A model generated the notes under the pieces. The model made no database searches, was not told the origin of the DNA, and saw nothing but the letters and a program-made list of their open reading frames with translations. This document shows positions 1-46,977 of a DNA stretch of 46,977 nucleotides, piece by piece (the stretch's first letter is position 1; each line of letters begins with the position of its first letter). Source of the DNA: an uncultured Methylococcaceae bacterium (GTDB lineage: Bacteria > Pseudomonadota > Gammaproteobacteria > Methylococcales > Methylococcaceae); NCBI GenBank assembly GCA_903934875.1, contig CAIZPP010000139.1, forward strand, positions 1 through 46,977. Reading direction: 5' to 3'. Made by a program: the position numbers and the translations under genes.

Positions 1-195
1 AAGCCGACCTCCCTGGCCAGCAACAGCAGCTCCACGAAGGCGCGGTCGCCCTTGGGGTGCTTCAGGATGCGGTCGCGCACGGCGCGTATCGGCGCGGGCA
101 AGTCCCAGCCCATAAATGGTGCGCCATTGCGCAAGGCCCCATTGGGACATAAACATCGCTTGAGGATCGCCAGGATTTTCAGTCGGGTGCGCAAC
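1..195 (-). pseudogene. IS21-family IstA transposase fragment (C-terminal part)
   Basis: The minus strand reads GALRNGAPFMGWDLP and then ILKHPKGDRAFVELLL. This matches the conserved C-terminal stretch of IS21-family IstA transposases (GALRNGAPF..W.LP, followed by GDR..V.IL). The upstream part of the transposase cannot be followed beyond about position 195, and the fragment runs off the left edge of the window. No helper ATPase gene (istB) is visible. It is a remnant or a partial gene; which one depends on sequence to the left. Confidence 0.6.
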
Positions 196-337
196 CCCCC
201 CCCGGTCGGGAGGGTAGTCAAATGAAATCGGTCGCCATCATAACGGGTATGCTGTTGACGGCTTTAAGTTGAATTTTTTATCAGTGATACACTAACAGGA
301 TAAATCTCTATAGTAAATAATACGAGACAACTAACCT

Positions 338-1010
338 TGTCTAGCGCTGCCACACCGCACCCAAGCAGTATGGAAACGATCCGCCACAACCTTGACCTGC
401 TCCCCGAACACTTCCCGCGCCGCTTCGGTGTAACCCTCGTACAAATCACTGCACACGCACTGCACCGTGTCACGCAAGTCCTTCGGTATGCTCAGGAAAA
501 ACGCCTTCACCGTGGCCTTCTCGCGATTCTCAAAAATCCCCAGCAGGCGGTTCTTGCCCTATTCCGTTCGGGTCGAGACAACCGTCGCAAAATCCCGATG
601 GCCCTTCTTCATGGCAATCTCGTCTATGCCCAAGGTCGGCAGGCTTTTGAACTCACTCTAATCCACGCCTTTTGCCCAAATTGGTCCTCAACGATGTCCC
701 CACTTCGTCGTAGCCTATCTTCTCCTTGCACTGACATCTTGAACCGTACTATTGACCAGGAACCTTAAAACATGTCGGCATGCGCCTTGGTCACGGCGTG
801 GCGCTGATCATACCAAAGCAGGTGCTGCGTCGTCGTGGGATTCCCCGGACAGTCATCGCAGATAAAGCGGCGCGGCTTGATGAATATATAAGTGGGCATG
901 TCCAGCGTCAGAAGCGGCACCTTTTGTTTTCGCGGATTCCGGCTACTATTTCCGCACACCAGGACATTGGACAAAACGATGAGCCAAAAACGGCGCGGGC
1001 ATAAGGGCGG
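338..1010 (-). pseudogene. ISL3-family transposase, decayed
   Basis: Minus-strand translation in pieces gives the ISL3 signature in the right order: IKPRRFICDDC and TTTQHLLWYD near 770-900, GYDEV and IVEDQFGQKAW near 690-730, then LPTLGIDEIAMKKGHRDFA near 590-640, NRLLGIFENREKATVKAF near 510-560, and DLYEGYTEAAREVFGEQ and VVADRFHTAW near 350-450. The pieces lie in different frames and are interrupted by stops, for example after HADMF and before GKNRLLGI. The C-terminal DDE region is absent after 338. The gene is clearly inactive. Confidence 0.8.
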
Positions 1011-1170
1011 ATCGCCAACTGTGTAGCCAGATAGCGGCTAAAAAGCCTATCCTTCTAACACTATTCCCCCTCCGTCGCTTAATCTAAGCCCAAGGATTCG
1101 CGGGCAAACCCTTGACAGGGACGGTCTCCTTTCGGTAATGAAAATCGCATCGCGCACGATGCTTTACCCG

Positions 1171-4100
1171 TCAGCCTGTGTGCAAACGCCGAACCGGCGC
1201 ACCCGACCATTGCGTCCCCTTGAACAGCCGCTCCCCCTTCATCAGCAGCGAAAGGTCGCCGACTTTCACGTCGTCCTCAATCACTGTGCCATACAGAATC
1301 AGCGTGTTGCTGCCTATGGAAACGCGCGAACCGATATCCACCGTGGACATCTTCATAATGCGGTCCTCAAACAGATGGGTCTGGATGGTGCAATCCTCGT
1401 TCAAAGCGACATCGTCGCCAAGCCGGACCAAGTCGAATTCGGTGAAGTCCATCGTCATGATGCAGGCACGCCGTCCGATGCCCATTCCCAGCAGGCGGAA
1501 ATACCAAGGCAGGAAAACCGTGCCGCGCAAATGCGCAGTGAAAAACTCATCGGTGAAATTCTCGCAAAACCCCGTCACCAGTTCGGTGCGCCATACGAAA
1601 TGGCTCCACAGCGGCTGTTCGTCTGGCTTGTACCGGCCGACGATCAATTGCTTCATCACCACGGTCAACACGACCCCGGCGATGCCGGCTAGGATGTACA
1701 ATAGGGGAAAGGTGAGGACAGTAACCACCGGGCCGAAGACATCCTCGATCTGGATGGAAAAGGACAGTATCAGCGTGGTAAACACCACAAAGGCCGTGGC
1801 CGGGAGTATCACCCGGAAAAACTCGATGAACAGGCGCTGGCAATAGACCCACAAGCTCGGACGGTAGATCCTCTCCTCCTCAAACTGGTGTTCCGACTTC
1901 TGCCGTTGGGGCAGATACACGGCGGGTGTGCCCACCCACGACGTTCCGTCGGGGGTCACTTCTCCGGGCGGGCTGGTCTGGCAACCGAGCAGGCAGTTGT
2001 CACCGATCTTCGCGCCAACCGGGACATAGGCGTTATTGCCAATGAAGCTTCTCGCACCGATTGTGGTTTTTTTCAGAATCAGGCTGCCGCCGCTGACTTT
2101 CACCGGGCCAAGCGCGGCGTTGTCGGCTATGAAGCTGCCTTCACCTATGCTCAGCAAATCGGGGAGGATGAAAGCGGCGGTGGAAATTTCGGCATGTTTG
2201 CCGACCTTAACGCCTAAAGCCCGGTACCAGGGATTAAGGTACAGCGTGGAATAAAGCGTCACCAACATATCGAGACTGCTCTTCATCAACTTGTCCACAA
2301 TCCATTTGCGCAGATAAAACCAGCTTTTGACGGAATAGACCCCTTCCTTGAGCCTACCCAGCAAAACCCACTTGAGCAACAGTATCTGCAAACCGGACAA
2401 CACCACGAAGATGACGGCAACGATAGGCGCCAAGCAAAGATAGCTATAGTCCTCGGTCGTATAATCGAATTGGTACATGAAAATGATGCCGGGGAAAATG
2501 GGCAATAGCGACACGGCGGGGAGGACGAAAAAACTGGCCGCAAAAAAAAGCGTGGCCAAGGCGTCCTTGATTGGGGATTTCGCCCCGCCTCCTGCCCCGG
2601 CACCGACACCTGGCTGGTCCTCGCCGCGCAAAGCCGGCGAACCGGACCAGTATTCATTGCTGCCGATGCGCTGGCCGCTGCCTATGCAGGAATGGTCGCC
2701 TATGACGGTGTTGGCACCGATTTCCACATCCATGCCGACGGAGGAGCGTATGCCGATGCAGACATTGTCCCCGATGCTGATCCGGCGGATTTTCAGCAAC
2801 CCGTCCTCCAGTCCGTAACAGGACAGGTTGGCATCGGCGTTGATGCAAACATTGTCGCCCATGCTTAACAAATCCAGTCCGGCGACAAGATGGGACTCAA
2901 GGTACGAGCCTTTGCCGATGCGCGAACCCAAGCATTTGAGATAAAGGCCCAACAGAGGCGTACCCGACAAGAAATGGATGGGCACACAATTCAGCACCCG
3001 TTGGACAAACAGCCATCTCAAGTAATAGGAACCCCAAATCGGATAGTCGCCTTCCCGCAAGCGGCCAAGCACCAGCCACTTGCAGGCAATGCCGAGCAAC
3101 AGCATGACCGGGTAGACAACCAAAAGGCTCATAAACGAGGTTCCCAGCGACTCCCAGAATGGGTACTCGTAAGCTTTCAGAAAACTGTAAACCAGAAACG
3201 GGGTGACCCACTGTAGTGCGAAGAAAGCAATGATAAAATACACCATCAGAGCCTGGAAACAGGCGCTTAAGCGGTATTTCCACGCGGAGACATGGAAGAA
3301 TGGCGTTGCGCCCATCCCTTCTCCCTCCCCCGGTTTTTCCGCTGTCCGGGTTGCCCAATGCGCCGCCAGCTTGGCCAGCGTTGGATGGGCGTAGATGTCG
3401 CCCATGGACAAGTCAGAAAACCGCCCGTCGCCGCGCATCGCAGAAACAAATTCGGCTGCCAGCAGGGAGTGGCCACCGAGGTCAAGAAAGAAATCGTCGT
3501 TTTCATCAATGCTATCGTTGCTGAAAAGCTTGCGCCATTGTTCGTAAATGGCCTGTTTCAGCGGGGAATCGAACTCTTGCCCTACCCCTACCCGCGCAAT
3601 TTTGCGGTCAGGCACGGAAAATGACTTCCGGTCAACCTTGCCGCTGGAAAGCATTGGAAAAGCTAGCATTGGTTCAATGAAGGCAGGCACCATATAAGGC
3701 GGGAGCGTCCGCTTGAGGTTGGAGAGGAGTGCCGGCTCATCAAAATGCGCCCCCGCCTCCAGTGTCACATAAGCCGCCAACACCGGGCGGCCTTCTATCT
3801 TTTGGACCAAGGCCACCGCGTTCAGGATGCCGGCTTGGGTGAGGAGCAGGCTTTCAATCTCGGCCAGTTCCACGCGGAACCCTCGGATTTTGACTTGGGT
3901 GTCAATTCGGCCCAAGTATTCTATGTCATCGTCCGCGTTAATCCTGGCCATGTCGCCGGTGCGGTAAAGGCTTGGGCTTGTGTCGCCCGTCAGACCGGCA
4001 TGGGGGTTCGCAATGAATTGCTTGGCAGTCAGTTCTGCGCGGTGCAAGTAACCCTGAGTCACCCCGTTGCCGCCGATCACCAGTTCTCCCTCCTGCCCTT

Positions 4101-5202
4101 TGCGCAAGAGGTTCCCGTCCTCGTCCAAGATATAGGCGGTGTAGTTTGCCAGCGGGCGGCCAATCGTGACCTTTTCGCCTGCCAGGCAAAGGCTGGCAGT
4201 GGCCACCACCGTGGTTTCCGTCGGACCATAGGTGTTATAAATCCGGCGCTCCGGCGAAAACCAGGGTTTGATGAGTTCTTCCGGCAGGGTTTCGCCGCCC
4301 AGAATAAGCAGGCGCACGGAAGAGACCGGCTGCGGCAGCGTCGCCAACAAAGCCGGCACGCAGGAGAGGACGCTAATCTTCAACTCGGCAAGCAATTTGC
4401 CCAGGTCAGGGCCGGCATGCATGATCTCCGGCGTGCCAGCGACCAGGGTGGCCCCCGCATTGAAAGCGGCCCACACTTCCTCGACCGAAGCATCAAAAGC
4501 CAGGGAAAAACCTTGCAACATGCGGTCATCTGGCTGCACCGCGTAGATTTGTTGTTCGGCGAGCACCAAGTGGTAGGCATTGCCGTGGCACACAGGAACG
4601 CCCTTGGGCTTTCCGGTGGAGCCAGAGGTATAGATCACATACGCTTCATCTTCCGGGCTGACATGGGTTGGTAGAGGTTTTTTGCTTTGTTTGTCAATTT
4701 CGTTTCTGGCCTCGTTGAAAAATATTTTGGGCAGGTCGATTTCTCCGGCGAGATCAAAAAACTCCAGGCTGGTCAGCAAAGCCACCGCCCCGCTGTCTGC
4801 CGCAATGAAGCGAACGCGGTCCTCCGGGTAGGAAGGGTCTAAGGGCACATAAGACGCCCCCGCTTTGAGTACACCTAAAATGGCCGTGTAGAGTTCCTGT
4901 GATTTGGAGAGGAGAAGGCAAACACGGTCACCCTTGGCGATGCCGGCGCTATGCAGGAAATGCGCAAACTGGTTCGCATGGCCCTCCAAATCCGCATAGG
5001 AAATGCCGCTGCCCCTGCATTCGACGGCCATCTGCCTAGGATATAGACCCGCACTGTTTTCAAACAGCGTGTGCAGCGCCCCGTTCTTGCCTATCGAAGG
5101 ATCGGGATTTTGCAGGTATGCATATTCCTGGGCAGGCAAATCCTCCCGGCCTGTACGAAGATCGCGTTTTTCGGTCACGTTATCAGTTGTTTCCAGCTTC
5201 AC
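1171..5202 (-). CDS. Pls/PosA-type NRPS-like protein (A-T-membrane/LbH repeats)
   Basis: This is a single-module, 1343-residue NRPS-like protein. The adenylation domain (about 40-535) has TSGSTGKPKG near 192, FDAS near 236 (the Asp that usually contacts an alpha-amino group), NTYGPTET near 323, YRTGD, and the core-10 Lys in SGKVDRK near 521. A carrier domain follows, with DLGGHSLL and the phosphopantetheine Ser near 579. The remainder (about 650-1343) alternates transmembrane helices with left-handed beta-helix hexapeptide repeats in three blocks. This C-terminal architecture is that of the epsilon-poly-lysine-synthetase-like family. There is no condensation or thioesterase domain. The start is GTG, with GAGGAT 6 nt upstream. 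It lies 21 nt downstream of the TAXI gene, so the two are probably cotranscribed. By family analogy it would make an amino-acid homopolymer or transfer an amino acid at the membrane; the substrate cannot be read from the sequence. Confidence 0.9.
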   Translation of the reverse strand: MKLETTDNVTEKRDLRTGREDLPAQEYAYLQNPDPSIGKNGALHTLFENSAGLYPRQMAVECRGSGISYADLEGHANQFAHFLHSAGIAKGDRVCLLLSKSQELYTAILGVLKAGASYVPLDPSYPEDRVRFIAADSGAVALLTSLEFFDLAGEIDLPKIFFNEARNEIDKQSKKPLPTHVSPEDEAYVIYTSGSTGKPKGVPVCHGNAYHLVLAEQQIYAVQPDDRMLQGFSLAFDASVEEVWAAFNAGATLVAGTPEIMHAGPDLGKLLAELKISVLSCVPALLATLPQPVSSVRLLILGGETLPEELIKPWFSPERRIYNTYGPTETTVVATASLCLAGEKVTIGRPLANYTAYILDEDGNLLRKGQEGELVIGGNGVTQGYLHRAELTAKQFIANPHAGLTGDTSPSLYRTGDMARINADDDIEYLGRIDTQVKIRGFRVELAEIESLLLTQAGILNAVALVQKIEGRPVLAAYVTLEAGAHFDEPALLSNLKRTLPPYMVPAFIEPMLAFPMLSSGKVDRKSFSVPDRKIARVGVGQEFDSPLKQAIYEQWRKLFSNDSIDENDDFFLDLGGHSLLAAEFVSAMRGDGRFSDLSMGDIYAHPTLAKLAAHWATRTAEKPGEGEGMGATPFFHVSAWKYRLSACFQALMVYFIIAFFALQWVTPFLVYSFLKAYEYPFWESLGTSFMSLLVVYPVMLLLGIACKWLVLGRLREGDYPIWGSYYLRWLFVQRVLNCVPIHFLSGTPLLGLYLKCLGSRIGKGSYLESHLVAGLDLLSMGDNVCINADANLSCYGLEDGLLKIRRISIGDNVCIGIRSSVGMDVEIGANTVIGDHSCIGSGQRIGSNEYWSGSPALRGEDQPGVGAGAGGGAKSPIKDALATLFFAASFFVLPAVSLLPIFPGIIFMYQFDYTTEDYSYLCLAPIVAVIFVVLSGLQILLLKWVLLGRLKEGVYSVKSWFYLRKWIVDKLMKSSLDMLVTLYSTLYLNPWYRALGVKVGKHAEISTAAFILPDLLSIGEGSFIADNAALGPVKVSGGSLILKKTTIGARSFIGNNAYVPVGAKIGDNCLLGCQTSPPGEVTPDGTSWVGTPAVYLPQRQKSEHQFEEERIYRPSLWVYCQRLFIEFFRVILPATAFVVFTTLILSFSIQIEDVFGPVVTVLTFPLLYILAGIAGVVLTVVMKQLIVGRYKPDEQPLWSHFVWRTELVTGFCENFTDEFFTAHLRGTVFLPWYFRLLGMGIGRRACIMTMDFTEFDLVRLGDDVALNEDCTIQTHLFEDRIMKMSTVDIGSRVSIGSNTLILYGTVIEDDVKVGDLSLLMKGERLFKGTQWSGAPVRRLHTG

Positions 5203-5223
5203 AATATCCTCACAAAATATTTA

Positions 5224-6528
5224 TTACTGTATGTTGCGCTTCCTGCTGATGGCCTGCCTTGCCTGATGGACGACGATGGACAGAATCTTCAACTGGTCGG
5301 TATCAAGGCTTTTTTCCGCACCTTGGCCCAGTGCACGGGCCACTATCGTGTCAATCTCCTCTTCGAACCGGTCAAGTTCCTCCACACTGGCGCTGCGGGC
5401 TTCGCGCATAATCGAAATGAGCCGGTCAATCTCCATCTGGCCCTTGTTGGCAGGGGTGCTTCTGCGGGAACCGAGCAACCACGCAAACCCCGACCCGAAG
5501 ACACCCAGCACTATCGAAGCCAAATAAAGGATATTCGTGGCGCTGTCGACCAACGAGGTTTGCTCGCCGCTGAAATAAGCAGCCGCCCCTGGATGGACCG
5601 GCAGACCATCGTTTTTATCATCGGTGTCGGGCGCCTCTATTTGCATGGCGATGGGCGAGACGGAGATGAGCCTAGCCTTGGCCAAGAACAACAATCTTGC
5701 GACTTCGCCGACGATGAAGTCCGGTAGCGAATACCTGCCAACCAATCGGTAGGTCACGGCGAGCGTGGTCAAATCCTCTTCTGGCCTCGGCGACACCCCC
5801 CCAAACGCCCCGGCCTCAAGTTCGTTGGACTCCACACCGGAAAGCTGTTTGGCAATCGCCTCCGCCTGCTTATCCCCAATCAGTTCCGGGGGTGATTTCG
5901 TCGCGTGGGTAACGGAGGCGATGACTTTGGATATCGGCCCCGGACCCACCGGGCCTAGCGCCAAAATGCCGACGACCTGTTTTTTGGCAACGGCCTCGCC
6001 GGTTTCTTCGAAAGACAGCAACACACGCTCCACCCTATGCGGCGGGATATTGTAATAACCCAGAATCGAGTCCAACAAATGCTCCAACTGCCTGTCTTCT
6101 TCCTCCATGCCCGATTTGAGAATGCCAACCCTCTTTCCTGAGAGGCCTTGCAGACCCTCGACGCGGGAATGGGCAGGCACAATCAAGACTAGGCTGTCCC
6201 GCCTGAAAATGGCAATCGTCAAGCCGTTTTTTGGCAGCGCGATGTCACTGCGGACGACGGCGAGATCGGCTGCACCGCTTTCGAGCGTCTTGGCGCTTGC
6301 GGCCATACTCTCGGTTTGGATACGGTGGAGCCGGACATGCGGCTGCTCTTCGGCGAAGACCTGGTTGATCGCACTCAAGCCCAGCGCGCCTCCCTCCAAG
6401 GTAGGCCCGGTCGCCACATTCAGTGGCCACACGGCCAAGCTGGAATTCCACCAAAGCGCCCCAATTCCGCCTACGGCAAGGACGCAGAGCAATGCAATCA
6501 CGATGAAATTTGACCAAATATTTTGCAT
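5224..6528 (-). CDS. TAXI-type TRAP solute-binding protein, membrane-anchored at both ends
   Basis: The protein is 434 residues from an ATG at 6528; a TTG three codons upstream is possible. An N-terminal membrane helix (about residues 8-28) is followed by a periplasmic TAXI-type receptor fold (LNVATGPTLEGG, then SGAADLAVVRSDIA, then GKRVGILKSG). A second helix lies near residues 337-360 (ILYLASIVLGVFGSGFAWLL). The C-terminal tail of about 75 residues is charged and probably helical (EELDRFEEEIDTIVARAL). Normal TAXI proteins are free periplasmic receptors paired with a TRAP permease, but no permease gene is adjacent. The two anchors and cytoplasmic tail suggest a sensor or regulatory partner rather than a transport receptor (inference). 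It is the first gene of the operon with the Pls-like NRPS and is divergent from a two-component system. Confidence 0.85.
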   Translation of the reverse strand: MQNIWSNFIVIALLCVLAVGGIGALWWNSSLAVWPLNVATGPTLEGGALGLSAINQVFAEEQPHVRLHRIQTESMAASAKTLESGAADLAVVRSDIALPKNGLTIAIFRRDSLVLIVPAHSRVEGLQGLSGKRVGILKSGMEEEDRQLEHLLDSILGYYNIPPHRVERVLLSFEETGEAVAKKQVVGILALGPVGPGPISKVIASVTHATKSPPELIGDKQAEAIAKQLSGVESNELEAGAFGGVSPRPEEDLTTLAVTYRLVGRYSLPDFIVGEVARLLFLAKARLISVSPIAMQIEAPDTDDKNDGLPVHPGAAAYFSGEQTSLVDSATNILYLASIVLGVFGSGFAWLLGSRRSTPANKGQMEIDRLISIMREARSASVEELDRFEEEIDTIVARALGQGAEKSLDTDQLKILSIVVHQARQAISRKRNIQ

Positions 6529-6717
6529 GGTAGCCAATAGCGTTTGGGTGGGTCAATGGCTTATGAAGCTCATCGCACCACTTTGTTAACTGATTGGGCC
6601 ATTGTAAAGAAATGCGCCACATAAATGGCACTGATTTCAAGTTTTATGCTCCATTCACCGTTTCCGCAACCACCGGCACAGTGTAAGAGGCATTAATTAA
6701 TTTTCCCTTAAATTTAT

Positions 6718-6768
6718 CTTTGTATCGCTTTGTATCAATGTCCGATGCAAATACATAGCGATACAAAG
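6718..6768. promoter_or_regulatory. TTTGTATC repeat sites, probable response-regulator operator
   Basis: TTTGTATC occurs at 6719-6726 and 6729-6736 (10-bp periodicity) and inverted as GATACAAA at 6760-6767. CTTTGTATCGCT (6718-6729) and AGCGATACAAAG (6757-6768) form a perfect 12-bp inverted repeat. The sites lie in the divergent promoter region between the TAXI/NRPS operon and the response-regulator gene. Tandem half-sites with this spacing are typical of OmpR/PhoB-type regulators. Assignment to the adjacent regulator is inference. Confidence 0.55.
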
Positions 6769-6819
6769 CAAGCCAGTTAGCGGGTGACAAAAGGCCGTTA
6801 TGCAGGTATAAAAGGTGCC

Positions 6820-7542
6820 ATGGAAACACTATCGCATGTACTTGTCGTTGATGATGACCGCGAAATTCGGGCGCTCGTCGGCGAATATCTGAAGAAAAAT
6901 GGCTACCGCGTCAGCCTCGCCGCCGACGGGAGGCAAATGTTCACGCTGCTGGAGGAGAGCCGCATTGATCTAGTCGTCCTCGACATCATGCTGCCCGGCA
7001 AAGATGGATTGAGCCTGTGCCGGGATTTGCGCACCCGGTCCAATCTGCCGGTACTCATGCTCACCGCCAAGGGCGATCCCTTTGACCGTGTGGTCGGCCT
7101 GGAGATGGGGGCGGACGACTATCTCGTCAAACCCTTTGAACCACGGGAATTGCTGGCGCGCATCCGTAGCGTACTGCGGCGCACACAGGCATTGCCGACC
7201 CATCTTGCGCCGCAACCGCCCCGCCGCTATCGCTTCGCCGGTTGGGTATTGGATGTCGGAACGCATCAACTCATTTCGCCGCAGGCGGTTGTGGTCACGC
7301 TATCAGGGGCCGAATACCGCCTGCTCCAAGTCTTTCTGGCCCACCCCAACCGGATACTGACACGGGATCAGTTGATGGACTTGATCCAAGGCAAGGATGC
7401 CGATCATTTCGACCGCTCGATCGACCTGAGGGTTAGCCGTTTGCGGCAAAAGCTGGGCGACGATGCGCGTGCGCCCACCCTCATCAAAACCCTGCGCAAT
7501 GAGGGATACATCCTCGCCACGGCGGTCGAGTCGGAGTTGTAG
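6820..7542 (+). CDS. OmpR/PhoB-family response regulator
   Basis: The 240-residue DNA-binding response regulator has an N-terminal receiver domain with acidic residues VVDDDRE, phosphoacceptor Asp55 (VVLDIMLPG), the LTAK switch and KPF motif. A C-terminal winged-helix Trans_reg_C domain (about residues 140-235) contains LSGAEYRLL, DRSIDLRVSRLRQKL and IKTLRNEGYIL. The ATG at 6820 fits the family start; a GTG 36 nt upstream would add a 12-residue extension. The histidine kinase begins 3 nt after the stop, so the pair is cotranscribed. It sits divergent to the TAXI/NRPS operon, with TTTGTATC sites between them, so it probably regulates itself and that operon. Confidence 0.93.
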   Translation: METLSHVLVVDDDREIRALVGEYLKKNGYRVSLAADGRQMFTLLEESRIDLVVLDIMLPGKDGLSLCRDLRTRSNLPVLMLTAKGDPFDRVVGLEMGADDYLVKPFEPRELLARIRSVLRRTQALPTHLAPQPPRRYRFAGWVLDVGTHQLISPQAVVVTLSGAEYRLLQVFLAHPNRILTRDQLMDLIQGKDADHFDRSIDLRVSRLRQKLGDDARAPTLIKTLRNEGYILATAVESEL

Positions 7543-7545
7543 GCA

Positions 7546-8880
7546 ATGCGCTGGTTTCCCCAATCGCTTTCCGTTCGGCTGTTCCTCATTGTGCTGGCCG
7601 GCGTCGTGCTGGCAATGACCCTGACCACCAACCTGCAACGCCGCGAACGTGCCCGAGTTTTCAGCGAGTATCGCGCAAACATGGCCGTTACCCACATAGC
7701 CGATACCATCCTCCTGCTGGCAACGCTCTCCCCTGCGGCCAGAGTTTCCGTCACCGCCGCATTGCCGCGCGACGAATGGCGGGTCGAATTCGATTCGCCC
7801 CCCCCGCCAATCTCGAACGAGGCGGTCTTGGTCTATTCAAAAAACCTTAACGAACGCCTAGGCGATGCCGCACAAGTGGACGAGGCTTGGCTGTGCTTTG
7901 AGAACAGGACTAGCTGCCCCTATTCCGTCGTGATCAAGGTCCGCTTCAAAGAGGATCAGTCGCTATGGGTCGCGTATCGGCTACCGACGCATGAACGGCC
8001 CCACCGGCGTGAAGAGCTGGCAATGCAAAGCCGCATTGCCATTTTTATCAGCATCATGTCGATTGTTGCTTGGGGGGTCGTCCGGCTTGCGCTCCGTCCC
8101 TTGCAACGCTTGGTCCAAGCCGTGCAAGATTTTGGCCGTGACATCACACGTCCCCACATGGATGAGTCAGGCCCCATTGAAGTGCGCAAGGCGGCACAAG
8201 CCTTCAACGCCATGCAAGAGCAAATCCGCAGTCACATGGCCGAGCGTATGCATATGTTGCTGGCGGTTACCCATGACTTGAAAACACCGCTGACGCGGAT
8301 GCGTCTGCGCCTTGAAAAATGCACGGATGAAGCGCTCAAGGATAGGCTGCAAGCGGATATTGGCGCCATGCAGTCGCTGATGGAGGAAGGGCTGGAACTC
8401 GCCCGCAGCCTGGACACCACAGAATCCATGCAAGCAGTCGATCTCGACGCGCTATTGCAAAGCCTGTGCGATGACGCAGCCGAGGCGGGCTTGGATGTCA
8501 CCTATCGGGGGCCGGCCATGTATGGCATCATTGTCATGGGGCGTCCGAACGGGCTGGGCCGGGTATTCGAAAATATCATCGACAATGCCGTTAAATATGG
8601 CTATTACGCCCGTGTCGTGCTGGTGCAGCAGGGTAAGATGGCCTGTGTCCGCATTCGCGATGGCGGCCCCGGTATTCCAGACGAATCCCTACAGGAGGTA
8701 CTTAGGCCGTTTGTCCGCATTGATACCTCCCGCTGCCGCGACACCGGCGGCACCGGCCTTGGGTTGACCATCGCCGTCAATCTATTGAAAGTCCAGCAAG
8801 GCGCACTCTCGTTGCGAAACCATCCCCAAGGCGGGCTTGAAGCGACTGTGCAACTGCCGGTCGCCATAGTAGCAAAGTAG
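7546..8880 (+). CDS. Sensor histidine kinase (EnvZ-like)
   Basis: The 444-residue membrane sensor kinase has a TM1 at about 10-27, a periplasmic loop of about 130 residues with a Cys pair (CFENRTSC), and TM2 at about 162-182. A HAMP region follows, then the dimerisation/H-box with His243 (AVTHDLKTPLTRMRLRLE). The ATPase domain shows the N box (RVFENIIDNAVKYG), G1 (DGGPGIP) and G2 (GGTGLGL). All catalytic elements are present. It is cognate to the preceding response regulator by adjacency. Its periplasmic signal is unknown; the divergent TAXI receptor and the deacetylase downstream suggest an envelope or small-molecule cue (inference). Confidence 0.93.
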   Translation: MRWFPQSLSVRLFLIVLAGVVLAMTLTTNLQRRERARVFSEYRANMAVTHIADTILLLATLSPAARVSVTAALPRDEWRVEFDSPPPPISNEAVLVYSKNLNERLGDAAQVDEAWLCFENRTSCPYSVVIKVRFKEDQSLWVAYRLPTHERPHRREELAMQSRIAIFISIMSIVAWGVVRLALRPLQRLVQAVQDFGRDITRPHMDESGPIEVRKAAQAFNAMQEQIRSHMAERMHMLLAVTHDLKTPLTRMRLRLEKCTDEALKDRLQADIGAMQSLMEEGLELARSLDTTESMQAVDLDALLQSLCDDAAEAGLDVTYRGPAMYGIIVMGRPNGLGRVFENIIDNAVKYGYYARVVLVQQGKMACVRIRDGGPGIPDESLQEVLRPFVRIDTSRCRDTGGTGLGLTIAVNLLKVQQGALSLRNHPQGGLEATVQLPVAIVAK

Positions 8881-8963
8881 GCAACCGCCGTCCCACACAC
8901 TGATTTTCGATGGTTTGGGCCTACAACCCCATAAAGCTCTCTCCCAATATAAAGGATGTTCAA

Positions 8964-9794
8964 TTGAAGACTATCTTCCCCGCCATTGCCTGCGCACTTA
9001 TTTTAGGAAGCTGCGCCATTGCGCCTTTGCTGTCATCGCACACCGCGCCGTTGCCCGCAGTTCGCTTCTTGCTGACGTTTGACGACGGCCCCAGCCCGGC
9101 CATGGAGGACAACCCGACGGCAAAAATCGCCGACACCCTCGCGACCAATGCGGTGCAGGCGGGCATCAAGGCGGTCTTTTTCGTGCAGACGCGCTGGCCC
9201 GGCGCTGGCGGCTCACCAGTCGGCCAGATTTTATTGCATCGTCTAGTGGCCGAGGGCCATGTGCTCGGTCTGCACAGCGGCACTGCCCGTGGGCACATTG
9301 ATCACACCCTGATGAGCGAGACCGAACTTGCCACTTCACTAGCCGACGGTAGCGGCGACATTAAGGCCATCCAGGGCAAGGCCCCGGATTTAGTGCGGCC
9401 ACCGAATTGGCAATTCAATGACATAACGCTAGCAGCCTATAAGCGCGCTAGCTTAGGAATGCTGTTGACGGATACCTTTGATCGGGATGGCGGCCCCGAG
9501 ATTTTTCAAGTCCGTCCAAATACCCCGACCAGGATACTGCGGGATCTCGTGCGTTTTCGGGAACGCTTAGAGGCTAAAGAGATTAGCCCGGTCAACGGCG
9601 TCGTACCGCTTGTAATGACCTTCCACGACCCCAATGGCTTCACCGCAGAACACTTGACGGAATATCTCACGATACTGCCCCAGGTGGCACGCGAGGCGGG
9701 ACTCAAAATTGCCAAGCGGCCATTCTACACGCAACGCGCAGAGCTTTGGCGGGCAGCCCGCACAAGAGTGGGAACCACCTTTGGGCCGGGTTGA
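8964..9794 (+). CDS. NodB-type polysaccharide deacetylase lipoprotein
   Basis: This protein is probably an outer-membrane or periplasmic carbohydrate deacetylase. The NodB motifs are visible: TFDDGP (metal and catalytic Asp), the His pair in LHSGTARGH, RPPNW and FHDPNG. A TTG start at 8964 gives a short basic N-terminus, a hydrophobic segment and a lipobox LGSC, and it is preceded by AAAGGA at a good distance. An ATG-like start further upstream would bury the signal peptide. It lies 83 nt after the histidine kinase on the same strand and may be in the same operon. The substrate (peptidoglycan, exopolysaccharide or other) cannot be told. Confidence 0.82.
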   Translation: MKTIFPAIACALILGSCAIAPLLSSHTAPLPAVRFLLTFDDGPSPAMEDNPTAKIADTLATNAVQAGIKAVFFVQTRWPGAGGSPVGQILLHRLVAEGHVLGLHSGTARGHIDHTLMSETELATSLADGSGDIKAIQGKAPDLVRPPNWQFNDITLAAYKRASLGMLLTDTFDRDGGPEIFQVRPNTPTRILRDLVRFRERLEAKEISPVNGVVPLVMTFHDPNGFTAEHLTEYLTILPQVAREAGLKIAKRPFYTQRAELWRAARTRVGTTFGPG

Positions 9795-9828
9795 CGCCGG
9801 ACACGGTGAAATTGGCCAACCTGCCGCC

Positions 9829-9965
9829 TCAAAAGCATGCGCCAGGTTGGAAAGCGCGGACAAAGCCGCGCACTAGTGCGGAAACCTTTAGTTGGCCAAG
9901 CCCCATAAGTTCAGCGGCTTCCATCTGGCTTAAGGCTAGGCGTTCGATGATTTCCGCTATCTGTT
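9829..9965 (-). pseudogene. HTH (XRE/HigA-like antitoxin) gene fragment
   Basis: Directly after the stop codon of the 1017-residue secreted protein, the same strand reads VEQIAEIIERLALSQMEAAE, then LMGLGQLKVSALVRG and FVRAFQPG before a stop. The spacing and residues (Q.EAA.L.G...KVSAL.RG) match the helix-turn-helix of HigA-type XRE antitoxins. No start codon or upstream half is present, so it is a 3' remnant. No partner toxin was found beside it. Confidence 0.5.
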
Positions 9966-12900
9966 CTACTGACAGCCCGCCAGCTTCAACCATAAAGATA
10001 ACGGACCTTCAAACGCCATTGCCCCGTTACCGTCCATGTAATAGACTTGCTCGTCGACCAATGTAACCCCGAGGTAATTATTGGTTGCCGAGTAATAGCG
10101 GTATTTGAACCCGTTCGAAACCCGTTCAACATAGCCTGCCGCTGCAAACAGATCGGGGAAATATTGCTCGGCCCAGTTGAACAGGCAATCAGTCGGAGGC
10201 GGAGTATGTTGGCAACCCGCCTTGGCCAGCCAATCCACTAGCTGGCCTACATCGTGCAGGTTGCCGTTCTGATCCATGTAATACACATGGTTGTTCGTGG
10301 CAACGCCAAGGTAGCCATGTGTCCCCGGGTAGTAACGATAGGTGTAAGTGCCAAACTGCGTCGTTAAAGCACCTGACGGGGAAAACAATCCGGGATAGGT
10401 GTTTTCCGCCCAAGTGAACAGGCATTCGATATCGGCATTCGCTGGATTGCCTTGGCCGATGTTAAAGCTCTGGGTGGCTTGGGACGCGGCGTTGTAGTTC
10501 GCGTTGCCCGCCTGGGTGGCGACGATGGTGCAGATGCCGGGGGCTACACCGGTGACGGTGTTGCCGTTGACCGTGCAGACGCTGGGGGTGGACGATGTGT
10601 ACGTCACCGGATTGCCCGACGCGCCGCCTATGGCGGACAGATTGCTTGTCCCGCCGACGCTCACCTGAGGTGCCACACCGAAGCTGACGGTCTGGCTGAG
10701 TCCGATTTTGAAGCTTTGCGTGGCTTGCTGCGCGGCAGCGTAGTTGGCGTTGCCCGCTTGGTCGGCGGTGATCGTGCAGGTGCCCACCGCCAAACCGGTG
10801 ACGATGTTGCCGTTGACCGCGCAGATGCCGCGGGTGGCCGAGGCGAGCGTCACCGGGTTGCCCGATCCGCCGCCCGTGGCGGACACCGTGCCAGCCGCGC
10901 CGAGGGACACGACAGGAGCCGCGCCAAAGGTGATAGCCTGGCTGCTGAGCGGGGTTGCGGTGGTCATACCCACTATGGGAGAAATCGCACCATCGAAAGT
11001 TTGGGCGGCTACCCCAAATTCGTACTGGGTGCCTCCGGTCAAACTGGGGATGGTAGTTATCCTGCCCGAGAGATTGCCCGGACCGCTAACCCACTGGGTT
11101 TGCCCCTTGACCCGGTACACTACGAAGTAACTGACCGGACCCGGATGTGCGCCCGTGTCGGGTTCGGACCAGAAGAGTTGCACCTGATTTTCGCCTGGTG
11201 TCCCAGACACAGCAGGAACGCCGACCGCGCCATACGGGGTGGCCGTGACGATGTTGCTACTCTGTTGCTCGACATTGGCAATGACTGCGGCGACCCAGAA
11301 CTCATACGCCTGGCCATTGGTCAAGCCGGTGATTTGATCGTTCAGCGTGGAGGGGCCGCTGTCATCGTGGACCCCCCATTGGTCGGGGTGACCCTTCACA
11401 CGGTAATACAGGTAATAGCCGGTGATTGTGCCCCCCGGCGGGTCGGGCGGTCGGGTCCAGGACAAATTAACTAAGCCGTCGCCGGTGCCATCCAGGGACA
11501 GTACCGGGGTCCCCGAATATTGCAATGCGCCGATGTTGCGTGTGTTGCTGGTGGCATCCACCCTCGGGATGCCAAACACATCCAGCAGGATGGGCTGGTT
11601 GTTGATGGGGCTTTTCAATTCGTTCGCACCGCCTGATCCGGCATTGGGCACGGCTCCGATCAACACCCCCGGCGACAGTGGCGTAGCCCAAGCGCCTGCG
11701 GAAAACAATGGGGGCGGGTCGGTGGAGAAGGCCGGACCAGCGGTGAGAAGCTGCGGTTGGTGGGTGATGGCTTGCAACTGAGCCGGCGTGTTGCTTGCGC
11801 CATCCGGCTGCATGAACGTGTACTGATCCGCAGAGAAAATATTCGGATTCACGCTAAGCGCCTTGAGAAGTTCGACACCCGTAGCGGCACCCGGCCAGCC
11901 CACACCCACCGCGCTTTGTTGAAAATTGATGGCACCGCCCGGTATTGTTGAATAGAAATAGCCGGGGGAGGCGTAGCCCTGGCAGATGTCTCCGCATTCC
12001 AGAGAAGTGAATAGGAACGTGGAGCCGATCAGATTCATGGGGCCGGACGAGGCGTTGACAAACCGCTGGTCCAACCTTACGGTGGAAAGCGGATCGGCAT
12101 AGAACAGCGAGTTGACAAAATTCGTCGTCACATCGCCGCGCACGGCTATGCCGCCGGTATTAAAAATTTCCGTAGTGACAATGTTGACCTTGTCGCTGGC
12201 CGTGCCGGACCACGAGACAGCGGATGCATCAATGCTGAATAACTTGCTGTTTTCGATGTTTAAACTGCCGCTTTCGGCGGCGATCATCTCACCCGGCACT
12301 TCAGGCACTAAGTAAGCGGACCACGTCAGAATCCGATCCCATCTGCTGTTCTTGAGGGTGACGTTAACATTGTTCTGAGCGGCCAGGGGAGGGGTCTTCC
12401 CGCACCCGAGGTAGACACTCCAAATGTCGCTGGCGTTGACATTGTCCAAGGTCAAGCTGGCACCATCGTTCACCCCCGCAATGCTGTTCAATTGCGAAAT
12501 AGCGAGGTTCCTGACCGTCACCGTCAGCCCGGCGTTGGCGGTGGCATCCCTGTATTTACCGACTTTTATAAACCCCGGGGGGATGTTCGTAACGATCACT
12601 TGCGGCAAACTCCATGGGCAAATGGAGTGACTATTGAGAAAGCCACTGCCGTCAACCCAGCTCATGTGGCCTATGACCCTCGCACCATTGCCCTCAATGG
12701 TTAAAGAGTCCGTGACATTCACCATGTAGTAATCAACGGCCTCAGGAACGGGAAGGGCCCCGAACCACTCGCTACAGGTGTCTGCGTCGATCGCAAGACC
12801 GCCATTGATGTTGATAATGTCAGGCCCAGGGTTGGCGTTCGCCTGTTGGACGGCCCACTCTAAAGTCCCCCCTCCCCCATTGCATAGACTAGAGTTTACG

Positions 12901-13019
12901 TCGTAGGTATTTGCCGATGCGGGCTGGATACCGCCGACAATGAGCAGACAGGCCATGGCCAGCAAGGCTAGCTGTCCCATCGCACCCGTCATCGGATTAG
13001 TTTTTGTGTGTGTTTTCAT
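9966..13019 (-). CDS. Large secreted beta-helix / FN3 / Ig-like repeat protein
   Basis: This is a 1017-residue exported protein. A signal peptide (about 1-36, ending PASA-N) is followed by a right-handed beta-helix/choice-of-anchor-like region (about 37-440) and two fibronectin type III domains (about 505-690; LSWTRPPDPP, QVQLFWSEP). Two Ig-like repeats follow (about 695-855), each with VSATGG or LSAIGG, then NGNTVTG..G.CTI.A.QAGNANY. The C-terminus has two copies of a roughly 70-residue module (CLFTWAENTYPGLF ... TYRYYPGTHGYLGV ... VYYMDQNGNLHDVG, then CLFNWAEQYFPDLF ...), each ending AGCQ. The tandem module is likely a cell-surface or sorting unit; its function is unknown to me. No catalytic residues were identified. 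A surface adhesin role is inference. Confidence 0.85.
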   Translation of the reverse strand: MKTHTKTNPMTGAMGQLALLAMACLLIVGGIQPASANTYDVNSSLCNGGGGTLEWAVQQANANPGPDIININGGLAIDADTCSEWFGALPVPEAVDYYMVNVTDSLTIEGNGARVIGHMSWVDGSGFLNSHSICPWSLPQVIVTNIPPGFIKVGKYRDATANAGLTVTVRNLAISQLNSIAGVNDGASLTLDNVNASDIWSVYLGCGKTPPLAAQNNVNVTLKNSRWDRILTWSAYLVPEVPGEMIAAESGSLNIENSKLFSIDASAVSWSGTASDKVNIVTTEIFNTGGIAVRGDVTTNFVNSLFYADPLSTVRLDQRFVNASSGPMNLIGSTFLFTSLECGDICQGYASPGYFYSTIPGGAINFQQSAVGVGWPGAATGVELLKALSVNPNIFSADQYTFMQPDGASNTPAQLQAITHQPQLLTAGPAFSTDPPPLFSAGAWATPLSPGVLIGAVPNAGSGGANELKSPINNQPILLDVFGIPRVDATSNTRNIGALQYSGTPVLSLDGTGDGLVNLSWTRPPDPPGGTITGYYLYYRVKGHPDQWGVHDDSGPSTLNDQITGLTNGQAYEFWVAAVIANVEQQSSNIVTATPYGAVGVPAVSGTPGENQVQLFWSEPDTGAHPGPVSYFVVYRVKGQTQWVSGPGNLSGRITTIPSLTGGTQYEFGVAAQTFDGAISPIVGMTTATPLSSQAITFGAAPVVSLGAAGTVSATGGGSGNPVTLASATRGICAVNGNIVTGLAVGTCTITADQAGNANYAAAQQATQSFKIGLSQTVSFGVAPQVSVGGTSNLSAIGGASGNPVTYTSSTPSVCTVNGNTVTGVAPGICTIVATQAGNANYNAASQATQSFNIGQGNPANADIECLFTWAENTYPGLFSPSGALTTQFGTYTYRYYPGTHGYLGVATNNHVYYMDQNGNLHDVGQLVDWLAKAGCQHTPPPTDCLFNWAEQYFPDLFAAAGYVERVSNGFKYRYYSATNNYLGVTLVDEQVYYMDGNGAMAFEGPLSLWLKLAGCQ

Positions 13020-13268
13020 GCTTCTTCTCGGTTGAGTTTAGAAAAAACCTCATTTCTTTGTTGAAAACAGCCTAAGTGACGGTGGCTTTTAGTTCTGTTG
13101 GTTGGCGGTTTTGCATCCCTTCCCCGTCGTGATTGACCTCGTGATATCAGGTTTATTTAGGTATATCGCGTTTCGGTGTCGCTGCCATCAAGCTAATCCC
13201 ACAAATCCTTACTCCACACTGCAAATAATGGCAGTGATGCCGGTATGTCGGAACGGTGACGTTTTTTG

Positions 13269-13889
13269 TCAATATTTGTCGATCCGCCCGGGTTGCAGCA
13301 GCCAACCCGCTTCCCCGGCTTTCAGCTTGTACTGTATCTGACGGGTTCCACCAGTCGGTCGGGCGTTGGTGTCCTTGTCGCGATAAACCGGGAAGCGGCG
13401 CACCAAGCTATTCTCCACAACCTTGAATTGGTCATGGCCCCTATAGCCCTTCTCTGCCTTGGCATCGTCTTGCAAGGACGGCAGGTAGATTTCGCTCAGC
13501 GATTTACCCTGGTTGGCAGCATAGGCAACTAGCGAACCGTAGGAACCACTGCCCGCCGAGGTTGCGTAGACATAAACCTCGGGCGAACCATCGGCGTTCA
13601 AGTCGGCCACTTCCACCCCGGTCACCGTGCCGTCGATTTCCTTTTCAATGGGCTTGTTGTCGCCCTTTAGCCCTTTTGGCTCAATGCGGAGCTGGTTCAC
13701 TGAACCCTCATTGGCACTGCTCACATGGAAGATGATACCTTGGTAGAATAAGGTTTGATTGAAGCCGCCGGCCTTCGCGGCAGGGGCATCCGGGGATTGA
13801 TGGGTGTGCTGCGCCGAACCCTTCAATGGGGCGGCAAAGGAGAGGGCGGAAAAGAGGCATAGTATTAAGGCAGCGGAGAAACATTGCAT
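13269..13889 (-). CDS. PliI-type (I-type lysozyme inhibitor) periplasmic protein
   Basis: The exported protein has about 206 residues. The ATG at 13889 is chosen because AAGGAAA sits just upstream and the protein then begins with a signal peptide (MQCFSAALILCLFSALSFAA). The mature part has LFYQGIIFHVSSANEG, EIDGTVTGVEVADLNADGSP, AGSGSYGSLVAYAA and GGTRQIQYKLKAGEAGW. I recognise these as features of the PliI lysozyme-inhibitor family, including the exposed SGSYG loop. Its role would be to block invertebrate-type lysozyme in the periplasm. It is transcribed alone. The family call rests on motif memory, not a search. Confidence 0.7.
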   Translation of the reverse strand: MQCFSAALILCLFSALSFAAPLKGSAQHTHQSPDAPAAKAGGFNQTLFYQGIIFHVSSANEGSVNQLRIEPKGLKGDNKPIEKEIDGTVTGVEVADLNADGSPEVYVYATSAGSGSYGSLVAYAANQGKSLSEIYLPSLQDDAKAEKGYRGHDQFKVVENSLVRRFPVYRDKDTNARPTGGTRQIQYKLKAGEAGWLLQPGRIDKY

Positions 13890-14103
13890 GATTGTTTCCT
13901 TAGTATGGCGCACCCTTTGAGAAATGGGCCTATTATTATAATTTTCAGCATGTTACTGTACTGTAGTAGTAGACTTAACATTCGCAAGATATCAAACAAC
14001 AATATAATTTACAACGGCATAAATATGCAGGCTACTGCCTCAATCAGCATGAAAGCGGTAGAATCGCATTTTTTATACAGCATCCTGACAAAACAAATCG
14101 CCA

Positions 14104-14616
14104 ATGAAACAATCCTCTTCGCAGTATTGGGCAACACTCATCAAAAGCCTCCGCGACAGCTTGCAAATCAGTCAAAACCAGTTTTCCGAGCGTTTGGATA
14201 TTGATCAGGCGACTGTTTCACGATGGGAACGGGGGATTACCGAGCCACAGTTCGAAATGCGGAAGATCCTCCACGAAATGGCCAGCCATGCCGGACTTGC
14301 GACTTTGGAAGACTTGACCAACATTGTCAATTTCAGTCCCTTCCCGATGATTCTGGTGGACCGCTGGCAGAAGGTCTATGCCGCTTCCATGAGCAGCGGA
14401 ATTAAAACCAATCAGCCGATTACCAATCAAACGCCCCCGGAAGAACAGGCATTTCTTCAAAACTTTGCCGAACAGCTTGAATCCGCCGGGTTTTGGGAAG
14501 GTGGCTGTCGAAAATTTGATTATGCTTTCCATGCCGACGCAGAAACCCGGCTCGCGGTTGTCATATCCATCACGATCCATGGCGATATTTATGCACTTGT
14601 CCAAAAGGCTTGGTGA
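14104..14616 (+). CDS. XRE-family transcriptional regulator with C-terminal sensor-like domain
   Basis: The 170-residue protein begins with an XRE helix-turn-helix (about 8-65): LRDSLQISQNQFSERLDIDQ, then TVSRWERGITEP. The remainder (about 80-170; FSPFPMILVDRWQKVYAAS ... LAVVISITIHGDIYALV) looks like a small PAS-like sensor, although no cofactor ligand is obvious. The AT-richer upstream region is consistent with its own promoter. Neighbours (PliI upstream and divergent, rnf downstream) do not indicate the target. Confidence 0.75.
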   Translation: MKQSSSQYWATLIKSLRDSLQISQNQFSERLDIDQATVSRWERGITEPQFEMRKILHEMASHAGLATLEDLTNIVNFSPFPMILVDRWQKVYAASMSSGIKTNQPITNQTPPEEQAFLQNFAEQLESAGFWEGGCRKFDYAFHADAETRLAVVISITIHGDIYALVQKAW

Positions 14617-14688
14617 CTTGGGTTGTCGATGCCTTGGCCCGTCAAGGTGGCTTGCAGTCTAGCCTCTGGGCAGGACAGAAGGCCTTCC

Positions 14689-14835
14689 TCATACTAAGGC
14701 AACAGTTTTGTGACGGAACCCGCAGATTTCGTCCATCAGGAAATCCGGCACAGTTTCCCGGTACCGGGCTTTTCTTGCCTGCCAGTCCAGCGGTTTGATT
14801 TGGTGGCAGAAGACAGCGCCTTGCGTGGCTGCTCT
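14689..14835 (-). pseudogene. MazF/PemK-like toxin fragment
   Basis: The minus strand reads TQGAVFCHQIKPLDWQARKA, then RYRETVPDFLMDEICGF, then a stop. The arrangement Q-K-LDW-ARKA....VP....E matches the C-terminal part of MazF/PemK endoribonuclease toxins. No N-terminal half or antitoxin gene is present. It lies in the otherwise gene-free 446 bp between the XRE regulator and rnfA; the rest of that stretch holds the rnf control sites. Short and degenerate, so the call is tentative. Confidence 0.4.
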
Positions 14836-14843
14836 CGCGTCCC

Positions 14844-14859
14844 TGTCACAAACCCGACA
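14844..14859 (+). promoter_or_regulatory. NifA upstream activator site (TGT-N10-ACA)
   Basis: TGT at 14844-14846, ten bases, then ACA at 14857-14859 exactly matches the NifA UAS consensus. It lies about 107 bp upstream of the -24 element below, a normal distance for enhancer-type activation of a sigma-54 promoter. A TGT-N10-ACA match alone is common by chance; its spacing to a -24/-12 box and to rnf raises the likelihood. Confidence 0.6.
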
Positions 14860-14965
14860 ATCCCCCCACTAGCCTCCTAGGCTGTTTTTTTTACGACAAT
14901 CAAAACACCTTATCCTGTAAAATAAATGCATTAAAATCAATATAAAGGGTGCCTTATAAATATTC

Positions 14966-14981
14966 TGGCACAAGCTATGCA
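14966..14981 (+). promoter_or_regulatory. Sigma-54 (-24/-12) promoter of rnf operon
   Basis: TGGCAC at 14966-14971, five bases, then ATGCA: the invariant GG (14967-14968) and GC (14979-14980) are separated by exactly ten bases, as RpoN promoters require. It lies about 82 bp ahead of rnfA, giving an expected transcript start near 14991. With the NifA site it predicts expression of rnf under nitrogen-fixing conditions. Confidence 0.65.
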
Positions 14982-15062
14982 TTAGGTTGTTCATACCGAA
15001 CGGAAGATTTCGGCTAAGCAAGCCAAAACTTGCACCCCCCTATGACCGACCGAGGAAAACCT

Positions 15063-15644
15063 GTGAGCGACTACCTAATGCTGTTACTGGGCACCGCCCT
15101 AGTGAACAATGTGGTGTTGGTGAAGTTTTTGGGGCTGTGCCCGTTCATGGGCGTGTCCAAGAAGCTCGATTCCGCCATCGGCATGGGGCTGGCCACGACT
15201 TTCGTGCTGACCCTCACGGCGGTGTCAAGCTGGATCATCGAACATTATCTGCTGGACCCTTTGGGCATCGGCTTTCTGCGCATCCTGTCCTTTATATTGG
15301 TGATCGCCGCCGTGGTGCAGTTCACCGAGATGGTAGTGCGCAAAACTAGCCCGGTGCTGTATCAAGTGCTGGGCATTTTTCTGCCGCTTATCACCACCAA
15401 CTGCGCGGTGCTTGGCGTGGCCTTGCTAAACATCCAGCAAGAATATGATTTTCTCCACAGTGCCTTGTTCGGGTTCGGCTCGGCCTTGGGCTTCACTCTG
15501 GTCATGGTTATTTTCGCCGGCATCCGCGAGCGCTTGGCGTTGATGGCCGTGCCGGAAGCATTCGCAGGTAACCCCATCGCGTTTATCACGGCGGGGATTC
15601 TGTCTCTGGCATTCATGGGTTTCGCGGGTTTGAACACGCATTGA
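15063..15644 (+). CDS. rnfA: Rnf electron transport complex subunit A
   Basis: Integral membrane subunit (193 residues, about six helices) of the ion-translocating Rnf complex, which moves electrons between NADH and ferredoxin. The family signature [20 protein letters not shown] is at the N-terminus and [13 protein letters not shown] is mid-protein. The start is the GTG at 15063, preceded by GAGGAAA. A further-upstream ATG would add eleven residues not typical of RnfA. It is the first gene of the rnfABCDGEH operon, and rnfB follows after 18 nt. Confidence 0.97.
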
Positions 15645-15662
15645 TTGGGAGGCCGTCAGTTT

Positions 15663-16211
15663 ATGTACATTATTTTTGCAGCTATTAGTCTCGCCGTTTT
15701 GGGGCTGGCCTTAGGGTTCCTGTTAGGGGCCGCGTCGCGTTACTTCAAGGTTGAGGAAAACCCGCTAATCGACGAAATCGAGAAGATGATGCCCGGCTCC
15801 CAATGCGGGCAGTGCGCTTATCCCGGCTGCCGTCCAGCGGCGGAGGCACTGGTGGCGGGCGAAGCACCGCCCACGCTCTGCCCGCCGGGTGGCAAGGCCC
15901 TGGCCGAACGTTTGGCGAACAAATTGTCCATTGAGTTGGACTTGTCCACCATGGGCGACCAAGTGCCCATGGTGGCGCGTATCGACGAGTCCCTGTGCAT
16001 AGGCTGTGCGCGGTGCATCAAGCTCTGCCCCACCGACGCGCTGGTCGGCGCACCTAAGATGATCCATGCCGTGGTGGCAGACGCTTGCATCGCCTGCGCC
16101 AAATGCGTGGAGGTCTGCCCCACCGAGTGCCTGAAGATGCACCCGGTAAAAGTGAACCTGCGCTTGTGGCGCTGGCCCAAGCCGGAAGAAACGGCGTTGG
16201 CGGGAGCATAA
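15663..16211 (+). CDS. rnfB: Rnf complex ferredoxin-type subunit B
   Basis: Membrane-anchored iron-sulfur subunit (182 residues). An N-terminal helix (YIIFAAISLAVLGLALGFLL) precedes the four-Cys cluster domain (CGQCAYPGC ... C) and two 4Fe-4S ferredoxin motifs, CIGCARCIKLCP and CIACAKCVEVCP. The ATG at 15663 has GGGAGG ten bases upstream and puts the anchor helix at the very N-terminus. It accepts or donates electrons to soluble ferredoxin. rnfC begins 4 nt after its stop. Confidence 0.97.
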   Translation: MYIIFAAISLAVLGLALGFLLGAASRYFKVEENPLIDEIEKMMPGSQCGQCAYPGCRPAAEALVAGEAPPTLCPPGGKALAERLANKLSIELDLSTMGDQVPMVARIDESLCIGCARCIKLCPTDALVGAPKMIHAVVADACIACAKCVEVCPTECLKMHPVKVNLRLWRWPKPEETALAGA

Positions 16212-16215
16212 AGCC

Positions 16216-17745
16216 ATGTTTGACATTCATGCGCTGTGGGCTGGCAAGCCATTTGACCTTCATGCGCTGTGGAACGGCAGTCAGCCGAAAATCCGTGGCG
16301 GCGTCCATCCCGAACCGCGCAAGGAGGCCACCGCCGACCGGCCCATTGACACGGCGTTTCCACTGCCTCCCATGCTTTACCTGGCTTTGCAGCAGCATGT
16401 CGGCAAACCCGCCGAGCCTGTGGTCAACGTGGGCGACCGGGTGCTAAAAGGCCAGTTGCTGGCAGTCAGCCAAGGCATGGTTTCGGCACCCATCCATGCA
16501 CCCACTTCCGGGACCATCACCGATATCATGGACTATCCGTCCGCCCATCCCTCCGCGTTGCCCACGCCCACGCTGCTGTTGGAACCGGACGGCGAGGAGC
16601 GCTGGATCGACCTGCCCGAAAAGGCCGACCCGTTTAGCCTTTCGCCGGAGGAGATCAGCATCCGCGTCGGTGCCGCCGGCATAGTGGGCCTAGGCGGGGC
16701 GGCGTTTCCGTCGGCGGTGAAGCTCAATTTGGGCCGGCGCACAAAAATCCAGACCTTGCTGATCAACGGCGGCGAATGTGAGCCTTACCTGACCTGCGAT
16801 GACCGTTTGATGCGCGAACGGGCCAGGGCCATTGTCGACGGCATTCTCATCATGCTGCATGGCTTGGGTTGCCGACAGGCCATTGTCGGCATTGAAGACA
16901 ACAAGCTTGAAGCCTACACCAACATGCATGCGGCGGCTGCCGAGCTAAGCGACGGCAAAGTCGAAGTCGTCGCGGTTCCCTCGTTTTACCCCATGGGCTG
17001 GGACAAGCAACTGATCGGCTATCTAACGGCTAAGGAAGTCCCCGCCGACGGGCGTGCCACGGATGTCGGTGTGCTGATGCACAATGTCGGCACGGCCTAT
17101 GCGGTACAGCAGGCGATACGCCACGGCAAACCCCTGATCAGCCGCATCGTCACTGTCAGCGGCGGGGCGGTGGGTGCGCCGCGCAATATCGACGCCCCAC
17201 TAGGCACACCCTTGGCCAGCCTGCTAGCCCATTGCGATTACCGGCCCGAGGAAACCGTCCGCTATATCATGGGCGGGCCGATGATGGGAGAAGCCCTGCC
17301 CCATCCGAATGTGCCGCTGGTCAAGGGTGCCTGCGGCATCCTGGCGCTCACCCAAGAGGAAATTTCGGCCACCGATGCAAAGTCCTGCATCCGCTGTTCC
17401 CGTTGCGTGACGGCCTGCCCGGTGGGCTTGTTGCCTTTGGAGATGATGGCGCGGATTCGCGCCGGACAATTGGAATCGTCGTTAAAGTTTGGCTTGAAAG
17501 ACTGCATCAGTTGCGGGTCTTGTTCCTACGTGTGCCCTTCGGAGATTCCCCTGGTGCATTATTTCAAATACGCCAACGGCGAACTGCTGACGCGTGACCA
17601 GGCCAACCACAAGGCCGAACAAACCAAACGCCTGGCCGATGAAAAACTGGCGCGGCTGGAACGGCAGAAGCAGGAGGCCGCCGCCGCTGCGGCACAACGC
17701 AAAGCCGCCGCCAAGAAACCTAAGATTACGGAGGCTGCGGCATGA
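16216..17745 (+). CDS. rnfC: Rnf complex subunit C (NADH/FMN and 4Fe-4S)
   Basis: The 509-residue peripheral subunit is similar to NuoF-type flavoproteins. Visible features are GGVHPEPRKE, LPLP-type start, a lipoyl-like segment (VGDRVLKGQLLAVSQGMVSAP), NGGECEPYLTCDD, and two 4Fe-4S motifs CIRCSRCVTACP and CISCGSCSYVCP. The tail is Ala/Lys/Gln-rich and probably coiled-coil (about 455-509). The N-terminus carries an unusual duplicated FD(I/L)HALW segment encoded by a 33-bp-period tandem repeat (16219-16272). It overlaps rnfD by 4 nt (ATGA), indicating translational coupling. Confidence 0.96.
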   Translation: MFDIHALWAGKPFDLHALWNGSQPKIRGGVHPEPRKEATADRPIDTAFPLPPMLYLALQQHVGKPAEPVVNVGDRVLKGQLLAVSQGMVSAPIHAPTSGTITDIMDYPSAHPSALPTPTLLLEPDGEERWIDLPEKADPFSLSPEEISIRVGAAGIVGLGGAAFPSAVKLNLGRRTKIQTLLINGGECEPYLTCDDRLMRERARAIVDGILIMLHGLGCRQAIVGIEDNKLEAYTNMHAAAAELSDGKVEVVAVPSFYPMGWDKQLIGYLTAKEVPADGRATDVGVLMHNVGTAYAVQQAIRHGKPLISRIVTVSGGAVGAPRNIDAPLGTPLASLLAHCDYRPEETVRYIMGGPMMGEALPHPNVPLVKGACGILALTQEEISATDAKSCIRCSRCVTACPVGLLPLEMMARIRAGQLESSLKFGLKDCISCGSCSYVCPSEIPLVHYFKYANGELLTRDQANHKAEQTKRLADEKLARLERQKQEAAAAAAQRKAAAKKPKITEAAA

Positions 17746-18821
17746 GCACAAGGCTGTTGAGCGCACCCTTTACCCGCTCCGAATTACAGATACAGTCCAT
17801 CATGTTGACGGTGGTCTTGGGGCTGGCGCCGGGAACGCTGTGGGGAATCTTCATCTTTGGCTGGCCCGCGCTGTTTATATTTTTGGTCACCGTGTCATCA
17901 GCCCTGGCGTTTGAGGCCGGCTGCTTGGCACTGGCTGAAAAACGGGTGCTCGCGACCTTGACGGACGGGTCGGCTTTGCTGACCGGCTGGCTGATCGCGC
18001 TGACGCTGCCACCTTGGGCACCTTGGTGGATCGGTGTGCTGGGATCGTTCTTAGGGATCGTGGTGGGCAAGCAGGTGTTCGGGGGCTTGGGACAAAACCT
18101 GTTCAACCCGGCCATGTTGGCACGGGTGGCGCTGCTGGTTTCCTTTCCGTTGGAAATGACGGTTTGGGCCAATCCATCCCCGCCTTTTTCCGCCTCCGCG
18201 CCGGGTCTTCTGGAGAGTTGGGCTATCACCTTCGGCGGAGTGCTCCCGCCTGACGGCACGACCGGTGCCACCCTGCTGGGCTGGGTCAAGACTGAATTCT
18301 CGCAAGGCCGGCTCTTGGACGAGTCGTTGCCATCCGGTGGCTACGGCTTTTTCAAATCCTTCATCGGCTGGACCGGCGGCAGCCTGGGGGAAACTTCGGC
18401 CTTGTTGTTCGCGCTCGGCGGCGGCTGGCTGCTGAAGAAGCAGATCATCACTTGGCATATCCCGCTGGCAATGCTAGGCACGGTGTTCCTGTTGGCTTCC
18501 GTGTTTACGCTGGTGGACGGCGAACGCTATCCGGGTCCGTTGTTCCACCTCAGCTCCGGCGCCCTGATGTTGGGGGCGTTTTTTATCGCCACGGATTATG
18601 TCACCTCGCCGAACAGCAGGCTTGGGCAACTCATTTTCGGCGCAGGGTGCGGGGCCATCGTATATGTCATCCGCACATGGGGGAGCTATCCCGAAGGCGT
18701 TGCCTTCGCGGTGTTGTTGATGAACTCCATGACCCCGGTCATCGACCATTATGTGCGCCCGCGCATCTACGGACGGGATCGCAAAGGCAAACCGCTGGAA
18801 TTGCCGGAGGGACGCGAATGA
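17742..18821 (+). CDS. rnfD: Rnf complex membrane subunit D
   Basis: The 359-residue, multi-helix membrane subunit belongs to the NqrB/RnfD family. The flavinylation motif is present in PDGTTGATLLG (covalent FMN on the Thr of TGAT). NLFNPAMLARV and ATDYVTSPNSRLGQLIFGAG are conserved family segments. Start and stop overlap its neighbours by 4 nt (ATGA) on both sides. It takes part in ion translocation together with RnfG. Confidence 0.96.
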   Translation: MSTRLLSAPFTRSELQIQSIMLTVVLGLAPGTLWGIFIFGWPALFIFLVTVSSALAFEAGCLALAEKRVLATLTDGSALLTGWLIALTLPPWAPWWIGVLGSFLGIVVGKQVFGGLGQNLFNPAMLARVALLVSFPLEMTVWANPSPPFSASAPGLLESWAITFGGVLPPDGTTGATLLGWVKTEFSQGRLLDESLPSGGYGFFKSFIGWTGGSLGETSALLFALGGGWLLKKQIITWHIPLAMLGTVFLLASVFTLVDGERYPGPLFHLSSGALMLGAFFIATDYVTSPNSRLGQLIFGAGCGAIVYVIRTWGSYPEGVAFAVLLMNSMTPVIDHYVRPRIYGRDRKGKPLELPEGRE

Positions 18822-19510
18822 GCAATGCCACGCTAGACAGTCTGCGCGGATTCGCCGCCAACCGGTGGGAACTGCTGGTCCGGCAGTTTGACGACCTTGA
18901 CGCGCTGCGCCAGCGCTTGGATTACCAGACCTATATCCTTGCGGCCGCCGGACTGGTTTCCAGTTTGCTGCTGGGCATCGCCCATTTCGCCACCCACGAT
19001 GCGATAGAGGCGCGCCGGAATGAAGACATACAGGTTACTTTGGAGCAGATACTTCCCGACAGCTTGCATGACAACCGATTGGTGGATGATGTGAAAACCA
19101 TCGTCGAGCCAGGCAAAACCGGCACGTCGGAGACATCTGTTTACATTGCCCGCCGTAACGGCGCAGCCACTGGCGTGGCTTTTAAATTCATCGCCCCCGG
19201 TGGTTATTCAGGACCGATTGTGTTGATGATAGGCATGGACAAAGACGGCACGGTGCTCGGCGTCCGGGTTGTTGCCCACGCCGAAACACCGGGCTTGGGC
19301 GACAAGATCGAGCGTGGCAAATCCGACTGGATTTTGTCCTTTGGCGGCAAATCTTTGGACAACACCTCCCCCGAACATTTCCGGGTGAAAAAAGACGGCG
19401 GCGATTTCGACCAGTTCGCCGGCGCCACCATCACCCCCCGCGCCGTGGTCCACGGTGTGGAGTCGGGCTTGAAGTTTTTCCAGCGGCATAGGGCGGAACT
19501 TCTTGAGTGA
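18818..19510 (+). CDS. rnfG: Rnf complex FMN-binding subunit G
   Basis: The 230-residue subunit has one membrane helix (about 41-58) and a periplasmic FMN-binding domain. The covalent FMN motif is FAGATITPRAV, with the Thr of GATIT as acceptor; AETPGLGDKI is the second family signature. The ATG at 18818 overlaps the rnfD stop. The N-terminus ahead of the helix (about 40 residues, rich in charged residues) is longer than in most RnfG proteins. A 131-bp spacer with palindromic repeats separates it from rnfE. Confidence 0.95.
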   Translation: MSNATLDSLRGFAANRWELLVRQFDDLDALRQRLDYQTYILAAAGLVSSLLLGIAHFATHDAIEARRNEDIQVTLEQILPDSLHDNRLVDDVKTIVEPGKTGTSETSVYIARRNGAATGVAFKFIAPGGYSGPIVLMIGMDKDGTVLGVRVVAHAETPGLGDKIERGKSDWILSFGGKSLDNTSPEHFRVKKDGGDFDQFAGATITPRAVVHGVESGLKFFQRHRAELLE

Positions 19511-19527
19511 CCGGGCCGGTTTATCCT

Positions 19528-19621
19528 GGTTCCCACGCTCCAGGAACCAGCCCGCACTGCTCCTGAGGTAACCCGGCGCTTGAGCGCCAATTTGAGGCAT
19601 TCCCACGCTGCAGCGTGGGAA
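19528..19621. repeat. Palindromic REP-like repeats inside the rnf operon
   Basis: GGTTCCCACGCTCCAGGAACC (19528-19548 without its last base is also partly symmetric), GGCGCTTGAGCGCC (19575-19588) and a perfect palindrome with 11-bp arms TTCCCACGCTG/CAGCGTGGGAA (19600-19621) fill the only long gap in the operon, between rnfG and rnfE. Such GTTCCCACGCT elements are dispersed extragenic repeats in many Gammaproteobacteria. In mRNA they would form stable hairpins. Confidence 0.7.
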
Positions 19622-19641
19622 CAAGAACATGAGGTAATAGC

Positions 19642-20334
19642 ATGAACGAAGAATTCCGCAAAATCACCCGCGACGGGCTGTGGGACAACAACATCGTCTT
19701 CAGCCAGAGCATAGGCCTGTGTCCCCTGCTGGCCGTCACCGGCACGGCGGTCAACGGTTTGGGCATGGGCTTGGCGACCACCGCCGTGATGGTGGTGTGC
19801 AGCGCCCTGGTTTCCCGTGGCAGGCTGTTGATCCCGCCGGAAATCCGCATCCCCATCTTCGTGGTGCTCATCGCCATGGTAGTGACCTTGGTGGACATGC
19901 TGATGAACGCCTGGCTGCATGAAATGCACAAGGTGCTGGGCCTGTTCATTCCGCTGATCGTGACCAATTGCGCCATTTTGGGGCGGGTTGAGGCGTATGC
20001 CTCGCGCCGTCCGGTGGCCGAGTCGACTATGGACGGCCTGATGATGGGGCTGGGTTTCACCTTGGCCTTGGTGGTATTGGGGGCGACTAGGGAAATCTTA
20101 GGCGCGGGTACGCTGTTTGCCAATGCGTCGCTACTGATGGGAGAGTCCTTCGCGTGGATGGAAACCGTGCTAATCGACCAATACCGGGGGTTTCTGCTGA
20201 TGGCCCTGCCGCCGGGCGGATTCTTGATGCTGGGCTTCATTTTGGCCGGCAAAAAAGTTTTGGACCGCAAGCTTCAGGCAAGAAGCAAGGCCGTGCCGGT
20301 CAGTCTGGCCGACACTATGCAACTGGAGGGCTAG
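19642..20334 (+). CDS. rnfE: Rnf complex membrane subunit E
   Basis: The 230-residue membrane subunit is homologous to RnfA. Conserved segments are DGLWDNNIVFSQSIGLCPLL, FIPLIVTNCAILGRVEAYA and MMGLGFTLALVVLGATREIL. The start has GAGGTAA upstream. The two VTNC/TTNC loops of RnfE and RnfA are proposed to hold a 2Fe-2S cluster at their interface in this family. Ends 4 nt before rnfH. Confidence 0.96.
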   Translation: MNEEFRKITRDGLWDNNIVFSQSIGLCPLLAVTGTAVNGLGMGLATTAVMVVCSALVSRGRLLIPPEIRIPIFVVLIAMVVTLVDMLMNAWLHEMHKVLGLFIPLIVTNCAILGRVEAYASRRPVAESTMDGLMMGLGFTLALVVLGATREILGAGTLFANASLLMGESFAWMETVLIDQYRGFLLMALPPGGFLMLGFILAGKKVLDRKLQARSKAVPVSLADTMQLEG

Positions 20335-20338
20335 CGCT

Positions 20339-20623
20339 ATGAATGTGGGCGTATGTTACGCGGAAGCCGACCGGCAAGTCTGGCTGAGGCTGGAAACCCC
20401 GGACGGCAGCACGGTGGAACAGGCCATCGCCCATTCCGGCATACTCCGCCAGTTTCCAGAAATTAATCTGGCCCGGCAGAAAGTCGGGGTTTTCGGCAAG
20501 CTGGTCAAGCTGGATGCGCCCGTGAAGGATGGTGACCGCATCGAGATTTACCGGCCCATCACCGCCGACCCGAAAACCGTCCGCCGCCGCCGGATAGGCG
20601 ACGAAGACGAAGACGACGATTGA
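20339..20623 (+). CDS. rnfH: RnfH family protein
   Basis: The 94-residue, beta-grasp-like small protein of the RnfH/UPF0125 family often closes Rnf operons. Signature stretches are VCYAEADRQVWLRLE, FPEINLARQKVGVFGK and DGDRIEIYRPITADPKTVRRRR. The C-terminus is strongly acidic (DEDEDDD). Its exact role is not settled. Confidence 0.93.
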   Translation: MNVGVCYAEADRQVWLRLETPDGSTVEQAIAHSGILRQFPEINLARQKVGVFGKLVKLDAPVKDGDRIEIYRPITADPKTVRRRRIGDEDEDDD

Positions 20624-20631
20624 GAGGCACT

Positions 20632-20844
20632 ATGTATATCTGCATCTGCAAGGCAGTCACCGACGGCCAAATCCGCGCGGCCATCCAGCAAGGCGCATGC
20701 ACCCGCAAGCAATTGTCCGAATGCCTCAGCGTGGGCAGGGACTGCGGAAAGTGCAACGCTGATTTGCGGGTGTTGCTGAATAACCACGCTAAAACGTTTT
20801 CAACATCCAATAATGGCTATATAAGCTCTATAGCCACTCTTTGA
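20632..20844 (+). CDS. bfd: Bfd-like (2Fe-2S) ferredoxin
   Basis: The 70-residue protein has the bacterioferritin-associated ferredoxin pattern: MYICICKAVTDGQIRAAIQQ, then CGKC, giving C-x-C...C-x2-C ligands for a 2Fe-2S cluster. The family releases iron from bacterioferritin or serves as a small electron carrier. It starts 8 nt after rnfH, so it is most likely the last gene of the rnf operon. That position hints at a link between iron supply and nitrogenase/Rnf assembly (inference). The last 17 residues extend past the usual domain. Confidence 0.88.
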   Translation: MYICICKAVTDGQIRAAIQQGACTRKQLSECLSVGRDCGKCNADLRVLLNNHAKTFSTSNNGYISSIATL

Positions 20845-20894
20845 AAATGAAAACGCTTTAGAGATTGGAATCTTATCCTTGTCGCAGGGCCTTA

Positions 20895-20981
20895 GGGCGC
20901 AATAGCGGTACTCCGAGTATTGCACCCGAATTCAATGTTTAACCATCCGGCGCAATATGTGGCGGAGCCACTATTGCGCCC
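20895..20981. repeat. Pair of inverted GGGCGCAATA palindromic repeats
   Basis: Two imperfect palindromes, 20895-20927 (GGGCGCAATAGCGG...TATTGCACCC) and 20947-20981 (CCGGCGCAATATGTGG...CTATTGCGCCC), are inverted copies of each other. They resemble paired REP elements. They occupy the start of the 459-bp gene-free stretch between bfd and the LysR gene, whose remainder holds a moeA remnant. Confidence 0.65.
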
Positions 20982-21100
20982 GAATTGCGTCTTGCCGCGT
21001 TACTTGCTGAATGTCAAAAATAATAGTGTCGGCACTGAAGTCTTGCGCATGGGGCCAAATGATCCCATGATGGGCAGGCCGCACCCTACGAAAATAAGAC

Positions 21101-21268
21101 TCATCTAAAAGCTCTTTGAAAGCCACGCTGATATTCGGTGCGACCGGCCCGCTTCTTTAAAGTCGAGGCGGACACTACGCGCAAACTCAGCGGCGGGATG
21201 GGGGTTTCACCGGCCAGACGTTGCAAAGCCGGTTGCACGAACTGGCTGAATAGATGCTTTCTGTTCCC
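21101..21268 (-). pseudogene. MoeA C-terminal domain fragment
   Basis: The minus strand encodes GNRKHLFSQFVQPALQRLAG, then PPLSLRVVSASTLKKRAGRT and EYQRGFQRAF, then stop. This matches the MoeA (molybdopterin molybdenumtransferase) end region, in which GNP..........FVRPALR.LAG leads to P...KK.GR.EFQRG. The preceding sequence has an in-frame stop and no MoeA body. It is a decayed remnant directly 3' of the LysR gene. Confidence 0.5.
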
Positions 21269-21303
21269 TTGCGCCCCAAGCCCCTATGCCGAAACGTATG
21301 TCA

Positions 21304-22197
21304 TCATAGGGATTTAGGGTTGGCGATTGTCCGCGTAAAGGCTAGGGCGTCGCCGATGGCATAGTCTAGGGCCAACGCGGCGGGGTGACTCCGATAGCTG
21401 GCATAAAGCGGCAGGGGCTGAATTTTCAGCTCTGCTTCCAGGATGGCAATCCGGTGGGAACAGGCCAGTTCTTCGGCCACTGCACGGGGCAGAGTCGCCA
21501 AGCCGAAACCCGATTCCACCAGCTTGACCATGGCCCAGATGGACGAGATGGCGTGTATCCGTTTGCTAGTGGCGTTGTGGCTGCGCAAGGCTTGCACTAA
21601 GGCGGCATAGGGCTTGGAGCCTTTCTGGAAGGTCAACAGTTCCCATTCCAGCAAGGCATCAAGACTGATAGCCTGTCCCAGGCTGGCCGGACCGGCAAAC
21701 ACCATTTCCATGGGCGGCAGGGTTGCATGGTTGAAGTCCTCGCCGACGGTTGGCTCAGCGGAAAAAATCAAGTCCAGGTTGCCTTGCCGTAGGCGCTTGT
21801 CGAGGACAGGGGTCATCTCCACATTGAGTTCAAATTCAAGCGGCTGTTTCCGCTCTTGCTTAAGCTGTTGCATCAGGGGGATCAGCCAAGTGTGCAGCAC
21901 GGTCTCAACACAGCCAATTCGAAGCAGGAGCGGCCCCCTCCTGGCCGAACAAAACTCGCGCTGAACCTCTTCTTCCAAGGCGAGCAATTCTTTGGCTCGA
22001 GGTAGAAAGCGCTCGCCAGCCTCCGTCAGATAGAAGACTTTGTCCTGGCGGTCTATCAAGGTTACACCCAGTTCTTGCTGTAAGACCGCGATGCGTTTGG
22101 AAACCGCCGCCTGGGCGATGTTAAGATTCTTCGCCGCCTGCGTGTAGCTCTGCACACGGGCGACCTCGATAAAGGTTTCGACAAATCGTAGGTTCAT
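21304..22197 (-). CDS. LysR-family transcriptional regulator
   Basis: The 297-residue regulator has an N-terminal winged HTH (MNLRFVETFIEVARVQSYTQ, AAKNLNIAQAAVSKRIAVLQ) and a C-terminal substrate-binding domain (about 90-290; LLRIGCVETVLHTWLIPL, LDLIFSAEPTVG). The ATG at 22197 places the HTH at the very N-terminus, as is usual; an upstream in-frame ATG would add 43 residues of non-LysR sequence. It is divergent from the D-glutamate cyclase/oxoprolinase ORF, with a perfect palindrome between them. It probably controls that ORF in response to a glutamate- or oxoproline-type ligand (inference). Confidence 0.93.
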   Translation of the reverse strand: MNLRFVETFIEVARVQSYTQAAKNLNIAQAAVSKRIAVLQQELGVTLIDRQDKVFYLTEAGERFLPRAKELLALEEEVQREFCSARRGPLLLRIGCVETVLHTWLIPLMQQLKQERKQPLEFELNVEMTPVLDKRLRQGNLDLIFSAEPTVGEDFNHATLPPMEMVFAGPASLGQAISLDALLEWELLTFQKGSKPYAALVQALRSHNATSKRIHAISSIWAMVKLVESGFGLATLPRAVAEELACSHRIAILEAELKIQPLPLYASYRSHPAALALDYAIGDALAFTRTIANPKSL

Positions 22198-22269
22198 TTG
22201 AAATCCTAAATGCCTGATCCACTCGGAAGTGCCAAGCATAACGCTGGAGAAAGTTAGTCCTCGCACAAT

Positions 22270-22295
22270 AAAAGGTGATGGTTCCATCACCTTTT
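22270..22295. promoter_or_regulatory. Perfect 12-bp-arm palindrome, candidate LysR operator
   Basis: AAAAGGTGATGG and its exact reverse complement CCATCACCTTTT flank a TT centre. It lies 73 bp upstream of the lysR start and 113 bp upstream of the cyclase/oxoprolinase start, the classical position for a LysR-type box in a divergent promoter. The T-N11-A core can be placed inside it. A hairpin terminator is less likely because no gene converges on it. Confidence 0.6.
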
Positions 22296-22407
22296 CTCGT
22301 TTTGAAATTCCGGCCGGCTCTCGCATACTTCTCTCGCAGACAGAAACCGCCCCATACGCCTACCTTCACTCGGCACTTGGGGGCATCTTAACCTTAAGGA
22401 GATAGCG

Positions 22408-25400
22408 ATGATCGGCCATCAACCCAACAGCGACTCAGCCTTGCAAAGCCTGCCGATAGAAACCGGCGTGTCGGTGCGCCATGCCGTCCGCGCCGGCCAG
22501 TGGTCGGGGCATACCAGCGGGGTGGCCCCGCATTTCGTCCAAGCCAATCTGGTGATCCTGCCCAAAGACTTAGGCCACGATTTCCTGCTCTATTGTCAGC
22601 GCAATCCCAAACCCTGTCCACTGCTGGCCGTGTCGGAACCGGGCAACCCACGCCTGCCGCGACTCGGCGCTGACCTCGACATCCGCACCGATCTGCCGCG
22701 CTATCGGGTGTGGCGACGGGGCGAGCTTGCCGCCGAACCCGCCGACATCCTCGCTCACTGGCGGGACGATCTGGTCAGCTTCGCCATAGGCTGCTCGTTT
22801 TCCTTTGAGGAATTACTGACCGATGCGGGCATTTCCATGCGCCATAGGCAAGAAGGCAAGAACGTGGCAATGTACTTGACCAACATCCCGACGTTGCCGG
22901 CTGGAACTTTCCACGGCCCGCTGGTCGTGTCGATGCGGCCCATGACGCCGGCCAACGCGATCCGGGCGGTTGAGCTGACGGCCCGCTTGCCGGCGATCCA
23001 CGGCGCACCCGTACATTTGGGCGACCCTGGCTTGATCGGCATCGCCGACCTTCAACGGCCCGACTTCGGCGACCCGGTGGACATCCGGCCCGGTGAAATT
23101 CCAGTCTTTTGGGCCTGCGGCGTGACCCCCCAAGCGGCGGTCATGCAGGCCAAGCCGGAATTCTGCATCACCCACGCCCCCGGCTGCATGTTGGTCACTG
23201 ACCTGCTGAACAGCGAACTGGCGATCTCAACGAGGGGAACGGCCATATGGAGAGTAACGACGATGAATCACGAACAGCAAACCAACAACCCATCCCCCCC
23301 TCGCTGGCAATTTTGGGTAGACCGGGGCGGCACCTTCACCGACATCGTCGCCCGCCGCCCGGACAACCGCCTTATCACCCACAAGCTGCTGTCGGAAAAC
23401 CCAGAACAATATCCCGACGCGGCAGTGGCCGGCATCCGCCATCTATTGGGTTTGCAAGACGGCGAACCTATCTCGCCGGCCCAAGTCGGTGCGGTGAAGA
23501 TGGGCACGACGGTTGCCACCAACGCATTGTTGGAGCGTAAAGGCGAGCCTACCGCGCTGTTCATCAGCCAAGGCTTTCGCGATGCCTTGCGCATCGCCTA
23601 TCAAAACCGGCCTCGGATTTTCGATCTTGATGTGGTGCTGCCGGAATTGCTGTACACAAAAGTGGTGGAAGTGGCGGAGCGTATCGGTGCTCATGGCGAC
23701 GTGGTTTTAGGGCTAGACGAAGACTTGGCCCGCCGCCAATTGCAAGCTGCCAAGGCGGAGGGTTTTCAGTCCATCGCTATCGTTTTGATGCACAGCTACC
23801 GTTTTCCGCAACACGAGCAAACCCTCGCCCGGCTGGCGCGGGAGGCAGGTTTCAGCCAAATCAGCGTGTCCCATGAAGTCAGCCCGTTGCTGAAGCTCAT
23901 CCCTCGGGGCGACACCACGGTGGTCGATGCGTATTTATCGCCCGTTTTGCGCCGCTACGTTAATCAAGTCGCGCAAGCCATGCCGGGTGTGCGTCTGCAA
24001 TTCATGCAATCCAGCGGCGGGCTGGCGCAGGCGCAAAGCTTCCAAGGCAAGGACGCGGTGCTGTCCGGGCCGGCCGGAGGCATCGTCGGGATGGTTCGCG
24101 CCGGACAGCAGGCTGGGTTTTCCAAGATCATCGGTTTTGATATGGGCGGGACTTCCACCGATGTATCGCATTTTGCCGGCGAGTTCGAGCGCGAGTTCGA
24201 GACTCAGGTCGCCGGTGTGCGGATGCGCTCGCCGATGCTGTCCATACACACCGTGGCGGCGGGGGGCGGCTCCATCCTGCATTTTGATGGCAGCCGTTTC
24301 CGCGTCGGCCCGGATTCTGCCGGGGCCAACCCCGGCCCGGCCTGCTACCGGCGCGGCGGGCCTTTAGCGGTGACCGATTGCAATGTCTTGCTGGGCAAGC
24401 TCCAGCCCGCGTTCTTCCCGCAGGTGTTCGGGCCTGATGCAGACCAAGCCTTGGACGATCAAACCGTGGCGGAACGCTTTGCCGAACTGGGCGATGCAAT
24501 TTGGCGGGCCACGGACAGCAGGCAAAGCCCGGAAGCCATCGCGGCGGGCTTCATTGAGATCGCTGTCGGCAATATGGCGAATGCCATCAAAAAGATTTCG
24601 GTGCAGCGCGGCTATGAGCTTCACGATTATGTGTTGCTCAGTTTCGGTGGCGCGGGCGGGCAACATGCCTGTCTGGTGGCAGAGGCGCTGGGCATGTCGA
24701 AAGTGCTGGCCCATCCCTTGGCCGGGGTGCTGTCGGCCTATGGCATCGGGCTGGCAAGCCAAAGTGTGATCCGTGAACAAGCGGTGGAACTGGAACTGTC
24801 CGCGTCCATGCTGACGGAACTGGAATCGCTGTTAGCCGAGTTGGAAATCCAAGGCCAGGTAGCTTTGCTCAAGCAAGGTGTGGCACCATCGGGATTGCAA
24901 GTGGTGAGGCACGTTAGGCTATGCTATCAAGGCACCGACCATGCCTTAAGCGTCGGCTTCGCCGGTCTGGAGGCGATGCGCGGACAATTCGAAGCGGCCT
25001 ACCGCCAGCGCTACGCCTTTTTGATGCCGGAGAAGGCTTTGATCGTCGAAGCGGTGTCAGTGGAGGTGTCGGATCGGCCCGCAACCCCGCCGGAAAGCTT
25101 CGGTGAATTGCCCGCCCGCGAGGGTGCATTGCAAGCGGCCAATACCGTACCGATGTTTTCGGCGGGCCTATGGCGCGAGGCGGGCTTATACCGACGGGAA
25201 GATCTGCGACCCGGTGATGTCATCGAAGGCCCGGCCATCATCGCCGAGCCGGTCGCCACCACCGTAGTGGAAGTTGGCTGGCGGGCAGAGGTCACGGCTT
25301 TGAATCATTTGCTGTTGAGCCGCGAAGCTTGCGCCCTCACCCAACATCCCTCTCCCAAGGAGAGAGGGACTATTGCTGCCGACCCCGTCCGTCTGGAAGT

Positions 25401-26901
25401 CTTCAACAATTTGTTCATGTCCATCGCCGAGCAAATGGGCCTGCGCCTGCAAAACACCGCGACCTCGGTCAACATCAAAGAGCGGCTGGATTTCTCCTGT
25501 GCCTTGTTCGACGAGGATGGGAATTTGATCGCCAACGCCCCGCATATCCCGGTCCATCTAGGCTCCATGGGCGAGTCCATCCAAGCCGTCATCCGCGCCA
25601 ACGCAGGCTTGATGCGGCCTGGCGATGTCTATGCCTTGAACGACCCTTACCAAGGCGGCACCCATCTGCCCGACATCACCGTCGTGACGCCCGTCTTTGA
25701 TGAGGCGGGCGAGCGCATCTTGTTCTATGTCGGCTCTCGTGGCCATCATGCCGATGTGGGCGGCACCACGCCCGGATCGGTTCCGCCGCATTCCAAGACC
25801 ATCGCGGAAGAAGGTGTGCTAATCAGCAACTGGAAGCTGGTCGAAGCGGGGCGACTGCGTGAACTTGAAACCTTGGCCCTACTCGCCTCCGGCCCCTACC
25901 CTTCCCGCAACCCGCAGCAAAACCTCGCCGATCTGCGCGCCCAAGTCGCCGCCAATGAAAAGGGGGCGCAGGAATTGCGCAAGCTGGTAGCCCATTACGG
26001 CTTATGCGTGGTGCAGGCTTACATGGGCCATGTGCAAGACAACGCCGAGCAAGCCGTGCGCCGGGCCATAGGGGCTTTGCAAGATGGGCGATTCACGCTG
26101 ACGATGGACAACGGCGCGGAAATCCAGGTCGGGATCCGCGTCGATCACGAACAGCAAAGCGCGGTCATTGATTTCACCGGCACCTCGCCGCAGGTGGACA
26201 GCAATTACAACGCGCCCCGCTCGGTGTGCATGGCGGCGGTGCTGTATGTGTTCCGCACGCTTGTGGGCGAAGACATCCCGCTCAACGCCGGTTGTCTTAG
26301 GCCCTTGGACGTGATTATCCCGGAAGGCTCCTTGCTCAACCCGCGCCATCCCGCCGCCGTGGTGGCCGGCAATGTGGAAACGTCGATGTGCGTCACCAAT
26401 GCCTTATACGGGGCGTTGGGCCTGCTGGCCTCTAGCCAATGCACGATGAACAACCTCACCTTCGGCGACGGTTCACATCAATACTACGAAACCTTGGCCG
26501 GCGGCACAGGAGCCGGGCAGGGTTTCGACGGGGCCAGCGTCGTGCAGGCGCATATGACCAATTCCCGGCTGACCGACCCGGAAGTGTTGGAATGGCGCTT
26601 CCCGGTGCGGTTGGAAAGCTTTGAAATCGTCCCAGGCACCGGCGGCGCGGGCCGCTGGCGCGGCGGAGACGGAGCCTTAAGGCGCATCCGTTTTTTACAA
26701 GCCATGACCGCGTCCATCCTCGCCAACAATCGCCTCACCGCGCCCTTCGGCATGGCAGGTGGCGAACCTGGAACACCCGGAGCGAACTGGGTGGAGCGAG
26801 CGGACGGCGGACGGGACGATCTAGGCTATGCCGACTCGGCGGAGCTGGCGGCGGGCGATGTGCTGGTGGTGCGGACGCCGGGGGGCGGCGGGTATGGTTA
26901 A
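22408..26901 (+). CDS. D-glutamate cyclase (DUF1445) - 5-oxoprolinase (HyuA-HyuB) fusion
   Basis: One open frame of 1497 residues has AAGGAG seven bases ahead of its ATG. Residues 1-275 are a DUF1445/YcsI-type D-glutamate cyclase ([34 protein letters not shown]-like [45 protein letters not shown]). Residues 300-985 are HyuA/OPLAH N-terminal ([40 protein letters not shown]). Residues 1005-1497 are HyuB ([41 protein letters not shown]). Known chemistry: the cyclase forms 5-oxoproline from D-glutamate, and 5-oxoprolinase hydrolyses 5-oxoproline using ATP. An internal ATG at 23262 with GGAG upstream could also start the oxoprolinase separately, so the fusion may be a lost stop codon between coupled genes. 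Confidence 0.9.
25333..25369. repeat. Dispersed CCCTCTCCC palindrome inside the oxoprolinase linker
   Basis: CCCTCACCCAACATCCC followed by CCCTCTC and GAGAGGG arms (25348-25354 and 25362-25368) is a widespread extragenic palindromic repeat type. Here it is read in frame as THPSPKERG-like residues between the HyuA and HyuB domains, without breaking the frame. Confidence 0.65.
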
Positions 26902-27139
26902 GGACTCGGGACAGGGCAACAATCTTAACGGTTTGATTGCCAACGGTTAAGCTGGCTGCATTTTCTGGTTGATGGTCGTGCTCCCGAATGCCCCAGCCAC
27001 CCATTGGGGCCATAGGCATACTCCGCACGGTCAGGTTTTCGGTCTCTTCATCAAGCCAATCGGGTGCTTTTGCCTGCATCAGCTTGGATCGGTGCCATGA
27101 TTCTGCTGCTAGCCGACGATGTCGCACGCGGCTGGCTGA

Positions 27140-27349
27140 CAGTGGAAGTGCCTGCAGGGTTATGCGGTTTTGCACAGTACCCATTACCCCGACCATGCCC
27201 GGATAGTTTCCACTCGGGTGTTGATGCTTAAAGCCGGACGATTGATTGCCGATGGGACACCGCAGCAGCTCATCAATGAAGCCAGTATTTTAAGCAATAC
27301 CTTCGCCAAGCTGGGGCTTGGCGCTCCCAATGGGAACGCCAAGCACTAG
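27140..27349 (+). pseudogene. ABC-transporter ATPase 3' fragment
   Basis: The frame reads GYAVLHSTHYPDHARIVSTR, then VLMLKAGRLIADGTPQQLI and a stop at 27347. This is the H-loop (STHYPDHA) and D-x-GTP..LI end of a FecE/FhuC-like ABC ATPase. An in-frame stop precedes it and no Walker motifs exist upstream. The rest of the 475-bp gap (26902-27139) shows nothing recognisable. Confidence 0.55.
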
Positions 27350-27355
27350 CTTGGC
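27305..27355. repeat. Nested inverted repeat (GCCAAGCT / CTTGGCG arms)
   Basis: Outer arms GCCAAGCT (27305-27312) and AGCTTGGC (27348-27355) enclose inner arms CTTGGCG (27317-27323) and CGCCAAG (27337-27343). It folds as a long hairpin between a plus-strand gene remnant and the minus-strand flavoprotein gene, where it could stop transcription from either side. There is no clear U-run. It resembles a dispersed palindromic repeat. Confidence 0.55.
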
Positions 27356-27376
27356 CTTTATATCGGCGGTTCTGTG

Positions 27377-28741
27377 CTAAAGCACCAATTCATCCATCAA
27401 ATGCGCCCCGGCACGAGCGGTATGTAGGCCTAGCCCGGCATCCCGCAGCAACTGATGGAAGTTCTCTGAACGGTCGGATACGGACGAGGCGGCCAGCATC
27501 AGTTCCAGTTCCACCGGTGGCACTTGGCGCATGAAGCGCCGCACCAATTCCGCATCCACGCCGTCGCCGCCGAATTCCCCTAGAGCCAACGAACGCGAAA
27601 ACCCGTAGAACTGGCGCAAGCGGTTCTCGCAGAGTTGGGCATGGCGGGCGCGGCGGGCCGGGTCCTTCAGCGATTCGCACAGTGCCAGAGCCGTCATGGA
27701 GGCGTTGTAAAAAGCATTCAGCACACCGTGGGAATAAATGGGATCGACAAAAGATGCCGCATCGCCTATGCAATAAAAATTCTCCCCGCAGAGTTTGGTG
27801 GAGTAGTAGGAATAATCCGGCCTTTCGCAAAAGGAACCCTCCACATACTCGGCTGTATCCAGCAGGCGGTCCAGGTAGGGGGCACGCCTTAAGGTGTCTA
27901 GGAAAAACTGTTCGCGCCCTGCCTTGTCCATGACGCGGGCCGTATCGGTGTTGATGACCAAACCCACGCTGGTGAGCTTGCGCAAGACGATATGCCAGAT
28001 CCAACCGTCTGCAAAGGAGGTGACAAAGGTGACGGGCCGAACCTTGCCGATGTATGCCGCTGGATGGCCCCGACCGTCGGCACCCACGAAGCGGGAATTT
28101 TTGAAATAGCCCCACAAGGACAGGAACCTCATGCGCGAATCCACTAGCCGCTTGGACTTGAACTGCCCGGCGAGCAGGGCGGAAGGCCCGCTGGCATCGA
28201 CCACAAAACGGCAGTTCAACCGCCCCGCGGAGGCATCGTCCCCGCGCCGGTCCACATAATGCACCTGCGGGGAGTCCAAGCCCAGATTGGCCTCGCGGAC
28301 GGTAACCTGCTGAAAAACCCTTGCGCCCACGCTTGCGGCGTGATTCAGCAGCAATTCGTCGAAGATATCCCTTTCCACATGCAGCGCGGGCCGGGTGAAG
28401 CCGAATTCGGCGAAGGCGATGCGGTGGATTTTCCCGTTCCAAACCGCGATGCCACCGGCTTTGGCGAGGAAACCTTCCTTTTCGATCAGCGGTGACGCAC
28501 CGGTCTGGTCGGCGTATCTCCAAACATGCGGGATCAGGCTCTCGCCCACTTGGGGGCGGGGATGGCGGGCTTTTTCCAGCAGCACCACATCCACACCGCG
28601 CTGTGCCAGCAAGGCCGCAACACTGGAACCGGCGGGGCCGCCGCCGATGACCAGGACATCGCATTGATCTGGGATTGCAGCGCCGCAGGATGTGCTGGGC
28701 TTGTGAAGCGCATCAGTCGGCAATGTTATCAACCTTGCCAT
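27377..28741 (-). CDS. FAD-dependent halogenase-like oxidoreductase
   Basis: The 454-residue flavoprotein belongs to the tryptophan-halogenase/PltA-like group of FAD monooxygenase folds. The FAD dinucleotide motif is VIGGGPAGSSVAALLAQRG (about 31-49). VGESLIPHVW and a Lys in GFLAKAGG (Lys94) correspond to the halogenase catalytic Lys. GDAASFVDPIYSHGV is the second FAD motif. The halogenase WxWxIP motif is only partly kept (WIWHIV, 247-252, Pro replaced), so it may not halogenate. The ATG at 28741 overlaps the end of the lipoprotein gene by 29 nt, indicating one operon. It flanks the aryl-polyene cluster and probably modifies its product or a precursor (inference). Confidence 0.82.
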   Translation of the reverse strand: MARLITLPTDALHKPSTSCGAAIPDQCDVLVIGGGPAGSSVAALLAQRGVDVVLLEKARHPRPQVGESLIPHVWRYADQTGASPLIEKEGFLAKAGGIAVWNGKIHRIAFAEFGFTRPALHVERDIFDELLLNHAASVGARVFQQVTVREANLGLDSPQVHYVDRRGDDASAGRLNCRFVVDASGPSALLAGQFKSKRLVDSRMRFLSLWGYFKNSRFVGADGRGHPAAYIGKVRPVTFVTSFADGWIWHIVLRKLTSVGLVINTDTARVMDKAGREQFFLDTLRRAPYLDRLLDTAEYVEGSFCERPDYSYYSTKLCGENFYCIGDAASFVDPIYSHGVLNAFYNASMTALALCESLKDPARRARHAQLCENRLRQFYGFSRSLALGEFGGDGVDAELVRRFMRQVPPVELELMLAASSVSDRSENFHQLLRDAGLGLHTARAGAHLMDELVL

Positions 28742-29276
28742 TGTTAAAATGGACGATGAATTTGTTGAAACGGCTGGACCAGTAAGTCCAGTCGTTGGAG
28801 TCCAGGCTGGGAGTCTCATGCTGGGGTGGATAACCGATGGCCACCAAAACGGCCTGCCGCTCCATGCCTTTCTTGACTTTTCCGGCTAGGATGTGTTGCT
28901 GTTCGGCCATGGAAAAGCCGCTGAGATCGACTTTGCGCGGCCCCAAGATTTTTAGAAAAGCCCTAGGCATGTCATCCTTGGTGTACTTGGGGACATTTTC
29001 GATGCTGAGGTTCTGGCCGGTTTGGTTGATCTTGATTTGGGCTTTGTCGGTGCCTATGGATACCAGCGACACAGGGGTATTGACGGGGATCAAGATGCCC
29101 CTGCGGTAATTGGTGGTGCGATAATTGTTTTCTTCCTGAAACAAGCTGAATTGGGTGTAGTAAGTCTGCCCGATCTGGATGCCTGGCGGAAGATCGGAGG
29201 ATTTGATCTGCCGGTTGCAAGCCCCTAGCAAGCACATGAGGATAAGAAGGAAAAATAGGGAACGTTTTCTGAGCAT
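28713..29276 (-). CDS. Lipoprotein with BamE/SmpA-like C-terminal fold
   Basis: The 187-residue predicted lipoprotein has a basic start, hydrophobic segment and lipobox LLGAC at about residue 19. The C-terminal region (KKGMERQAVLVAIGYPPQ ... DWTYWSSRFNKFIVHFNNGK) has the GM..Q....IG.P...W.Y....F.V.F.NGKV pattern of BamE/SmpA-type domains. It is translationally linked to the downstream halogenase-like gene and preceded by the conserved 41-bp APE box. Role unknown; an outer-membrane part of pigment handling is possible. Confidence 0.75.
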   Translation of the reverse strand: MLRKRSLFFLLILMCLLGACNRQIKSSDLPPGIQIGQTYYTQFSLFQEENNYRTTNYRRGILIPVNTPVSLVSIGTDKAQIKINQTGQNLSIENVPKYTKDDMPRAFLKILGPRKVDLSGFSMAEQQHILAGKVKKGMERQAVLVAIGYPPQHETPSLDSNDWTYWSSRFNKFIVHFNNGKVDNIAD

Positions 29277-29291
29277 AATTCTAACCCATAT

Positions 29292-29332
29292 GGTATGTGA
29301 AGCATGGAAAAATATTTATATACAGCGTTTTC
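29292..29332 (-). promoter_or_regulatory. Conserved 41-bp element upstream of lipoprotein/flavoprotein operon
   Basis: GGTATGTGAAGCATG, five variable bases, ATATTTATA and TACAGCGTTTTC. The same 41 bases occur inverted at 42438-42478 with 35 matches. It lies just ahead of the lipoprotein start at 29276. The core TACAGCRTTTT also occurs four more times around 42295-42892. Confidence 0.6.
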
Positions 29333-29379
29333 TAGGAAATAACGGCTTAACGATCAATGTTGTAGGATTTACTGTTCAG

Positions 29380-29419
29380 CCTTCGACCCTTCGACAAGCT
29401 CAGGACTCAGGGCGAACGG
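29380..29419. repeat. Dispersed CTTCGACAAGCTCAGG-type repeat
   Basis: The block CCTTCGACCCTTCGACAAGC followed by TCAGGACTCAGGGCGAACGG is a familiar proteobacterial intergenic repeat. It sits between the TauE/SafE gene and the lipoprotein operon; no gene is affected. Confidence 0.6.
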
Positions 29420-29474
29420 AAAATCCTTAACTTAATGGCAGTGAGGGGCATCCGGGGGATATTTACCGGCAGCG

Positions 29475-30431
29475 CTACACATACCGCCGCGAACGGTACA
29501 TCAGATAATACACGCAGGAAAACCCCAAGAACAGTGCAATCGAGCCGGCGGCAATTTCCCTGCTCAACGGAATCAGCACCAGGGAGGATGCCAACTCCGC
29601 CAAAATTAGCAGGATCAAGGTTCTAACCACGAGCATCCTTGACATGCGCGAACAAACATACACGCCCAAAGGTGCCCCCATAGCCACGATGGGGATGGCT
29701 GCAAGCCAGTATTCGGTCACTGGCGGGACAAACTGCCCCGCACCGACGATCATGGCGAAGCCGGACCAGGAGGTCAACACCATCATCACGATGACCGTCG
29801 GTGTCGCGGACTTCTCGCACATCCGAAATAACAGCACCAAGACAGAAAAAACGATGATTTCCAGGCCGCTGCCTAACAATCCGCTGACCAGCCCGCCTAT
29901 CATGCCGAAGGCTAACAGAATGCCCTTTTCCAAGGCATTGAAGCGGGGCAGGCCAGCGTGCCTGTCCCTGTCCGGGTCTAGGTTGTGCCACCATAGCGCC
30001 AAGGCAAAACTGCACTGGACTACGGTGAACAATATCCTCACTACACTGGGTGGCAGCAGCGCGGAAAGCGAAAGCCCCACTGCCAGCATTGGCACCGAAC
30101 CGAGGACAACCCAAGCCACGGCACGCCATTCGACGCGGATGCGCAACAGGAGGATGGTCAAAAAACCCGAACCCATGCCTATGCTTTGGGTAGCGAGGGA
30201 AAACAGCTTGGCCTGCGCGGGCGGAATGGCAAGCAGTTTGGTGAACACGGGGAAGGCCACAGCCCCCCCCGCCTCGCTGGTCGCACCGCCGATGAAAGAC
30301 CCGAAAGCCATGGTGAGAGTGATCTGCCAATGTTTGACCAATGCCCAAAACGGCGGGTGGCCAGGCAGGAAATACCAGCCCAGCCAAACCAAGGGAGGAA
30401 TCAGAAAGACCAAAGTTCGACTACTGGGCAT
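29475..30431 (-). CDS. TauE/SafE-family membrane permease
   Basis: The 318-residue integral membrane protein has about eight helices. It carries the typical small-residue-rich repeats FGSFIGGATSEAGGAVAFPV and FGMIGGLVSGLLGSGLEII (the duplicated GG..SG..G motif of TauE/SafE). The family exports or imports sulfur-containing or organic anions. It is on the same strand as the APE operon, 71 nt after the DUF29 gene, but function in pigment export is not shown; substrate unknown. Confidence 0.85.
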   Translation of the reverse strand: MPSSRTLVFLIPPLVWLGWYFLPGHPPFWALVKHWQITLTMAFGSFIGGATSEAGGAVAFPVFTKLLAIPPAQAKLFSLATQSIGMGSGFLTILLLRIRVEWRAVAWVVLGSVPMLAVGLSLSALLPPSVVRILFTVVQCSFALALWWHNLDPDRDRHAGLPRFNALEKGILLAFGMIGGLVSGLLGSGLEIIVFSVLVLLFRMCEKSATPTVIVMMVLTSWSGFAMIVGAGQFVPPVTEYWLAAIPIVAMGAPLGVYVCSRMSRMLVVRTLILLILAELASSLVLIPLSREIAAGSIALFLGFSCVYYLMYRSRRYV

Positions 30432-30502
30432 TGTTTTTTTTCGGTAGTATGGCAGTGTTCCAAAACTAGATACGGACTCCGTATCTGAAAACGCCGATCA
30501 TC

Positions 30503-30943
30503 TCATTCTGGAAACCAATCAACGCCAAGAATATCATCAGCTTTCCACGGGCATGATTCTGGAAAGTGCTCGTACAAGAAGCCTGTTTCTTTCGTCGCTA
30601 TATTCAATGCCTGGGCCCAAACACTGTCCCACCATTCGACATCTTGCAAATGGGGTTTTAAGCTCGGTGTGGCTTTTAGGCAATCAAGGACATCCTTCCG
30701 TTGCACCTTGATTGTTCGCCGCCAGCTATTGCCCTGGCGTTCAGGCTGGTGCTGCCACTTCAATAGGTGGGCTAAAAGCACAGCCATATGGCTCTTCAAT
30801 TCACGCCTTTCACTTTTGCCCACGTCTTCGATCTCCTCGGCAATGTGTTCAATGTCCAGTTGGGAGAATAGCCCGCTACGCAGGAGCCGCGCCTGTTCGT
30901 TCGCCCAAGCGATGATGTCGCCGTCGTAAGTGCTGGTTGCCAT
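30503..30943 (-). CDS. DUF29 domain-containing protein
   Basis: The 146-residue soluble protein has the DUF29 signature: YDGDIIAWANEQARLLRSG, LDIEHIAEEIEDVGKSERRE, LLAHLLKWQHQPERQGNSWR, and a terminal WKADDILGVDWFP. This helical domain is common in cyanobacteria and Gammaproteobacteria. Its function is unknown. It is 44 nt after the thioesterase gene on the same strand, probably a passenger. Confidence 0.85.
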   Translation of the reverse strand: MATSTYDGDIIAWANEQARLLRSGLFSQLDIEHIAEEIEDVGKSERRELKSHMAVLLAHLLKWQHQPERQGNSWRRTIKVQRKDVLDCLKATPSLKPHLQDVEWWDSVWAQALNIATKETGFLYEHFPESCPWKADDILGVDWFPE

Positions 30944-30987
30944 GGTTTTACACCCTGTTTTTATCGCGCTAAAAACCCTAAAAAAGT

Positions 30988-31404
30988 TTAAAGAGTATCA
31001 AACTTAATTCCCAATCGCTTTAGAAACACCTCAGGGGAAGCATAGCTCATTTCCCCGGTGGCGGTATCCACAGCCGCTTGTATGGTGTGCCCTTTGGTCA
31101 GCACTTCACCCGTTTCGGCATCGGCTATGAGATATTTTATCTTCATGCGGTATTCCCACTCCTGCAATTCCGCCGATACCAGGATGTCCTGGCCAAACCT
31201 CGCGGGACGGACAAAGCGCAATTGCAAATCGACGATGGGCCAAACGTAACCGCTGGCCTTCATCGCCATGTAGCCATAGTCGATCTGGTCGAGCATTGCG
31301 CAACGGGCAATTTCGAGATATTTGCAAAAATGCCCGTGCCAAGCAATGCCGAGCATGTCGATATCATGGAAAGGCACCGTCAACTTCACTTCGGCGCGGA
31401 TCAT
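30988..31404 (-). CDS. Hotdog thioesterase (ApeK-like) of the aryl-polyene cluster
   Basis: The 138-residue 4HBT hotdog-fold thioesterase has the catalytic segment FHDIDMLGIAWHGHFCKYLE (Asp of the YbgC/FadM group). LQLRFVRPARFGQDILV and GEVLTKGHTIQAAVD are the following strands. The ATG at 31404 has AAGGAAGGAC upstream; a longer frame runs into an extragenic repeat. In aryl-polyene clusters such enzymes (ApeK) release or proofread acyl chains on the ACP. Last biosynthetic gene of the minus operon. Confidence 0.85.
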   Translation of the reverse strand: MIRAEVKLTVPFHDIDMLGIAWHGHFCKYLEIARCAMLDQIDYGYMAMKASGYVWPIVDLQLRFVRPARFGQDILVSAELQEWEYRMKIKYLIADAETGEVLTKGHTIQAAVDTATGEMSYASPEVFLKRLGIKFDTL

Positions 31405-31490
31405 TGGCGTCCTTCCTTTGTGCTGACCTCGCCCGCTTCTGTGTCGGCAATCCTGTTTACGACGAAGTTTGCCGTAACTTGAGGCTTGCC

Positions 31491-31532
31491 ATCCCTGGAC
31501 GCTGGATTCCGGCATCCATGCCTGAATGACGG
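31491..31532. repeat. Dispersed CTGGATTCCGGCATCC palindromic repeat
   Basis: ATTCCGGCAT and ATGCCTGAAT (31505-31526) form an imperfect palindrome within the common proteobacterial repeat CTGGATTCCGGCATCCATGC. It fills the 129-bp gap between the GT/acyltransferase and thioesterase genes. Confidence 0.65.
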
Positions 31533-31533
31533 G

Positions 31534-33258
31534 TTATTTTTCATCGTTTTGGCTCAAACTGGGCATTGCCGCTTCTGTGCCGGACGATGGGTTCCAATAC
31601 GGGTAAAAATTGAACCACTGGAATGGCACTGTGTGGCAATGGGCTTCAAGCCGTCCGGCATAGCGTCCCGCCAGGGTTGCAAGCATCTGCCGGCGTTGCG
31701 GCTCGGAGCGCGGGATGCGGATGGATTCGGCGAAAAGTTCCAGGTTTATCTGAAAACGCCCATCCTTCGGGTAACAAAATAGGGTATACACCGGGCAACG
31801 CAAGAGCGATGCGAGCAAATAGGGGCCTTGAGGAAATTCCGCGTCCTTGCCTAGGAAACTCGCCGATACTGTGCGGCTGCCTGTGACCGGAATTCTGTCA
31901 CCCACCAGTACCAGAAACTCCCCGCGCTCGATTTTTTCCTGCAATTCTATGGCGATACCCGGATTCAACTCGGTAACCTGGATGAGTCGGATGGTAGTAC
32001 TTCCCCCGCTGCCACCCAGCATGCGGTTGAACTTCTCCGCGTGTTTAGTGTGGACTAAGATGTTGAGATAGATGTGGCCGCGCAGGTTGGCTATTGCCTG
32101 GCAAATTTCCAGGTTGCCGACATGGCCGCTTAGGATCATGGCCCCGCGCTTTTGCTCCAGCAAATCAAGCAGCAGTTGGCGATTTGGAAAACTGACTTGG
32201 CTGGGGTCGATATTTCCCGTCCACGCGATGATTTTATCCAGCAGCGTCTCACCGAAGCTTAGGAAATGGCGGTAACTCTCCCACCCACTGCCACTTAGCC
32301 CCAATTCGGGAAAATGCTGGCCCAAGCGGCACAAATACTCCCGCGAGGCATCGCGGGCGATTTGTCCGGTGAGGAAGTAATAACTGACGACCGGGAACAA
32401 GAACAGGCGGAACGCCCAGCGGCCAAAAATCCGGTAAACCCACAGCAAGGCACGTATACCCCAGACGGTGCTAGTTTCCTCCAAGGATGCCCAATGGCGG
32501 GTGGCGCTTTCTGGCTGCATTGCGTGCCTAGCCAACAGTTTCGGCAAACGTGGCAACATGCCGAAAAACAAACGGGCATGGGTCAGGCTGATGCGCAGAT
32601 TATCTTCCCATCCGCGGAAATGAGACACGCCATCTTGCGGATAACCCACCTTGGTCGGAATCGACACGACAGGCACACCTTGCCAGTAAAGCCGGACTAG
32701 AATTTCCACATCAAAGGCCATGCGGTCTTCCAGCACGGTGGTTTGGATCAGCCTTGCGCAAGTGTCGACCGGATAGACCCGGTAGCCGCACATCGAATCG
32801 CGGATAACGAAGGAGGCGGTGTTGATATGTACCCAAACATGGGTCAGGTAGCGGGCGTAATAGCGAAGTCTGGGGATGGATTCGTCAAATATCGGTTGGC
32901 CGATGACAACCGCCTGCGGGGTTTCCCTGGCGGTGGCAAGGAATTTGTCCAGATCGTCCAAGTCATGCTGACCGTCGGCATCAATTTGCACGGCATGGGT
33001 ATAACCTAGTCCTAGTGCCAACAGGAGGCCCTCCTTCACCGCCCCACCCTTGCCTCGGTTGGCTTCCAGCCGGACAGACCGCACCCAGTGGTATTGACTG
33101 GACAAGCCGCGGATTATCCCAGCACAGGATTCAAGGCTGCCATCGTCCACCAAGATGCAAGGCAACCCGTAAGGAGCCAGGCGTTCCACAATCGCAGGCA
33201 AAGGCCCTTCATGGTTGTAGACAGGAATGAGCAGGCATGGATTAAACGCTGTCGCCAT
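31534..33258 (-). CDS. Bifunctional glycosyltransferase 2 / LpxL-type acyltransferase (ApeJ-like)
   Basis: The 574-residue fusion begins with residues 1-245 as a GT-A family 2 glycosyltransferase (CLLIPVYNHEG, ILVDDGS, VQIDADGQHD with the metal-binding DxD). Residues 275-560 are an LpxL/HtrB-like lipid acyltransferase (LSGHVGNLEICQAIANLRG with H....E; LVLVGDRIP; FPQGPYLLASLL). This two-domain protein is typical of aryl-polyene clusters, where it is thought to join the polyene to a sugar or lipid anchor at the inner membrane. It overlaps the dehydratase gene by 17 nt. Confidence 0.9.
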   Translation of the reverse strand: MATAFNPCLLIPVYNHEGPLPAIVERLAPYGLPCILVDDGSLESCAGIIRGLSSQYHWVRSVRLEANRGKGGAVKEGLLLALGLGYTHAVQIDADGQHDLDDLDKFLATARETPQAVVIGQPIFDESIPRLRYYARYLTHVWVHINTASFVIRDSMCGYRVYPVDTCARLIQTTVLEDRMAFDVEILVRLYWQGVPVVSIPTKVGYPQDGVSHFRGWEDNLRISLTHARLFFGMLPRLPKLLARHAMQPESATRHWASLEETSTVWGIRALLWVYRIFGRWAFRLFLFPVVSYYFLTGQIARDASREYLCRLGQHFPELGLSGSGWESYRHFLSFGETLLDKIIAWTGNIDPSQVSFPNRQLLLDLLEQKRGAMILSGHVGNLEICQAIANLRGHIYLNILVHTKHAEKFNRMLGGSGGSTTIRLIQVTELNPGIAIELQEKIERGEFLVLVGDRIPVTGSRTVSASFLGKDAEFPQGPYLLASLLRCPVYTLFCYPKDGRFQINLELFAESIRIPRSEPQRRQMLATLAGRYAGRLEAHCHTVPFQWFNFYPYWNPSSGTEAAMPSLSQNDEK

Positions 33259-33604
33259 GGAAATAGATTCTTCCTGAGCTGTATTCGGCAGTTTCCGAAC
33301 GGTAACAGAATTCCAACTTGTTGGCTGGGTTCCGATATCGCAAAACCAGTTCCACGCGCTGCCCAGGTAATAATAACTCTTTAAACTTGATTGTTTCCAT
33401 ATGGCTGAATGAACGGCTAAGGGCTAAATATTGCCGTGCGTAATGCACTGCCCATTGGATTTGCACCACGCCTGGCACGACGGGGACTTCATCGAAATGG
33501 CCTTTAAAATAAGCCAGTCCTTCGGGTATGCGCAAGGCTAGTACAATACCATAGGCATCTGTTCGCTCCCCGAGTATTTCCGGAAACAAAATCTGACAAG
33601 TCAA
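33242..33604 (-). CDS. FabZ-like 3-hydroxyacyl-ACP dehydratase (ApeI-like)
   Basis: This is a hotdog dehydratase of about 120 residues with the FabZ/FabA-type segment LAYFKGHFDEVPVVPGVVQI, with catalytic His in GHF. In aryl-polyene systems ApeI and ApeP dehydrate the beta-hydroxyacyl-ACP. A TTG at 33604 is taken as start. The longer frame begins with a GTG at 33661 lying inside an intrinsic terminator stem, which is unlikely to be translated as such. The true start may have been lost when the AT-rich cassette was inserted upstream. Confidence 0.8.
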   Translation of the reverse strand: MTCQILFPEILGERTDAYGIVLALRIPEGLAYFKGHFDEVPVVPGVVQIQWAVHYARQYLALSRSFSHMETIKFKELLLPGQRVELVLRYRNPANKLEFCYRSETAEYSSGRIYFHGDSV

Positions 33605-33648
33605 ATTCTTACCAAATTGAATTGCTGATGTAGGTGCTTTTCGATCAC

Positions 33649-33673
33649 AAAAAAAGCCCACTTGGTGGTGGGC
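33649..33673 (-). terminator. Intrinsic terminator ending the AT-rich cassette
   Basis: On the minus strand: GCCCAC stem (33668-33673), six-base loop, GTGGGC stem (33656-33661), then seven T. This is a textbook rho-independent terminator placed after the two cassette genes and directly ahead of the dehydratase gene, so it would reduce read-through into the downstream APE genes. Confidence 0.85.
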
Positions 33674-33716
33674 CTGACTAATGTGTTATGATGCTTCGGT
33701 TGTTATCTGATATTTC

Positions 33717-34031
33717 TTATTTGGCTACAATTTTGCTGCTAACAATTGTAGCTAAGGCCATCAAACATGCCAGAACAAACAAGATGGAACTATTTAATGA
33801 TGGCATAGCTACTGCTACAGCCACTACCGCAGCCAATAGCAATGTAAGCATCCACCACGGAATAATTCTTAGTGTACCCTTGATAAGGGTTGACACGGAA
33901 CTGATGATTAACACAACTATCTCATGAAGGTTAGTTTTTATATTGTTATTTATCAGTCTATTAGCATAAACCCACATAACAGAGCCTAATATAATTGAAA
34001 TCAGGTTTCCAATAAGAAGCTCTGTTAACAT
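33717..34031 (-). CDS. Small membrane protein of AT-rich cassette (second gene)
   Basis: The 104-residue hydrophobic protein has three to four helices (LLIGNLISIILGSVMWVYA, EIVVLIISSVSTLI, WWMLTLLLAAVVAVAVAM, SSILFVLACLMALATIVS). The ATG at 34031 has CTGGAG seven bases upstream. It starts 15 nt after the preceding cassette gene, so the pair is cotranscribed. I recognise no family. Base composition is far more AT-rich than the APE genes on either side, indicating recent acquisition. Confidence 0.65.
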   Translation of the reverse strand: MLTELLIGNLISIILGSVMWVYANRLINNNIKTNLHEIVVLIISSVSTLIKGTLRIIPWWMLTLLLAAVVAVAVAMPSLNSSILFVLACLMALATIVSSKIVAK

Positions 34032-34046
34032 GGCAGTCTCCAGCAA

Positions 34047-34406
34047 TTAGTTTATAAGATTAGTAGAATAAAAAAGAGCAGTGTAAGAAAAAACAAAGCT
34101 AAGGATAAACATTAACCCAGATGCTAGGCTATGTTTTTTTGATCCTATGATTATACAGAATATCCAAAAAAGTATTAAAACAATATCTATAAGAATGTAT
34201 GTTACTTCGCTATCCCCTGAAAATCTATTAAACGACCCAGAGTAAACATTTTTCAACAAAAGACCAGTATATAATGAACAAACTGTTATTGATATATCCG
34301 CAGCAAGAAGATGTGGATTTAAAATATTTGATAGGAATTTTAAGCTTATATTAAAAATAGAAAAGACTATTGGTAAATATGGTATTAAGTTACCTATTCC
34401 AGACAT
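34047..34406 (-). CDS. Small membrane protein of AT-rich cassette (first gene)
   Basis: The protein has 119 residues and about four transmembrane helices (LIPYLPIVFSIFNISLKFL, AADISITVCSLYTGLLL, ILIDIVLILFWIFCIII, GLMFILSFVFSYTALFY). The ATG at 34406 is preceded by GAGGAAAAA. No known family is recognised. AT-rich codons (many ATA, TTA, AGA) contrast with the GC-rich host genes. With the next gene it forms a two-gene unit bounded by an inverted repeat and a terminator. Confidence 0.65.
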   Translation of the reverse strand: MSGIGNLIPYLPIVFSIFNISLKFLSNILNPHLLAADISITVCSLYTGLLLKNVYSGSFNRFSGDSEVTYILIDIVLILFWIFCIIIGSKKHSLASGLMFILSFVFSYTALFYSTNLIN

Positions 34407-34450
34407 TTTTTCCTCGATGATATATAGACAACGATTAAGCACAAAAAATC

Positions 34451-34472
34451 CATTGACAAAGTAAAGTCAATG
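34451..34472. promoter_or_regulatory. CATTGAC-N8-GTCAATG inverted repeat upstream of cassette
   Basis: Perfect 7-bp arms with an 8-bp AT-rich spacer lie 45 bp ahead of the first cassette gene. The position suits an operator in the cassette's own promoter. No exact -10/-35 pair could be assigned. Confidence 0.4.
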
Positions 34473-34599
34473 ACACAATCGGAACAACTTTAAATTTTTA
34501 AAGAAAATTACAATGCTTGTAAAAAGCAGGCAGTAACGCTAACACCTTCAGCGCGATGTTGTCAAGATATATTTCTCTAATGTAGACACCCAACGCGAT

Positions 34600-35304
34600 T
34601 TATGCGCATGGTTTCACCCTGACTTTTCGACGGACGGCCATCTCCCCAGCCATCAACAGCCCCATCAACACATAGAACACGCAGCCATTATACAGGCTCC
34701 ACAACCAGCGCTCTCCATACCAGACTGTGGCCATGGAGATTGCGGCATTGACCAAGAAAAAACCACTCCACACCTGCGTGACTTTACGCGTGTAGGCTAC
34801 CCCATTGGGCGGCAGTTCCGGGTCTTCAAGCCTCGCCAGCCGTTCCACGACTGTCGGAGGATGGAAGAGGCTATAGGCAAAAACAGCGAAAAACGACAGG
34901 CTCACAAACACCGGATAGGCCAGCAACCAAGCGGGTTCATTGGTCAGTGCGATAAGCAGTAGGAACAACGCGCAGGCGGGAAACACAAGCGGCCACAGTC
35001 CGCCTGTCTGCTGGTTTGTGTTGCGATTCATGAAGCGTAGCAGGAAAAGCCCCGCCAATGCCAAGGCCAAATATCGGGGTTGCAGATAATCTAGGGAAAA
35101 CCAAACCAAGAAAGGATAACTGACTGTCACCACCCCGATAAGGTGTATTCCAGAAATGAACCTACCGGTTCCCCCCTTTGCAAAAGGGGGGTCAGGGGGG
35201 ATTTTATCCAAGTCACAGCTAAAGTTCGGGCCTTCAATCCCCCCAGCCCCCCTTTTGCAAAGGGGGGTAAACTTTCTTGGAAATCTCCTAATGCCATTGA
35301 GCAT
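34600..35304 (-). CDS. COG4648-type membrane protein of APE cluster (ApeG-like)
   Basis: The multi-helix membrane protein (234 residues from the ATG at 35304) has the conserved family tail ERLARLEDPELPPNGVAYTR, KVTQVWSGFFLVNAAI and YNGCVFYVLMGLLMAGEM. Homologues of this COG accompany ACPs and acyltransferases in aryl-polyene clusters. The first 50 residues are encoded by a C6/G6 repeat element and are not family-like. The original start near GIHLIGVVTVSYPFLV appears to have been displaced; no good alternative start codon was found there. Confidence 0.75.
   Translation of the reverse strand: MLNGIRRFPRKFTPLCKRGAGGIEGPNFSCDLDKIPPDPPFAKGGTGRFISGIHLIGVVTVSYPFLVWFSLDYLQPRYLALALAGLFLLRFMNRNTNQQTGGLWPLVFPACALFLLLIALTNEPAWLLAYPVFVSLSFFAVFAYSLFHPPTVVERLARLEDPELPPNGVAYTRKVTQVWSGFFLVNAAISMATVWYGERWLWSLYNGCVFYVLMGLLMAGEMAVRRKVRVKPCA
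35171..35267. repeat. Mini inverted-repeat element with CCCCCC...GGGGGG ends
   Basis: Two copies of a C6-T3/4-GCAAA-G6 palindrome (35171-35191 and 35247-35267) lie in opposite orientation and flank about 55 bp. This is the layout of a short MITE-like element. It lies in frame at the 5' end of the COG4648 gene, between it and the ACP gene. Confidence 0.7.
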
Positions 35305-35322
35305 AGATGTTTGCCATGAAAG

Positions 35323-35571
35323 TTAGGCTGCGTTGATTCGATAAACGGTGTCCACCACATCCTGTATAGTGCGTGCGTTTTTGAAATCCTCCGGATTGAT
35401 GCGTTTACCGGTGATGTCCCGCAACCTGACCATCAAATCCACGGCATCTATGCTGTCGATATCCAAATCCAAGCTCAAGTTTGCACTCAAGACTATAGCC
35501 TCCGGTGCCAGTTCGAACATTTCCGACATTAACTGCCTTAAGGTGAGGAATATTTCTTCTTGGGTTTTCAT
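35323..35571 (-). CDS. Acyl carrier protein (ApeF-like)
   Basis: The 82-residue carrier protein has phosphopantetheine Ser40 in LDLDIDSIDAVDLM. Second of two adjacent ACPs; its start overlaps the upstream ACP stop by 4 nt (ATGA). Carries growing aryl-polyene intermediates for the KS/KR/DH enzymes encoded upstream. Confidence 0.92.
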   Translation of the reverse strand: MKTQEEIFLTLRQLMSEMFELAPEAIVLSANLSLDLDIDSIDAVDLMVRLRDITGKRINPEDFKNARTIQDVVDTVYRINAA

Positions 35572-35837
35572 AAGCTATTTTTTTTCTGTTGCGATATGAC
35601 AAAACCGGCCAGATTTTCAACCGATGCGAAATAACTCACGAGTTCTACGGAATCGGTATCGATGTGGATTTGATATTTCTTCTTCAACGCCACCCCCAGT
35701 TCCAGCGCGTCAATCGAATCAAGTCCCAGCCCTGCGCCAAACAGGGGGGCTTCTGAAAGGATGTCCGCTGCACTTATCCCTTCCAACTCCAAGGTATCAA
35801 TAATCAACTGCTTCAGTTCGGCTTCAAGGTTTTCCAT
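35568..35837 (-). CDS. Acyl carrier protein (ApeE-like)
   Basis: The 89-residue carrier protein has Ser41 in GAGLGLDSIDALELG. The ATG at 35837 overlaps the acyltransferase gene by 14 nt; an earlier in-frame codon would add six residues. Two distinct ACPs are the rule in aryl-polyene and flexirubin clusters. Confidence 0.92.
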   Translation of the reverse strand: MENLEAELKQLIIDTLELEGISAADILSEAPLFGAGLGLDSIDALELGVALKKKYQIHIDTDSVELVSYFASVENLAGFVISQQKKNSL

Positions 35838-36600
35838 GGTGCGCCTGTTGTTCAATAAAATACCGCTCCAGTTGCCGGGTTATGCTTCTCGTCGCGAGGG
35901 AACGGTTTGCGTTTCCTGCAATCGCGCCTACCTCAATATCATCTCCCACATGCAAGCTTAAAATAAATTTCCTTTGCGGTATCTGATACCATTTTTCGTG
36001 CTTGGTCAACGTTGTCGGGGAGCAGCTAATGTAGACTGGTAGAATTGTGGCCCTAGCCTGCAAGGCAATGGCGGCGGCGCCGCGGCGGAACTTGATTGGC
36101 TTGCCGGGTGTGCTGCGCGTCCCTTCAGGAAATATGATGAGCGAACAGCCCTCGCGCAATTCCTTAGCGCATAGCTCCATCAATTCCTCCGGCTCTTCAG
36201 CGTAAACATACCCTACGGCATGGATGGGAATGCGCATGAATGGATTGCCGGCCAAGGCGGGTTTGACGATGCAAGTGGCGTTGCGGATTTGCGCGATGAG
36301 GAACACCACATCCAGCAGGCAGGGATGGTTGGCAATGACTAGCCTGCCTGGTGTGTTGATCTGCCCGCAGCCGCCAACCTCGTAGGCCAAGATGCCAATA
36401 CTGCGCATGAAGTCCATGTAAATCCGGCAAATCCAGTGCATCAAGACTCTGGATTTTAGCTTTTTTTGGATGCCTTTGCCGAGGAATTTTTCGATCAGCG
36501 GAAACAGCATCCCCCAAAAAAACACGCCAACGGCACCGAACAGGAAGAAGCTGATGCCAGTGCCGAACAGTCGCCAGAGGTAGTTGATGCGTTCAAGCAT
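35824..36600 (-). CDS. PlsC-type lysophospholipid acyltransferase (ApeD-like)
   Basis: The 258-residue membrane acyltransferase of the 1-acyl-glycerol-3-phosphate family has the HX4D motif in ANHPCLLD and the second motif IIFPEGTRST; GGAAAIALQ-like RRGAAAIALQ follows. N-terminal hydrophobic helices lie before residue 60. The ATG at 36600 overlaps the upstream stop by 8 nt. Likely transfers an acyl or polyene chain to a lipid. Confidence 0.9.
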   Translation of the reverse strand: MLERINYLWRLFGTGISFFLFGAVGVFFWGMLFPLIEKFLGKGIQKKLKSRVLMHWICRIYMDFMRSIGILAYEVGGCGQINTPGRLVIANHPCLLDVVFLIAQIRNATCIVKPALAGNPFMRIPIHAVGYVYAEEPEELMELCAKELREGCSLIIFPEGTRSTPGKPIKFRRGAAAIALQARATILPVYISCSPTTLTKHEKWYQIPQRKFILSLHVGDDIEVGAIAGNANRSLATRSITRQLERYFIEQQAHHGKP

Positions 36601-37363
36601 CGTCCAAGCTCCATAGCCAAAGCGAGCGCCCAAGAGGACAAGGTGAACTTCGTCGGCCATCTAGAATCGCCTGGACTAGGCTTTGCCCATCACCTGCAGC
36701 CACAGCCTGACTGTTACCCGGCCTACGAACCAAGCGCAACTGCCGGCCGGGGCCGCCAGCCCTGGCCAGAACCATAGCCAAAGCCCATGTGCTGTCGGCC
36801 GTGGCAAGGTATGCCCGGTAAGTCTCCGGCAAAGCCTGCCCATAGCAAACCACCAAGACCCTGGGTGTGTCCAAGAGCTGGCCTGCCGCTTCCAGAAAGG
36901 CAGCAAATATACCCTCGGTTCCGCCTGCCAAAGACACGTAAGGCAGGAAACTTGCCCTATGGAGGCTGGACAGTCCGGCGATGGCATTATGTACGCACAG
37001 GCTGAAGCGGCTGGGCGAGGCCTCCTCGCGCTCCGCTATCCCATGCAACATCTCGAAATAATATTGGCTTTCGCCATGGCTGGAGAAAAACACCGCGGGC
37101 ATGTCCCCGCATTTTCGCCAACAATGCCAAGCCACGGCGCTGGCCGCCCTAGCCAAAGGCGATAGCCTGCGCCTTTGCATCATGGGCAGGAAACCCACAT
37201 CGGCGCAGCCTTCGTTACATGGCAAAACTTCTCCGTCGGGCCAAAAGTCCCCTTGGCTAGGGGCGGTGGCGGATTGCCACAGGCACCAGCGCCCTAACGT
37301 GAAAAACAGGCGTATTGCCTGGCTACCGGCTTCTGAACACTGCATGTTACCGGACAGGTCCAT
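36593..37363 (-). CDS. Ketoacyl-synthase chain-length-factor-like protein (ApeC-like)
   Basis: The 256-residue protein resembles the N-terminal half of ketosynthases (KS-like/CLF domain, Ketoacyl-synt_2): MQRRRLSPLARAASAVAWHC, FFSSHGESQYYFEML, FSLCVHNAIAGLSSLHRAS. The catalytic Cys position is replaced and the His pair is missing, so it is not an active synthase. In aryl-polyene systems such a partner pairs with an active KS. The ATG at 37363 is 12 nt after the upstream stop; an in-frame start at 37387 would overlap it. Confidence 0.85.
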   Translation of the reverse strand: MDLSGNMQCSEAGSQAIRLFFTLGRWCLWQSATAPSQGDFWPDGEVLPCNEGCADVGFLPMMQRRRLSPLARAASAVAWHCWRKCGDMPAVFFSSHGESQYYFEMLHGIAEREEASPSRFSLCVHNAIAGLSSLHRASFLPYVSLAGGTEGIFAAFLEAAGQLLDTPRVLVVCYGQALPETYRAYLATADSTWALAMVLARAGGPGRQLRLVRRPGNSQAVAAGDGQSLVQAILDGRRSSPCPLGRSLWLWSLDDA

Positions 37364-37374
37364 GCTATCCAACC

Positions 37375-38610
37375 TCAGGTTTTCCAACGGCGGAAAACCA
37401 GCGAAGTGTTGATGCCGCCGAAGGCAAAGTTGTTGCTTATGACGTATTCTGCATCAATATCGCGCCCGCCACCCATGATGTAATCGAGATCGGCACATCG
37501 GGGGTCGGGATGTTCAAGGTTAAGCGTAGGATGGAACCAACCTTCCCGCAGCATATGGATGGCGACCATAGACTCCAAGGCTCCACAGGCACCCAAGGTG
37601 TGGCCGGTGTAGCTTTTCAGGCTGCTAATAGGGACATTGGCACCAAACACTGCATGTGTGGAGTGGCTTTCGGCGATGTCACCTTGCTCGGTGGCTGTGC
37701 CATGTGCGCTGATGTAAGCGATTTGGCCGGGTTCAAGCGCCGCATCTTGCAAGGCCAAGCGCATGACCACCTGCATAGTGTCCGCATTGGGCTGGGTAAT
37801 GTGCGAACCGTCGGCATTGGTGGCGAAACCCGCCACTTCGGCATAGATACGGACTCCCCGGCTTAGGGCACGATCCAACGCCTCTAACACCAATGTGCAG
37901 CCGCCTTCGCCGATTACCAGCCCGTCGCGGTCACGGTCGAAGGGCCTGGGTGTGCGATGGGGCTCGCCATTGCGGGTACTGGTTGCGTACAAGGCATCGA
38001 AGGTTGCCGCCTCGGTGGGGCAAAGCTCCTCAGCCCCGCCTGCCAACATCACATCTTGCAGGCCAAACTTGATGGCCTCGTAGGCGAAGCCAAGTCCCAT
38101 GCTGCCGGAAGTGCATGCGCTGGAGGAAGGTATGACGCGCCCTCGCACATGGAAAAACAAGGCCACATTGGCCGCGCTAGTGTGCCCCATCATCTTGAGA
38201 TAGGTCGTGGCGTTGAGATTGCCGATATCATAGTTGATCAGCATTTTGCCGAAGTCGGCAATAGCCGGGGTCGAACCCACCGATGATCCGTAGGCCACGC
38301 CGACACGCCCGCCACTAAGGGCGGGGTCGCCGAGCAGACTGGCATCGGCAAGGGCCAATTCCGTGGCACGGGTTGCCAGCAACGCGACTCGTCCCATACT
38401 GCGCGTGTTCTTGCGTGTGTAATGGGAGGGCAGGCTGAAATTTTCCACCGGGCCGCCCAAGCGGGTTAATAAGCCGTTATACCTTTCCCATTCCGGTAAA
38501 TAGCGTATGCCCGAGCGGCGGGCCAAAAGTTGGGTGCGCATCTCGTCCCAACCGTTGCCTATGGGGGAAAAGCCAGCCATGCCGGTAACCACCACGCGCC
38601 GGGTCAACAC
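37375..38610 (-). CDS. Beta-ketoacyl-ACP synthase (FabF/ApeR-type)
   Basis: The 411-residue KAS II-like condensing enzyme has a complete catalytic triad: Cys166 in SSSACTSGSM, His in SAHGTATEQGD, and His in LKSYTGHTLGA. The start is GTG at 38610, overlapping the ketoreductase gene end by 7 nt (TTG at 38607 is an alternative). Elongates the polyene chain on ACP by decarboxylative condensation. Confidence 0.92.
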   Translation of the reverse strand: MLTRRVVVTGMAGFSPIGNGWDEMRTQLLARRSGIRYLPEWERYNGLLTRLGGPVENFSLPSHYTRKNTRSMGRVALLATRATELALADASLLGDPALSGGRVGVAYGSSVGSTPAIADFGKMLINYDIGNLNATTYLKMMGHTSAANVALFFHVRGRVIPSSSACTSGSMGLGFAYEAIKFGLQDVMLAGGAEELCPTEAATFDALYATSTRNGEPHRTPRPFDRDRDGLVIGEGGCTLVLEALDRALSRGVRIYAEVAGFATNADGSHITQPNADTMQVVMRLALQDAALEPGQIAYISAHGTATEQGDIAESHSTHAVFGANVPISSLKSYTGHTLGACGALESMVAIHMLREGWFHPTLNLEHPDPRCADLDYIMGGGRDIDAEYVISNNFAFGGINTSLVFRRWKT

Positions 38611-39332
38611 AACCCACCATTCACCGAAATGACTTGGCGGGTAATATAGCCGGCATCTTCAGACATCAGGAAAGCCACCAACGCGGCGACCTCTTCGGGA
38701 GTTCCCAATCGCTTTGCGGGAATGGCCGCGACAGCCTCCTCCAAGGTCAGTCCCTCCAGCATATCCGTCTCGATAAGACCCGGTGCCACGCAATTCACCG
38801 TGATTTTGCGCTTCGCCAATTCTACCGCCAGTGCCTTGCTGGCACCGATGATGCCTGCCTTGGCGGCGCTGTAATTGACTTGGCCCCGGTTGCCGATAAG
38901 TCCCGAGACCGACGACAGCGTGACAATGCGCCCCGGTTTGCGTCGCTGGATCATGGGCATGACGAGGGGGTTGAGCACGTTATAAAAGCCATCCAAATTG
39001 CTGCGCAAGACTTGGTCCCAATCCTCCCCGCTTAAGGCGGGAAAAACGTTGTCCCGCGACAGGCCGGCGTTGCAAACCACGCCGTAATAAGCGCCATGGG
39101 CTTGTATGTCCGCCCCTAGGATATCCTGGGCAGCGCCGCGGTCGGCCAGGTCAAAGCTGATGACACGGGATTGCCTGCCCAAACTTAATATATCATCCCG
39201 AACTTGCGAGGCTTCGGCTAGGCGACTTCGGCAATGCACAATGATGTTGTATCCCTCCCGCGCTAAACGCAAGGCGATGGCTTTGCCGATGCCACGGCTA
39301 GATCCTGTGACCAGGATGGATTTTTGGTTCAT
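38604..39332 (-). CDS. 3-oxoacyl-ACP reductase (FabG/ApeQ-type)
   Basis: The 242-residue short-chain dehydrogenase has the NADP motif TGSSRGIGKAIA at 10-20, NAG at 88-90, Ser141 region LSSVSG, and the catalytic Tyr154-Lys158 in YSAAK. Reduces the beta-keto group of the elongating chain. The ATG at 39332 overlaps the dehydratase stop (ATGA). Confidence 0.94.
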   Translation of the reverse strand: MNQKSILVTGSSRGIGKAIALRLAREGYNIIVHCRSRLAEASQVRDDILSLGRQSRVISFDLADRGAAQDILGADIQAHGAYYGVVCNAGLSRDNVFPALSGEDWDQVLRSNLDGFYNVLNPLVMPMIQRRKPGRIVTLSSVSGLIGNRGQVNYSAAKAGIIGASKALAVELAKRKITVNCVAPGLIETDMLEGLTLEEAVAAIPAKRLGTPEEVAALVAFLMSEDAGYITRQVISVNGGLC

Positions 39333-39820
39333 ATTCCTTTTCCGGCGAGAAATTTTTTTGAATCCTGCGGTAACAGGACATTAAGCTTCGAAACCGCATG
39401 GATATTATCACCTTCGATGACACAATCGAATACTGACATTTCATTGGCCGCTTCGATGATCTTTTCCGCCCGCACCCTTAAGCGTTTGCCGCAGGGAAAG
39501 CTATCGACGGAGCATTGATAGTGACGGGTACCCAACAAAAACCCCAACCCTATCTCCTCACCCCGGCATTTCCTGCGGTACCCCGAGAACGCGGCGATGG
39601 CCTGCGCCATATATTCCAAGCCTACCCACGCGGGAACCGTATGATCAGTGTTTGCAAACAAACCATCGTCACGCACGGTGACTTCAACGACGATATGATC
39701 TTCTCCTGTCTCTAACACCCTGTCCAGCAGTACCATGCCTTGGGACTGCGGCAACAGCGCTGCGACAGGATGAGGAAAAACCACTGGATTGTCAGGAATG
39801 TCCGATGAGCAAGGACACAT
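39329..39820 (-). CDS. Hotdog 3-hydroxyacyl-ACP dehydratase (ApeP-like)
   Basis: This is a hotdog protein of about 163 residues (VFPHPVAALLPQSQGMVLLD, PAWVGLEYMAQAIAAFSGYR, VDSFPCGKRLRVRAE). It is the ApeP-type dehydratase partner of the FabZ-like enzyme encoded downstream. The ATG at 39820 overlaps the upstream ketosynthase by 29 nt. The family is recognised by the MAQA motif (EYMAQAIAAFSG) at the central helix. Confidence 0.85.
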   Translation of the reverse strand: MCPCSSDIPDNPVVFPHPVAALLPQSQGMVLLDRVLETGEDHIVVEVTVRDDGLFANTDHTVPAWVGLEYMAQAIAAFSGYRRKCRGEEIGLGFLLGTRHYQCSVDSFPCGKRLRVRAEKIIEAANEMSVFDCVIEGDNIHAVSKLNVLLPQDSKKFLAGKGI

Positions 39821-40961
39821 TGTTGCCACCGAAAGCGAAAGAGTTGCTAAGGCAATATTGTAGTGGTCTAGCCCTAAGGTTTTCCAGCGTGACAAATCCA
39901 AGCCGCGCCATTGCGGGGTCTGCCTCACCGTCCCAAAGATGCGGGGGCAAAAGATTTTCCCTGTTCAAGCCTGACAGAATAAGCCAGCACAAACCGGCCT
40001 CGATGGCCCCGGCCGCGCCTAAGCAATGGCCAGTGGCGGGCTTGCTTGAACCGCAAGGCGTCCCGGCTCCGAACAACTGCCCGACCGCCCGGCTTTCCAT
40101 GGCATCGTTTTGCCAAGTCGCCGTGCCGTGGAGGTTGATGTAATCCACCTGTCCCGGTGTCAAGCCAGCATCTTTCAGGGCGGCTTGCATCGCAGCAACA
40201 GCACAAGTACCGTCGGGGCGCGGGGCGGAAATATGATAGGCATCGGAACTGGCCCCGACACCTAGCAAAGCGACGGGCGATGCTTCCATGCTCATCAGAA
40301 ACAAGGCCGCGCCTTCCCCAATGACGGTGCCGTCGCGGTTTTTACTAAAGGGATTGCAGCGGGTCCTGGTGACCGCGCCCAAGGCGCTGAAGCCATCTAA
40401 AGCAGTGCTGCACAAAGCATCACCGCCGCCAACCAGCACGGCATCGCAAAGACCCATCCGCAAGAGTCGTCTGGCCGAGGCCAAGGCGTTGGCACTGGAC
40501 GAGCAAGTGGTCGAAATGGTGAAAGCCGGACCTTGAATATCCAAGTAGCAGGCCAAAAACTCCGCCGCCCCGCCCAATTCCTGTTGCTTGTAATGGTAGG
40601 AAGACGGCATCTGTCCCGTTGCCCGCAGGACGCCCACCGCCTGCTCGCCTTCGGCGATGCCAGAAGTGCTGGTGCCGATAACCAAACCGACGCGCTCCGC
40701 CCCATAACGTTTCATCGACTGCCTGACCGCAGGTTCGATCTGCAATAGGGCAGCAAGCAAAAGGCGGTTGTTGCGGCAATCGTAGTGCTTGAGGCTGTTA
40801 GGTAGGTGAGGAAGGTCGGCATTCACACTGAGGGCAGGAACTTTCGAATCCAGCCAAGGGACTGGGGTCGGCTGGACACAATGGCCGAAAAGCCATGCAT
40901 CCAACACACAGGCCTTGCCTTCCCCTAAGGCGCAGACAATCCCTAGCTCATTTAAAAACAA
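39792..40961 (-). CDS. Beta-ketoacyl-ACP synthase (FabF/ApeO-type)
   Basis: The 389-residue condensing enzyme has Cys153 in TISTTCSSSANALASARRL, His in NLHGTATWQND and His in KPATGHCLGAAGA, so it is catalytically complete. The start codon is TTG at 40961 with GAGGGGGG just upstream. A second active KS in the operon beside the FabF-type one is the normal aryl-polyene composition. Confidence 0.9.
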   Translation of the reverse strand: MFLNELGIVCALGEGKACVLDAWLFGHCVQPTPVPWLDSKVPALSVNADLPHLPNSLKHYDCRNNRLLLAALLQIEPAVRQSMKRYGAERVGLVIGTSTSGIAEGEQAVGVLRATGQMPSSYHYKQQELGGAAEFLACYLDIQGPAFTISTTCSSSANALASARRLLRMGLCDAVLVGGGDALCSTALDGFSALGAVTRTRCNPFSKNRDGTVIGEGAALFLMSMEASPVALLGVGASSDAYHISAPRPDGTCAVAAMQAALKDAGLTPGQVDYINLHGTATWQNDAMESRAVGQLFGAGTPCGSSKPATGHCLGAAGAIEAGLCWLILSGLNRENLLPPHLWDGEADPAMARLGFVTLENLRARPLQYCLSNSFAFGGNNVSLLIGHS

Positions 40962-41047
40962 TACCCCCCCTCAATAGATAAGCATTTCACGGCGTATTGC
41001 ATTATTAATTCTCTCAAATATTTGGGATCTGTCAAAACATCACTTCA

Positions 41048-42289
41048 TCACAACAGCGTACATGCCCCGGTCCCGGTAATGGCTTCGATCTTTTTGCCGC
41101 AACGTTGGGTCATGGGGTTGGCCTCATCCCAGGCAAATCCGGCGAGGATGGAACAGATCATGGCCTTGATGCTAGCCAACTGGCGCTCTTCGAAAATAAG
41201 CCGCTGGAAACGTCCATCGTACCAAGCCTCCACATAAGCACGGAACACATCAATACCCCTGCGCAAGATTTGCTCATAACTGGCCTGCCAGTCCACAGGG
41301 AGACCGCACAGTTGTCTGTCCACAAGCGGAACAGCCAAGGATGCCGATTTCAAGGCAATGGTAACGCCAGAGGAAAACACCGGATCAAGAAATTCGCCCG
41401 CATTGCCCAGCAAAACAAAGCCATCGCCATACAAGCGCTTGACATTGGCAGAATAGCCGCCGATCCGGTTGGCCGGAGTGTCAAAACGGCTTTCTTTTAG
41501 CAAAACTGCCAGCCTAGGTTCCTGCATCGCCAATTCCCGCAAAATATCAAGCGGGCTGCCTGTGCGAGCTTCCAGAAAGCCCATAGGCATCACCACCCCC
41601 AAGGAACTTCTGCCGTTGCTGAATGGGATCAGCCAATACCACACTTCATGGAACTTAGGGTGGATGGCAATTAGTATTTTGCCGCGATCATAACCATCAA
41701 CGGCAATTCTATCCTCAAGGTGGGTGAACAGCGCTAGCCGCACTGGCAGGGTGGAAGGTGTCTCCAAGTCAAGCAGGCGGGGCAACACCCGCCCGAATCC
41801 GCTGGCATCCATCACCATGGAAGCAGTCCAGTCCCGCTGCACACCGCCGGCATCGACACTGGTCAGGCGGGCCAGTCCCGGTGTATTGAAGTCCGCCGCC
41901 ACGATGCTGTGCCGGTAATGGATGGGTACACCGCAATCCTCGGCGGCTTCGGCCAATATCTGGTCGAACCGGGTGCGCGGAACCTGATAGGTAGTGGCCC
42001 AACCAGCGGTGGACTTCTGCGAAAAATCGAATTCAGTCAGTTTGCCTGCATGGGAAAAAGCCGCGCCATTTTTCAATTGGAAGCCTTCAGCAGCCACTGG
42101 CCCTAACAGGTCAGCCTCGTCCAGGAATTCCATGCATTGCGGGAGGAGGCTTTCGCCTATGGAAAATCGTGGGAACTGTTCCTTCTCCAAGATGACCACC
42201 TGGTGGCCAAGCTTCTTCAGCATACGCGCGGCCACACTTCCGGCAGGGCCGGCGCCAATGATCAATACATCCGCATCTATTTTTTCCAT
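41048..42289 (-). CDS. FAD-dependent halogenase (PltA/tryptophan-halogenase-like)
   Basis: The 413-residue flavoprotein is the first gene of the minus APE operon. The FAD motif IIGAGPAGSVAARMLKKLG is at 10-28; FSIGESLLPQCMEF is at 42-55. Lys73 in GFQLKNGA corresponds to the halogenase active-site Lys. WYWLIP at 217-222 is a full WxWxIP halogenase motif. GNAGEFLDPVFSSGVTIALK is the second FAD motif. These features fit flavin-dependent halogenases acting on carrier-bound or aromatic substrates; brominated or chlorinated aryl polyenes are known (xanthomonadins, flexirubins). A hydroxylase or dehydrogenase role is not excluded. The cognate flavin reductase is not in the window. Confidence 0.85.
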   Translation of the reverse strand: MEKIDADVLIIGAGPAGSVAARMLKKLGHQVVILEKEQFPRFSIGESLLPQCMEFLDEADLLGPVAAEGFQLKNGAAFSHAGKLTEFDFSQKSTAGWATTYQVPRTRFDQILAEAAEDCGVPIHYRHSIVAADFNTPGLARLTSVDAGGVQRDWTASMVMDASGFGRVLPRLLDLETPSTLPVRLALFTHLEDRIAVDGYDRGKILIAIHPKFHEVWYWLIPFSNGRSSLGVVMPMGFLEARTGSPLDILRELAMQEPRLAVLLKESRFDTPANRIGGYSANVKRLYGDGFVLLGNAGEFLDPVFSSGVTIALKSASLAVPLVDRQLCGLPVDWQASYEQILRRGIDVFRAYVEAWYDGRFQRLIFEERQLASIKAMICSILAGFAWDEANPMTQRCGKKIEAITGTGACTLL

Positions 42290-42293
42290 TGTC

Positions 42294-42357
42294 TTACAGC
42301 GTTTTCAACACCAAAGAGTTACTTGTTACAGCATTTTCAACATCAAAGAGTTACTTG
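42294..42357. repeat. Two tandem 32-bp repeats upstream of the APE operon
   Basis: TTACAGCGTTTTCAACACCA plus AAGAGTTACTTG (42294-42325), then the same 32 bases with two changes (42326-42357). Each copy carries a TACAGCRTTTTC core. They begin 5 bp upstream of the halogenase start codon, inside the likely 5' leader. Confidence 0.75.
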
Positions 42358-42437
42358 ATAGCTGGAATGAAAGGGCAAGATATTCAGTTAACTTGAAACG
42401 TTAGCTGAATATCCTTTATTAGATATATTTTAAAGAT

Positions 42438-42478
42438 GAAAATGCTGTACATAAATATATCCACATGCTTCACATACC
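42438..42478 (+). promoter_or_regulatory. Second copy of the conserved 41-bp APE element
   Basis: GAAAATGCTGTACATAAATA, then TATCCACATGCTTCACATACC, is the reverse complement of the element at 29292-29332 with 35 of 41 bases identical. It lies in the 621-bp divergent promoter region between the two APE operons. Confidence 0.6.
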
Positions 42479-42530
42479 CTTTTCAAAAAAGTATTCCAAC
42501 CAATCATTTAAACGCGTATAATAATGCACT

Positions 42531-42638
42531 ACTCCCGTATCACTCTAAAATAAGCCCATTTATATGATCAATATTTCATTTAATATCAATAAGATGAGCC
42601 TGATTGATGCGTATCGCCTATTGGAGTGATACGGGAGT
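42531..42638. repeat. Long-spaced perfect 15-bp inverted repeat
   Basis: ACTCCCGTATCACTC (42531-42545) and GAGTGATACGGGAGT (42624-42638) are exact reverse complements 78 bp apart. Nearby AAGCCCATT (42552-42560) and AATGGGCTT (42639-42647) are also inverted. It could be the ends of a small mobile element or paired operators for DNA looping in the divergent promoter region. Confidence 0.6.
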
Positions 42639-42760
42639 AATGGGCTTCCCTCAAGGCGGTAAGGCGAAATAGGCGTAAGCCATAGTTCTGGAACGTGTTT
42701 TTTGTTACTCGACAAAAAACAGCCTATGTGCTATTTTTATCGCTAGCAGTCCAGATTTGC

Positions 42761-42778
42761 ATTTATGTACAGCGTTTT
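42761..42778 (-). promoter_or_regulatory. Third APE box core
   Basis: ATTTATGTACAGCGTTTT repeats the right half of the 41-bp element (42438-42478 and 29292-29332). The AT-rich stretch around it contains no gene. Confidence 0.5.
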
Positions 42779-42881
42779 TATCTTAACTAAAGAGAAATAA
42801 TAAAGAGAACCCAATCAAGCCATTCTGTGTGCCAATTGCTTTGCAACATAATATAACTTAATAAGTAACTATTCAATATTA

Positions 42882-42892
42882 AAAACGCTGTA
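42882..42892 (+). promoter_or_regulatory. Fourth APE box core, at ligase promoter
   Basis: AAAACGCTGTA, the reverse complement of TACAGCGTTTT, lies 18 bp ahead of the ligase start codon and faces the plus operon. TATAAAAA follows, as in the lipoprotein-operon copy. Confidence 0.45.
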
Positions 42893-42910
42893 TCCTATAA
42901 AAACCGGTCC

Positions 42911-44248
42911 ATGCAGAAAACCCAGCCCGACGCACCCCACCCAATAAGCTTGGCAAACGAAGAGCCTTTCGCCATCCATGAGGGCAGGCTGGTAAGGCGT
43001 GGAAACTTCTGGTCTGACGTAAGGGAACTGGCGGGACGATTGCCTGACCGACCCTATGTATTCAATTTGTGCGAAAACCGCTACTTGTTTTGCTTAAGCT
43101 TGTTGGCGGCGGCTAGCCGGGGGCAGATTTGTCTGCTACCGCCATCCAGCCAAATGGCGGTGGTCAGGGAAATCATCCGCGAATACCCCGGTGCTTACCT
43201 CGCCAGTGAAAACACGACGCACTCGCCCGGCTTGGAATGGTTCGCGGTGGAAGCACCAAGGTCTGAGGAAATCGCAATGGAAACCGAAATCGACTGGGAT
43301 TGCGCCGCCCTGATCGCATTCACCTCAGGAAGCAGCGGAAAGCCCAAACCTTGCGCGCATAACCTAGCGACTTTCAAGATTTCGGCCGACATGGCAATGC
43401 GCAGCCTAGGGCTTTGCCAGCAACAGTGGCTAATGGTCTCGACTACCCCGCCACAACACATGTATGGCTTGGAAACCTCAGTGTTTTGGCCCTTGTTTTC
43501 CAGCCTAGTCTTGCATGACGGCCGCCCCTTCTTTCCCGAAGACATTCGCCGTGTGGTCGAAACCGCACCTTGGCCCGCCGTGTTGGCGACCACGCCCACG
43601 CATTTGCGTTCCTTGGTCAAAACCAATGGCCCATGGGCTAAGCTCGTCCGCGTGCTATCCGCCACCGACGGACTATCTGAAGAGCTTGCACACGAAACGG
43701 ATGCCGCCCTAGGGCAGTCCCCGCAAGAAATCTATGGTAGCACGGAAACCCTTTCATTTGCCAGCCGAGAACCTTTGCGTGAAAGCCTGTGGCGACCCTA
43801 CAAAAACATCCGCTTGATGCAGGACGAAAATGGACAAACCCGCCTTGAATCCCCCCATTTGCAGGCAACAATTCTGCTGCAAGACCGCATCAAGGTCGAA
43901 GCGAATGGTCAGTTCGCAGTGCTGGGCCGACATTCCGATTTAATCAAGATTGGCGGCAAGCGGGCCTCTCTGGCTGAATTGACCCGAAGGCTAAAGGATA
44001 TAGCAGGGGTGGAAGACGGCTTTTGCTTCGTCCAAGAGGGAGAGCAAGGCGAAGCCCGACTGGGCGTAGTGGTGGTCAGTAAGCTGGATAAACAAGATAT
44101 CCGTGAAGGGCTGCGGCCTTATGTGGACGAAGTTTTCCTGCCTAGGAAAATCCACTTTGTCGAGTGCCTGCCGCGCAACGAGGTAGGCAAGTTGGCAAAG
44201 GCCGAGGTGGAAAGGCTTTTGGCCGGGTTAGGATATGGCCGAAAATAA
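42911..44248 (+). CDS. AMP-dependent acyl/aryl ligase (ApeH-like)
   Basis: The 445-residue, short ANL-family ligase has P-loop AFTSGSSGKPKP (about 136-147), IYGSTET, and the hinge/C-terminal motifs GRHSDLIKIGGKR and NEVGKLAKAEV with the catalytic Lys. The size and lack of a full N-terminal subdomain match the ApeH-type enzymes that activate 4-hydroxybenzoate or a related aryl acid and load it on ACP. First gene of the plus operon, preceded by APE box cores. Confidence 0.88.
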   Translation: MQKTQPDAPHPISLANEEPFAIHEGRLVRRGNFWSDVRELAGRLPDRPYVFNLCENRYLFCLSLLAAASRGQICLLPPSSQMAVVREIIREYPGAYLASENTTHSPGLEWFAVEAPRSEEIAMETEIDWDCAALIAFTSGSSGKPKPCAHNLATFKISADMAMRSLGLCQQQWLMVSTTPPQHMYGLETSVFWPLFSSLVLHDGRPFFPEDIRRVVETAPWPAVLATTPTHLRSLVKTNGPWAKLVRVLSATDGLSEELAHETDAALGQSPQEIYGSTETLSFASREPLRESLWRPYKNIRLMQDENGQTRLESPHLQATILLQDRIKVEANGQFAVLGRHSDLIKIGGKRASLAELTRRLKDIAGVEDGFCFVQEGEQGEARLGVVVVSKLDKQDIREGLRPYVDEVFLPRKIHFVECLPRNEVGKLAKAEVERLLAGLGYGRK

Positions 44249-44263
44249 CTTCCTTGCACAAAG

Positions 44264-44360
44264 CCGGAATAAGCCCGCTCACGGGCGTTTCCGAGATGCC
44301 CCGGCAGTTGCGGCGCGGCTGACTTTGCCGGAAACACCAATCGGAGCGGGTTTATTCCGG
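44264..44360. repeat. 97-bp inverted-repeat element (CCGGAATAAGCCCGCTC ends)
   Basis: CCGGAATAAGCCCGCTC (44264-44280) and GAGCGGGTTTATTCCGG (44344-44360) are reverse complements with one mismatch; GTTTCC and GGAAAC form an inner pair. This is a dispersed palindromic element sitting in the 170-bp gap between the ligase and the CrtI-like gene. Confidence 0.7.
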
Positions 44361-44418
44361 CCTACATTTGGCTTCTTTCGGGAAGTTGTTTTTGACCAAC
44401 TCCTTATCGAGACACTCA

Positions 44419-45972
44419 ATGCGCGGCGTTTACAGAGAATCCAAAAAAGAAGCCTACGATGTTGTGGTCATTGGTGCCGGAATAGGCGGTCTGAGCGTGG
44501 CCGCACTGCTGGCGAAGGCGGGAAAGTCCGTGCTGCTGGTGGAACGGCACGACCGTCCCGGTGGTTATGCCCACGGCTTCAGGAGGCGCGGCTTCCATTT
44601 CGATTCGGGGGTCCATCTGGTCAGCGGCTGCGGCCCTGAGGGCTACCGCAACGGTAGTGCCATACACAAGATCAGCCGGGCAGTGGGAATAGATCCGCAA
44701 GCCGTTTTCCTTCCTATCAAGGCCTACGCACGGGCTGTCTTCCCGGAACTCGAAGTCCGCTTGCAGACTGGTGAGGGGGCTTGCATTGACAGCTTAACCG
44801 AATGGTTTCCCAAAGAAAAAGACGGACTCCTTGCGCTGATCCGTCTTTGCCGAGTGTTGGCGGAAGAAGCCATGCTGGCGGAAGAGATACTGGAACAAGG
44901 CAAGTCCGTCCGCGTATCACCGGCACTAGCCCTAGCCAACTTGTTCCGCTACCGCCGCACCACCCTGGCCGGGGCGCTGGACGAGTTCCTCGTCAATGCA
45001 CGCCTGAAGAGCGCGTGCGCCTCCTTATGGCCCTACTTGGGCCTGCCGCCCTCGAAGCTGTCCTTTTTGTACTGGGCCAGCATGATGGCAGGTTACACCT
45101 ACGAAGGTAGTTATTATTGCCGGGGCAGTTTCCAAGTATATGCCAATCTTCTCGCGGCCGCTGTGGAACAGCAAGGCAGCGAGGTGCTGCTGAATTCCAA
45201 TGTGCGGCGCATTTGCGTGGATCAAGGCCAGGCCACCGGAATCATACTGGAAAACGGCCAAGTCATCCGAGCCGGAGCGGTGGTTTCCAACATCGACGCC
45301 ATCCAGACTGCCGACATGCTGATCGGACGGGAACGCCTGCCGGCAGGTTATTGTGAGGGTTTGGAGAAGCTAAGCCCGTCTTTGTCAGTTTTCGTGGACT
45401 ACGTGGCCACCGACCTTCCGCTTACCGGGCAGACCCATGCCCATGAGTCATTTTTCTACGCATCCTTCGACCATGAGACTAGCTACGCGCTCACGCGGGA
45501 AGGCCGTCCCAACTGGTTTTCCGCCACCATCCCTTCTTTGGCAGACCCATCCTTAGCACCACAAGGACAGCACATCTTGCTGTTGACCACCCTATGTCCG
45601 TTCCAAATCAGCCAATCTTGGCGACAGGCCAAAGCAGGGTTCCAGCAGCGCCTTTTGGAACATGCCGAGCGGCATTTCCCCGGCCTCAATGACCACCTGC
45701 TATTGGTAGAGTCGGGTTCGCCGAGAACATTGGAACGCTACACCCTCAACCATCAAGGCGCAGCCTATGGCTTCGCCCCCACCCCAGATCAAGTGGGTCC
45801 AAACCGCCCTGGTGTGCGAGGTGCCTTGCCTGGACTCTACCATACCGGACATTGGACTCGGCCTGGCGGCGGGGTGGCTGGTGTCAGCGTCTCCGCCCTA
45901 CTCGCCGCACAAGCAATACTCGACATAGCTAGGCAGGAGGATTTCTGGAAATTTTTGGGAATCGACGTTTAA
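44419..45972 (+). CDS. CrtI/CrtISO-like FAD oxidoreductase
   Basis: The 517-residue protein belongs to the phytoene desaturase/carotenoid isomerase superfamily: N-terminal FAD motif DVVVIGAGIGGLSVAALLAK, VERHDRPGGYAHGFRRRG, GVHLVSGCGPEG, and the C-terminal signature GLYHTGHWTRPGGGVAGVSV. The ATG at 44419 fits the usual start; a TTG 51 nt upstream is less likely. Acts on conjugated polyenes in its family, so cis-trans isomerisation or desaturation of the aryl polyene is the likely role (inference). Same strand as the ligase and downstream carrier protein. Confidence 0.88.
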   Translation: MRGVYRESKKEAYDVVVIGAGIGGLSVAALLAKAGKSVLLVERHDRPGGYAHGFRRRGFHFDSGVHLVSGCGPEGYRNGSAIHKISRAVGIDPQAVFLPIKAYARAVFPELEVRLQTGEGACIDSLTEWFPKEKDGLLALIRLCRVLAEEAMLAEEILEQGKSVRVSPALALANLFRYRRTTLAGALDEFLVNARLKSACASLWPYLGLPPSKLSFLYWASMMAGYTYEGSYYCRGSFQVYANLLAAAVEQQGSEVLLNSNVRRICVDQGQATGIILENGQVIRAGAVVSNIDAIQTADMLIGRERLPAGYCEGLEKLSPSLSVFVDYVATDLPLTGQTHAHESFFYASFDHETSYALTREGRPNWFSATIPSLADPSLAPQGQHILLLTTLCPFQISQSWRQAKAGFQQRLLEHAERHFPGLNDHLLLVESGSPRTLERYTLNHQGAAYGFAPTPDQVGPNRPGVRGALPGLYHTGHWTRPGGGVAGVSVSALLAAQAILDIARQEDFWKFLGIDV

Positions 45973-46126
45973 AACAAATGGCCTTAATTCAGGAACCAAG
46001 CCATGACCTTCATCACCACCGCGTGGTCTACCCGGCCTCTGACCGGCTGGACCTGCGCACCACCCATGAAATTCCCAATTTTGTCGAAAACCAAACCAGT
46101 TGGTGAATGAGTGGAGGGGCTAGCTT

Positions 46127-46381
46127 GTGTTCTTTCAATTGCTGATCATGGGCGGTGGTCTGTTATGCACCGGCATAAAGACCTATCGTCAGCTCCAGCA
46201 ACCCAAAGACCTGGTTGAAGCGCTCAGTTCTGAAACCGTGCCAAACTTTATGACAAAAGCCGATCAAGCCTGCAAGCAATTTATCCTTTATTTTCATGGG
46301 GTCGAGCCTTCTGAGCGCCGAGAAAAGTGTTACACTGAGACCTATCGAATTGAACCATGCCAACTTAAACAATCACCATGA
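46127..46381 (+). CDS. Hypothetical small membrane-anchored protein
   Basis: The 84-residue protein, with GTG start and GGAGGGG eight bases upstream, has one N-terminal helix (FFQLLIMGGGLLCTGI). Its stop overlaps the carrier-protein start by 4 nt (ATGA), which argues that it is a real translated gene coupled to the carrier. No family recognised. The 154 bp ahead of it show nothing certain. Confidence 0.5.
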   Translation: MFFQLLIMGGGLLCTGIKTYRQLQQPKDLVEALSSETVPNFMTKADQACKQFILYFHGVEPSERREKCYTETYRIEPCQLKQSP

Positions 46382-46638
46382 ACCCAACCCAAGAAATCCG
46401 CGAACACATCCTGAGCCACTATCTGAAAGGCCAAGCGCCGGAAGGTTTCGATGATGACTACCCTTTGCTTGACGAAGGCATTTTGGATTCACTGGCAATC
46501 ATGAAGCTGATTGCCTGGCTGGAAAAGCACTTTTCGATTGAATTTGGCGACCATGACATCGTGTCCGAGCATTTTGGCACGGTGCGGGCGTTGGCTGGTT
46601 TTATCAGGCAAAAACGCGCCGTTAGCGAAGACAATTAA
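46378..46638 (+). CDS. Acyl/peptidyl carrier protein
   Basis: The 86-residue carrier protein has phosphopantetheine Ser38 in LLDEGILDSLAIMKLI. The DSL context is more like stand-alone PCP/D-alanyl-carrier-type domains than the two ACPs of the APE operon. It lies directly ahead of an NRPS condensation-domain gene, suggesting it carries the amino acid or acyl group for that protein. Confidence 0.9.
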   Translation: MNPTQEIREHILSHYLKGQAPEGFDDDYPLLDEGILDSLAIMKLIAWLEKHFSIEFGDHDIVSEHFGTVRALAGFIRQKRAVSEDN

Positions 46639-46674
46639 GTCATTTCCCGACAAAGAGACCAGACAAAGAACATT

Positions 46675-46977
46675 ATGCCAGCCCTCTTGTCCTCACCCCT
46701 TTCCCATGGTCAACAAGCCCTTTGGTTCATCTACCGCGAGGCACCGGACAGTGCGCATTCCGCGCCACGCTGTTTCAGGGTGCGGAAGCCGGGGCGGTGC
46801 TCCTGATTACGCTCCATCACATTGCCGGCGATGCCGCATCACTGTCGATCATCGGCAATCAGATAGTGGCGTTGTATGCCGCGCAATTGGACGGGCAGGC
46901 TGTCAACTTGCCTGCCTTGCCGGCGGATTATTCCGACTTCGTCGATTGGGAAACCCGCCTCATCACCAGCCACAAAG
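46675..46977 (+). pseudogene. NRPS condensation-domain gene, internally deleted and frameshifted, cut by window edge
   Basis: The first frame reads SPLSHGQQALWFIYREAPDS, the C1 motif of a condensation domain, then stops after PGRCS. From about 46755 a different frame reads FRATLFQGAEAG, VLLITLHHIAGDAASLSIIG, the C3 motif HHxxxD, and LPADYSDFVDWETRL. About a hundred residues normally lie between the C1 motif and FRATLF, so a deletion with a frame change is inferred. The gene may continue past 46977. A sequencing or assembly error cannot be excluded. Confidence 0.7.

Follow-up and report, generated by a model that had tools for sequence, protein, structure and literature searches.

We analyzed a 46,977-nucleotide stretch of DNA, hereafter the window, that covers positions 1-46,977 (forward strand) of contig CAIZPP010000139.1 of an uncultured Methylococcaceae bacterium (GCA_903934875.1). 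An open reading frame on the plus strand (22408-26901), uninterrupted by a stop, encodes 1497 amino acids and links an intact DUF1445 domain (D-Glu_cyclase) to a complete OPLAH-type HyuA/HyuB 5-oxoprolinase in the same frame. Thus, the in-frame fusion proposed in a sequence-only reading of this DNA is borne out, with no internal stop and with all domains complete by Pfam and NCBIfam. The locus contains the following features:

21304-22326, minus strand: regulator of the LysR family, oriented divergently to the fusion gene (Pfam HTH_1 and LysR_substrate)
22327-22407, no strand: intergenic region between the divergent genes, with AAGGAG (22396-22401) resembling a Shine-Dalgarno sequence ahead of the fusion start (sequence)
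22408-26901, plus strand: fusion ORF, 1497 aa (ORF reading, Pfam, NCBIfam)
22408-23226, plus strand: DUF1445/D-Glu_cyclase (PRK05463) part, residues 1-273 (Pfam, NCBIfam, model)
Residues 123-265 of that part: D-Glu_cyclase domain, profile positions 1-143 of 143 (Pfam)
Residues 19-272 of that part: PRK05463, "putative hydro-lyase" (NCBIfam, above cut-off)
23227-23229, plus strand: TCA codon where the closest relatives (L010, L245) carry a TAA stop
23227-23262, plus strand: linker of 12 codons, probably one-time intergenic DNA; low model confidence
23249-23252, plus strand: GGAG, candidate internal ribosome-binding site, 10 nt ahead of the in-frame ATG (23263) (sequence)
23263-26901, plus strand: OPLAH-type 5-oxoprolinase part, complete, 1212 aa
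23311-23847, plus strand: Hydant_A_N, residues 302-480 (Pfam)
23905-24762, plus strand: Hydantoinase_A, residues 500-785 (Pfam)
24817-25293, plus strand: Hydant_A_C, residues 804-962 (Pfam)
25381-26898, plus strand: Hydantoinase_B, residues 992-1497, metal-ligand residues retained (Pfam, alignment)
27295-27381, no strand: multi-copy, partly palindromic repeat directly downstream of the cassette

The N-terminal part is a typical member of its family. It matches the full D-Glu_cyclase profile (PF07286, DUF1445) with 221.8 bits against a cut-off of 25 and, in an alignment of 117 rows (including the fusion itself and two places entered twice), retains 54 of the 54 near-invariant columns (at least 97% conserved). 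The structural model of this half, confident for roughly residues 18-272, matches 2PIF and 3DB9, the fold of bacterial DUF1445/UPF0317/"putative hydro-lyase" proteins (PRK05463). A 980-residue model covering both halves was poor (mean pLDDT 55.3), and no conclusion draws on it.

The C-terminal part contains HyuA (N, A, and C) and HyuB in a single chain and shares length, domain order, and catalytic residues with the OPLAH-type (eukaryotic-type) ATP-dependent 5-oxoprolinases, from whose free forms it differs by the DUF1445 domain at its N terminus. The alignment shows that the equivalents of CapA Asp11, Thr15, Asp18, and Asp295 and of CapB Asp41, His99, Asp102, and His124 are retained; their roles in the phosphate and metal sites of the hydantoinase superfamily are taken from excerpts of the CapA/CapB report (PMC8453981). 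These ATP-site and metal-ligand residues are shared across the superfamily and do not by themselves identify a 5-oxoprolinase. From family membership and operon context, this half is predicted to catalyze ATP-dependent hydrolysis of 5-oxoproline. In a quick tree of 69 rows, without bootstrap, it lies on a long branch and its placement is unsure.

The cassette appears to be chimeric and to have arrived by horizontal transfer. DUF1445 is present in one of the seven genomes of the genus and, across the order sample, in 1 of 301, the fusion-bearing genome only; elsewhere, one family has it in 101 of 399 genomes and a phylum sample in 64 of 398. OPLAH was detected in none of the six other genomes of the genus, and the PxpA (LamB_YcsF) family in none of the seven, own genome included. 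Of the 37 further genomes in the same family, 15 have an OPLAH match, which, given the single DUF1445 genome in the order sample, indicates that OPLAH works without a DUF1445 partner. The LysR regulator is closest to LysR genes adjoining DUF1445-PxpABC operons, with best matches to L215/L245 (one place, 55%), L010 (55%), L106 (53%), L109 (51%), and L110 (48%). The 61 rows of the DUF1445 tree were named loci and others picked for their score; several of its distant rows are long.

The junction suggests how the fusion arose. In the two closest relatives, L010 and L245, the DUF1445 gene ends ELAF-TAA, whereas the fusion gene reads ELAI-TCA. Among the 115 stop-bearing rows of the alignment, 100 have the stop at fusion residue 274 (16 rows) or 275 (84 rows). 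Because the family stops fall at these residues and the TAA of the closest relatives corresponds to the TCA of the fusion, the fusion looks like the product of stop-codon loss in the DUF1445 gene. The expected family stop is thus at 23227-23232, close to but not at the previously suggested vicinity of 23240; likewise, the in-frame ATG ahead of the 5-oxoprolinase part is present, at 23263 rather than 23262. The linker is probably former intergenic DNA: its GC content by codon position is 0.25/0.83/0.58 (12 codons only) versus 0.66/0.48/0.78 in the DUF1445 part, and residues 273-285 have pLDDT under 50 in the structural model. When compared with DNA following DUF1445 genes or preceding OPLAH genes, the linker showed no more similarity than expected by chance (an equally high score in 16 of 60 shuffles), and a search for direct repeats flanking the cassette yielded short, chance-like pairs only.

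The reading we favor, and consider reasonably probable, is that a horizontally acquired LysR-DUF1445 pair came to adjoin an OPLAH-type 5-oxoprolinase gene in this genome and that a single substitution then removed the DUF1445 stop codon. The result would be one chain with both enzymes connected by a linker of one-time intergenic DNA, a two-step enzyme of 5-oxoproline utilization. The DUF1445 half would convert a glutamate-like substrate to 5-oxoproline (pyroglutamate), whose lactam the HyuA/HyuB half would then open with ATP to yield glutamate; the two steps may be coupled in vivo.

We searched for the same architecture elsewhere, as the earlier reading had suggested for related genomes. In 162 further distinct DUF1445 genes, one of them truncated at a contig end, we found no second fusion: their products continue for at most 19 additional aa, whereas the fusion continues into OPLAH. 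The genome surveys contained, among the matches listed, no open frame long enough for such a fusion, and none of 1140 matching plasmid records covers 80% of a junction-spanning 597-aa query in one place. An apparent extension from residue 191 into HyuA in Sinorhizobium plasmids (H15-H18, tblastn) is spurious, because three-frame reading of two of the hits, L038 and L039, shows an intervening stop and unrelated upstream sequence. Long frames occur at other DUF1445 places (950; 904, 1070, 1108, and 1112; up to 750 aa); at the loci examined, their extra residues are N-terminal and, by eye, look like out-of-frame Arg/Ala-rich shadow reading. Read outward from their DUF1445 matches, G1552 and G1519 contain no long frame. 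Among the matches listed from the open PMC literature, no title or beginning of an abstract reports a DUF1445-5-oxoprolinase fusion, and nothing pairs "putative hydro-lyase" with "5-oxoprolinase."

The fusion ORF is expected to yield a single chain, but the 160-kDa polypeptide envisaged earlier is not supported as written, as it depends on one codon in one genome and an internal start is possible. Even if the frame is real, translation from the internal ATG at 23263 might supply most of the 5-oxoprolinase, leaving the read-through chain as a minor or neutral product of a recent accident; we regard this as the foremost of the alternatives, although not a likely one. The GGAG upstream of this ATG, a GAGGGG preceding an out-of-frame ATG at 23247, and the non-coding appearance of the linker are consistent with such a start. 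Furthermore, when the same family's 11 full-length free OPLAH proteins are aligned to the fusion, the match starts 8-14 residues past the ATG, and no relative shares the fusion. However, the whole-ORF start has the better Shine-Dalgarno sequence (AAGGAG, 6 nt spacing), and no stop bars ribosomes from passing through.

The two halves of the fusion are usual operon partners, so the fusion can be viewed as a rare form of a known partnership. Within one family, the count covered 100 DUF1445 loci out of 106 places. Considering genes up to 9 kb away on the same strand, 56 of these loci have OPLAH and 21 have PxpABC (OPLAH only, 55; PxpABC only, 20; both, 1; neither, 24, of which 10 have under 6 kb of contig downstream). 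Four DUF1445 loci with full surroundings have no partner on the same strand. In 12 of the 100 loci, DUF1445 is paired with DUF2848 and an amidase, a combination that, taken alone, does not indicate 5-oxoproline. DUF1445-transporter-OPLAH operons (L031, L011, and others) encode the same activities as the fusion locus together with a LysR gene, but as separate genes, mostly with a TRAP or MFS gene intervening (42 of 55 loci with OPLAH downstream of DUF1445); at the fusion locus the genes are joined with no transporter between them. The Dechloromonas agitata operon (L010), also accompanied by a LysR gene, has the order DUF1445, MFS, glutamate dehydrogenase, CT_C_D, CT_A_B, and LamB_YcsF; we take the last three Pfam families to be PxpB, PxpC, and PxpA, respectively. 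In L031, DUF1445 adjoins a DctP receptor that most closely resembles 2PFZ and 2PFY, presumably the entries for Bordetella pertussis DctP6 and DctP7. According to excerpts of the corresponding report, DctP6 and DctP7 were solved with 5-oxoproline (PMC13274462). The earlier assignment of DUF1445 and 5-oxoprolinase to one pathway is supported by the full domains and the operon pairing.

The stereochemistry of this pathway is less straightforward. Like the fusion, the mammalian D-glutamate cyclase DGLUCY combines DUF1445 with a second domain and handles D-glutamate/5-oxoproline chemistry, but its second domain is DUF4392 instead of a 5-oxoprolinase. In the excerpted text of the DGLUCY report (PMC5339696), cyclase activity was assayed on the recombinant two-domain protein, which made 5-oxo-D-proline and had no glutamate racemase activity, and DUF4392 was pointed to as the racemase-like part. 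The cyclase reaction previously cited as the known activity of the DUF1445 family was therefore, in that text, never assayed on DUF1445 alone, and the family name suggests that the domain may act on D-glutamate. The proposed "racemization bypass" from D-glutamate to glutamate is, as written, stereochemically incomplete. As a matter of chemical inference, lactam opening leaves the alpha carbon untouched, so OPLAH acting on 5-oxo-D-proline would return D-glutamate at ATP cost, and a bypass needs inversion.

Such inversion would be provided if DUF1445 epimerized 5-oxoproline, or cyclized its substrate with inversion, and thereby fed an L-specific 5-oxoprolinase from D-5-oxoproline or D-glutamate. 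We hold this possibility to be slightly less plausible than the internal start. It would account for the occurrence of DUF1445 beside 5-oxoproline importers, such as the pyroglutamate-binding kind of DctP in L031, and beside two unrelated 5-oxoprolinases, OPLAH and PxpABC. Moreover, the Dechloromonas operon includes glutamate dehydrogenase, which suggests L-glutamate as the end product; a cyclase alone would give a futile loop; and, judging from the excerpted DGLUCY report, the mammalian activity may reside in DUF4392. However, the product and the lack of racemase activity of the whole mammalian protein argue against it, and the loci with DUF2848 and an amidase as partners instead suggest that the substrate may be wider. 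A bolder version, which we offer as speculation, is that DUF1445 is a stereochemical gateway from D-glutamate or D-5-oxoproline to L-5-oxoproline, in which case the fusion would be a single-chain D-to-L glutamate converter with direct site-to-site hand-over, independent of PLP-type and MurI-type racemases.

The favored reading, stop loss yielding a one-chain enzyme, also has to be weighed against an assembly or consensus error, which we consider unlikely: the true codon at 23227 would be a stop and the genes would be separate and adjacent, about 33 nt apart. The fusion is known from one genome only, an assembly of 344 contigs, and a single base separates it from two separate genes, the two closest relatives having TAA at exactly this codon; unfused adjoining DUF1445/OPLAH pairs also exist (L181, L183, and L092). 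Conversely, the genome has a completeness of 99.99 and a contamination of 0.17, good assemblies seldom contain single-base substitution errors, and the one-time gap happens to be stop-free in the right frame. Least probable of all is that the HyuA/HyuB half, instead of a 5-oxoprolinase, is a hydantoinase or another lactamase, because, although the superfamily includes N-methylhydantoinase (7HK5) and caprolactamase (6YRA), both of which it matches, its scores are well below the cut-offs for caprolactamase CapAB (330 and 166.5 bits, against 1000 bits each) and far under those for acetophenone carboxylase subunits in NCBIfam, and operon neighbors indicate 5-oxoproline.

DUF1445 is common in bacteria but poorly characterized, and its functional label is taken from the mammalian two-domain protein. 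The fusion, together with the frequent pairing with two unrelated 5-oxoprolinases and a pyroglutamate-type transporter, ties DUF1445 to 5-oxoproline metabolism. A single polypeptide would provide both activities in one preparation. Thus, the fusion gives a handle on the role of DUF1445, making testable which enantiomer enters and which leaves.

We identified a stop-free open frame of 1497 amino acids (22408-26901, plus strand) in the window, which is one entire contig (G000:C139) of its genome, with the following domains:

Residues 19-272, plus strand, PRK05463 (NCBIfam)
Residues 123-265, plus strand, D-Glu_cyclase, entire profile (Pfam)
Residues 302-480, plus strand, Hydant_A_N (Pfam)
Residues 500-785, plus strand, Hydantoinase_A (Pfam)
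Residues 804-962, plus strand, Hydant_A_C (Pfam)
Residues 992-1497, plus strand, Hydantoinase_B (Pfam)

Because this domain set is full and the 5-oxoprolinase part has an in-frame ATG at 23263, the DUF1445 and OPLAH-type 5-oxoprolinase proteins are each complete and share one frame, which bears out the in-frame fusion proposed in the sequence-only reading. The window agrees at 54 of the 54 DUF1445 columns conserved at ≥97% in an alignment of 117 rows (115 different, the window among them). In alignments with the caprolactamase subunits, it has identical partners for the CapA phosphate-site residues Asp11, Thr15, Asp18 and Asp295 and the CapB metal ligands Asp41, His99, Asp102 and His124, as named in PMC8453981. 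Judged by sequence, both halves look functional, and a bifunctional enzyme is a plausible product. The fusion is a real, unusual open frame, known from one genome and resting on one decisive codon.

Of the 115 DUF1445 rows with a stop, 84 place it at the alignment column of window residue 275 and 16 at that of residue 274; the other 15 have it elsewhere. The genes of the nearest relatives, Dechloromonas agitata (locus L010, 73%) and genome G1711 (L245, 74%), terminate with ELAF-TAA; the window has ELAI-TCA at 23227-23229 and then continues, the TCA and the following 33 nt forming 12 codons that reach the 5-oxoprolinase ATG. GC at the three codon positions is 0.25, 0.83 and 0.58 in this linker of only 12 codons versus 0.66, 0.48 and 0.78 in the DUF1445 part, and its likeness to sequence behind DUF1445 genes or before OPLAH genes was no better than chance. 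The simplest account is a single substitution in the stop codon that merged two adjacent genes over a short gap. A GGAG stands 10 nt upstream of the ATG at 23263, so the 5-oxoprolinase may still be translated separately. At two other loci, L181 and L183, DUF1445 and OPLAH are unfused neighbors with stop and start overlapping or nearly so, likely an intermediate state toward fusion.

Within the window's genus, 1 of 7 genomes has DUF1445, as do 1 of 301 in the order sample (the window's own), 9 of 369 in the class sample and 64 of 398 in the phylum sample, and also 101 of 399 genomes of the family of genome G407 and 42 of 399 of its order (protein query), these genus, order, class, family and phylum samples overlapping. 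Among 163 distinct genes (190 loci, window counted), the window alone runs more than 19 residues past the domain end, L012 being truncated by its contig end; the DUF1445-HyuA-HyuB architecture, which the earlier reading suggested seeking in other genomes, was not found among the other distinct genes. The open frames listed at other DUF1445 places reach at most 1112 amino acids, insufficient for DUF1445 plus OPLAH, and the long frames that were followed were, by eye, N-terminal shadow frames. Among plasmids, none of 1140 matching records spans 80% of a junction-crossing query in one place.

Neither OPLAH nor DUF1445 was found in the six other genus genomes, and the PxpA family was absent from all seven, the window's own included; the fusion is therefore the sole ATP-dependent 5-oxoprolinase of either known kind that was detected in the genus. 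In a DNA search of 19600-31500 against the genus, the matches listed were strong up to ~20.79 kb and from ~27.38 kb, with short repeats alone in between (at most 40 candidates scored per genome), a weaker test of the absence of the LysR gene than a dedicated one. The flanks lie on separate contigs in three genus genomes, in assemblies so fragmented that order is not inferable. An ~87-bp, partly palindromic repeat (27295-27381) extends into the 3' end of the 27377-28819 gene; it has 48 matches in its own genome (40 of 117 candidates scored), some places on both strands, and occurs also in the genus genomes G001 and G003. Further repeats near the cassette (29341-29444, 20879-21006 and 21008-21123) have short hits elsewhere in the genus. 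Beyond it, the ORF at 31534-33258 combines a family-2 glycosyltransferase domain with a lipid A acyltransferase-like domain, and the same stretch carries Trp_halogenase-like flavoproteins (27377-28819 and 41048-42289), an acyltransferase (35824-36660) as well as an AMP-binding protein (42911-44248); together these genes resemble a polyene- or lipid-type biosynthetic cluster. The ORF at 1171-5202 encodes a protein of 1343 amino acids that combines AMP-binding, phosphopantetheine and hexapeptide-repeat domains.

A tree of 61 DUF1445 rows pairs the window with D. agitata (99/96), and their sister group (joined 88/81) consists of six genes, five in PxpABC loci and the sixth, L098, cut short yet accompanied by PxpB. 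The window LysR gene is closest to those of L215/L245, L010, L106, L109 and L110, and, like its counterparts in L010 and L245, is divergent from DUF1445. In a quick OPLAH tree, the OPLAH half sits on a long branch beside proteins of the genome family f115 (SH-aLRT 94), separate from 10 of the 11 OPLAH proteins of the window's own family; the eleventh, L019, also falls within the f115 group. With LysR and DUF1445 closest to those of PxpABC-type loci and OPLAH closest to f115 proteins, the cassette looks chimeric, its regulator and DUF1445 stemming from one operon type and its OPLAH from another.

The partnership of DUF1445 with 5-oxoprolinases is common. We took 100 of the 106 DUF1445 places in f115, with up to 9.5 kb per side; counting same-strand genes up to 9 kb away on either side, 55 have OPLAH only, 20 only PxpABC genes (two or more of PxpA, PxpB and PxpC), one both kinds and 24 neither. 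Of these 24, 11 carry DUF2848 with an amidase and 10 have <6 kb of downstream contig, L162 being counted in both groups; the four with full surroundings and none of these partners on the same strand are L137, L179, L184 and L190, L179 having PxpABC on the opposite strand. OPLAH lies downstream of DUF1445 in 55 loci; a TRAP or MFS gene separates the two in 42 of them, and OPLAH is <300 nt away in five, including L181 and L183. The gene order in L031 and L011 (a named Comamonadaceae MAG whose DUF1445 gene is identical to that of L141 in f115) is LysR, DUF1445, TRAP transporter, second DctP and OPLAH (Pfam domains assigned in L031). The D. agitata order is DUF1445, MFS, glutamate dehydrogenase, CT_C_D, CT_A_B and LamB_YcsF, the last three of which we take to be the PxpB, PxpC and PxpA families. 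The nearest structures to the L031 DctP adjoining DUF1445 are 2PFZ and 2PFY, presumably the DctP6/DctP7 entries. According to PMC13274462, B. pertussis DctP6 and DctP7 were solved with 5-oxoproline. One of 14 control genomes, Bacillus subtilis, has DUF1445. YcsI is, we assume, its DUF1445 protein, and ycsI sits within the pxpABC operon. The last point comes from PMC10448178. An OPLAH match occurs in 15 of the 37 other genomes of the window's family, while DUF1445 is found in the order sample only in the window's genome, which points against an obligatory DUF1445-OPLAH link.

A third DUF1445 neighborhood, in 12 of the 100 loci, pairs DUF2848 with an amidase (PF01425) on the DUF1445 strand, and in most cases these follow TRAP transporter genes (L104, L114, L120, L124, L139, L144, L150, L158, L162, L166 and L171; L092 upstream of DUF1445), for example:

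L124, 13195-15368, same strand as DUF1445, DUF2848 and amidase (Pfam)

It may represent another lactam-opening system or a broader DUF1445 substrate range.

The DUF1445 half was modeled with confidence over about residues 18-272 (mean pLDDT 84.7; <50 at residues 1-17 and 273-285), and the model matches PDB 2PIF and 3DB9. At E <0.001, the model (22408-23262) has one further Foldseek match, to the NrpR-like protein 3NEK (E values 6.4e-7 and 9.7e-6), with weak geometry (rmsd ~10 A, TM-scores 0.37-0.49), and this modeled likeness is a lead only. The NrpR-like family presumably comprises 2-oxoglutarate sensors, and the resemblance would suit a glutamate-like ligand.

Genomic context supports 5-oxoproline utilization well as the pathway, though not the precise step that DUF1445 performs; the route from D-glutamate through 5-oxoproline to glutamate, envisaged from sequence alone, is incomplete, because a useful path to L-glutamate requires inversion. 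Should DUF1445 produce 5-oxo-D-proline, OPLAH would reject it or, if accepting it, would give back D-glutamate, because the alpha carbon is not altered when the lactam ring opens. By name, the cyclase label is the most likely for DUF1445; an epimerase is a less likely but appreciable alternative. The assays of D-glutamate cyclase activity in PMC5339696 were made with a mammalian protein that combines DUF1445 and DUF4392, a two-domain layout likewise given in PMC5132392. The fusion raises a wider question, that of the true reaction of bacterial DUF1445.
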